In this document: one piece after another, positions 1-64,000 of the stretch | How positions within the stretch are numbered: the first letter of the stretch is position 1 | How the letters are laid out: every line of letters starts with the position of its first letter | NCBI GenBank assembly: GCA_019843655.1 | Contig: JACDQD010000002.1 | Location: forward strand, 18,561,154 to 18,625,153 | Source of the DNA: Lethocerus indicus | Lineage: Eukaryota > Arthropoda > Insecta > Hemiptera > Belostomatidae | Direction: 5' to 3' | Length of the DNA: 64,000 bases | Program-made: the position numbers and the translations under genes | The notes under the pieces: generated by a model | What the model was told of the DNA's origin: nothing | Seen by the model: the letters and a program-made list of their open reading frames with translations, nothing else | The model's database searches: none

Positions 1-1437
1 AAAAACTGTATACATAGGGACTTGGCTGCTAGGAATTGCTTGGTTGGTTAGTACTGAGATGTATTTTTTAAGGAATTAGGAATGTATTCCCTTAATAAAG
101 GAAGTTCTATGAAGTACTTTGTTCTATAACAACTGCTTCCCATTCTCATAAAATATGAATGCACATTTGTTAAAAGTATAGATCTTGCCCAAATTGTATC
201 CATCTTGCTTAAAAGTATTGTATCTTGCCCAATACAAGTAGAACGATGACTAGGATCATCAGTGACATAGTGGTACAAATAAATCAAGGCATTTCAACTA
301 CTTTAGTGATATGATGTGCTACAAAGTGTTCAATTCATTGCGTTCAGGTAGGTTTGTCAACAAAATGTTACAAGTGGATTTGTACAGATGTGAATAATTC
401 TGAATTGTTTCCGCACTGAGAGAAAGATTCAAGTTATCACACTTAGTTAAATGTGAACAACTCGACCTCAGAACCATCCTCAAAACCCCCAAATTAATTG
501 ACATTCTAGACAAAATTTCTGAGAATTGAGAAATAATTCTGAAACCACCCAGACCCCCTGGCCAAAAGAAGTCATATTGCAAATGAGTTCTCACACCTAT
601 CTAGAAGCAAATAATTGTATTAAGCTCAATGAGTATTTTTTGTAACCTGCCAACATCAAAGTATAAATGTGCTATTTGTTGTATCATTTCCTGTATAACT
701 CAAATAGATTGCTATGATCTGTTATACCCTTAAATGTGCTATTTATATTATCATAGTACTAACATCAGTGAGTCCAGTTGTGCAGTAATTACAATTTTCA
801 AATAGATCACTAGATGATCACCTATTTGTATGTGTGTGTATTGTATGTATATTTTGATTCATGGTTGTCTTTTAGGTGAAAATACTATTGTTAAAATATC
901 AGACTTTGGAATGTCAAGGGAAGAAGAAGAGTATATAGTGTCAGATGGAATGAAACAAATTCCTATTAAATGGACTGCTCCTGAAGCATTAAATTTTGGT
1001 GAGTTTTATCATAAAAGAGATTTATATTTTGACAAATGATTTCAACTAAACATACATCTTATTTTACTTAGGTAAGTACACATCACTTTGTGATGTTTGG
1101 AGTTATGGTGTCCTATGCTGGGAAATATTTTCTAAAGGTGAAACACCATATCCTGGACTTGGTAATTCTAAAGCCAGGGAGAAGATTGATGCAGGTATGA
1201 ATACATTTTTAACAGTTTAGCCTTTATCAATATTATATTTTTAGTAATGATCAATGTAACAATATTTATGGAATATTTTTTGTTTCCACCATAGGATACC
1301 GAATGCCCCCTACAGAAGGTACACCAGATGAAATGTATAGATTGATGCTGTGCTGTTGGGATTATCAACCTGAAAACAGACCACATTTTGATAGTGTATT
1401 TACTACTGTAGACACACTATATTCAACATATCGATAA
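1..1437 (+). CDS. Fps85D: Fps/Fer-type non-receptor tyrosine kinase, C-terminal exons (partial)
   Basis: Four exons are joined by GT-AG introns in consistent phase: 1-46, 876-998, 1072-1194 and 1295-1437 (TAA). The left edge cuts the gene. The translation is the C-lobe of a tyrosine kinase: the catalytic loop HRDLAARNC at the window edge, then KISDFGMS (the Mg-binding DFG), an activation loop with an acidic run and one tyrosine ([10 protein letters not shown]), the substrate-recognition motif [10 protein letters not shown], then SDVW-like CDVWSYGV and a CCW.Y.PENRP helix near the end. EEEEY followed by [13 protein letters not shown] fits the Fes/Fps/Fer family, cytoplasmic F-BAR-SH2 kinases acting at cell junctions and in cytoskeletal signalling. 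The N-lobe, SH2 and F-BAR parts lie outside the window. The protein stops a few residues after the kinase fold, as in that family. Insects usually have one such gene, which is why the Drosophila symbol is offered. Family assignment is strong; the exact orthologue is inferred. Confidence 0.85.
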
Positions 1438-2540
1438 CTATTATTTACAAGAAAATTACATACTTTCCTTTACATCCTTTTAGGTTAATAAATTTTATAA
1501 AGCTCAAAAGTTCATAAAGTAAAACTATTTGCCACCTACAGAGTTACAACCAGGCATGATATCAATAGTAAACAATGGAACATTGTTTCTATTAACTTAA
1601 TTATACACTTCTTTTTAATTATTTATCTTGCAAAGCCATTTTACTTGAAAGAACAGTAACCATTATTTTATTTTAACAGGTTTTTTGGTATAAAAACGAT
1701 GAATCATCTTTTTCAGGAATTGATTTTATATGTATGTTAAGTAAATAACTTTCCAAGCATGTGAGAATACTATTAGCTATATTTTTTGGCATTTATAAAA
1801 TTTCATCCTTTGAACTTTTTCCATTTGTGTAATTTCTATTGCTGTATCAATACAGTTTATATTTTTTACTTACAATTTACACTATAAATATTGCAGAAAA
1901 GTAAAATGTGTCAGAATTGTACACTGCTATTTTCCTCATGTGCTATTAAATCATACATAACTTCAAAACCAATTGTAGATTCAGTAAAATCCACATGTTC
2001 GTAAGAGACCATTAATGTAATACTGCAGTTAATAAATCCTTAATACTTATATTCTTAAAACTGAAGTTGCTTGGATTGTTTTGTTGCCATTGACTGCCAA
2101 TTGTATTATTTAATAGGTTTCCTCTGATACCATTACTTACATTGTGCCATGTTTTGTACATTTGTGTATATTTACTTATATATATTTATATATTTTGCTC
2201 ATCAGTTAGTAATAATTTATTTTATATTACCTATTTTTGTTATTTATTCTCCTCATAATGACAATTAAATGTTGTAATTAAAAATCATTTTATATCCTTT
2301 GCATTATATTTCCTTCCTAAGTAGGTTGTAAATATAAATGTATTTCAAATAGGGACATAGAATTGGAAATAGATATATTATTGGTTGTTATGGGTCCAGA
2401 ACAAACTTTAATTTAGAAACTATCACCTTTATCAATATTTTAGGAATAAAATAAAATAATAATTTTGGATGTTTCATTCTGTCAGTAACGTGAGAAATTT
2501 AGGAGTAATAATTATTGAATAAAACTTAATCACAATTAAA
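1438..2540. other. Fps 3' UTR and AT-rich intergenic DNA
   Basis: No open reading frame worth calling. Several AATAAA-like signals follow the kinase stop codon (first near 1488), so the start of this stretch is probably the kinase 3' UTR. The rest is AT-rich sequence without recognisable structure. Confidence 0.5.
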
Positions 2541-2720
2541 ATGAGGCCACAGTCACTCAGGGCACTGGGGCATGTGTCAGTAGAGGCCGAGGTTGGTAGT
2601 TCGAATTCACCCATGTGAATGATGGCTAGTCTGATATTTGCCATGGATGTTAGCCTGTAACCTAGACTATAAGTAGGGGCGCAGTGATTGCAAAGCACAT
2701 AATGGGGACAAGCATAATTG
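2541..2720 (+). repeat. tRNA-derived SINE-like copy 1
   Basis: The segment has a degenerate A box (around cactcagggcactgggg) and, about 50 bases later, a good RNA polymerase III B box (ggtagttcgaattcaccc). It continues into a tail containing gccatggatgttagc. A second copy with the same order of parts, including gtggctcagggtgtagagc and gccatggacttagg, lies at 36907-37040. This arrangement is typical of a tRNA-derived SINE. The boundaries are approximate and no target duplication was identified. Confidence 0.5.
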
Positions 2721-2903
2721 CAATATATAAGAATGGGAAAATTCTTCGAAACATTGATAAAATTAGCATATTTATTTACAAAAATTTGCAAAACAGGGCA
2801 TTGCCACCATTTTGGTTTAACATACTATATTAAACCAAATTAAATTTCAATAATAAAATACAAAATTAATATGAAGAATTGGCTTATTTAAAACATATTT
2901 TAT

Positions 2904-5900
2904 TCAAAGGTACAATTTTATCAATTCATCACTAACAGCTGATGGAGTTAAAACTCCCAGATCTGTAAATAGTAGAGTTATATAGGAAGGTGGAGTATAA
3001 TCAACTAACGGATGTTCTTCTTTTAAATTTTTAGTCAACATACTCGATGTGTACTGAAACAGAAAATAAAGCATTTTTTATATAAATGGGGATATAAATG
3101 AATGGTGTAATTTTTAAGTTTAAAAATATGAATTATGATAAGGAAAACAAAAATAAATGAACATATTTCTACAGAGGGATATGATGATCAATGGTTGAGC
3201 ATTTGCATGAAAACCATCTGGACCGATCTTACTCTAGTTGTTTTCACTGTTAGTTTAGATCAAGCTTAATATTTGATACAGATGACCAGCTTGTGGGATC
3301 ATGTAATACATCACCACATAGCTAATTATTTAGCTAGTGGGCGGACCATGATGAAGAGAGCATAATGTGCACAGAGATCAGTATGATCAGACAGTATTAA
3401 GGAAAGTAATGATATTATCGGAGTGAGATTTGCAATAAGGTGTATAGATAATACGTTTATGAGTGAAACGAAAGAAAAACATAAGAAACCCTTTGCATTA
3501 CAGAAATATAATACATATAAATTTATTTAGTTAGTAATATAAATTAAATTTTGGATTGTATTGATAAATTTGACCAAATATCTATGTTTACCTTATTAAA
3601 CCATAAAAAAAACATTTAAATGGTATATTAAATTATGTATACAAATTGTAGATACATTCTTAAATTCCTTTTTTGTATTCAACATACTCACCTTTTCTGT
3701 TACAGAGAAAACAAATGTTTACAATTTCTATCTGAACATAATCAATGTTTTGTTATAGTAAAATAATTAAGAAAATATATACAGGTGGTAACAATGTTTC
3801 ACTAAAGGTTTAACAAAAATAATCACTTCTGACATAGCTGTAAAGATAATTCAGATCTATGTTTAGTAGAATAGTTCAAGGAATATCACAAGGGTGATGT
3901 TTATTACAGATTTTTTTTTAATTTAACCTAAATTTATTTGAAATAAATATAAATATATTCCCATAACATTTTATATTTTGTATTAATAATATAAACACTT
4001 TTTGTAATACCACATTAATTTTCATATCTTTGAAATAAATATAATTATATTCATCATGTCTGTATTTTAATTTAAACTAAAATGCTGATCTGATGTTAAA
4101 TTTATTCTGAGTAGGCAGTGACACACACAATGAATCATGATAATATAACCTAAAAAATGTTTTTCTTACTCTCATATTTTTCAGCTTCACTTATTTGTTA
4201 TATTAATGCTTGAAGCTTATTACTTATTATAACTACGCAAACATTATGGGCTAGAGGGGAGATAGTTTATATTAAGACATTGATCTCTAATGAGTTAAAG
4301 CACTCATTTTTAAATGTTTTAGTTTGTTGTGTTTAGTGTTTTTATTGTATTTGTTTTCTCAGTGTGTCATATTTGAATTATTTTATGAGGGTTAATGTAG
4401 AATACCTGTTTTGTGGTCTGCTGGGGATTGGAATACCGTAAATTTTGCATTCTTCTGTCTCCTCTCCATGGTCTGGTCTTTTGCTAGACGGGTTTCAGCT
4501 GCTCACCATCTTCAGAAGCAATGTGAATCACTTTGGCACATGGGATGACCCACAAACACAAAAGCCCAAACCATTGAGTGGAAACAGAAGAATGCAAAAT
4601 CTATGAAGATATTAATCTATTTTATGTGATCTTCAACTAACTCAACATTTTTTAAATAAGGAACTTGAATATAAAACTGCATACCTTAAACTCATCAGGT
4701 AGATCTCCTTGATTCAATGGATAAAGCCTTGAAAATTTGAAACTTTCTGTCAGAACATAGAAAGGTTTTTTCATTTCACGGGCACATAATGCAATGGTAT
4801 AACTCCCAACCTGGAAAAAAGTATATTGTGAGGCAGTTATAATATTAATAATAATAAGGTATTAATAACTTTTGCAAATATTGGATCACCACCACCAATT
4901 TTATCCTATTTTTTATTTTATGCAACTATCTTCTAAATCAAATGCAAACATTCAAACTTATCTCTAGTGTATGAATAAAACCAGGACCATGTATAATAAA
5001 AATAAAATTTTTCACAACCAGAATGCCCAATATGCAAAAGTGACTCAATGAACTATTGACAAAAAAGCTACTGAAAATGGTGACCAAACAAAGGAGCAGA
5101 GACAAAAGATCAGATCACAGGAAACAAAATATTATTACCTTATTTATAATTCCTCCACTTTCAACAACACCCTCAGCACCAAGCATAACCATATCCACTT
5201 TCTCCATCACATAGCCTACTGCTGAGTCTAATATTAAAATACATGGAATTTTTGCTTTCCTCAATTCTTCAGCCATTTCTTCACTAAAAATAAACAAATA
5301 ATGTGTCATTTATTAATTCAAATGATAAACATGTACAAGGAACTTTATTGTAACATTTTCATATTCATTACCCACTGTTGTCAGGAGATGACATTGTGAT
5401 ATAAACTTCAAAACGTTTTTTGGCTTTAGCAGCTTCTTTCATGGTTTGCAGAACAACCCTAGATTTAGAATGGGTTAAAACTTTCTGTAAAAATATAATA
5501 AAATATTAAGTATAATATATTACATATTAATAATATTATGTTTTACCAACATTATCAATTCAACATAATCATTCTTTCCTAAAAATACAGCACACTTTAA
5601 GAATGATTGCTGATTTCTAATTGCAAAATTTAAACCTATTACTGTATATATATAGATAGATAGATGGGGAAAATTGAATAAGTGAAAAAATACAAAATTA
5701 AGTAAATTTAACAGTGTAATACACTTACAGAACCATCAATAATAAATGTTGAAGCCAATTTTGAGACTTTTCCTCGTGTTTCTTGTAATTTTTTCAGGAA
5801 CACTTCACCACGATGTAACATGACTTTTTTACATTCAGCAAATGACTGTAAAATTTAACTCTTTCAGAAATAATAGTTCTCAACCTTCCTAATCAGATGA

Positions 5901-7122
5901 CAATGTTGGCTGAAAACTAGAATCTCTAGAGTCTGAATGGTATTTAAATTTCTATTTAAACTATTATAGAACAAATTAAGTCTATTATAGAACAAATAAA
6001 TACAATGAAACACATTTCCTTGGTCAGAGCCCATCTTATCATCAGGAACATAATTGTAAAGTATTAAGGAAACTTAAAATATGTGTACAATTGTAAGTTA
6101 GTGATTGGAAAGTAAGAAACCTGAAAATGTAAACTATTGATTAAACTCTTTTTTTCCTTTTATTCACCACACATAATCAATCCTCACACTCTACCATTTG
6201 AAAATAATACAGTGAGGATTTCTTTCTGAATCCTTGAGAAAAACTATTTAAAACCTACAAAAATTTCTCAGTTAATTTTTAGTATCACATAAGTTACATG
6301 TGTTATAGTGTAATATGGAATCACTAATTATTCATTAGTCCTAACATTTTAAGTCACTAAATCAATAAAGGCAACAAGATACATTCCCTTCTTTTATCAA
6401 AAATGCCTGGGGTAAATTACTTCTAATCAACTTCAAACTTACATCCACATTATCCAAAGAAGCAAGTGTAATGAATCTCAGGAACAATTCTGAACCAGAA
6501 ACAACTGCTGTTATTGGACAATCAGTATTCCGGATTACTTCAACAGCTTTTCTCAGTTTTGAAACAAGTTCCTGGATAGTTTCAGCTGAAAAAAGTCATA
6601 TTCATGACAATTCAAGTAGTAAACAATTATTCATAACCATTTCAGCATTATACTATTTTCTTAAGATAAACAAAACATTATTACAAGATATTACTTACAA
6701 GTATCTTGTTCCAAAAATCGCAGTAGAGTCATAATGGCTGCAATGCCAGCAGAAACTTGCTTGTCTTCATACAATATATTGAGGAAATATTTCTTTATAT
6801 CTGAATAAATAAATAAAATCAGGTCAGCTAAGAAGATAAATTTAAAATATGAAACTATACAATTAAATATAGAGATTAAATCCAGAAGGCCCAGATAAGT
6901 AGCATTCATAGAGATGGTATAATCAATATAGTTCTTTAAGCTAATTAAATGTATGTTTGTGTTCTTCAAACCTATGGGTATAGGAGGAAAAGACAAAACA
7001 ATAACTTTACTTCTGCTGAATAATTATACGTATTCCATAAATCATATATCTCTAATGTACGTATTTATGACGTTTGTAATTAAAATAAGTAACTATATAA
7101 ACAAATTACCGTTTTCTTTCAT
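2904..7122 (-). CDS. EIF2B1: Translation initiation factor eIF2B subunit alpha
   Basis: Eight exons on the minus strand, in transcript order: 7122-7110, 6800-6699, 6585-6443, 5845-5729, 5484-5372, 5283-5139, 4810-4685 and 3053-2904 (TGA). They sum to 909 nt, 302 aa, against about 305 in human. All phases agree. The first coding exon is only 13 nt (MKEN plus one base). Recognisable family blocks are [57 protein letters not shown] and the C-terminal [18 protein letters not shown]. The alpha subunit belongs to the decameric guanine-nucleotide exchange factor for eIF2 and helps sense phosphorylated eIF2 alpha, so it links stress kinases to translation in the cytosol. The start is the ATG at 7122; the next exon has no better in-frame ATG upstream. 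No truncation or odd residue was seen. Confidence 0.95.
4450..4560. repeat. Dispersed ~115-bp repeat family, copy 1 (in eIF2B alpha intron)
   Basis: Contains ggtcttttgctagacggg, then gctgctcaccatcttcag and cactttggcaca. The same blocks in the same order occur at 39741-39855 and, reverse-complemented, at 51270-51390; a shorter, more diverged copy is at 11205-11280. It lies in the last intron of the minus-strand eIF2B alpha gene. Confidence 0.65.
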
Positions 7123-9177
7123 GATTTCAACCAAACAAGTGATGTAGAAACCTCGCAACGAAGTATAACCTACTCACAAAAGGAAAACGTAGGTTACCTA
7201 AACATATTGCTGCACATCCAAAATATGTGATTACATTTATGTGTGTATGTGTGTGTGTGTGTGTATGTGTGTGTGTGTGTGTGTGTATGTACTTATGTAT
7301 TTTTTTTCCAGTTAAGCTCATCATGTATAACAGATCAGTAAATGATTGATATGCATGTAATGGATATAAAATGAATATTGATATATTCCTATATTTAAAT
7401 ATACCCAACTAAAAATAATAATCATCTTCCACATGATGGTCCCAACATTACATATTAAGTAAGTATTCCCTTAAGAACTGGCAATTTTGCAAGCACCAGT
7501 AAAACATTCTGGTATCTCAGGGATATGTCACCTATTAACAACACATTTCATAACTGTTGCAAATTTATATATGATCTAAGTAATGTACTTGAAGTAAGAA
7601 TGTACTTGAATAAAAGATAAAAAATTGTCATACACTTATCATTGTATTTTATCTTGAAACAAGGAATTAATTATATGTGACAACATAAAAATAATCAAGT
7701 TTGTCTGATATGCACAGCTGCTATAAAATTTGTAAAAAACATTGCAAAACTAAAACCTTAATGCTTTTGGCTCTGATTGTAAGATAATACACATTTCACT
7801 ATAAATTATGAAATCTGTCATTTGAAATTAATTAAATTCATATTATAAGTAAAATAAATTATATTGAAGCCTAATTATTAAGAATTATAAAAGTTATATT
7901 TAAGATAAAGTTAAGTTAACAATTAGGCAGTTGGGTTAGATTCAGATTAATATGAACTAGTCTGTCTTTGCTCCTTAAAATCTAGTAACAATAAAATAAT
8001 TGAAGCCCTTCTAAACTAAATTGAACTAAAATTAATATTTAGGTTTATAATATGAAATTTATGTATGGGTTTAGTTTCTATACATGTGCACAAAGTGGTT
8101 GCTGATTCATACACACACAAGTCAATAAATAGAAGTAGATATAACCATTTAAATAATAAATAATTATTATTTAAATAACATTTGCTGATAAATTATAGCA
8201 CACAAATGGTGTTGTATGTTGAATTGTATACTTTAGTTATCCTATTAAACTGTGTTTGACTGGTTTATATTTTTTGGCTAGATCACAACCATATTTGTGG
8301 GGATACAAACTATTTAAACAAATAATGTAATATTCCTTGAGAAAAAAACAATGGCACAACTTAATATTGTTAGTAATATTAACTGAAAATTCAATATATT
8401 TAATAATAAATATTTTAACATAAATAATGTTCAAGTAGTTTTTTAGATCTTTTCATTGACACAGTGCTGAGAAAAGTTCTATCAGGTCTAACATCTAGTC
8501 AAAACCCACAAGCGACAAAAATATTGGATTAATGAAGTAAGATAATACTGTCGCAAACTATACCACAGAGAGTGACAAACAACTTTGTCAATAACGGAAG
8601 ACACTTCTTTTTAAATCATACGTACAATTGATTTCATCTATTACTTTAGACAATACACATCAATGATGATATTATAACAGAATTTTTTCTGACAAAAAAA
8701 GACTTACAAAAATTAGAACTGCAATTTAAACATTTGATAATGGTTTATAAAAAAACAAAAATCAAATGGACAGTATAATCCCAAATACACACAATTAAAA
8801 ATGAGAGATGACGGTAATGTGATTAGGTAGTAATATTTTTCTGAAATTAGTAAAATGTTATTTATTTTGTAAAGTTTAATTGTTGCCGATCACATATTAA
8901 CTAATAATTTCCAACTTGAGGACATATTTAAGGACAGAAGGTAGGAAGTTGATCTATTACGTCACGAAGTGTTACTACCTATCCTGATCTCACAGACATA
9001 GATATTAAAAATGAACTATTAGGTTATTAAGAAAAATATATCTTTTAATAATATCCCATTTCATTATTGTTTCTAAATTATAGATAACAAAGTATTTTAT
9101 TTGTACGTTTCCGGTAATGATTCTGCGGTAGGGAGGCAATAGCGAATCAGATTAGGCGTTACATTGAAACGTGCAAT
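7123..9177. other. Intergenic region between eIF2B alpha and Hsc70, with a GT microsatellite
   Basis: The 5' flank of eIF2B alpha (minus strand) meets the 5' flank of Hsc70 (plus strand) across about 2 kb, so the two genes are divergently transcribed. A GT dinucleotide run occupies about 7239-7288. The rest is AT-rich with many poly-A and poly-T tracts and no supported gene. Confidence 0.6.
7239..7288. repeat. GT microsatellite
   Basis: About 50 bases of GT repeats interrupted by single AT units. This explains a spurious poly-TH reading frame on the opposite strand. Confidence 0.9.
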
Positions 9178-9240
9178 CTGATTGGTCGACTTCAATAGAA
9201 TATTCCAGAACGGTCGAGAAGCCAACTACAAAACCTATAG
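9175..9240 (+). promoter_or_regulatory. Hsc70 promoter: CCAAT box and multi-unit heat-shock element
   Basis: GAA units alternate with TTC at fixed 5-bp spacing: GAA 9198-9200, TTC 9203-9205, GAA 9208-9210, a near-match GTC 9213-9215, and GAA 9218-9220. Three consecutive perfect units make a canonical HSF trimer site, and the fourth and fifth positions extend it. A reverse-strand CCAAT box (aatctgattgg, 9175-9185) lies just upstream, and a related aatcagatt lies about 30 bp before it. Position relative to the 5' UTR exon supports promoter function; HSF binding is inferred from the motif. Confidence 0.75.
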
Positions 9241-9244
9241 CCAA

Positions 9245-13400
<4,156 letters not shown>

Positions 13401-13939
13401 ACAAAACATTCCTGTTTAAATAGTATTTCTTTAATAAAAACAAAACCTGTTTAAGAGAAAAATATCTCAAGCTTGTATATTAAAAATACTTTGTTTGCAA
13501 GCTTCAGACATTCTTTTCTGTTGAGACAAAACTTTTTTTACTTTGTAACTATCTTGTGATATTGAATCTTCGAACTAGATTTACATTATGTATTTGGCTT
13601 CAAAATTAATAACCTTTCTTTTGACCCAATGTGAAGTATCCCAACTTCTACCTATTAAAAAAATTATAACCTCTTTTAGGCCCAAAATTCCTTCCATTGA
13701 ATTTTTTGTTATAATGTCTAAATATGTTAAAACCATTATTTGGCACTGAATAAAAGCTAATTTAAAGAATTATTTAGTGGATATTTAATCCCTATTCCTT
13801 CTGATATATGCTCTTGTGTTCAGCAAATTATAGGAACTTGTGGACACAAAAATTAAGCTTTTATTTTATATATTTACCCCATATACAAAGTGCATAAAGA
13901 CCTATTGTAAATGAGTCAATCTGGGTCAATTATTAGTAT
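13401..13939. other. Hsc70 3' UTR and flank
   Basis: AATAAA occurs at about 13432, soon after the stop codon. The segment around 13715-13795 (tctaaat, tttggcactgaataaaagc, gctaatttaaagaatt) recurs at about 14250-14330, which is part of the evidence for the Hsc70 relic described next. Confidence 0.6.
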
Positions 13940-14340
13940 AATCATACTAATTGGAGGGGAATTGAGTATAGTCTGACTTCTCTTCCAGAAGAGGCTTTGG
14001 CTCCTTGTTTTCTTATTTTAAAACAAGCCATTGAAACCCGAAATATAAAATTTCATACTTAACTGTTAAGAGCTATGATGACTAACTTAGAACACCTAAT
14101 TATTCATAACCATTTTTCTGAGCTCTTGTTAATAGTAGTAACTAATTACATAATCTTCATTTCCTTTCGTTTTGTTATAGCTGCCACATAATTTTTATTT
14201 CGTATCTTTAATATTTTAATTTATGTAAGATAAAAAACAGTAATGGCAAAAATGTGTCTAAATGATAAAAGCATTTGGCTCAGAATAAAAGCTAATTTAA
14301 GGATTAATTTATGAATGATTAATCCCCCTAATAACATGAT
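13940..14340 (+). pseudogene. Relic of a tandem Hsc70 duplicate with its coding region deleted
   Basis: 13977-14250 is collinear with the end of the Hsc70 5' UTR intron (9900-10185). Shared blocks are cttccagaagaggctttggc, agagctatgatgac followed by aacttag, acacctaattattca and ctgagctcttgtt, and it ends with a start-codon region reading gtaatggcaaaa like the true gene. Directly after these first three codons the sequence jumps to a copy of the Hsc70 3' UTR (gtctaaat, catttggctcag, aataaaagctaatttaagg). So the intron end and the ATG are fused to the 3' UTR and the whole coding part is missing. Because intron sequence is present this is not a retrocopy; a tandem duplication followed by deletion is inferred. 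Confidence 0.8.
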
Positions 14341-15289
14341 TATGATTTGAATGAAAGCTAATCATGAGCTCCCCCCACAAATGGTCTCATTTGTACTAAT
14401 TCTAGAAACAAGGGATTCTAGTCATTCGCCAATTATAAGCATTTTTCTGTATTTATGTACTATATGTAATGACTTTTATATATAATAAAATATAAAAGAA
14501 TTTAAAAACCTATAGAAAAGGGCCATACTGGGCCACATATGTCATAAATTACATATTTAAATATCTTCATATATATATATATATATATCTGTGTATATAT
14601 AGACACATAAAATAGCCCCTGTAACTAATTGTGCTGAACACACGAAGCTATAAAGGCAGGAATTTGGTTCTCATTTTATAGATGTGATCCTGATTAAATC
14701 CTATAAAATAACGGTCTCTACATTTCTGATTCACACGCCGAAACACACACGTATATAGATAGACAGAGGTGAAAAGGATTACCTGTGCACTCGTCCTATG
14801 GGTGCACATGATTCTATTGTATGCAATTTTGAATTTGAGGTGATCTCAGTTTGATCAGGTTGAACAAATATATATAGTGTCGTGTATATAAACACTTGCG
14901 GGTTATAATAAAACAGATAAGACTTGTATGTGGTGCTTCTCTGATTTAAACATTTAAAGCTTAAAATTGACCTAGAAATTATTACTTGTTTCAAAATGAA
15001 AAAATGAATTTTAGAAATTAAACTTTTTAAAACTAGAATTTGTATTTTTAAGAAAGGATCTCCTGGATAACCGGCGTCGAGATGCAGTTTCGAATGCGCA
15101 CTGACACAGTTTAGGTCGCTAATTCTAAAGTGTACTGATGTAACAATTGATAGCGTAGATTTGTACCTCAGTGCCTCTGGGGTCTGTTCCTTCTTTCATG
15201 ATGGATTCTTTAAGTTTAAATTCTTGCTTCATATTGCGATATTTGTAACAGAACTGGTGGTTTGCATACCGTTGTGAGGTTGGCAGCAA
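14341..15289. other. Intergenic, no gene seen
   Basis: AT-rich with a short TA run at about 14571-14588 and scattered low-complexity tracts. From about 15060 base composition becomes more balanced, probably the promoter and 5' UTR region of the following gene. No motif was recognised with confidence. Confidence 0.5.
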
Positions 15290-15364
15290 GTGAACCACCC
15301 CTTCCAATATCGGAGATCCCGGGCAGCCGCCTCCTCCCTATCGAGATATTCGTTTTTCAGTGCA

Positions 15365-18300
15365 ATGTTAGGGGTTGTTCTGTTTGTTCGTCTGCTTATC
15401 GTGTCTGCTCAAACTAATTTTTATATGGATTCTGATGAGACGAACACATCAGCATCGAATATAACAGGTGTTTTGTTATTTTTGGATCTTATAACATTTC
15501 ACATTTTCCTTTACTCGTGTCCCACCAACATCTTGCACAACTGAACCGAATTTTCGCAGGATAATTTAAAGTTGTTTTAAAAATAATTTTTTTTGCCGAT
15601 GAAATTTAGTATTGTCCTAATATTTTTTTTAGATAATTGCCTGTTTCAGACCTGGTTGTATATATAAAATATTTCTTATATAAATATTTGGACCTGGTTA
15701 TTGTGTATTTTTAACAATACATTTTAGAAATGTGAAACACTACCTAACAAAAATATTTGTAATTGTAGTTCAGGTCATTAACACAGTATGGATTTTTGAA
15801 CTTGTATTTATTATTAATTAAAACTAACTAGAAATTTTTGTTAGGATAGATCACCCACATCTCTCCCAGGATAATACATAAATTCAGTAAAAAAAATTTA
15901 TTTTCATATTCGATTTGACATTAGTCGATATATATCAGATACATTTTTCAGATTAGTTTATTTCCATTGGTTGATGGTTAGATGCATTTTTAATTAAATA
16001 TATTATTCTTTGATTTGTAGAAATTAAATCTTCTGTCCTTGAATGTTTCTGGAGTCACAAAGGAAACATCATTGTACCATCCATACCTGAAAAAAATTGT
16101 TAGAATTGCTTTGAAACATCATTAATATGATATTAATTTTATGCTATTAGTGATTACTATTATCAACAATAGAAGAATTAATAGCTAAAACTAAGTAATT
16201 CACCTGTGGCTTTCAGTTATGGTGGTTTCATATTTTTCTTTGGGATCTGTTTCATAAAGTTGCTTCACATTTTTTATTATAACTTCACTAGCATTTATTG
16301 TGGTCTCAGTATAGAATTTATCAGTTATTCCATGTACTAGAAAATGTATGTAACACATTATTTGATCAAAAAAATTGAGAACAGATTGAAACATTTTTCT
16401 TACTGCCCAACTGTAGAACTTTTAGAGTTTTATGTAAGCAATAGAATGTTTTAGCATTATCTATTGATTCAATTGTTTGATGCAAATATTTCTATTGATG
16501 ACTATATTTATTATTAAGAAAAACTCTGTACCTATACCATGTGGCCGACATTGTGATATGTGTGATTCTCCTTTTTCTTTGCTTATAGAAAAGCACAATT
16601 TAAAAGGTGGTTTTTGATTTTTCTTCTTTCTTTCAATTTCTTCAGTAGGGGTTGCTATTTTTGACATTATCTCTGTAAAATATTTAAAATAAGAATTATA
16701 TCAAGTTAACTAATACAACAGTAATATTTTTTAACTTTGTTAAATATTCATAATAGTTATTACATTTAAATTATGAAAACATGGTTTGTTGTTATGTAGG
16801 AAATTAGTGCACATGAATTCCATAGGTGTAATATGGAAGATAATTGTTGAAATGATTGTTTAGATTACCTATAAAAATGGTTAGATCACAATTATGTGTC
16901 TAATTACTGGAAATATTCAGTTTGTAAGGAATGGAGGGTATTGAAGTGGCCAAGATAGCCAAGAATCAATGAGAATAGAATAGCATTGGTTGCCCTGACA
17001 ACCCTGCATCATTGATCCATACTAACACCATAACACTTCACAATTTAGTATTTATTAATTGGGGTGAATTTTATCTTTTTAATGAAGTTTACACTACCAG
17101 TTGTTATACAAGATTATATTTGCTAATTAGTATAATTAGATATAATTTTTTTTATTTAATAAAATCATTCATTTATGCCCTTTCCTTGTTCTTACTTTTC
17201 AATTTTCTAATTATTTTTACATTTTAATATACCATTCTTATTGATGTGTATTTTTGTTTAGTTATTGTTAAATCAAGAGCTTAATTTTTCAGTTATTGGA
17301 GAATTTTTGGGTGGCCCCTGTCAAGATTCTTGTAATCCTTTACTCACACATGTGTACTGTGATAAGGAAACACTTAGGTGTGAATGTGAGTCCAAATTTC
17401 CAGTGAGGCTTAGTCCATCAAAAGGTTGCACAAAAGGTAAACATTTTGCATTTGCTGCTTGGATCTTAAATGCCATTTTTGTTTATTGGAGTTTTGTAGT
17501 GTGTTTGTAGTATTTATTTTGTATAAATATATTATTTATTTTGTAATGTCTATTTATTTAATTTAATAATTTTATATATTCAACTAGGAATTAAAACATT
17601 CTTTTATTATAAAGCAATGGATATACACATTAACAACAGCATGTATTATAATCTATCAGTTAGAAATATTTACATTAAACATAAGACTCAATTTTCTAGT
17701 TTACCTATTGATAATGGTGTACGATCTTTTCAAGTTGTAATTTGCAAAAATAAACTTATCATAGAGCTTGAAAAGATTGGGCAATATTACATTACTCATA
17801 ATATTAATATTACAATAAATTAATATTTATTAAATGTGTTGTCACATAGAGCAATATTTTCAACCTTCCTAACGTACATATTTATTTTAATTTATTAAGC
17901 TGCCAATCTAGGAGAGCAATGTTTTTACTACCAAAGTTGTGTTTTTATGGACCAAAATGCCGACTGTATTCAAATTAGCCACAATGCAATTTGTCAGTGC
18001 AAAGATGGTTATCATGCTGTGACTCTTCAGCGTCCTTCAAAACGTGTATTCTGTTCTCAAGGTAAATAATGCATTGATCAATGTGTGGAGTTTATAGAAG
18101 TTTGAAATAATTAACGAATATTGAATTTATAAATAACAAATTCTCTCATGGAGTAATAAAAAAATACTATTAATGAATTTTTACTACTACTAATACTAGT
18201 AATGAAAGCATTAAGTATTTATAAGCAGGGAATACAAAAAATTATAGAAATATATATGCATTTAATGAATATTTAATGTAAGTATAACTAAAGAACTATT

Positions 18301-21300
18301 AGGAAAAGTTCACAGTTTAATATCTATACTGCTGCAGTTAGTATATATTCTTATTATGAAGTTGTTTCTCTTTAATTTATTTGTTATTTTATCATTCCAG
18401 ATATACTTGTTATTTCATCTGATATGTCAACACTTCTTGGAGTAGCAACAGGTTTAGCAATATTTACTGCACTCATCTGTTTCGTACTCAAGCTTTTTGT
18501 TGGTGCACGACCTCGACATTTTGCAAATGCAAATAACTTGTCACAGCCAATTCTTTTTGCTTCTCAAACAGGTAATATTTTGTTTAATAAGGCCATTTTT
18601 TTAGGTGTCAATGAATGTCACAGTGTTACATCTGTGATACCATAATTTGGATGCCATATTTTGATTCATCCCTATATTTCTATTTTAAAAAGATACATAC
18701 ATTTATGTTCTCTGCATGAGTATAAGTCATACTTAAAAAAATTAATTGAACAGAGTTTTATTTAAAGCAATTTGATTAATGATGATTCTGAGTTTGAAGT
18801 CAGAGTTACTCTTTAGTTTTTTCATTATTATCAGATAACTAGATTTAGAGTTCTGCTTTTAATTTATGTTAGTAATAGCATAATATAAATATAAATAGCA
18901 CACTTAATTATTATATTTAGTTCATAGAAATAATATTATTAATGAAATATATAGATGTTTTGTTGTTATTATTCATTTAACATAATCCTAATTCTTAAAA
19001 AACTACAGTATTTATGGATAGTGAACAAAATTATTATACTCTATTTAAATGAATGTATTCTTTTTTATACTTTTAAGTATGTGCTTATATGACACTGTGT
19101 ATACATTTGTGAGCATATTTAGTACTCACACGCACTTAAGAACTGTCCAAATTTATTATTAATTTTGAAAGCTCATTGAGATAGCCAGATATAAACTTTT
19201 ACTATAGCTTTCCATTTATGACTTTTACCCATCTCTTATTAAAATTCTGAAAAAACTGGGTACATTGTTGTAATTATTAATACTGCATTATAAATATTTA
19301 CAAAACTTGCGGGACAACATTAAAATGATCAGATCTATATTTATTTCTACATTATTCTTTTAAATCATTATACATGTTTTATTTTACTATAAACAGTTTT
19401 AGGTTCCTAAAATTGGTGGTATCATAATTTTATTTCTTTATTGGTGGTATCATAAAATGTTCAAGAATTCCAATTATAAGTGCAGAATAATTAAATTTTA
19501 AAATGAGTGTGTTTAATGCAGGTTATATTGTAACCTGCTATAGAAGTAGATGTATGTATAATGACAGTCATGTTGTTTAATAAGCAAATCAATAACAAAA
19601 ATAAGTTTTGTTTAAGATGAGAGCATTATATAAAGGGCATTATCCATCTATATATCAGTTCTATATAACAATTCTAAAATGGGCAGTTAAAAATGTTGGT
19701 AATAAATATTTATCTGGCATTTCAAGTTGGGCTGACATATGGGATATGTATTTATATATCACAATATATTTAATGTGCAGATGAGATATACATTTTTAAG
19801 CACCACATAGTATACTTTTTGTTTACTTGTAACATTTTGTTAATAACTTGTGGGCATTCCCCTTCCCTTCTCTTCAAATGATTTTATTTGAAAAGAAATG
19901 TTCCTTCACAAAAGAGAAGTTTTTGTTTAATCAAATCTGACTAAACATTAAATTTTATAGTAAAAAGTATAGGAATAAGCTGTTATTTCATAGTGGTATT
20001 AATTGCTCTATAGGTTTGGATTATTTATTTTGAGTTGAGTGAAAAGCATTGCTCCCTTCTTGGACAAACAAGGTTCTGTACAATTCTTTTTTATTATGTT
20101 GCGTTTGTTTACACAAATAATTTCTGCCTCTAGGAGGATTCATAGGAGGAACATTTACAATGGGGGAGGGGGGTAAGTTCTTATCTTATACAAGATTGCT
20201 GCAGAATAAATAACAAAATAGTTCTTTTTGCATGTACAGTGTAGAGTATAATGACTTAAACGAGTATAATGAGGGTTAAACTTATAAAATCATTGTTTAT
20301 TCAACATATGAAATAGAAAATATTTTAATTCATATAATTATAATATTTGTTAATACATTTACAATGCCAATATTAGGAATTAGGAAAACAAAGTTAAGGA
20401 GTGTATATTGCTTTTAGTAGATATTAAAATATCTTATTTCTGGGTCTCTTCAGCATGTGGTTTATTTGTGGGACTATCATAATTTATCATTATTTTTATT
20501 ATTAGTTTGAAAAATGCTAATAATTAATACCGCTAGTGTTTATTTCAACTAGATATTGACAGTTTTGGCTTTTGCAAAACTGCACTTTTTATTTTTTATT
20601 GCAATTAGCATCATAAACATAAGTAAAGATATGTGTGGAAGTATTTTCTAATTTATTTTTGTATTTTCTTAAATGTAGGTATGCCTGTATCAGTGTTGCG
20701 AGGAGGATCGACACAAAGAGGAAGTCGTGGAGTGTTGGTGCCACCATCAAGAGCAGGTGCAGCTAGAGCAGCGGCCATCTTGCTTATCTCATGTCACCTG
20801 TCACCCTCCCATGGTAACCACAGAGGTTATACTTCAATTTACATCACCGCATTCAATGTATTTCCCAATTCAATGCTTACTTCTTGAAATGCTCATTTTA
20901 TGGCCTATCTATTACATTATTTCAGGTGTTCACTATCATAATTTTTGCATCATTTTGCAGTAGTCGTCATTCAAAATTCCAATAAACTTATGTCACTAAA
21001 TTTATAGAACTGAAAATACAGATTTGATATTCTTATTTGACTTTGATTTATTTTAAATAGGAAAGGCCATTTTATTGGGAAGAAAAATAATGAAAATAAT
21101 GCATTTTAAATTGAAAGTTTACAATACACATTTTTCACCCTAGGATAATGCAATTCCTGTCTCAAAGGCTTTTTATTCTAAGCCAGGGGAAATTTTTTAC
21201 TTGATTTCCATATTTTTCATTTTATTAATACCAACAATTTAAAAATTAAATTAAATTAAATCACTAGCATTCTAAAAAATAAATTGTACTAAGAGGTATA

Positions 21301-22507
21301 TATTCTAGATTTAACTGCATACAAATAATAATATCCATTATAAGTGGCTACTGTTGTATGATGTAATACTTAAAATAATAAATTTAAAAATTAGCAATTA
21401 TAACTGGAATTTAAAAATTTCAAATTGTCAGAATAGACATTAATTAGGATCTTCATTGAGTGGGTGAACTGATATTATATTGATAAATATAGAACCACAA
21501 TTTAAATGATTTCATATGGTGTGATTAAAATGATTTATGGTTGGCAAGAAGCATTAATATTAGGTAGCAGACAGGCCCCATGGAACAGCAAGGTGGTCGT
21601 GGTGAGAGTTCATCATTATGTAGTTATCTAGTAGAAGAGAAATATTGTAACTAGAAGTTTAACACATTATCTGTAGCTGGTAGACCCTTGCATATAGAAA
21701 TGAGCAGCACAATTATTTTATCAATATATTGATGTTAGTAGATAGAGTAAAAATTATATTTTCTCCTTAAAATTATTAGCATAGACTGTAGTAATACTAG
21801 ATACAGTAGAAAAGTCAAAATTGCTGAGTAAACATTGCCCTTATATGCAACCTAGGAATACAAACAGTATTATAAATGATCCTTTAACATATATAAATTG
21901 TACAAATCTTTTTGTTAAAAAACCGACAATAACAAATACAAGGTGAGTATTCCAACCAAAGAATGGTTGGGTTTTTAAAATTCTGAATTTACAATTGGGT
22001 AGCTGCGATCTTTGCATTCTTCTTTCGCATCAAACTGTAAAGGTTTGATTTGGGTATTTGATAGACCTATATGAACACTTAATTGACAACCCATAACAAC
22101 TGATATTTATTAAACATAGTTATGCAAATAATTCCTTTATAAATAGTTCATTTAAATAATCTAATATATAATTGATAAATCATCATGATTAATTATCAGA
22201 GTTATCAATTTTCAATCAAATGAAAATAAAGTTATTACGGCAGAAATTTCATCAACACTATAGTTTTAAGATTAAGATTCTAAACATTCACTAAAGTAAG
22301 CTCATTAAATGGCAACATTTTTCATATAATAGAGTGGGAAATGTTAATTTACTTTGCTTTCTACTTTTTTATCATTTTCACATACATTTACGTGCACTAG
22401 AGCACTTAACCTGTGCTGGCAAGAAAATATTTTCTGAGCTTTGCGAGTAGAACTTAGTTATACTTTTCATTTCCTGCACTACAATACATATCTCATACTT
22501 TGCTTTC

Positions 22508-22538
<31 letters not shown>

Positions 22539-22837
22539 AGTCCAAAAACAGTTCCTCAGTCTCATTTAAATTGAAAGAGCCAAGAAATAAAAATTGTTAT
22601 ATTGTTTATGCTTTGAAGTTCCCAATTTATTAAGCACATATAATATAGAAAAAAATTATAGTAAATTTGGTCGGATTATATAAATAATTTAATTGTACAT
22701 AAATTACACCTAAAACTACAATCCCTTTGGGTTCAGTCCTGCAGAAAATGCTTGAATTTTTTTTTTAAATTTATATTGAAAAATATGAAAAACTTTTTGA
22801 TGTCAGTCAAATTGTCTTTTTTTCAATTTCCTGAATA

Positions 22838-22877
<40 letters not shown>

Positions 22878-24221
22878 CATAACATATGCAAAGTGTTTTA
22901 AAGTGATTGAGACTGTAAAATACTTCCATGGTGTTTTCAAAATTTTATGGTTAATAAAAAAATTTATTTTGAATTGCATTACAATGATTTAGCTGCACAA
23001 ATATCATCGCTTAAGCATTAAATATTTTCTAATTTTCAAATTTATGAAATAATATATAGTGTGGAAGATGCCCAAATTTATTTGGGAATACCCAAATATA
23101 ATTCTCTTTATTTTGTATGTATCTAATTCTTCTTTAACTATATTCATAAGTATACATATGTGCATACATACACACACATACATATACATTCTCCTTCAGA
23201 TCTCACAAGCTAAAATTTATGTATATTCTTCCTTAATTGAAAGGACATTTCACTGTGCTTTTAAGGAAATGTTTCATCTAACTGCCTTCATTGTAAGTTA
23301 TATATAAAATACATTTTGTAAGTTGGAGTGAAAAAGCATTTTATATTTCCCAATTGAATTAACCAGTTAACATTAATATTAATTTTGTAAGATTATTTTG
23401 TTGGAAATGGTAGTTGTACAAATTAAATTCTAACGTTTTAGACAAACAGATGAGACATCACTTGTTCTTTTAAAAACATATATTTTTGGTCTGAAGTTTC
23501 CTGACGTTACAGATGAATCTTGTGGGCGTCCAGCTTCTGTGCATAGTAGTACATCATCAACTAAGAGTTTTAGTGCAAGACAGTTTGAAAGGGAGAGGGA
23601 AAACCGTTTGAATGCTGCTAGAGCAAGGGAAAGAGAAAAAGAACCCTCACCCAGCCCAAGATCAACTGAAAATTTACTGGATGAACCTCCAGTTTCGGTA
23701 ATTATGGCTAATTTTGAACAGAATTAAATGCTTCTAGTAGCAATCCTTAACAAAGAACATGTTATGCTTAAATTAAAATTACTATTTTCCAATCCATTTG
23801 AAAAATATAACGTCACGAGTTATCAATTCCAGAAACATATCTTAGATTTCATTAAAATCTGTCCAGTCATTATGGTCTATATGTATATCTACAGAGTTAC
23901 TAAATTATTTGCATTAAAAACTAGAACCCATTTTTAATAAAGGTGCATGATATGTCTAGTATTAATCATTCACGTAAAAAATTAATATTACTTTTCAAAT
24001 GGTCTTTCCAGGAGGGTTGGATTAAGAATGAGGCTATGAATGAAAATAACTCAGTAGAGCCAGAAGGGCTGTCACAGAGTGAAACCAATTCATGCAGAGA
24101 AGTAAATGAACTGCCACCTATAAGCCCATTTAAAAAAGACATAAGCAATGAAGAGGGTGCAAAATACCATAGCAATGTGTTATGCGATTCTGCGTCAGAA
24201 GACTGGAGTGATAAGCCTTGA
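15365..24221 (+). CDS. Small cysteine-rich (EB-like) single-pass membrane protein
   Basis: Eight phase-consistent exons: 15365-15467, 17293-17436, 17900-18061, 18401-18571, 20134-20172, 20679-20813, 23513-23697 and 24012-24221 (TGA), 382 aa. The start at 15365 (MLGVVLFVRLLIVSAQ) gives a clean signal peptide; an in-frame ATG at 15290 would add 25 arginine/serine-rich residues and hide it. Exons 2-3 encode about a dozen cysteines (GGPCQDSCNPL, CDKETLRCECESKF, GEQCFYYQSCVF, AICQCKDGYHAV) resembling paired EB/EGF-like modules. Exon 4 holds one transmembrane helix (LLGVATGLAIFTALICFVLK). The cytoplasmic side has an Arg-rich patch, an ARQFERERENRL charged stretch and an acidic tail ending SEDWSDKP. 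The topology suggests a type I surface protein. I do not recognise the family, so no function is assigned. The 39-nt exon at 20134 is the weakest exon. Confidence 0.8.
15990..16667 (-). CDS. CFAP144/FAM183-like ciliary microtubule protein (nested gene)
   Basis: Three exons on the minus strand, 16667-16532, 16336-16204 and 16086-15990 (TAA), total 366 nt, 121 aa, with consistent phases. A splice acceptor lies a few bases before the ATG, so a 5' UTR exon is expected upstream. The N-terminus is rich in lysine (EEIERKKKNQK). The C-terminal part, DPKEKYETTITESHRYGWYN followed by PETFKDRRFNFYKS, resembles the conserved end of CFAP144/FAM183 proteins (a KKYP..T..Q..GW block, then DRRLN.F). Those are inner proteins of doublet microtubules in motile cilia and sperm flagella, so testis or sensory-cilium expression is a reasonable inference. 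The gene lies entirely inside the first intron of the opposite-strand membrane-protein gene. Identification is from pattern memory only and could be wrong. Confidence 0.6.
18572..23512. other. Long introns of the membrane-protein gene
   Basis: Apart from the exons at 20134-20172 and 20679-20813, this 5-kb stretch is AT-rich intron. It holds TA microsatellites at about 22511-22537 and 22840-22876. No nested gene could be supported on either strand. Confidence 0.6.
22840..22876. repeat. TA microsatellite
   Basis: Uninterrupted TA repeats of about 36 bases; a similar run lies at 22511-22537. Confidence 0.9.
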
Positions 24222-26215
24222 GTTTGAATTTTAGTGAATGAATATTATATATAGTTTACTTTAATGACTGATAAACGAATATGTTATGTATAACGTAATA
24301 TTGAAGTTAGTAAAGTGATGTTTCATTAAAGTGTTGCTATAGTTTTATATTTCTTGTTTTTTTTATTGAAAAAATTGTTTGCTGTTATCAGTTTATGAGA
24401 CCAACGCATAAGACTGCTAAAACAGAGTACTCCCTTGAAGCAGTTATCTGCATTGTCTTCCTTTGTGTACCTTGAATATAATATTTAATGTGGGTATATA
24501 TGAATATATATTGATTTGATAAATTACTAATATCCTGTTCCAGATATGTTCTTGAAGAAAAGAGATAAATCCTTGAAACTAAAAATTCAAGTATAAAAGC
24601 CTTACATGGTGAAAATTGCATTTAATATTAAAATTTGAGTCTATTTAGAATAAAGACAAATCTTTGTTTTTAATTTATATTAAAGCACATAAAAAGTAAA
24701 AAAAATTCAAGCTACTTGTAGATGATTGTTGGAATTCATGAATAATTTTATTTTATATTAGTATATATTTAAATTTGAATTACTGGCTATACATAATAAT
24801 AATAATAAAACTATTTATAGCTTGAATAATAAATTCAATATTAATCAAAAGTGGATTTCTGTGTACTGAGAATATCATTGTACCAGTATTTATGTACCTG
24901 TGATAATTTATCTATGTAAAATGTAATTTGGTTCAGTGGAAGATAAATGAAATATAAATTTCATTTGTTGCATTACGTGAGTTATGTATTATGAATATTA
25001 AATATTGGGAATTACATAATGATAATAATAAATGTTAAATTAAGTATAGATTGAAATTTAAAAATGGTTCTAAAATGAAACATATCTTAATTCATGTAAT
25101 TAGTTTTAACTGACAATTTTAAATTCTTCCAGTTGTGATGATCTTAAAATATGAAATTTGATATTTTTTTATTCAGTACATTGCTTATTAATTAATATTA
25201 TTTTCCTAATACTATAATTATATTAATTTTTAAAATGTAATGTTAGTTTGACTTACTACTTGAAACAATAATTTAAATTACTATTTTAGACATATCATAC
25301 ATTTGTTTGTTATTATTTAAAAAATAAACTAGTTTTATATTAGTTACTTAAGAAATGATTTAGGTCTTCATTAATCATGGCACAAATGTATTCACAATAT
25401 TTATGTTAAAATATAGAGATTATTATTTGAGCTGTGTTTGTTTTTGTTTGTTCCAAAAATTACATTTTTTTTATAGACTTTTTTTATAGATAGTTAAAAG
25501 TATTCTAGATTATTTCCATGGTAAGAACGAAATTTCCTTTGTATAAAAGTTCTGAATGTTTACTATTGCATGTAAATTTGATGTAGCGAGGTATAAATTA
25601 AATTTTTGTTCATGTGTAAAGTATTATATATTTGAATAGTTCTATAGTATATAAGTATTTATAAATATATAATCTGTTAGTGTATGGATACATTTTGATA
25701 TCAGTGTTATTGAAGGGAAAGTGACTAATAATCATTTATTCACTATTAGAGTATAGTAAATAATAAGCCATATAATTGTTTATAATAAGACTGAGATAAA
25801 AATAGCCTTTCAACAAGATTATTCTATGAAACTTTAGACTTCATAGCCGAAACAACACCTGCAGCAGAGTTTATACATACATTTTTCAGAACAGATTATC
25901 TATTGTTTAGGAGTTGAATCTGTCTTGTTTAAAAAAATATGTGACTACATCATTATAGTTGTGATGTTTAAAAAACTATTTACATTTGTAATGTTTTGTA
26001 TTGTGTTCTGTACAAAATTGACAATTACTTAATAACAATATTTATCTGCAAGCGAGAGAGCCGTATTTATTCCATTTTCCTAATAACCATAAAAATTTGT
26101 TCTTTGTGTATATGTATATTTTTTTTTTGTAGTTTTGTTATGCTAAAATATACAGTTTATTATTATGAGCATTATTGGCAGCTAAATTGGGCACTAGTTG
26201 ATTACCAGCATTATA
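24222..26215. other. 3' UTR and AT-rich intergenic region
   Basis: Between the stop codon of the membrane-protein gene and the 3' end of receptor gene A on the other strand (convergent genes). Several AATAAA-like signals occur from about 24640 onward. No coding potential was seen. Confidence 0.55.
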
Positions 26216-29200
26216 TCATTCCTTTAAATTGATACTTCCTAATGAAATTTCCTCCGAACTAGGGTTTGGGATTATCTCAATTTCTTTCTCCTCTATACTC
26301 TTGGTGGTGTCTGCAAATAATTAATATTAATAATTATTATTAATTCCCATGTTATTCTGGTTTAGATATCTAATAATGCAATCAGTACAAATGGCGTGGT
26401 TTTAATTCAATTTAAACAGAAAGTTTTATATTCTTCATATATATGACAACACAAGATTCTAGAAAAGTGAATTAGGAAAAAATCTTTTGTCACCTCAAAT
26501 AAATGAAATTTCTAGCGGCAAAAGTTGTCAAGTGCCTTGTGGAATATTACTGCTTTATTTTTTCTCAGCATTTATTTTCCATGTGCATGTGTGCCCATGC
26601 CGATATGCGCATGACTCCTTTATTATAATTTGATGGTTATAAGAAGTTCTCTTTTATGTTTCTATTTTTTTTAAGAGTAGTCATTTTTTTACTAATGGTT
26701 AAGCTATGAAAACAATTGGGTTTATATTCCTATTTCTTAATAAATTTATTTAATAGTTTTTGTGTTAATTTAGTTGAGTGCATTTATTTATTAGGACATA
26801 ACACCAAGAAATAAATTGAGGACAATTTCATTCATTACGCACCAGTATTTCCAGGGCGATTTAATTTCCTCTTCATGCAACCATACCAAGTTATCAATAT
26901 AATTGAGAAGGTTAGCATCGTAGCTCCAAATGGCATGAAGTATTTAACATTCAGCCCTATACCTGAAAAGCAGTAAATTGCCACTTAGAATGTATCAAAA
27001 AATATCACATTTTTACCCAATTCGTTTAAAAGTGAAAAGATAAAAAATAAATACATGTACAGTACGTTAGTCCACTATGTTTGTGTGTCATAATTATTTA
27101 ACAAGAACAAACAGATAGCTAAGGCACTAAAACGGTTGATAAATTAGAACGGAAACTTGGTAACATTTATCGTTGAGTCTACAGCATTCTATCTAAGAAG
27201 ATTATAACAGTATAAAACTATCTAACAGTAAAAAAACATATTTTTGTCAGACTTTTAGTAGATTGCGTAACAGCGACTTACGTTCTTGTACTAAATTTGG
27301 TACATCACCAATAGTCTCCAAATATAAAAGTAGTTCACCCCTCAAATATTGCATCTTTCTGAAATAAAATAAATAGCTATTGTATAGGAAATGGTACACA
27401 TATGGTAAAACTGCCGTGCGTATGAATGGAATCATTGACATTCGTAGACACGTACTTCGCGTACCGCGTACCATATCGAATGAATCAGAAATCGGTTGAT
27501 GTATATATAAGTGGGGGGTCAACTGTTCTGCATTTGAACCATGTAATATAATTAAATATAGATTGAATTAAGTATTAAATATAGATATAATATTATTATC
27601 ATGATATAATTATACACTATTTTAAGAATTAATCAACGCAACTGAATCAATAGTTCATGCACGAAGTACGTTCTTCGTGTGAGACATCCAATTAATTTTA
27701 ACGAATTGAATTAAAAAAGGGAAAGAACATTCTGTTCAAAGTAACCAATCACCAGTTCATTCGGTGTCATCAGTTGCTTTACCTCTTGACAGTCTCTACC
27801 TAATACCACTTACAGCAACAAATCATTAGCATCTTGTGTGGTGAAAATAAAATCAAACTATGACTGTGATTTTGCTAGTTTCAGAAGTAGTTTACAATTA
27901 TATTAATATATACACATTTGTAAGGGAAAAGCGTTATACTAAATCATTTCCAAAATTCAAGCCAAAGTTGCTCGAGGATCTGAGACGAGTTGCGATCGTG
28001 AAAAATTAGTTTTTTGATTTCTTACAAATTTGTCGGTAAAGAAGGACACATACTTTTAGACAGTGAGAACGAATGCTATTTCAGTAGCCGGTGCTTAATA
28101 CTGTTGTCATTATATATAACCTTTAATTTATTTTCATTTATATTAAGTCATTTTTGTCTTCTGTTTATTGGATTTGAACGTTAATATCAATTAGTAACCA
28201 TTACTCATAACCAAATTCTAACAAACTGATAATCGTTCAAATCAAACTGGGACCAGACTAGAATCTATTATTATATTGCGTGAGTACATTATGTTAAATT
28301 TATAGAAAATTTTACTTATGGAATTTAAAATCATAATGCAAATATTCCGATTTTATTGAAATAATTTAATAGAATATATGTGAAGGGAATTAGTTAAGAT
28401 TCTCATTTATACAAACCTTGATCCTACAATACATAGTTGTACACTACAGCTGTCTATATCTGATTGACCGACTTCTGGAAGTTTAAGAATTAAATGGAGG
28501 TCGGTAATATTATAATTAATTTCTTCGGATAACTCATGATTCCTGTAATTACATGCGAATGCAGTAGAGTTCTGTTCATAATCTGTGTCGTTCCAAGATG
28601 CCGAATCATCAGTTTTGTTGACCCGGCTGTCATAGCATGAGCATAAAAAAATAACATTGTACAAATTAGCCTGATTAGGGAGGCAATTCAAGAAAAATCC
28701 ACTGATACCGCTGTCAGTCCGTTGTTCTGGGCATAGTTCATTGGCTAATTTCGTGATCGAAGAACAGGTTTTTTTAATGTCAACTGTGTTATTAATCTGC
28801 ACAAAATAATAATCTTCAAAGTCGTTTACCAAAACTGCGTCTTTTATAGTAATATTTTGAAGAAAGTATTGATACGAATCAAATCCATTAGTCGCGGGAA
28901 TGCACTCCGTATTATTTAATGGATTTGTGATGTACCCATCCTTACAATTGCAAATATTTGGTAACGCACATTCACCGTTCAGGCAACCAGTCCGGCAAAC
29001 AGGGTTGTCTTCAGTAGTATTGCAACTATGAAATGAAGAACTCAAGTCTGGAGCAATGCATTTACCGGTGTCGCAAGGTACCGAACATATTGGTACGCAC
29101 ATGTTATCATCATTTGAAAATGCATAACCTTCCCAGCATGTACATTTATTGGGCTCTGTGCAGTTACCGTTCTGGCATTTAGTAGAACAGATTGGCTTAC

Positions 29201-32200
29201 AATAATATGGACCGTCGGGTTCGTACCCATGGAAACATACGCATTCATCTGGGCGAACGCACTCTCCGTTAATACAAGAAGGTTCGCACACGGGGATACA
29301 TATACTTTCATTGTAAAAATCTCTATCGTACCCAACGAAACACTCGCATAAATCTGGAGCTACACACACACCATTGACACAGGTTTCATTACAAATAGGT
29401 GTGCACTCGTAATCGGACAGTTTTTCATACCCGTCGAAGCATTCACACAGATCTGGCTGTACACATTCACTATACAGGCATCCATAAGAACAAATAGGCA
29501 CGCATAAATATTGCGTGTCATTCAGTTGGTACCCTTCGTTGCACTCACATGTATCAGGAGCGATACATAAACCGTTGAGGCACTGTTCTGTGCACGCCGG
29601 GATACACTCGTTGTCATTCTCTTCAAGTTGAGTATACCCGTCTAAGCAACTGCATTTTTCCGGAGCTATACATATTCCATTTATACAAGGCGTTGAACAG
29701 TGTGGAATACATCTGTTACTACTCTCCATTTTAAAGCCTTCAACGCACTCGCATGTTTCTGGTTTCACACAGATACCATTTATGCAGTCTTGTTTGCATA
29801 TTGGTTCACATATATTAGTCGTCCCTCTTAGTTGGTACCCTTCGTTGCATTCACATTTATCAGGGGCTATGCATATTCCGTTCAGGCAGGGTTTTGTGCA
29901 CACTGGGAGACAATTGTTCTCGGTTCCTTCATGCGCATATCCACCTAAGCAACTACATTTCTCTGGCGCTACACATTCTCCATTTATACACGGCATTGAA
30001 CAGTGTGGAATACATCTGTTACTACTCTCCATTTTAAAGCCTTCAAGGCACTCGCATGTTTCTGGTTTCACACAGATACCATTTATGCAGTCTTGTTTGC
30101 ATACTGGTTCACATATATTAGTCGTCCCTCTTAGTTGGTACCCTTCGTTGCATTCACATTTATCAGGGGCTATGCATATTCCGTTCAGGCAAGGTTTTGT
30201 GCACACTGGGAGACAATTGTTCTCGGTTCCTTCATGCGCATATCCACCTAAGCAACTGCATTTTTCCGGAGCTATACATATTCCATTTATACAAGGCGTT
30301 GAACAGTGTGGAATACATCTGTTACTACTCTCCATTTTAAAGCCTTCAAGGCACTCGCATGTTTCTGGTTTTACACAGATACCATTTATGCAGTCTTGTG
30401 TGCATATTGGTTCACATATATTAGTCGTCCCTCTTAGTTGGTACCCTTCGTTGCATTCACATTTATCAGGGGCTATGCATATTCCGTTCAGGCAAGGTTT
30501 TGTGCACACTGGGAAACAATTGTTCTCAGTTCCTTCATGCGCATATCCACCTAAGCAACTGCATTTTCCGGAGCTATACATATTCCATTTATACAAGGCG
30601 TTGAACAGTGTGGAATACATCTGTTACTACTCTCCATTTTAAAGCCTTCAAGGCACTCGCATGTTTCTGGTTTTACACAGATACCATTTATGCAGTCTTG
30701 TGTGCATATTGGTTCACATATATTAGTCGTCCCTCTTAGTTGGTACCCTTCGTTGCATTCACATTTATCAGGGGCTATGCATATTCCGTTCAGGCAAGGT
30801 TTTGTGCACACTGGGAGACAATTGTTCTCGGTTCCTTCATGCGCATATCCACCTAAGCAACTGCATTTTCCGGAGCTATACATATTCCATTTATACAAGG
30901 CGTTGAACAGTGTGGAATACATCTGTTACTACTCTCCATTTTAAAGCCTTCAAGGCACTCGCATGTTTCTGGTTTTACACAGATACCATTTATGCAGTCT
31001 TGTGTGCATATTGGTTCACATATATTAGTCGTCCCTCTTAGTTGGTACCCTTCGTTGCATTCACATTTATCAGGGGCTATGCATATTCCGTTCAGGCAAG
31101 GTTTGTGCACACTGGGAGACAATTGTTCTCGGTTCCTTCATGCGCATATCCACCTAAGCAACTGCATTTTTCGGAGCTATACATATTCCATTTATACAAG
31201 GCGTTGAACAGTGTGGAATACATCTGTTACTACTCTCCATTTAAAGCCTTCAAGGCACTCGCATGTTTCTGGTTTACACAGATACCATTTATGCATCTTG
31301 TGTGCATATTGGTTCACATATATTAGTTTCTGGTTTTAGGGCTATGCACATACCATTGTTCTCAGTTCCTTCATTATCCATGCAGTCTTGTGTGCATATT
31401 GGTTCACATTTATGCAGTCTTGTGTGCATTATATATCTTTAGTACCCTTCATGGGGCATGCATATTCCATGTGCACACTGTAACATATGCAGTAATCTGG
31501 TGCCTTGCAATCGCATGTTTCTGGTTTTATCCATATTTGCAGTCACATGTATTATTATCTTTAGTAATGTATCCATGGTAACATATTGGGGCACAAACAG
31601 GGAGAACATAGGCCGTCGCCACCAGCTATACTTTTATATCTTGAACAGCATTGTCGTTTTATTTTTGTGGTATAGTAAGTCTGGAATAATATAATACAGT
31701 TAACATTTGTATTTCTTTTAATTTATATTAAATGAATAATATCTAATAATTAATATGTAATATATGAAATCAGTTTTACTGAATATTTTTATATTCATTT
31801 TTATATTTGAATGTATTTATTATCCTAGTCTCGGTGTTATCTGCTTCCGACTCCGGAACTCTTACTAGGTCCATCATCAGAGTCAGACCGAGGTGTTGGA
31901 AGTAAACGTTTTATAGTTGAGCATGTAAAAATATTTAACTTTAGGCGAATGAGATTTTTTTTGAACTATGATGTTTTGCACGTTTAATTTGCGGCCTATC
32001 GGAACTTAGGTGCTGGATGTTTTGTATCAACGCGGTAACAGAAAGAAACTATTTTATCAGTGACCCTTATTATACGTCATATCCAATCGGGTTAAAGAAT
32101 TAGAGACGAGTTGGACCCTGGTGATAGAATCAGTTACGAAACGTTGGAAGCAGATAATAGCCGAGAGGGCATGAGAAGGATAAAGCAAAAACCCTTCCAG

Positions 32201-33100
32201 TTAAGTTCGCTCAGGTGGTTCCCGAACACAGGAAAAATCCTGTATAGCAGGGAGCTAACCGAGGTGCTTCCCACAGTATTAAGCGATCCTACATTGTATC
32301 ACATTACATTACACTACGCTACACTGCACTACACACTCACATCACACAATCAAATTTCATTAAATTACCATATATTAATAATTTGATTACATAACATGTT
32401 TAGTGCAGTTATGATTCAATATATAAAACTTACATTAAACAATTAAAAGGAAAAATACACGTAGTTGATCTCAGTTGAAATAGAGTTCTTATTTAACAAT
32501 GTAAAATTTAGAAAATGTGAATTATAATGTTAACCAGCGCGTAAAATCATGTATTTGTTTTAATTAAAAATGAACGTGTACGTAGTAGTACATTTTGCCC
32601 AGTAACCTTTTTTTTAACCTTTTTTTATTTTTGTACAATCAACTACATGTAATTATGGGTACAACTGTGGAGTGTTTTCTTTTCACATGAATGTCTCGAT
32701 AGAAGAGACCACCCAATGATAGCACTTTTTCCACATGAACATTCCAGTAACCCAACGGCAGAATCTTATCCTGGTAATTGTGGTGTTTTAGACTAACGAA
32801 TTTACAGTATACATACCACTTCAGACCATTTTTGCGTATAAGCAACAGAAGACGCAATGCAATTGCGAGAGACTGAGTACCATGCACAGAATTCCCAGTA
32901 TGTTTTCTGGTATGACACCGTATAACTTCCCCAACGTGTATTGTGTATCCTTAAAATTTAAAAAGATAGGAGCAACTAATTTCTCACTTGTTTAATTGGA
33001 ACAAAATTAAATTTGATGAGAAGTAACCGACCTCGGATAATAAACTTACCGATCGGTCGTTGTACATATACCCGGAGATGATGTAACCGGATTCCATAAA
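26216..33100 (-). CDS. Nimrod-type EMI/NIM-repeat transmembrane receptor A
   Basis: Exons in transcript order: 33100-33050, 32949-32817, 31680-28417, 27358-27282, 26962-26843 and 26310-26216 (TGA). The signal-peptide exon was not found. The first two exons and the start of the third form an EMI domain: SPGICTTTDR, YTVSYQKTYWEFC, then RQCCSRYKS, the CCxGY signature with a glycine changed. The giant exon encodes NIM repeats of the form C.P.C...C.NG.C..P..C.C..GY; at least 15 are readable, many in a 303-bp three-module array. A non-repeat ectodomain (to LHLILKLPE), a transmembrane exon (MLTFSIILITWYGC) and a short acidic tail follow. Nimrod proteins are haemocyte surface receptors for bacteria and apoptotic cells. 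Frame is lost by one-base deletions at about 30561, 30863, 31100 and 31160, and 31330-31580 is scrambled, so the full protein cannot be read. The end exons join in frame (SRK) exactly as in receptor B, which is why they are assigned here. Confidence 0.8.
29640..31325 (-). repeat. 303-bp higher-order NIM array, receptor A
   Basis: The anchor atgcgcatatccacc recurs at about 29931, 30234, 30537, 30839 and 31140, giving spacings of 303, 303, 302 and 301 bp. One unit encodes three NIM modules in fixed order: TKPCLNGICIAPDKCEC, then TQDCINGICVKPETCEC, then STPCINGICIAPEKCSC. Units are nearly identical at the DNA level, including silent sites. Spacings below 303 mark one-base deletions. Confidence 0.9.
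31326..31583. other. Scrambled mosaic of NIM-array fragments
   Basis: Short pieces of the 303-bp unit appear out of order and partly repeated: tatgcagtcttgtgtgcat occurs twice within 60 bases, and there are stray pieces of ggggctatgca, gttctcagttccttcat and tctggtttta. Neither strand gives a coherent frame. Beyond 31584 the receptor exon becomes readable again (CC-R-Y motif of the EMI domain). An assembly junction inside a collapsed tandem array is the simplest explanation. Confidence 0.7.
31828..32185. repeat. Inverted-repeat (foldback-like) segment
   Basis: 31828-31885 contains agtctcggtgttatctgctt and tccggaactctt; 32105-32175 contains the reverse complement, cgttggaagcagataatagc and cgagagg, preceded by ctggtgatagaatcag. 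The arms are imperfect and about 60 bp long with a loop of about 220 bp. The element lies in the receptor A intron between its EMI exon and NIM exon. It is followed by a degenerate CATTACACTA-like simple repeat at about 32295-32345. Confidence 0.5.
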
Positions 33101-34800
33101 CTATCAAAAAATAATACCTAAACAAAATGGCATTTTATTGTTATATATCATATAAACAGAATTTTTACACCCGAAAACAAATTATACGATACTCACTAAT
33201 AGCGCTACTTGGCACATACTGCAAGCTATTTAAACGTTGACTGAAGCAAATGGTTAATACCACATTATAAACACTATCATCTCATCTTTTTCTATTTGTC
33301 GCAACTGGTTATTATCATATTAATTATCACTGAACTTTTGTCAGCAGGAGTAATTATCTATGGAAAAAACATTTATTTGCCATAAGGAAGTTTTTGAGAT
33401 TTAATTTTTGTGCTCTACTTATCATCACCAAAATAAAATTATTAACTTTTCAAGATTTAACTGATCAGAGGTTTATATTTCAAGAAGTCAGTATTCTGCC
33501 ACTCCATTAAAGCTGCATTGTCACCTTTTTAACAAACCAAATTTATCATAAAAAAATGACTAACAATATTTACAAAACAAAACAGATAACTTTCAATAAT
33601 AGTTACGGGCCCACATTGATTAAATTACTACTATGAACAATAAACTATCCCGATCGACAGTAGTTTTGAAATATATGACAATTGGAAATTTACAAATACA
33701 AATTTATTTTTTCCACAATATTTTTTCCTGTCTTAACGAAGATACTCAAGTATTGAATAATAAAATATTGAATTTGGTTGATGGAGAAATCCACACGTAG
33801 TTGAATTCAGGTATAGCTAACAGGAAGGGCTGGATTAAACGGATAAATATGTACATTTGCAATATCAAATCGAATACTAAAATATATTAAACTTTTCTGC
33901 ATTTCTTGCTCATAAATTATCATTCAAAATAGGATTAGTTATTTGCTATAAGTAATAGTGAACGAAGGGAGTAATCGGGGGGGGGGGAGAGTCCCCCACG
34001 TAAAATATAATTTCAATTACACCATATTTAATATGATTCTTTTTGCAAGTTTAAATTCAGTAAAACGATTATGTTATGAGAGCATTATCATTGACGATTA
34101 ATGAAAACGTTGTTTAAGAATTAAATTAAAACATTTGATGAGAAAATAAATTTATGTTTCTTTGAAGATAGTCAAGGAGCTATAGAAATCAAGGAGTCAG
34201 TCATTTGCTAGAATTTAATTGAAGGGCACAGCTAACCTCATTGTAGCCTTCTCTACAACGTGTCCCACCTTGAGGAAATATACAGCCTTAAAAGTAAAGT
34301 AATGTATTGGTATTTATAATGCATGTAATATTTACGAATTTTCTTGTTGCGTCAGTACATTCTCAAAATCTAGAATAAATAAAGTACATACCTTTATTAG
34401 TTATCTTGCTTTATTAAAAAAAACCTGTTTCTACTAAGGTAAGGGAGAGCATTGAAATCTATCTTTAACAACAGGAGGGCATTAAGCTTGAGTGTGCAAA
34501 TTAGGACGATTAATTTGAATTTTATAATCTAAAACATTTAAAGTTAAACACTTTTATTTCTTCAAGATATATGTTATCATAACAATAAATAGTATGTTGT
34601 TTGCACATTTGTTATTTGATACCATAAATTTAATTTCTTCTTAGTTACCTAATAATTTCTGAAACCTTTTCAGGCTAGTTTATTATATGAATGTATAATT
34701 GTCTGGGTTTTTCAATTTAATATCTTGTTTTTTTAACCTGTAACATTTGTACTGCTGATAGACAAGAAACTTTTTTTTAATTGTATGTTTCTTTCAGAAA
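33101..34800. other. Region between receptor A and the P3-like transporter
   Basis: It should hold the missing signal-peptide exon of receptor A (minus strand) and the 5' UTR exon of the transporter (plus strand; a splice acceptor ends at 34797). I could identify neither convincingly. A run of about 12 G residues lies at 33977-33988. Confidence 0.45.
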
Positions 34801-37800
34801 ATGCATAATCTTTGGCTCATTATTTTATTACAATTTTGGGTGGTATTATGTGAAGGAGCTTGGAACATTACATTTTTACCAACAGAGGAAGTAACAATAA
34901 ATGAAACTGAAACATATGTTCTAATGTTTTCAATCTATAATCCTTCTGAAACAGAAATTTCAAATGGAAAAGTGAAATTAATTGTCTCAGACCCTACTGT
35001 AGCAACTATAATGCCAGCTCAATATATTATTAAATCTGAGACATTGGAGAATTCATTTTGGAATTCCTCTTTCAACATAACTGGGAACTTTTTAGGACGC
35101 ACTAAAGTTAAGATTCACCTGGAATTATTCACAAAATCAGGTAACTGCAAGAATTACTTTCCATTCTAAGTTTTAACATTTAATGTTAGAAAAAATTCAT
35201 ATAATGTGATTTTGAACCGTTTTATGGTGTTCTGAAAAAAGAATTCTACACTATTCTTGGTACTTGTCAATTAGACCCTCCCTATGAGTAATCTGTTTAT
35301 CAACACTGTAACTTTCCCGTTTGACTGCGATATATCGAATAAAGTCTGCACCAACTTTATGACATATTTCAGGATAGTTGACAAATAACACAGTTTACAA
35401 AACAAACATTTATTCATAAACATTATTATTATTATATTATATTATTAACTTGGAAGTGATTCGATGTCGATATATAGATACATCGATTCATTCGATACTA
35501 AATGCCATGTTTGGGATAGTTGTTTACCCTCGGGAGGGGGTCTAATTGACAAGTACCCTATTCTTGAATGATCATATTATCAAATCTTTAATTAATTAAA
35601 TCGAAAGTACTCTCATAATTATATATTCATATTTATATAACTTATTTGTCTTTATTATGGACATTATATCTTGTATTTTCGTTCTAAATGCATATATGAT
35701 AGTTATAAATATATTTTTTTATTGCTGCCTTCATGGAGTTCTCAAGATTGCTATGGATGAGAGACTTTCAAAGTTACTTAATGAGAGTTTAAGTAACATT
35801 TCATCTTTAAATCATTAATGATTTTTCTTATAGTATGATGAACGTTTATTAAATTTCACAATATTTATTTGCCTATATTTTACTTTTCACAATTTCTTTA
35901 TGGGTTTTAGCCCTTGTTTGTATTTAGTAAGTGACAATAATTTTTGATATAAATTTATTTTGTTCATTTAGATGATGTAAAAGTAATAGACTCTGAAATA
36001 CTTGATTTCAAAGTACTACGAAAGCAAACTGTACTGGATAAAATGTTCACTATTTGTGTAATAGTGCTGGTCTCTATAATTTTTGTCAACTTTGGGTGTG
36101 CGTTGGATGTCACACTGTTAAAGCGTGCTGTTATAAAACCTATTGGTCCAGCAATAGGTCTTTTAAACCATTTCTTCTTACTCCCACTGGTATTGTATTT
36201 TTATTTTTCCTTTTGTTTCCTTTTTTATTGAAGACAATTGATTCATTAAAAAATAATTTGCTTTTCACACATTTCAGTAGGAGTTAATGTTGCACATTCC
36301 ATCTTACTTGAGTACCCATACAATTTTACTGCACTTCTAAAATAATTGATGCTGATGCCTAGCATGGCGTTTGGGATAGATTTAAAGTGTATAGTTTTTG
36401 ATAAATTTAAAAAATTCTTCCATTACATTTAAAAAGTTGTATTGAAATAAATGTATTATTGTAATATATATTAGAAATTCTTAGTACTTAGTATGTATTT
36501 ATAGTTAAGGCAATTTTCTAAATAACTAAATATTGAAAACTTTCAATCTATTTAGGTTTTATTAGGATGATTGATATTTATTGTTTAATTTACTATATTT
36601 ATTATGTATTGTACAATGTTATTTTATATGTATGAATGAGTTACTAACCAAAGTTTAAGTTAAATTAATTGCTTTTCATTAATGTAAACCATTTTTAGGT
36701 GTATTTGCAATCTCACAGGTTGTGTAAGCACCTACAGTTGTCTTCCATCCATCACTCTTTGTAGAAGGCATGTTGATTAAAAAAAGTCATTGACTGGCAG
36801 GGTAATTTTATAATTACATTTGACTGGGAAATTATATTTTGCTTGAATTAGGTTATTAGAATTGTCTTTATCATTTTCAGAAGTATTCATTTTTATCATT
36901 TTATTTTGGGAACCTCAGTGGCTCAGGGTGTAGAGCATGCATCTTGGGACCCAAAGGTACAATAGTTAAAAAATGCCCCATAAGCCATGGACTTAGGTTT
37001 GTGAGATATAGTATAAGTCAGAACTTAGACCACAGAGCTCTCTGGAAAAGGTCACTTACGAAGAAATTTACTAAAATATAACAAAAGTGAAATGTTATTG
37101 TGAAGGTTGTAATGGTGCCCAAATCAGAATGATTTCATTTTTAACATTTTAAATAATGTTGTTACTTATTTTCAATTAAGCCAGAATTATTTTGTATGCA
37201 TAACAGTAATTTTCTTGATACAGTTTTATTAGAAATAAGTTAATTTTTTAAAATTCTAATAATGGTACTTAGAAAAGCCAAATGTTTGTAAAAATCTAGG
37301 TCAGCTATGGAATGGGATTGCTGTTATTTCCAGGACAGGGAACCAAAGAAGCGGCATTGCGATTGGGGTTATTTTTTACTGCTGTTTCACCAGCTGGAGG
37401 CGCTTCTAATATATGGACCTATGCCTTGGGTGGAAATATAAACCTGAGTATTACAATGACAGCTGTTAGCACACTTGCATCATTTGGTATGTCGAAGGTC
37501 TAATTAATTTATTATTTGGAAACAATATAATACAATAGTCTGATGTAGGTACATTTATATTTTTTGTTGTTATCAATATTTTATTATGCAATTTCTTATT
37601 TTAACATACATTGTAAATGTAATTAAAATAAAGCAATTAATAAAGTATTGTAAATAGTAGTGCAAGGATTAAGAGGAATCCAACCTAGGTCTTAATCTTG
37701 CTGATGATATCACTATATATAAGCTGACCATAATTACTTGACAATTGGTTGGTTTTCCAAGCTAGACAAAGACAGTAATTAACTATTAATAATTATGGAA

Positions 37801-40800
37801 GAATTCAACAGAATTATTATATATACAATCAACTTTTGTAAATTGTAATTCAAGTATTAGGTAATGTAACTTAGGACCTCCATCTGGTGTATTTTATGGC
37901 AGGCATTCCTATCTGAGAATCTGAACTCACTTTCAAAGGAATCTTTAAATGTGTTTTAGGACTATCTTTATATTACACACACAAAATTACTGTCCTACTG
38001 AAATAATACATGGAGTCCTGCTGAATATGTTTAATTTTAATTTTGACTAAAATATAATAACAAACAACAAATATTAATATTATTAATTTGTTTGTATAAT
38101 GAACAAATTAATTTGTATTGCTAATAAGGACAGTTTAGATTTACATACTTTTGCTTATGTAATAGGTATTTCATGATGATCAAACAGTATGGCTTCATTG
38201 AATTTAATGTTGATAAATACATTATTTTTAGTTATGATTCCTCTATGGACTTTAACTTTGGGAAGAGTAATATTTTCAACGGGCACAATGGGTATACCTT
38301 ACAACAAGATAGCCACATCAGCTGTTGGCCTATTTGTCCCTCTTGCTATTGGATACATGATTCAGATATATTTAAAAAAAATCTCAAATATCATGGTCCG
38401 TATTCTCAAGCCCTTTTCTGCTTTCCTCATTGTATTCATTATTGTATTTGCCATAATTACCAATTTCTACCTGTTTCAACTTTTTACATGGCAGGTTAGT
38501 ATATGCATAATTATTATGAACAAATTATTTATTTTGTATAATAATTAAATATATACAATTTTATATTAGTGTTTCCTTAGAGTTATGATTGGAGTTTACA
38601 TATATTATTATTGAATTTTAATGAAAACATCATTGTTTTATAAATTATAAATATTAAAAACAAAAATTATTACACTCCTTACCAATATTGTTTATTTTTA
38701 TATACAAAGTCAATTAACCTTGTTTATTTTGTGAAGTAATTTTCAGATATGTATTACACTATACTACTTTGTAATAACACATTCATTAATTAAAACTTTT
38801 CAAATTAGATTTTGAAATACATTTTACATTCAGTCTGATATTCTTTGTGTTTTAATATTTAAATTGTATTAAACAGTATTTCATTTCTTCTTTCCTTCTA
38901 CAGATTTCTTTGGCAGGCTTTGGACTCCCCTTAATTGGGTATATAATTGGCTTAATATTGGCAATAGTTATAAAACAACCTGGTGTGGATACAATAGCAA
39001 TTTCTATTGAAACTGGTATTCAGAATACTGGAATTGCAATTTTCCTTTTACGATTTTGTCTTGATCAACCAGAGGCTGATCTTACAACAGGTACTGCGGA
39101 AATATTTAAATAATACATTGGTACCTTTTATATTATCATTGCTTAACAATTTTGTAGGAGAATTAATCCGTTATAAGTGAAACAAATTTTAGAATTTTTG
39201 AATTAATGATTATTTTATGAGTGCTATTATTGTAGGTCTTCTTTATTGTAGTACAAATTTATTATTGTCACTTGTGTTTTACAGCAGTAATTTCTATCTC
39301 CTCACTTTCATTTTATTTGTTTAGTGAACTTGAAGTTTCATTTAATGTGGAAAGTATTTTATTTAATTTATTTATCATGTCAAGGCTTTATCCATCTGAA
39401 ATACATGAGTTTAGACTTCAGTATGTTGTTTCGACTTTGTTATTTTCAACCGCCAGACACAATATTACAATTCCCCAGTGTGAAGTAAAAATCTAAATTA
39501 TATTAGACAAACATTTTCAAATTATTTCATGGAATACATCTTTAAATGTGTGATTACCAAATTAAACGTTGAGATTTGTTCCCACACTAAACTTTATTCT
39601 GTGGGCCTTCCAGTTGTTCCTGTGAGTGTGTCAATGATGACTCCTTTAGCTCCTCTTGCCTTATTATTATGGCTGCGGCCTGAAAAAAACAGAACGGTTG
39701 AATACCAATTATTGCGCGCCATGTAAGGTAATGAGAAAACTGTAGGTTCGTGATGTTTCTGTCTCCTCTCGCTGGTTTGGTCTTTTGCTAGACCGGTTTC
39801 GGCTGCTCGCCATCTTCAGTAGCGGTGTTAGTCACTGTTAGCACTTTGGCACATTGTAATGAGAAAACCTTACAATGACTCATTTATATTTTTCTTCTCA
39901 TTGATGGTGATGGTTAATAATTACTAAATTTCAACTTGTTTAAGGTTTAAATTTCTGACCAAATTTTTATTTTTTTCTATTTTTATTTATAAATTACTTA
40001 TTCAGATGCCAGGATGTGTCTCAGGTAGCAAAAATTTGTTATTTTCATTCGTTTTGTACTCATGTACAAAATATATCAGTATAATTAGGATATATTAGTG
40101 TAATCAGAATGAAAAGCACACAGTCGATAGCGCGGTATATTATTAAATTAAGTAAGTCTAACCTAATTAAGGGAAAGCTATTACATTATAACATTACATT
40201 AATTTCATTTTTTAAGATACATTATTAATACATAATTAATCATTTATGTAATCATTAATTAATCATTTATCATTGAAACATTTTCCTAAAAAAAATTAAT
40301 CCGGAATGACTGAACTTTTATTTTTTGTTGTGTAATTTGTGAATCTTTTATGTTTTTATTTTTTCTGATATATTGAAAGTGAGTCTGACACAACTTTAGT
40401 CTTTAATTTGCGCTAATGCACACATGTCTTAAAGTTACCTTTTGTTTTATTTGAATGATACTTCACAGTTCAAATGTATATTATATTTTGAGTTTTTTTG
40501 AATTAATCTTTTTGATAAGTGAGTGAAGGTTTCCGTGACCTGAACTTGAATTGTCACTAGTATCACTGACAGCTTCCGGTGAGTGAAATCGTGGTGAAAT
40601 CCCGGAACAGTGGGGGGTCAACCCTTGCCTAACAGATATTCTTCCCAACATCAAGCTGCAATCTCACTGGAAGCCAGTCAGTGATACTAGTGATAATCTG
40701 TTTTAAATTCTAATTTAAAGAAAATATTAGTTTAGATGATTTTTTGGTTATACCCTATAGTTAGTTAGGGTTTAGTACTGGTATAAAAAAAATGTACAAT

Positions 40801-41072
40801 TCTATATCTTATACACATTATGAAATATGTAACTAATTTTTATTATGATATTTAGTAATAATAATAATAATATTTTATTCCATTTTTTGTACATAATCTC
40901 ATGGTGTTGCCTGTTTATGAGTAATTTAAAGCACTCTCATTAATTCAAAATTTATGCAGTTGCTCCTGTTTCTGTGGCCATTATGACACCGGTCCCATTA
41001 ATGATTTTTTATCTGGTGAGAAGATTCCGAGGTGATCTTAACCATGTTACTCTGCCCATGGATGATAAATAA
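34801..41072 (+). CDS. SLC10 family (P3-like) sodium/bile-acid-type transporter with two alternative last exons
   Basis: Common exons: 34801-35140, 35972-36189, 37300-37486, 38232-38494 and 38904-39090. They can join either terminal exon A (39614-39726) or B (40960-41072). Both terminal exons are 113 nt, start in the same phase and end in a stop, so each isoform is 435 aa. The ATG at 34801 lies 3 nt after a UTR splice acceptor and begins a signal peptide (MHNLWLIILLQFWVVLCEGA). A glycosylatable luminal domain of about 120 residues follows (several N-x-S/T), then a multi-pass BASS-type core with GCALDVTLLKRAV, SPAGGASNIWTYALGG.NLS and AISIETGIQNTGIAIFLL, the conserved signature of the family. 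A long N-terminal ectodomain plus this core is the layout of P3/SLC10A3-type members, whose substrates are poorly known. The fold is clear; substrate and location are not. Confidence 0.9.
35259..35557. mobile_element. hAT-like MITE, 299 bp, with 8-bp target duplication
   Basis: The left end ggtacttgtcaattagacc is matched exactly in reverse complement at the right end, and similarity continues through a CTCCC stretch, giving terminal inverted repeats of at least 19 bp. The flanks carry the direct repeat ctattctt at 35251-35258 and 35558-35565, the 8-bp target duplication typical of hAT elements. The interior has no reading frame, so it is non-autonomous. It lies in the first coding intron of the transporter gene. 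Confidence 0.88.
36907..37040 (+). repeat. tRNA-derived SINE-like copy 2
   Basis: An A-box-like segment (gtggctcagggtgtagagc) is followed about 45 bases later by a degenerate B box (ggtacaatagtt) and a tail with gccatggacttaggtttg, parallel to the copy at 2541. It lies in a transporter intron. Ends are approximate. Confidence 0.5.
39614..39726 (+). CDS. P3-like transporter alternative terminal exon A
   Basis: Follows the acceptor ccttccag. It encodes VVPVSVSMMTPLAPLALLLW, a basic patch (RPEKNR) and a tail ending LLRAM, then TAA. Its first residues align with those of exon B (VxPVSVxxMTP), and both are 37 codons. Exon duplication with mutually exclusive use is inferred. An alternative reading is that one copy is unused. 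Confidence 0.75.
39741..39855 (-). mobile_element. Dispersed ~115-bp repeat family, copy 3, with 13-bp target duplication
   Basis: The 115-bp insert is bounded by the perfect direct repeat gtaatgagaaaac at 39728-39740 and 39856-39868. It contains ggtcttttgctagaccgg, gctgctcgccatcttcag and cactttggcaca. A target duplication of 13 bp with no terminal inverted repeats points to LINE-machinery retrotransposition, so this is probably a short SINE or a LINE-end fragment. It sits 14 bases after the stop codon of terminal exon A. Confidence 0.8.
40551..40696. mobile_element. Foldback MITE, ~146 bp
   Basis: tcactagtatcactgac at 40554-40570 is the exact reverse complement of 40677-40693. The arms continue imperfectly inward (agcttccggtgag against ctcactggaagcc), giving about 30-bp inverted arms around an interior of about 80 bp. 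It lies between the two alternative terminal exons of the transporter. Confidence 0.75.
40960..41072 (+). CDS. P3-like transporter alternative terminal exon B
   Basis: Follows the acceptor tttatgcag. It encodes VAPVSVAIMTPVPLMIFYLV, an RRFRGD patch and a tail ending LPMDDK, then TAA. It has the same length and phase as exon A. Polyadenylation-like signals occur afterwards at about 41323 and 41469. Confidence 0.8.
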
Positions 41073-42160
41073 CATTTTACTGTCTGATGATGAGTTAAAT
41101 GGAATCATTGTCAATCTTCAAGTGCAAGAACAAACAATGTGTTATTGTAACACATTTCTGAAAATAGTTTTCTGAAAACAACTCAGCATGGTTATTGTTA
41201 TTTTTTCCAGTTATCCCTTTAAAATATAGACAATGTAAATATAAAATTATAATATAAAATATTTTATATCATGTTAATATTGAAATTTATATTATGATGT
41301 CTGTTGGGTATAGCATTTTGGTAATAAATCATTATTATGCAAGTGGAACTTTATATATGTTTCTTCTATATATGTGTTCTTTAATGGTTCTAGATAAGTG
41401 TGTAGAATATTCTAATTTAGATTGATCATTATTATATACATGTTTTATATCCACTGTAATTTAATAAGTAATAAACATTTTTTATTTTTATTTTAACTAT
41501 GCTTCTGTTCTGACATGTCTTGATTAAGCAATTTATTGTACAGGAATTAAGCATAATAAGACAATGAGTGATTAAAAAATCTGTCTTTATGTATTAGTTA
41601 AAATATTAAACATGTAAGTCTTTATAAATAATGGCTTCTTTTTTGAGATACATTAAACTTCTGAATTTTCATTAATCGTCTGATTTTCATTAATATTACA
41701 TGAGAATGTTGTAATAAAATTATTCATTTGCAATATTGAAACCAAATGATTAAAGTAAAAATGTAGCTCATGTTAATATATTTCTGTCATAGATGATATT
41801 TGTAATGATTGTGTATTACGTGATTAAATTTAAAGTCTACATTATTTATTCTTTAGGTGACAATAGACATGCGAAGTATTGTTAAGATAATAAGAAACAT
41901 CTTCTATTTAATATTTATGACTGGTGGAAATAGAATGACTGGGTAAGTTGAAAGGAAAGAAATGGAAAGCGAAACATTGTGTCAGTGTTAGTTACATTCC
42001 CTTCAATTCAGTGTCATTGGGTTCTAACCAAGTAGGTGGTTGATATAATAATAGCAATGTGCTATTATTTATTTCCAAAAACAAAAATGTATATATATAT
42101 TTTTTAGTAGATATATTTTTATGAATTATGATGTAGTAATTATCATTAGTAAGAAATTTA
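41073..42160. other. Convergent 3' region of transporter and receptor B
   Basis: AT-rich 3' UTR-like sequence between two genes that end facing each other. No gene was seen. Confidence 0.5.
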
Positions 42161-45100
42161 TTATTTATTTTGTGGCTTGTTATCCATGTCAGACATTTGT
42201 GCTTCTCCATTTAGTTCAAACTCATAGGCAGCATTAAGAAACCAAGTTTGTTCCATTTCATTACCTGTACAAAAAAATAATTATTGTATTATGAAAGCAT
42301 CAGTTTATATTTGTTGTTTGATTTAATTTATGGATAACAATTTTAAAATTTTAGATCATTTTGATCTCTTCCCTGGCTTTTTTACATCTAAAAATAACAG
42401 GGGTTATAAAATCATAATGTTATATGAAATCAAATTTAAATACTAAAAAGCAAGCAAATCTTATAAATGTTATCTTGAAAACAGGACATAAGGAATATGA
42501 AGAAATTGGGTGAATCTGCAATTTCCAGTTGTGAGAAAGTCTGAAACTTAGCGAAACCTCATTTATGATTTAAATGACCTAACTACAAAAGAGAACCTGA
42601 AGAAGACTCCCCTATCAGCCATGATATATTAGGTCAGTATTGGGTATATAATCTATAAATCTAATTATGTTATGTATTATTATTATTATTATTATTATGT
42701 TAATTATGTTATGTTTTGTTAGCTATATAATTATTTATATTTTTTACAACTTACTATGATTAGATATGTACTGCAACTTAATGCAGCTAATAGAGGCTAC
42801 AAATGGTTCTTGTAGGAACAGAGGTATAAAGAACATATCACCTGGTTTGAGAAATATTTTTGAACTGATATCAATACATTTGCTTGGATTCATTTAAGCC
42901 AATGCTCCATCTGAATTTACTGCTAAACTAGAAGGGAATCTTATTGAGATATCTTGTGACAATACATGGATAACAGAATTTAGCAGCATGGAATTAACTA
43001 AATTTTGGATATCAGTGAAAGTTGAATGTCCCTTTCTGAATGGTAATGCTCAGAAATTGCTAATTCTATCTGCGACTTATTGTTTTGTCAAACTTGGGTT
43101 TTTGGTGGTTTCTGTGGTTACAATTATGTATTCTGTGAAATTCCGTTTAGAGAAGGAAATGTGGTAGCTGTGTCAATTTGAGAAAGTGTGCAATCAGCAC
43201 GATCACCCATCTCACTAATTAAAATTAGTTGAATTTCAATTACATTTTTGTGATCTTAAATACATTTTTATTATTTAAATATATTTTTATCTAACTCCTT
43301 AATTAAAAAGAAATAGTTAATATTTCTCAGTGCACTTGATAGCCCTAAGAAATACTAGATTCAGCAAAAGTACCAAGAATTGAAAAAGTTTGGGAATCAC
43401 TGACACCATTATTATTATAATTCTAAATAAATTAAAGAATAATTAAGTAATGAATTTTACCTTTATTTTCATTGTCCCTTGTACTGCATGTAGGTCTGTG
43501 AACCAGACAAATCTTGTATGTTACAATTATTGTAACTGTCATGATTAATACTACTGCACCTAATATCATTAATAAGAACTCCTGAAATGAAATACTGCTG
43601 TGATAACCTAGAAAAATAAAAATACCATAAAGTTAATATTGATAATAATTAAAATATACTGTAATGCTGTATTAACCATTGTTAAAATATGTTACCAAGT
43701 AATGAATGCTGCAATTCACATGGAACAAATGATAGAGACACATATTTCTCAAAATAAATTCTCCTGAAAATGTACATTATATTTAGTAAATCAGACTGTA
43801 AACACTACTAGGCTTAATACAAAGCAGATATTGTTTAACTTACTTAGAAAGAGATTTGTGTAAACATAAACTGCACAAATCCTCTTCTGGTAGTAAATAA
43901 GACTCTGGAATCATCAGGATCAATTGCAAATGTGCACTGGCATTTTTATTTTCTATGGCATGATGGTATGAAGATATATTTTCATAATTGGTATAATTTG
44001 TGTATTCTTGAAACTGACAAATTACATTTGTCGTAATCTTTCCTTCTATATTAATTGCTATACATAATGCATTGATAGATTTAGGTTTACTAATTCCCAA
44101 ATTATTTTGAATTGATAGTAAGGAACATTTTACCTTAAGTGATACAACTGTCTGAAAAAGAACATCTGAAAACTCAATTAATTTGTTTCTTTGAATGACA
44201 CCATTGGAAATGTAATATTCTTTTCTATATTTTGAAAAGAAATTATTTGGGAAGTCTGTATAACTAAAACTTGTTGCATTGAAAAATTTAAATAATATAT
44301 TAGACTGGTGGGAATTGTTACAATCACATAATTCACTGCATTTGTTATTTTTGCATTCATTGTGACAACTAGACCAGCATTTTATTTCCCTTGAGTCATT
44401 GTTTGTACTTCCAACATAACATATACAATCTTCGTCATGTCCTTTGTAACATTTACATTCCTCTAGTTCAGTACATATATCAGTTTTACAATAAGAATTA
44501 GGAACAGGGTTGCATGTTTCCATTTTTCCTGACAGCACAAAACCATCAAAACATTCACATGTACCTGAAGGTGTACAAATGCCATTAATACATTTATTCA
44601 AACATTTTGGTTGACAGAAATTTGTGCTGTTCTCTTGTGGTTCAAACCCATCAAAGCAAGTACAATTTTCGGGTTCAGAACAATATGCATTTATACATTC
44701 ATCTGAACATATGGGGCTACATTTGTATGTACTGTTACCTTCTAAAACATATCCTTCAAGACAGGTACATACATTTGGAGCAGTACACGTGCCAAAAACA
44801 CATTCCAATGTACAAATTGGATGGCACACATCAAAGGAATCATTTGTGTAGCCTTGTAAGCACTCACATTTATGAGGGGCTGTGCATATTCCGTTCAGGC
44901 AGGGCTTTGTGCACACTGGGAGACAATTGTTCTCGCTTCCTTCATGCGCATATCCACCTAAGCAACTGCATTTTTCCGGAGCTATACATATTCCATTTAT
45001 ACAAGGCGTTGAACAGTGTGGAATACATCTGTTACTACTCTCCATTTTAAAGCCTACAAGGCACTCGCATGTTTCTGGTTTTACACAGATACCATTTATG

Positions 45101-48100
45101 CAGTCTTGTGTGCATATTGGTTCACATATATTAGTCGTCCCTCTTAGTTGGTACCCTTCGTTGCATTCACATTTATCAGGGGCTATGCATATTCCGTTCA
45201 GGCAAGGTTTTGTGCACACTGGGAGACAATTGTTCTCGGTTCCTTCATGCGCATATCCACCTAAGCAACTGCATTTTTCCGGAGCTATACATATTCCATT
45301 TATACAAGGCGTTGAACAGTGTGGAATACATCTGTTACTACTCTCCATTTTAAAGCCTTCAAGGCACTCGCATGTTTCTGGTTTTACACAGATACCATTT
45401 ATGCAGTCTTGTGTGCATATTGGTTCACATATATTAGTCGTCCCTCTTAGTTGGTACCCTTCGTTGCATTCACATTTATCAGGGGCTATGCATATTCCGT
45501 TCAGGCAAGGTTTTGTGCACACTGGGAGACAATTGTTCTCAGTTCCTTCATGCGCATATCCACCTAAGCAACTGCATTTTTCGGAGCTATACATATTCCA
45601 TTTATACAAGGCGTTGAACAGTGTGGAATACATCTGTTACTACTCTCCATTTTAAAGCCTTCAAGGCACTCGCATGTTTCTGGTTTTACACAGATACCAT
45701 TTATGCAGTCTTGTGTGCATATTGGTTCACATATATTAGTCGTCCCTCTTAGTTGGTACCCTTCGTTGCATTCACATTTATCAGGGGCTATGCATATTCC
45801 GTTCAGGCAGGGTTTTGTGCATACGGGGAAACAATTGTTCTCGGTTCCTTCATGCGCATATCCACCTAAGCAACTGCATTTTTCCGGAGCTATACATATT
45901 CCATTTATACAAGGCGTTGAACAGTGTGGAATACATCTGTTACTACTCTCCATTTTAAAGCCTTCAAGGCACTCGCATGTTTCTGGTTTTACACAGATAC
46001 CATTTATGCAGTCTTGTGTGCATATTGGTTCACATATATTAGTCGTTCCTTCGAGTTGGTAACCTTTGTTGCATTCACATTTATCAGGGGCTATGCATAT
46101 TCCGTTCAGGCAGGGTTTTTTGCACACGGGGAAACAATTGTTCTCTCTCCCCTCATGCGCGTATCCACCTAAGCAACTACATTTCTCTGGCGCTACACAT
46201 TCTCCATTTATACACGGCATTGAACAGTGTGGAATACATCTGTTACTACTCTCCATTTTAAAGCCTTCAAGGCACTCGCATGTTTCTGGTTTTACACAGA
46301 TACCATTTATGCAGTCTTGTGTGCATATTGGTTCACATATATTAGTCGTCCCTCTTAGTTGGTACCCTTCGTTGCATTCACATTTATCAGGGGCTATGCA
46401 TATTCCGTTCAGGCAGGGTTTTTTGCACACGGGGAAACAATTGTTCTCTCTCCCCTCATGCGCGTATCCACCTAAGCAACTGCATTTTTCCGGAGCTATA
46501 CATATTCCATTTACACACGGCGTTGAACAGTGTGGAATACATCTGTTAGTAGTCTCCATTTTAAATCCTCTAAGACACACGCATGTTTCTGGTTTTATAC
46601 AAGTGCCATTAATACACTGTGTACAGACTGGAAAACACTTATTTTCTTTTTCTGTATAACCCCGATTACATTTGCATTTTCCAGGACTTTCGCATTCACC
46701 ATTTGTGCAGTCTGTATTGCATATAGGAGTACATTTTAATGGGGATGATCGTGTTTGCTTATAGCCTCTACAGCAATACTCAATTTCCTTCTTTCTGAAT
46801 GTAATCTGTAACGGAACAACTCATTAAAATAATGCATTGATTCCCAAATCCCATATTTGTATTAATATTATCCAAGTGGTAGTAACAAGCATGATACAGC
46901 ATATTTGAATTGCAAAATTCGTGTATTCGACGGAATTCACAAAATTCTCAATAGGCGCTACGTGTCGAAAGAAATGAATGATGTCTTCTGGATTAAAAGT
47001 CGACAGCCTGGAGAACGATACCAGTTGCTTAAACAAAACAACCACCAAGAGCTTTTTTTGATCGTCCTCCGAATTTCTATTTTTAAAAGTCAAATGTATG
47101 TATATCCTTGTAATAGTATGTGTAGCCTCGTTAGGCTTTGATACTGTTTGACGCATCTGTATCAAATTTGATGCGTATATTCTTCGACACCCTGAAAAAA
47201 TACTGTGGTGCTTTCCACCCAACCATCCCTTAGTTAAGTCGAGTAAGGAGGAATAAATGCTCCCGTAAACTTCAAAAATGGTTCAAAAGTGGTTGTGTGA
47301 ATGAGCCATCTTGGTTCCTGAAAACGTTTGTGCGAATGAAACAAATTACAAAATTCAGGACCTGTTTCCGGGTTTTTTATTGGTGCATACAATTCAGTTA
47401 ACACTGTCGTATTTACTAGTGAGGCTCTGAACTATTCTACAGCCCCCTGGGATGCTGCCACATAATATTACATTACAAGTTGGGTCCATGAACATGCCAC
47501 TACAGCGCGTTAAAACACCCATACTAGTGAGAAAGCGTATTAATTCTGATGATACTGACAATACCAACGGATATGCCATCCAGCTTTAAAAACGAAATGT
47601 TTTGTGATAACAGTCCGCATTCTCTTCCCCAATGTAATTTCCCCACCCCGATACACTTACTGGCCGTACGATTCCTCCAAACTCCCGGATGTCCTCGACT
47701 ATTTCTTCTCCTTTAACAATCGTCGCTTACACCACTCTCTCACAGCCCTCGATGATCTTTCCGCCGATCACTTACCGGTTCTCCTTACATTAGATATTCA
47801 ACCAATCCTTAATCCTGAAATTCCTTCCTTAATAATGAGACCTACAGACTCGGATAGATTTCAACACTTGACAATAAAATAGAACTAAATATACCTCTGA
47901 AAACACCGCAAGAGATTTACCGCAGCCGACACTTTGACAACTAACGTACAACAAGCATCATAGGCATCGACCACTAAAACTAGGAGAATTTTTAAGGCGC
48001 ACGGAAGTATTAGTCCACTTACAATTCAAAAATTAATAACTACAAAAAGACGAGCCAGAGCCAAATGGCAAACCTCACGCTTACCGGCCGATAAAATAAG

Positions 48101-48740
48101 GTACAACTTACAATGCGGACTAGTAAAATCCTTACGGAGAAGATATAGAGAAGACAAATTTGACCACTATAGAAAATCCTCGAGACCAAGTAATAGATCT
48201 CTGTGGTCTTCTACATGAAAACTACTTTCCTACCAAACTGTTTCTTTTCTTCTCCGACTAGACCGCGCAACGTGGATTGTGACGGACGAAGAACCTGGGT
48301 TATTCCCCCAAATAATCACGGGAAGTTAGTGATAATTCATATTAATTTGGTTTATTTTGAAATGAATTCCATTATTCCGAGAATGAGAATCATTAATTAC
48401 GAAATAAATTCCCCCCGGAGGAAATCGGTGTTTGATTTTACACAAAGGATATATATAAACACATAGCGTTAAATACCTGCCATCTGGTTTGTGTCGAGTT
48501 GCTCACTTCCTGTTTCCTACAAGTTGTTACCGTACCGTAATATCTGCATGTAGACCAATACGTGCGCAGATACGTAATAGGGATAACTGATGGCTCTTGG
48601 ACACTAAAAAGGAAATTAAGATTATTTTTAGATTAGGTATTTAGTTGTCCGCATTCTGTGAACTGAAAGAGAATACCCTTACCGAGAATGTTTCGTGCAT
48701 ATACCCGAAGCCGAGATCGAAGATATCGACAGAGCGCTTG
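42161..48740 (-). CDS. Nimrod-type EMI/NIM-repeat transmembrane receptor B
   Basis: Exons in transcript order: 48740-48683, 48603-48477, 46805-43844, 43763-43696, 43607-43461 and 42264-42161 (TAA), with consistent phases; the signal-peptide exon is not located. The EMI domain is complete: ASGICTKHSRVQEPSVIPI, TYLRTYWSTCRYYG, then EIEYCCRGYKQ, the CCxGY signature that precedes NIM repeats. NIM modules follow (about 18 in the array, then several divergent ones such as CIAP-less CTAPNVCTCLEGY). A cysteine-poor ectodomain with many N-glycosylation sequons ends LQLILMIPES. The transmembrane helix is FLLMILGAVVLIMTVTIIVT, and the tail contains NAAYEFEL. By family this is a haemocyte scavenger/phagocytosis receptor. 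A single one-base deletion at about 45584 breaks the reading frame inside the array; both sides are otherwise open. A Jockey-type LINE fragment sits in the intron at 46806-48476. Confidence 0.85.
44880..46600 (-). repeat. 303-bp higher-order NIM array, receptor B
   Basis: The same three-module unit as in receptor A; the anchor atgcgc(a/g)tatccacc lies at about 44944, 45247, 45550, 45852, 46155 and 46458 (spacings 303, 303, 302, 303, 303). The odd 302 marks the frameshift. The two rightmost units carry shared variants (tctctcccctcatgcgcg). Confidence 0.9.
47604..48240 (+). mobile_element. Jockey-type LINE fragment (endonuclease end to pre-RT linker), decayed
   Basis: An open stretch encodes TYWPYDSSKLPDVLDYFF and LSADHLPVLLTLD, the C-terminal part of a LINE apurinic-type endonuclease (the P.DVLD and S.DHLPV blocks). 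After stops, a neighbouring frame continues with TTKRRARAKWQTSRLPADK and SLRRRYREDKFDHY, as between endonuclease and reverse transcriptase in Jockey-clade elements. No RT motif follows; it is a dead fragment in the receptor B intron. Confidence 0.75.
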
Positions 48741-51161
48741 CTAATAATATGAACTAAAACAGATATAAGTCAGTGATTAAATGGTAAAATTGGACGTACT
48801 CCTAGCGCAGACACATTAGGAACTCACAATTATCATTATTGAACTTTCCGACTGACCCCTGGTTACTAATGTCACATTCAAACACTTTCTGAAAAAAAAT
48901 GTTTCTCCTCCGGCAGCGCAAGCGTTCTGTTGTTTCTTGGGCATAGTGATAAACTAATCAAATTAAAGGCGACAAACTTATTCACAGTTGGTCCCGCTTG
49001 TCAACCGAAATTAAACTGCATTTATGCTAGACGAGAGAAATAGATAGTCAGCGAATTGCTAAAATTAGTGAAAGAATTGGTAATCAAAAAATATGTATAC
49101 AATATGTAATCAATAAACAAGAATACGTAATGAATGGTAATGGTAATGTAATGTCTGGTTTAAAGTGAAATTTAAAAAAATTGTTCTGATGTTAATAAAT
49201 GAAGACTTTTGACAATGCTTCGAAATCAGCAGAACGAAAGCAAACAAAAGTGGAGAAACAAAAATTTCCTTTTCATATAATACATCTGTGTTGGCAGTAA
49301 AAAATCAAATAAATGACCCAGATCATCAGATCTGATCCCAAGTCATTCTCTTAGCAAAGAGTGTAGTTAACATCCGCAGTATATACTCGGTCGAATGGTC
49401 AAAATCGTGGATTACCTCAAAAATAAGTTTTCAAAAATTCATTGATTTGTAAACTATATTAAACTAATTCATTCACACGGTGGTTCTCCAAACAACTAAC
49501 GTTTTATTGATTTGGACACTAGAAGTACACCACTACACAGTACACCTACACTACAGAGCATGTAACAATAAACCAGAACACTAAGAAGTATTGGAGCCAG
49601 GTACGAAGTAAGGGGTTCTTGCACAGACTGTTTGGTACAATCATGTGGCCGTGGGAAGATGAGAAAACACGAGTGATAATTGATCATGGGCGAAAGGCGA
49701 AACAGAATGGAATAAATAACAATATCTAAATCGCTAAAAGAGGTATTTCTGGGCTTATCTATCGCATCAGAAAAGTTCTTTCTTCGCTGTATTGGGCTTG
49801 GTATATCAGATACTGGGTTAGCTCTTGAGACTATTATAATAGCCATAGTTTGGTGTATATTTTTTATTATTGAAGACCATCGTACTCCAGGCTGTTTAGT
49901 TGTTGGCCAGACGGTTCTGGGGTCCTTATCTCCCACACATTTTGTAATATTTTCTATTGTATTAAACACTTTTGAATCAAATATTCGCCAAAATATTTAC
50001 ATTGGCTATGGAACTGAGATGGGAAAGGAACACACCCATAATTGTTATTTATTTATCATTTATTTAACAAACATACAAACCATACATAATATCGTACATA
50101 AAACTAAATGCATACAAAAAAGTAGTACATTTGAATGTTGAATCGAACCCAGGTATAACGTATTATTCATATACGTATATATATTATTCATAACTTTATG
50201 TCCTACGTCCTTATAAACGTTAGGTCTGTGTAAAGAAATTCAAAAGAAAAGTCCGAACAAACATGTAGGTATTGATTACGGAAATGTATTCCAAAAGTGT
50301 GTGCCAGAATATTTGTTGGCAGTTTCATTATGCAAAAATGGACTTGGCCAAACTATCTATAGATTAAATTAACCGAAAAAGGGGGGTTGAATGCTCCTAC
50401 TGGTATACTATCGCAAGCAGTAGCAATAATATAGCCATAACCAAACATGGTTCAACGCTAGCCGCCACGTTGTAAAAACCACCGTAGACTTGAAGGTTGG
50501 CAGTTTCTATGCTTCTCTTGCAATAATCTCCGTCTGTAACGATAGAAATCCCTTATTAGATTAGATTCTGATATATTAGAAAACTAAAACGAAGAATGAA
50601 AACAATACACGATTATCGTTATTACTGAACTCCAATTTTCACAACTTTCAGTCGAGTTGAGTAATTCTTTTCGTATTTCGAGCTGCCATTTTCTGCCTCC
50701 ATCATATATCCTATCCGCAACCCCAGCCGTGCTAACAACCCCGAAATCTACCACGTCACCCCACCTCCCCAAAAAAATATCACACGCAACCAAAAAGATA
50801 TCAGCACCAGGTCACAAGCACATTTGAGGTTTCCTCACCTATGGCATCCCTGGGCCCAGCAGTAAAATCAGCTTCCCTCGTATTCTTCAGAACCCCCGTA
50901 CACCCTGAACATCAGCTGAAATGGCAAGGGAAACTCCCCAGAAACACCAAAACCACAGGAACAAGAACAATAAGCCGACACCAACAACAACTGGGGGCAC
51001 CAAAACAGAAATAGGCTCTCTTAATATTTGCCCCTATAATCCTCTTAAAGGATCACACCCGCCCAACCATCACACCAACCCCTTCCGACAATCTGACTCA
51101 CACTTAGAAAACGGATTAACAAAATCCGAAGACAAACATAACCCCCAATAACAATAACAGA

Positions 51162-51169
<8 letters not shown>

Positions 51170-51208
<39 letters not shown>
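51170..51208. repeat. TA microsatellite
   Basis: About 38 bases of TA repeats preceded by a short CA run, just upstream of a dispersed-repeat copy. Confidence 0.9.
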
Positions 51209-51211
<3 letters not shown>

Positions 51212-51269
51212 GACTGACATACTGACAAACATTACATGTGAATGTGACAGTGCAGTGAGGATGCCCAAA

Positions 51270-51390
51270 AAACATCCAAAGTGCTAACAGTGACTAACAC
51301 CGCTACTGAAGAAGGCGAGCAGCCGAAATCGGTCTAGCAAAAGAACAAACCAGCGAGAGGAAACAGAAACATCACGAACCTACAGTATTC
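51270..51390 (+). repeat. Dispersed ~115-bp repeat family, copy 4
   Basis: Reads ccaaagtgctaacagtgac, gcgagcagccgaaatcggtc and tagcaaaagaacaaaccagc, ending catcacgaacctacag. It is the reverse complement of the insert at 39741-39855 over its whole length. It extends past the point where that insert stops, so this may be a longer element. Confidence 0.7.
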
Positions 51391-51520
51391 CAACCCCTCT
51401 TTCAATAGGGTAACGGGAGACCAAGCACCAGATTGTTAGCGGGGAACAAATTGGGAGAAATGGAACGGATCGCCGAACTCGACCCGAATAAAAGATATCG
51501 CAGCATCCCCACATAGATCC

Positions 51521-51680
51521 CTTTCTTGGTAGACCTGTCGTCTCCCACGCTAACGCGAAGAATATGCAGTGGTTTAGCAGGGTTACAGATAACAAAGGTG
51601 AAGTGTTAATGGAATTTATCACAGAGCACGGGATAATGGTTGAGAATCTTCCGAGCTCCCTAACGACCTTTTCGAACACG
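51521..51680 (+). mobile_element. LINE endonuclease fragment
   Basis: One frame encodes NAKNMQWFSRVTDNKGEVLM and then EFITEHGIMVEN. This matches the N-A/G-K..W.S..TD.RG..L...I..H.L.V.N block of LINE endonucleases (R1/I-like). Only this central block survives. Confidence 0.65.
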
Positions 51681-51879
51681 TCGAGATCACGCACTCGTCG
51701 CTAGCAGCACAAATATGCCAGCGAAACTGGAACGTGAGTCTCGATGACGAATGGTCGGAGGGTGGGTGAGGTGCTTTGCGAGAAGCGAGGAGTGTCCCTG
51801 ACGAGGATCCGCGGAGAGAAAATAACGGCGGGAATGGGCCGAGGGACGAATCGATTCAGAATTAAAGGTTATGAACCAG

Positions 51880-54800
51880 TCACGAGGTACTACTGAGAGC
51901 AGAACTTTCACACATACCATACCAACCTGAAGAGAGGATCAAATAAAAAAACTAATTATTTCCTTACAGAATATTCTCAGAGGCGGCAAAAATGTACATA
52001 CCGTAAACCCAACCGATATATTCCTGAGTTCGAAGATTTTCGTTTCTGAGCCACTCTTCCAGAGGAGCGAAATATTCTCGAATTGCAGTACCGTCCAGCT
52101 TCGATTCTCCAGTCGTCTCCTTCAGCACTTCTTGCCAAGTCTGGGACGATCCTTTTTCCATCAGTTTTCTGCAAAATATAAAGGGTAATTTAAAATTAAA
52201 TATAACCTGTTTTAATAAGTATTGCAAATTTATAAGCAAGATAATATATGTTGTGCAAACAGAGGAAATGTATATCGTTATAACCGTAAATATGATAATT
52301 CGAACATATGACAATGATCTCATTTACTGTAGAATGTATGCATAAGAACCCCTCCAGAGGGGTTGTCCACAAGTGAAAATTACGGTCACGGGGAGATTTG
52401 ACGAAAATGATCAATCAACCCTATAAAAATGTCATCAAGATATTTGGCAAACGAAGAATACGCGACCGCCACTCCCTACTGGGAAGTCGCTTTTTTCTAT
52501 CTCGCCTTCAAGTAATAATTTTGTGGTTCAATATACGTCGTATGTTATACATGCGCAAAACAGACACACGCATACCTTTCTAATATGCGGGGTGACTGAT
52601 GTAACGGGTAATATTTACCGGTGGCTGAGCTGTGGTCCTATGTAGAATTAGAAAGCCGGTATGAAACTGGGCTGCAATCGCACTAGGAGTAGCCTCCCTT
52701 CGATGACCGAATGATTTCTGACATCAAGATCACACTTGTATTATTTATACACCGATTTAGATTGCGGCTGCAATGGTAGCCCATTTGACGAAAGGATAAA
52801 ACAAAATTGCTTCTTCCAGTAGACTTATGGGCTATGCCATACCACTAATTCTGCACATTATGTTTGCCCACCGACCTAGTTAGCTAGGCAAAACCGCGAG
52901 GACGGCGTTATTGTTAAAAATGTTGTTGACCGCTTTTGGTCGTTGTTACGCGCCCTGCTGTGTTTCGTTTTTTATACCCGAAATTAAAATTCAGCGCGAA
53001 GGACAACCGACTGTAGTCGGTTTGTTACGAAAGGCCGGTCATTAAACTTTCTTTTATTATTGAAGTAAATTTATATCAGTATTGAAGTAAATTATTATCA
53101 GTGTAAATAGTTTTTAGTACTTGAGAGACGAAGTTTTATAGTGTAGGTATTTAAAAGGATTTCGGTAAAACAACTTACGCTTTGGAAGAAAACTTCGATA
53201 GACGTGTGTATAGTTTTGCAAACTATATTTGGAGGGTTTGAACGCCCGACTGATTTTTTTTAATTTTTAAAAGGACCACATTAGAAACCAAACTGCATCG
53301 CCACATTTCAGTTTAGTTAAACCAAAGATGAGCACCAAACGATGAGTAGGTATGAAGGGGGTCTGAAGTTGAACTCCGCCTGGCTGCGGAAGTGAATTTG
53401 GTGGAATTGACAACTAGACCGCGATAGGGGTACGTTTAGAAAGCACAGTTTTCCCTTTCATGCGGAAACACCATATATCTAAGGGGGAAATAGGCCCAGA
53501 TAAAAACCGTCGATTATATTCGTTTGTTTTACAATCTGTATACGACCCAGTAATATGGGCTGACGTAACAGATCGGCGGAAACCCATGTCGCTATCGTCG
53601 ATAAGCGCCCCGTAGTCAGGGTAAAATCTGCGCGGTTACATTAGTAACCCTCGCGGATTCCTGTATTGTAATACACAGCCTACGGAACTAACTAAGCCAT
53701 TAGGTATATGTTAATATCAGCTTTTCCGACCATTCAACGCGAATAAAACGAGTGACTTTTGGTGGACGACTACATTTTTCTTTTTATTAGGATTCTACTA
53801 ATTATTCTACAAATAATAAACAGTTTAACATACGCTAAGATTCTTCCTGCGGACGTACTTCTGTAGATGTCGCATTTGTGGAGTGAAGTTGTAGAGTCGA
53901 AGTGGCGCTGCTTGGATGCCGCCTTGCACAAACTTCTGTGGATTTGAAACTGAAGTACGGTTGCAACGAAGTATCTATGGGCAAAATATTATTTTTATTT
54001 GAATAACCTTTAAATATATAATCAGTAGTCATGCTGATAAGTTAAGACCATGTCGGCAATTTATGTAGAACAAAATTGTTTTGTTTGGGTTAATAAATGA
54101 ATCATTCAGAGTGTACAATTTTTTTAGTTATTATAATTTAAATGTGACGCGGATAGGTTAAGTGTGCCGTGAGATGTTACAGAGGAATATTTCCCACCAA
54201 GTAATGTACATATTATCTGAAAACCATCACTCGCCTGCTATGTCCCATAACAAAATAGTGTAATGCTAATCCATAAACAATATTTATTTTAATTACATTA
54301 ATTAAAGTGATTTTAATTAAATATAAATATCTTTGGAATACTAAGATGACTCCATCATCTGGCAGCTTTAATTCCTCGGTTGTCCTACTCGCGTTTATTA
54401 TAATCACAATCGTAACAGTTTCAATACAGAAAATCTCCTTGGGCCTGATTTAAAAATTTTTTTATTATTTAGCACTCTTAAAATATACTCTATTTTATAA
54501 TCTCTTTTATGTGCTGTCCAGAAAGCAAGAGACGCCATAACGTCGCACTTTCTTCGTGTTTTTATATTTTAGAGTAGAATGAAAAGAAAATAGATTATAA
54601 AATATTATAAGGTTAGGAGTTGGAGTTAGGATAAGTGGTAGTAAAAAACGGAAGTTACAGGCGTAAGGAGTAGCCGGGGTAGGGCCAATTGAGGCGGCCT
54701 TGACTCAGTGAGGGGCTGGTGGGGCTCTGTCCTACTTTGCCTCTCCACCGCTCAGTGAAAGTAAAACACCGAGCTGATATTAAAATTATTGCGGACCATT

Positions 54801-57800
54801 TCCTAGTTTCGTCTCAGGAGAAATAAACTACCGAGTCCGCTTTCCCTCTCTTTTTTACGATCATCTCTCTACGGGTATCATCGTTGCATCACCCGCCGGG
54901 ATGACCTCTGAACATATTCCACCCGTTGAACTAACCTGTTTTACCTACATTTTCGACATAACCTGCCGCTACATTTGTTCCATCGGTTTACTAGTTACAT
55001 AAACGTTGCCTTCGTTTTATGAGGAGATAGATAAACAGTGAATTGTGCTGAGACCTGGATTCTGACCCGGACGTCAATGCGGGGGAAGCATCCCGGTAAA
55101 TTGATGCTAACGCCCTTCGGGATCCCCTAAGACGAATTAGCTGGAATTTCTTGGAAGGTCCACAATCAATCGGGATAGTGGCCCAGATACAAGCATGAAA
55201 ACTGCGATACTGAAAACGCGACATGGTTTAAAGGAAAAGCAGCGACTTTGCTTCAGGATTACCCTAGCTCTTATTCTGCACTGCAGGATAAAAAAAACTC
55301 GATGTCGGAATAAAAAACAAGGCGCTGAAACAATTCTATGAGTGTGATTATGTACATATAATGGTGCACATTATCGTATGATGCGCTCTACACAGCTGGC
55401 AATGATTTAGGATACTGCCGGCTCGAAGTAATAATACGTTATTTCACAATCGAGAACGCGATAATTATTATTTCCATAATTATTCCGTCCGGATATAACA
55501 GGGTTAATTATAATAAGTGGGAAGCGATCTTCGCCTTCATAAAAGCATTCACACAGCGTGGTCTGGCGGATGAAGAAGAACCGGTGAGCGGAGGCGGTCA
55601 CAAAAGGAGATTAATTACAAGGCTGTCGACTGGTTTCGACATTCGGTTCCAATCGCGGTCACTCGCATTAGCGGCTCTTCGGAGTCCAGTATCATACTGG
55701 ACTCGAGGAAGTGAAAGGCGTTCGACCGATCAAGAGCGAAACGCCGCTTGAATTGGGCCGGCTTTTTATCCGCGATTCGTTTTTTACTTTTGCCGGCCTC
55801 TGAAGTGGAAGAGGCTCACGATTTAAATTGTTTCCCGTTAACAACAATTCATAGAGAAGCGGCTTGAGCTGAAGCTCCCTCAGAGTACGCGATGATAAAA
55901 TTCGAAGAACGCTTTTATAAATAATGTTTTTTCTTGTTTTCCTTCCCTTTATTTTCCGTGCAATTGAGCCAGTGGCCGCTCTTTGGGTACGTGAAGATTA
56001 CAGAATCATTGTCTCGCGTTTGGATCCCCGTTGATAGTAGAGACAAATACCAGAAAAACCCGTAATAATTATCCAGGACCACAAAAATACTGCCTGAGTA
56101 ACAGCCTAGTGACAAGAGGACGTATAATCGTTGGCCTACACTATTCTCTCCAGCCTTTTAACACTTCTATCACAGCCGCTGTTTCGAATATACTTACATT
56201 AGGAATATTAAACAAAATTGAAATCTATATTATGTGCACACGACTGTCAGTACTTCAGCGTGACATTTTTAAAACTATACAAGTTAGCACGAGAGACAAG
56301 GAAACTTATAAAGTTCAAACTAAGAGTAGAAAGTAGTATATCACGGATGAACGTAATAATTCCCGTGATGAATAAAATAATGCATGCGCGTTTACATTTT
56401 TCAGCATAAATCAGTCTGCAGTTTTGAAGTATTAGAGAACTTTTTTAAAATTTATGTATGTGAAAATTCCATGGTAACTATTAGCAATGACCGAAGAAAC
56501 CTTATTCTATGTAATTTTCTTTTCTACTCAACTCTTCTAACTTGAGGATTTTTAATTCAGAAAGAGTGAATAATATAAAGTAGCAGCGCCATAAAAGATC
56601 GCTGTGGGTGCCGAGAAATGTTTTGAGTTATTCCTCACTGGGGAGTAATGAGACTTTCTACGAGAACTAAAGTTACATATGTACATCCTCCTACATATTT
56701 TGGCAGATTAATGCTATAATTATTGCCCACAATGCGCCAAATTTGAAATGACGAGAAAAAACTATAGAGAATGTATGCAATATCACACCAGTGGTCTTTA
56801 CCTATAACAGTTTCGGCTTTTCGTTCGAAACAGTCCCTCACATTTCGTAAATTTCAAAATTTTGAGAACTATTTGAAAGTGCAGCAATTGGCAAAAATAA
56901 GGATTACTGCCGGGTTTTTTTAGATTTTTGTTATCAAGAACACAATTGTCTATAATAGCAGATGTTTTATGTTTATCATTAAATATATCTCATAAATGTG
57001 GATACCACAGCCTCGCCTAGAGGAAACAGATACCGACGCTATCGGGATTTGTGGCCTGAAAGGCAAACACATTGCGGAAAAATGATAGTACGCTATCTGG
57101 CTGAATACTAGCATATGACGTTTTGGAGCTACAATTATGTTTTTGACACCGCTCACAAGCCTACATAGGACGCTTATACATTAAATACCGCAACAACAAA
57201 TCAACAAATTATTATGATAATTTTAGTTCTTACTATCTGCGAGTGGCCACGCCCGTGAGTGTCCGTAATATATTACCGTAATCTGTCTATATTATTATAG
57301 AAATCAATTGGGTGGAGAGCGCCAATCCTACATAAGTAAATGAATATCGTCTCCATCTTTGGATTCAAACAATTTCAATTACTTCATCTGGTTTCGATAC
57401 TGCGAATAGCCGTCTATAGCAACCGCTAGCTCATTTTCCTCTACTCATTTCCGGTTACCGTGTAACGAAACGTGTTTTCCTGCTCAGTCAGTAGTAAACG
57501 AATATCATTCGACGTCAGTATTCAATACTTCAAAAGCCCTTAGAGTCACTGTGGGTCGCGTTGCCGTCATGTAACGCTTTACCAGGAAAGTGTTCCAAAT
57601 GGCGTCGGAAATGTTAGCTCACCGATGACCACTCACCCGTCGAATCCATAGCGGTACGGCCGCATTCACGTTTGCGTAATTCGCCCTTTCAGAGCACTTA
57701 AGAATTCTAAGTTTTACTGCTCGAGTAGTTGGAAATGAAAAACTATTTATTTATCCCATTGAATTAAAGTTAATACTGTTGCTGGGATGTTTTAATACCC

Positions 57801-60800
57801 ATTATATAATGGTATAAGCCAGTATACCCACGTTCATTACGTAGGTCATCTATACAACCATGGAAGAAGCAAAGCGTCCTGCAAATAAGTTTTTCCAGAA
57901 CAGAATTATTATTGTCATTTCTTTGTCATTTCACCTAAAAATCGTTAGTTTAGAAATAACGAGATCCTGCTTTGTCCTCGAGAAGAGACTTCATAGTGGT
58001 TTCCCACTATATTTGAGTATTTGACTGAATTGGTATAATTCATTTAAAGCTGGTGATTAACAAGAGGCCATCAGTGACGCAAGTGGTGCTCCTTTCCCAG
58101 TGTGTCATAATACGGGAAATGGGTTTGGAGAGCGGCACCGGGCAGCGGCCGCCTTAGCGGCTTGCCTGACTTATACAGTCAACAGAATATCTCTCTTCCG
58201 CATCATCCTTATCACTGGATAATTATAACTTTCATCTGACCTCAGGGACCTTGGTAAAGTTATTTCAAGTATTTCCGGTCATTGGAATATCATCACACTA
58301 TTGCGATATTTTTACCTGCAATCCCCTACTTGGTCCTTAGCTAAAGTGGTTTCGGTTTTTAGATATCATATGTAGAATCGTCTTACGTCACTGCATTGTT
58401 ACTGTTGCATTCCACAAGTTATGGACTCCCCACCACAAATAACTTAACCTAGTTATATATTAAGGTGTCAATTATACTTCGTATTATTACAATATCTTTT
58501 GAAGATACACAATATTACAATTATATTAAAATTTCTATATAGTATGCGATCTGTTCTGTGAGTTTTCCCTTGTATGGTAATTGATGCTTGTATTGATAGT
58601 AAATAATTTTCGGTTCGGATATTATAATGCACAGGTGTATAACAAAATCCAACAAACGCATGAGAGCATTGCGTACTATGTAATCCATGTACGTTTTCTG
58701 TACATCTTTATTATTTTCGTTGTCTTTTCACTAGACAGTAACAGTGTAGTGTCAGTGCTACACAGGATGCTTTATCGAGAGCCGACATCCTTAAGTACCA
58801 CACTATATAGCTATAACTACCGAAGATAGAGAGACCTTGAAACCAGTATAACTTTCCTCAATGGAAGCAGAAAACTACCCGAGTTTATAGGAACAGTAAT
58901 TGTGTTGATTGAGTTCCGAGAGTTGAGCTTATCGAGAGGATAATATCTTGTAATGGAAACCCGGCAGCGCTTATTCGAAAGTTCGTGACGTATGTTTTTG
59001 TTTTTGGTATTTAAAATTAAAATAAAAAAGGAGCCAACCTCCAGTGCAAAAAAATTAGGTTAATAGATGGTTTTTTTTACCTTTTTCGAGTTGAAAATAC
59101 GAAATTAGAGCTGGAGTGAGTTAATCAAGCCTTACTTACATTGCGTACACAATTCAACCGGTTTTAACGAATTTAGTTTAAACTTAAGTAGTAGTTTCTT
59201 GTATGTCAGTTAATATTTGAAGTAAGTAATGCAAAGAAGCGAAAGTTATTCAATTTACACACAAAGTAAGCGTTATTACCTGTGTTTATATTTTTCATGT
59301 CGTAGATGAAAACATTTTTAACATCCAGGAAACAACCATTTTAAATGTCTTGACACACTTGTAAAATAATTAAATGGCCTACTTCAATAATTATGCATAT
59401 AATTAGAAAATTAAAATAGTAATTCCTTGTTTTACATTTTGCAACCTACAATCATAAGTAGATCCTACCCGAAACATTGATTAGCAAATAATAAAACTTC
59501 TTAATAGAAGGAAAGCAATCGGTCTCCGGGATGTTTCTAGAGAATGGAATGAGCTCAATCGGGGACGTAACATATTGTACAATTGGAAGAAATCGCCGAT
59601 AACATATAAAGGGGCACAGATCATCGATTAATCATTTTATGTTTTTTACATTTTAAATTTATTATTTTTATATATCACGCGCAAGTTTTTTTATAACGCG
59701 ACACCTGGCTATACGAAGGCCCAATTGTTCGTAATCCGGTAATTTGTTGGCGATATCCTTCTTCAGTTTGTGGAACGAAGGCTCCCTAAGAATGAATCGT
59801 AATTACGTTAATTATTTTAAAAACTGTACTTTCGTAACGTCTAATTTGATGTTTTTTCCCTGAACGACTGCGATCGGTGTTCGGCTCGGAAACGTCTTGC
59901 CGCAGACCAGTTTAGTGGAATAGTAAATATTGCGGACAATTCTTCGTCCTATTTGTTCCGCAATAGACAACGGCGATTGCGACGTGAGCTTAAGCAACAG
60001 GAGCACTTTTAAAAGACGCGGAGTAAATTACGCATTTACGAAACGGGTCAAAAAAGAACAAAACGCTATAAGAAAAAATTGTCCAGTCTATGTGAAGGGG
60101 AAGACGTTGCCATACATTAAAAAAATGAGGCAAGAAACAGAGCATAGTAATTTGGTTAGCGGATATTATGCAGCCAATATTCGGCCAAATGTGATTGTTA
60201 GAGTGGATCTTGCCACTTCTTTCCAGTTTCACTTATGTTAATTCTGGAATGTACTTTGACCTGTTAAATTTCATACCCTTAAATTACGTGCAATCCAGTT
60301 TACAGAGAAATGATTGCATTTCGTGGGAAACAAAATGACTCATACTTTACACGCGGACAGGCAGATAAGAGGAAACACAATATCAAATATTATCTTGCTT
60401 TTGGGACGTGACAAGTAAGAAATGTAAGGGAAAAACGTAGGGATGAAAAATTTTGAAATTCAAAATGATTACCAGACAAACTGGATCCGAACGCCTCAAC
60501 AAGTTGGGGTCAAGCGTGACTAGCATGAGGCGTAAACAAGTCACAAATGTTTTTTACTTGACCCATAGGGGAAAACTACCTTCAAAAGAGTTCGTTCCAA
60601 AATTCAGAGATACATTAAAAATGTATTTCAACTGTAAATTCGGTATGTTAGACATCAACTGGAGCGACCTGTACCTATATATTTTATACTGGCTACAAAA
60701 AGGCAAAAAGCACAAAAAGGAAAGTGGCAGGATTAGAGTCAGTAATGATACAAATTCAATGCAACTTTCAAAGTCGAATTGGAACTATCGTTCCAATATT

Positions 60801-63800
60801 ATTCTGATATGTGGCTACCGTACGGGGTTACCAAATGCCGCATTTGAGATTTTTTACTTTACTTTCTCCATCATATCATCTTATCATCTCAATGCACTCC
60901 GAATCAAAACTAACTTAAAATCTTTATCATTTTTTAGTTCTCACTTGAGAATTATTAGTGTAATACAAAAAGAAGATATAAGGATTTCAATTGGGCTAGG
61001 TTCAAAAATTGATCAGAATCTCAAATACGAACTTTGCCTAACGATTTTCAGTTAGTTTTACCAACCTTTATGATTTGTGAAGTACGTGAGTGAAAAGTCA
61101 CTTGAAAGTGGGCTGTTGTACGGACTGTGGGTCCGACATATATTCTTATCCGACCAGTAGCATAATTATTAACGGCGGCAGACAAACAGGAAGACAGAAA
61201 GATTGACACCCAACGCCTTACACTGTATTCGGTATTGAATTTACAAAATAAACTGTTATGTCTAAGTTCCCCTTTCTAATAATTGGAATGATTTTTTTTT
61301 TCATTTTCACAAAATAAAGTTCTTATATTGCTCTGCTACTTCTTTTTTTTCCACCATCACTTTTTATGTATTCTAGGAAATTAAACGGAATTAATATTCT
61401 AATCAATCGAACCAAGGCTTAAAACATATCTGTATTAATACAAATATTATACATGATGCTTTATCAATAGTAGATTAAAATAAAAATAGCACAGTATTAT
61501 TACAGAAGGAACAAAAAGAGAATTTTAGATGTAATGGAACGTATGGCCAGAGACATTTAATCGTTAAATATTTGTCTCAATTATTCGGATCATTTTAATA
61601 TATTTTCGTGTATTAATATGTATGTTTGAAAAATTCCACTCGAAATTCGGGTCCAGTTATATCTTACGAAATAATTACAAACAGAGAGGAATTAGTAAAC
61701 GGAGGGGGGGAGTGGTGAGCGATTGGGACAGATTTAGAAAGATGAAGGGAGGTAAGCCAGTACACTTTTACTGTTGTGTAAAGTAACAGTAACACGCCCC
61801 ACAGGGACTTGGGGGAAGGGAGACCCGTATAAAGAGTTGCGGGAGGGTATACCATACACTCAATCCCCTACACACTACCGGCATGAGAGCTAAGGTAAGT
61901 CGCAAAATCATCGGTGAACTATAGTAGGATAAGTTTATAAACGGATTATTTGCTACCTTATTTAACTACCGGAGATCACCTCACTTTACGTAAACGATAC
62001 ATATCGAAAAATATTTTTAAATTTATTCACCTACCAAAAGCATAATAAAGCCATAATAAAGCATATCGGAGTACCGAATAACTCGGAATATTTTATTTGT
62101 AGAAACGAAATAATAACAGTGTTATTACAGTTTCAGTTAATTTGGATAGCGTTGGCGTTGGGCGTCCTGGTATCTGCGGAAGAAATCCAAAAGAAGAGTG
62201 AAGAGAATAGACAAATCGAAGGAAAGAAAAAACAAGAAAAGAGAGGATTAATCGGCCTTGGGTACGGAGGCGGAGGATACGGAGCGTCGGGAGGTGGTCT
62301 CGGAGCTTCGGGATACGGAGGATATTCGGTAGGTGGTCTCGGAGTTTCGGGATACGGAGGATATTCAGGAGGTGACTATTCTGGGGCTGGACACATCGGA
62401 GGAGGAGGCGGCGCCGAGTACTTAGGGGGCGGCCACCTCATAGGTAGCAATTATGAAACGCACGGCCACGTCAAGTCCATAACCATAACTAAGGAAGTAC
62501 CCGTACCTTATCCGGTACCGGTCGAAAAGAGCGTCCCCGTCCCCGTTCATATACCCGTCGACAGGCCCTACCCCGTCCACATTGTGAAACCTTATCCCGT
62601 CCCCGTCGAAAAACCCGTACCTGTCCCGGTCAAAGTACCCGTCCCTCAACCCTACCCCGTCACCGTAGAAAGACACGTCCCGTACCCCGTCAAAGTCCCC
62701 GTCGACAGGCCTTACCCCGTCCACGTACCCAAACCTTATCCCGTTTATGTCGAGAAAAAAATTCCGTATCCTGTTGCGAAGCCCGTTCCGTACCCGGTTA
62801 AGGTCCCCGTCGATAGGCCGTACCCCGTCCACGTTCACGTCCCTAAACCTGTACCCTATCCTGTAGAAAAGCCGGTGCCTTACCCGGTCAAAGTACCGGT
62901 CGACAGGCCGTACCCCGTTCATGTCCCTAAGCCTTATCCTGTCGCCGTTGAAAGACCCGTCCCTTATCCCGTTGAAAAGCACGTCCCTTATCCGGTAAAA
63001 GTTCCCATCAACGTACCGGTTAAGGTCCCGTACCCGGTAGAAGTGAAGGTGCCTATTCACATTCCCGTACCGGTGAAACATCATAATGTTCACGGGTACG
63101 GATATTAACACGGTGGAAGATTTACGAGATATAGAAAACGAAAGATGATATAATGTGTTACCAGACTGTGGATGAATTACCTGTTATGAGCTATTAACTG
63201 TTAAATGACCGTTGTGATAGTTTTTTATGAAATATATTTTTAGTATTTTTGTATAAACGAGCATATAATTCTTGTACTTTTTTATTTACCTTTATCACTT
63301 ATTTATGACAAATTCAGGAGATATTATCAACTACATAGAAAGGTAAATATTCGGAGCTACATATTCAATCTTTATATTGAAATTATCACATTGAGGCTAT
63401 TGTCAATGTACATTTAAAAAATATTTATTTAGAATTAAATATTGTGTGTTTAAATGAATAATGATGGAAGTTTGTATATCTATAAAACAGGGAAATGTTT
63501 TAAAAATTCGTAAAATACATTATAAAGATACACAACAAGTTCACTCAGGACTATTAGGTAAAATATGTTACACTATCACATTGATAGTGGTAATCTGATT
63601 TAACAAAGTATAAAACAATGAAAATTAATCTAATACACTGAGTATAATAAGAATATTACTAGTTTCCTCAATCAATATGACAATTTTAATTTCTAAAATT
63701 AATTATCTTTGTTAAATAATAAATGTCTAATAATAAAATTTGTACTCACCGAATATAAGGTATATTTGCAGGAACATGATACTTTGAACCTGGGTCAAAA

Positions 63801-63848
63801 TCATTCTCTGATCGTAAAACGGGTGGTTTTATCCCTCCAAACCGTTCT
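51880..63848 (-). CDS. Angiotensin-converting-enzyme-like peptidase (M2 family), C-terminal exons
   Basis: Exons in transcript order: 63848-63750, 53974-53834, 52168-52002 and a weaker last exon 51926-51880 (TGA). All phases agree; the gene continues beyond the right edge. Exon 1 encodes [17 protein letters not shown] and exon 2 begins [12 protein letters not shown]: together these hold the residues equivalent to testis ACE Lys511, His513, Tyr520 and Tyr523 (C-terminal substrate binding) and Arg522 (chloride). The next block, SLCKAAS...LHKCDIYRS, keeps the Cys538-Cys550 disulfide, but the loop between them is 17 residues instead of 11. Exon 3 gives [18 protein letters not shown] and [14 protein letters not shown]. 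The zinc-binding HEXXH exon lies outside the window. No transmembrane anchor follows, so a secreted dipeptidyl carboxypeptidase, as for other insect ACEs, is likely. The last exon rests only on an acceptor, phase and stop. Confidence 0.85.
52600..53570 (-). mobile_element. Possible solo LTR
   Basis: On the minus strand the segment begins TGTTACGTCAGCCC and ends ATTACCCGTTACA, a TG...CA structure of 971 bp without coding capacity, in the size range of a BEL/Pao-type LTR. It contains a small internal duplication (ttgaagtaaatt, about 53058-53100). The flanking five bases (actga, gatcg) do not form a target duplication, so the call is tentative. Confidence 0.25.
53975..61820. other. Large ACE intron: mostly unassigned sequence
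   Basis: About 7.8 kb less AT-rich than the left half of the window. Apart from the cuticle gene to its right and a 200-codon frame at 60453, nothing was recognised on either strand. Patches at 54660-54760 and 58100-58170 are GC-rich without coding structure. Confidence 0.45.
60453..61055 (+). CDS. Unassigned open reading frame, 200 codons
   Basis: The longest frame in the window with no recognised relative. It is basic, begins with [20 protein letters not shown] and has a hydrophobic aromatic stretch [16 protein letters not shown] near residue 140. There is no repeat, no cysteine pattern and no clear signal peptide. It lies in the ACE intron, 830 bp upstream of the cuticle gene on the same strand. 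It could be a chance frame; in sequence of this composition one of 600 nt is uncommon but not decisive. Confidence 0.2.
   Translation: MKFKMITRQTGSERLNKLGSSVTSMRRKQVTNVFYLTHRGKLPSKEFVPKFRDTLKMYFNCKFGMLDINWSDLYLYILYWLQKGKKHKKESGRIRVSNDTNSMQLSKSNWNYRSNIILICGYRTGLPNAAFEIFYFTFSIISSYHLNALRIKTNLKSLSFFSSHLRIISVIQKEDIRISIGLGSKIDQNLKYELCLTIFS
61828..61862 (+). promoter_or_regulatory. TATA box and start region of the cuticle-protein gene
   Basis: TATAAAG at 61828-61834, with an initiator-like cactcaatc about 30 bp downstream (61858) and the ATG at 61883. The spacing is that of a standard insect TATA promoter and implies a short 5' UTR of about 20-25 nt. Confidence 0.75.
61883..63108 (+). CDS. Cuticle protein with glycine-rich domain and PYPV/VPV repeats (Vajk-like)
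   Basis: Two exons: 61883-61894 (only MRAK) and 62131-63108 (TAA), 329 aa. A tiny first coding exon interrupting the signal peptide is typical of insect cuticle genes. The joined N-terminus [20 protein letters not shown] is a clear signal peptide; a KKKQEKR site that could be cleaved by furin follows at about residues 36-42. Residues 44-115 are Gly/Tyr/Ser-rich ([18 protein letters not shown]). From about residue 128 to the end the protein is built of V-P-x and PYPV units: [20 protein letters not shown] recurs four times with small changes. No chitin-binding R&R motif is present. The layout matches Vajk-type structural proteins secreted by epidermis into cuticle or tracheal lining. Codons are far richer in C/G at third positions than in neighbouring genes, as expected for an abundant structural protein. 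Confidence 0.92.
63109..63749. other. 3' UTR of the cuticle gene and ACE intron
   Basis: AT-rich sequence without coding potential between the cuticle stop codon and the next ACE exon on the other strand. Confidence 0.5.
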
Positions 63849-64000
63849 CTGGAATATTTAAAATTGAGAAATATATAATAAAAGTAAATAATAATTTAAA
63901 GAAATATACGACTAAAAATATTTTCTTTCCTGATTACATTTTTATACAATTTACTAATATTAGTTTTCACGTTAAGTATTTTTTTAGAAAAAAGATTATG
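63849..64000 (-). other. Start of a further ACE intron
   Basis: Upstream of the exon at 63848-63750 (acceptor tattccag on the minus strand), AT-rich to the edge of the window. The exon carrying the zinc site must lie beyond. Confidence 0.5.

Follow-up and report, generated by a model that had tools for sequence, protein, structure and literature searches.

Eater, a Nimrod C-type receptor of Drosophila, reportedly contains internal NIM repeats that evolve in concert. Two genes of Lethocerus indicus, designated A and B in this study, resemble Eater in that tandem near-identical NIM modules are homogenised within the gene for a probable transmembrane receptor, and differ from it in that the homogenised unit consists of three modules and is common to two diverged genes. 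TEP1 of Anopheles gambiae is described as undergoing genetic exchange with neighbouring paralogues, with an 80-bp stretch exchanged between two allele classes (PMC2576239). A and B would share with TEP1 the exchange of sequence between paralogues in insect immunity, but TEP1 belongs to another protein family and the outcome was divergent alleles rather than matched arrays (PMC2576239). Conversion between immunity paralogues was also reported for APL1 of Anopheles funestus, a family with leucine-rich repeats, where it is credited with raising diversity (PMC9222773), whereas conversion in A and B would lower the difference between genes. NIM arrays shared between genes were not found in the literature searched by title and beginning of the abstract, a search whose scope largely excluded subscription journals.

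The window, that is, the whole 64,000-nucleotide stretch analysed (positions 18,561,154 to 18,625,153 of contig JACDQD010000002.1), contains genes A (33217–26216) and B (48836–42161) on the minus strand, one on either side of a plus-strand transporter gene; all data come from one assembly with a single sequence of each locus. As the initial annotation had claimed, the two genes follow an identical exon plan. Each has seven exons in the same order, namely two short signal-peptide exons followed by an EMI-like, a very large NIM, a juxtamembrane, a transmembrane, and a tail exon. The exon borders, which were picked by eye, have GT-AG, and the intron phases computed from the exon lengths are equal (Table 1). 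The range first given for the pair, 26216..48740, was nearly right and left only the first coding exon of B slightly outside. In neither gene is the large NIM exon a single open frame as assembled, and the EMI label is weak, with a score under the Pfam cut-off in A and no match in B. A fragment of the transporter gene (37300–37500) matched the sodium/bile-acid symporter family SBF (PF01758) in Pfam with an E value of 6.3e-11, and SBF was absent from the other four of the five candidate transporter exon frames scanned. Elsewhere on the plus strand of the window, a 464-aa ORF at 12006–13400 held the C-terminal portion of an HSP70 protein (E = 1.6e-167 in Pfam), and a glycine-rich 380-aa frame with repeated VPVPYPV-type motifs at 61966–63108 had no Pfam match at E 0.01. 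An intron of B also contained a plus-strand frame (47559–47882) that by eye resembled part of a non-LTR retroelement endonuclease, likewise with no Pfam match at E 0.01.

Table 1. Features of genes A and B and of the region between them (positions in the window)
Feature	Position	Strand	Remark
Gene A exon 1, first part of signal peptide	33197..33217	-	borders by eye
Gene A exon 2, remainder of signal peptide	33050..33117	-	borders by eye
Gene A exon 3, EMI-like	32817..32949	-	Pfam EMI 14.3 bits, below cut-off of 25
Gene A large NIM exon	28417..31680	-	first stop 39 codons in; open from 30569 region to exon end
Gene A juxtamembrane exon	27282..27358	-	
Gene A transmembrane exon	26843..26962	-	borderline hydropathy of 1.57 (19-residue segment)
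Gene A cytoplasmic tail exon with stop	26216..26310	-	
Gene B exon 1	48828..48836	-	borders by eye
Gene B exon 2, signal peptide	48683..48753	-	
Gene B exon 3, EMI-like	48477..48603	-	Pfam EMI: no match
Gene B large NIM exon, contains CCRGY	43844..46805	-	one frame break, in unit B4
Gene B juxtamembrane exon	43696..43763	-	
Gene B transmembrane exon	43461..43607	-	hydropathy of 2.98 (19-residue segment)
Gene B cytoplasmic tail exon with stop	42161..42264	-	
Transporter gene between receptors	34762..39723	+	extent approximate, by eye
Array A: units A1–A5 and first 97 bases of A6, period 303	29642..31248	-	
Array B: units B1–B5 and part of B6, period 303	44885..46568	-	
410-bp exact match, A side	30105..30514	-	
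410-bp exact match, B side	45118..45527	-	
First 104 bases of A5, identical to B2	29938..30041	-	nine minority variants at 29995-29955
First 104 bases of B2, identical to A5	46162..46265	-	nine minority variants at 46219-46179
Stretch at 5' end of array A, scrambled and further on gapped	31180..31529	-	probable consensus error

The NIM consensus is given as CxPxCxxxCxNGxCxxPxxCxCxxGY (PMC4073527), and modules of this form, CLPVCTKPCLNGICIAPDKCECNEGY, were found in both genes. The CCxGY motif that precedes the first NIM module in the Nimrod superfamily is present in B as CCRGY. Gene A reads CCSRY instead, and these letters are possibly faulty because the part of the large exon in which they lie loses its frame after 39 codons. 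Nimrod C proteins are said to combine several NIM modules with a transmembrane segment and to lack a run of laminin-type EGF repeats. Both A and B contain many NIM modules, transmembrane hydropathy is clear in B and borderline in A, and a Pfam scan of three pieces matched no laminin-EGF family. The Draper type consists of an EMI domain, one NIM module, and then a run of EGF-like repeats; it was rejected for A and B, which have many NIM modules and an EMI score under the cut-off. A and B probably encode Nimrod C-type transmembrane receptors, and their family would suggest a role as phagocytic receptors on blood cells. A Draper-like gene, recognised by eye from CCAGY, one NIM module, and laminin-type EGF repeats in nearby frames, lies about 9.5 Mb from the window (G000:C2:9095345-9095479, L032).

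An orthologue search with the juxtamembrane part of B found one Rhodnius protein, and that of A had no orthologue at E 0.1. By eye, the uncharacterised Rhodnius prolixus protein P0124 is like A and B in its signal peptide, TYW..C region, CCNGY motif, NIM modules, non-NIM juxtamembrane part, hydrophobic stretch, and tail; unlike A and B, it showed no tandem near-identical units on reading, and across half of the query it shares 32% identity with B. Among the 120 listed of the 160 homologues of A, one (P0033) reached 90% identity to itself in ungapped 80-residue comparisons at offsets of 30–449. Fourteen pairs of homologues were compared, 13 of them from the same species and one, a Helicoverpa pair, from two species. 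In 11 pairs, identity over at least 60 residues did not exceed 39.1%, and in the other three (Schistocerca, Lucilia, and Diaphorina) it was 74–88% over at least 520 columns, a level that would fit isoforms, alleles, or recent copies. NCBIfam gave no match, and the PDB matches were confined to stretches of fibrillin-1 and hedgehog-interacting protein.

Each large exon contains a 303-bp unit that encodes three NIM modules, and period-303 repeats extend over 29524–31327 in A and 44860–46601 in B. An anchor pattern located six unit starts per gene (31248, 30948, 30646, 30344, 30041, and 29738 in A; 46568, 46265, 45962, 45659, 45357, and 45054 in B), giving 12 units, A1–A6 and B1–B6. The claim that units match almost base for base between the genes applies to the inner ones, since A2 differs from B5 by two substitutions and one gap and A4 from B5 by four substitutions without a gap; it does not extend to A5, B1, and B2, each of which is 12 to 27 substitutions away from the other units among A1–A5 and B1–B5.

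Synonymous and nonsynonymous divergence was calculated for the six of the 12 units that are full-length and in frame (A4, A5, B1, B2, B3, and B5), leaving out the frameshifted A1, A2, A3, and B4 and the partial A6 and B6. The mean dS was 0.147 between genes (range 0.017–0.297, eight pairs) and 0.153 within genes (range 0.051–0.269, seven pairs). The mean dN was about one fifth of the mean dS, and the array units are therefore under purifying selection. Outside the arrays, 10 of 41 aligned residues were identical in the EMI-like exon and 108 of 308 in the part after the array, with synonymous sites saturated in each case; in the transmembrane exon, 10 of 37 residues were identical and the dS was 0.99. 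Matches in blastn between the two genes (E 0.001 or better) were confined to the large exon, and the juxtamembrane parts have lost their match to each other (E 0.14); on these grounds we rejected recent whole-gene duplication. In a tree of 35 of the 38 modules, from which three upstream modules of A (31020, 30820, and 30718) were omitted, the gene label changed 10 times compared with 10.2 in shuffles, indicating that modules do not cluster by gene of origin; three sets of identical modules include both genes, and modules A06 and B06 were grouped with an SH-aLRT of 97. The unit-by-unit synonymous comparison that the initial annotation proposed thus gave what is expected of concerted evolution, namely equal divergence within and between loci and far more diverged flanks, and its view of old paralogues with young arrays was borne out.

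Individual variants were also shared between the arrays. The longest exact match between the genes is 410 bp, and A4 and B5 are alike at 29 consecutive variable sites. A5 is identical to B2 over unit sites 1–104 and differs from it at 17 sites from 105 on. Within this tract, nine minority variants, several of them silent, occupy 41 bp (unit sites 47–87), and eight of the nine are absent from every other clean unit. A minority module in both genes had been pointed out in the initial annotation, and CSMPCINGECVAPEKC was indeed found in modules starting at 30014 and 46238, with silent variants shared. The dS was 0.017 for the A4/B5 pair and 0.162 for the A5/B2 pair despite the 104 identical bases of the latter. 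A runs test was swayed by clustered variants in B2, and A5/B1, a pair without a shared minority tract, also reached the floor p value of 0.0005; we therefore put weight on the shared variants and not on the p values. Private variants were present as well, at unit sites 248 and 276 in array A, common to A4 and A5, and at several of the unit sites 105–146 in array B, common to B1 and B2. Units have thus spread within each gene too, and exchange between the arrays is incomplete because each retains variants of its own.

Further copies were searched for in the genome. A DNA search of the 427-Mb genome with the large exon of A, which scores the best candidates and skips very common words, gave two matches, namely genes A and B, and no third array gene. 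A NIM-like pattern had no match in six 10-kb stretches covering 30 kb on each side of the window. A protein search with the front part of B gave 13 matches, of which 10 were in A and B and one was in the Draper-like gene; the remaining two (G000:C12:14672830-14673528, E = 2.1e-8, and C88:35747-36535, E = 2.5e-4) are weak and lie in stop-rich frames. Contigs C99 and C100 were considered as a second haplotype of the locus and ruled out, since the samples are exact copies of parts of other contigs (9962 bases of C99 equal to C4 and 10 kb of C100 equal to C9; L017-L020), and the assembly seems to hold some sequence twice. The prediction of variable copy number gained no support, as no second copy of the large exon of A was found and the assembled unit count is unreliable.

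The reading that we prefer, with a probability of roughly 65%, treats A and B as old paralogues, probably Nimrod C-type transmembrane receptors, whose NIM arrays evolve in concert through non-crossover conversion between the loci and spread of units within each gene. Within each gene, units would have spread through slippage or unequal exchange, and between the genes sequence would have moved at least once, recently, by non-crossover gene conversion, perhaps on more than one occasion. Either gene could template the other solely inside the NIM exon, where homology survives, and the outcome would be two genes with different ends that hold the same array, more alike and not more diverse. The initial annotation had proposed gene conversion or unequal exchange across about 15 kb. 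Between the loci, conversion is the better fit, since crossing-over at direct repeats would be expected to delete or duplicate the intervening transporter, of which one copy is seen at that place; interlocus crossover was accordingly set aside as the main mechanism, and unequal exchange is kept for events within each gene. The proposal that the arrays are a source of diversity gained no support, given the purifying selection on the units and the visible effect of exchange in making the genes alike.

Continuing exchange, which was also proposed, gained no support, since most of the data are explained by a rather unlikely alternative in which several units were transferred once, recently, as a block and then shuffled independently in each array. 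A block containing both common and variant (A5/B2) units would place the shared stretch in different contexts. The G+C content of the array (0.42) is near that of the following modules in A (0.433), unlike those in B (0.36), and this hints weakly at A as the donor; the hint is weak because the units are not independent and the EMI-like exon of B (0.457) is itself richer than the array. The A4/B5 and A5/B2 pairs look different in age, which argues against a single transfer, although variation among units older than the transfer could mimic such a difference. A far less probable explanation is that the arrays were amplified independently and kept alike by strong selection, with no exchange. The low dN is consistent with such selection, but silent sites are common to both arrays, including several in the A5/B2 stretch, and those of the flanks are saturated, so that convergence by selection was ruled out.

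The quality of the assembly bears on two further readings. In the large exon of A, the first stop lies ahead of recognisable unit sequence, and at 31529–31180 unit fragments out of order are followed by 150 bp with no mismatches and three gaps. A1, A2, A3, and B4 (four of the 12 units) are each one base short in a GGAAAAATGC run, which breaks the frame, and A1 shows additional losses. In the inner units, many 100-mers occur more than once in the window. These features would be expected if one array had been built or corrected from reads of the other, but we consider such an artefact improbable as the source of the sharing. The arrays are not copies, each having private variants beside its own flank; A4, A5, and A6 continue in frame into unique 3' sequence of A, B1–B3 and B5–B6 are joined in frame to the flanks of B, and arrays of about 1.7 kb would be short relative to long reads. 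Alternatively, the frame breaks could be mutations and A a true pseudogene whose decaying array still exchanges sequence with B. A4, B3, and B5 are clean although their non-unique 100-mers are as numerous as those of the broken units, so that poor placement of reads is not enough by itself to predict where the breaks lie; for this reason, and because the first break precedes the array, the pseudogene was kept as a rival, albeit an unlikely one. Against it, 717 codons are open in A from 30569 on, its other exons are open, B carries the same kind of break, and the final aligned 150 bp of the bad stretch are gapped but free of mismatches. With few substitutions beside the losses, consensus error appears likelier than decay. 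The copy number and reading frame of the arrays as assembled are unreliable; the sharing is independent of the broken parts and rests on units joined in frame to unique flanks.

If confirmed, concerted evolution between A and B would mean that this process, reported for NIM arrays inside a single gene, also links the arrays of receptor genes that have diverged. NIM arrays may be badly assembled, and without reads neither their frameshifts nor their unit counts should be taken as biology. As a more tentative possibility, two phagocytic receptors may share an exchangeable ectodomain cassette, in which repeated conversion over about 15 kb, past an unrelated gene, would hold a perhaps length-variable repertoire while the N-terminal, juxtamembrane, and signalling ends specialise. 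The finding, if confirmed, would suggest a constraint that keeps one array common to both receptors as the rest of each diverges.
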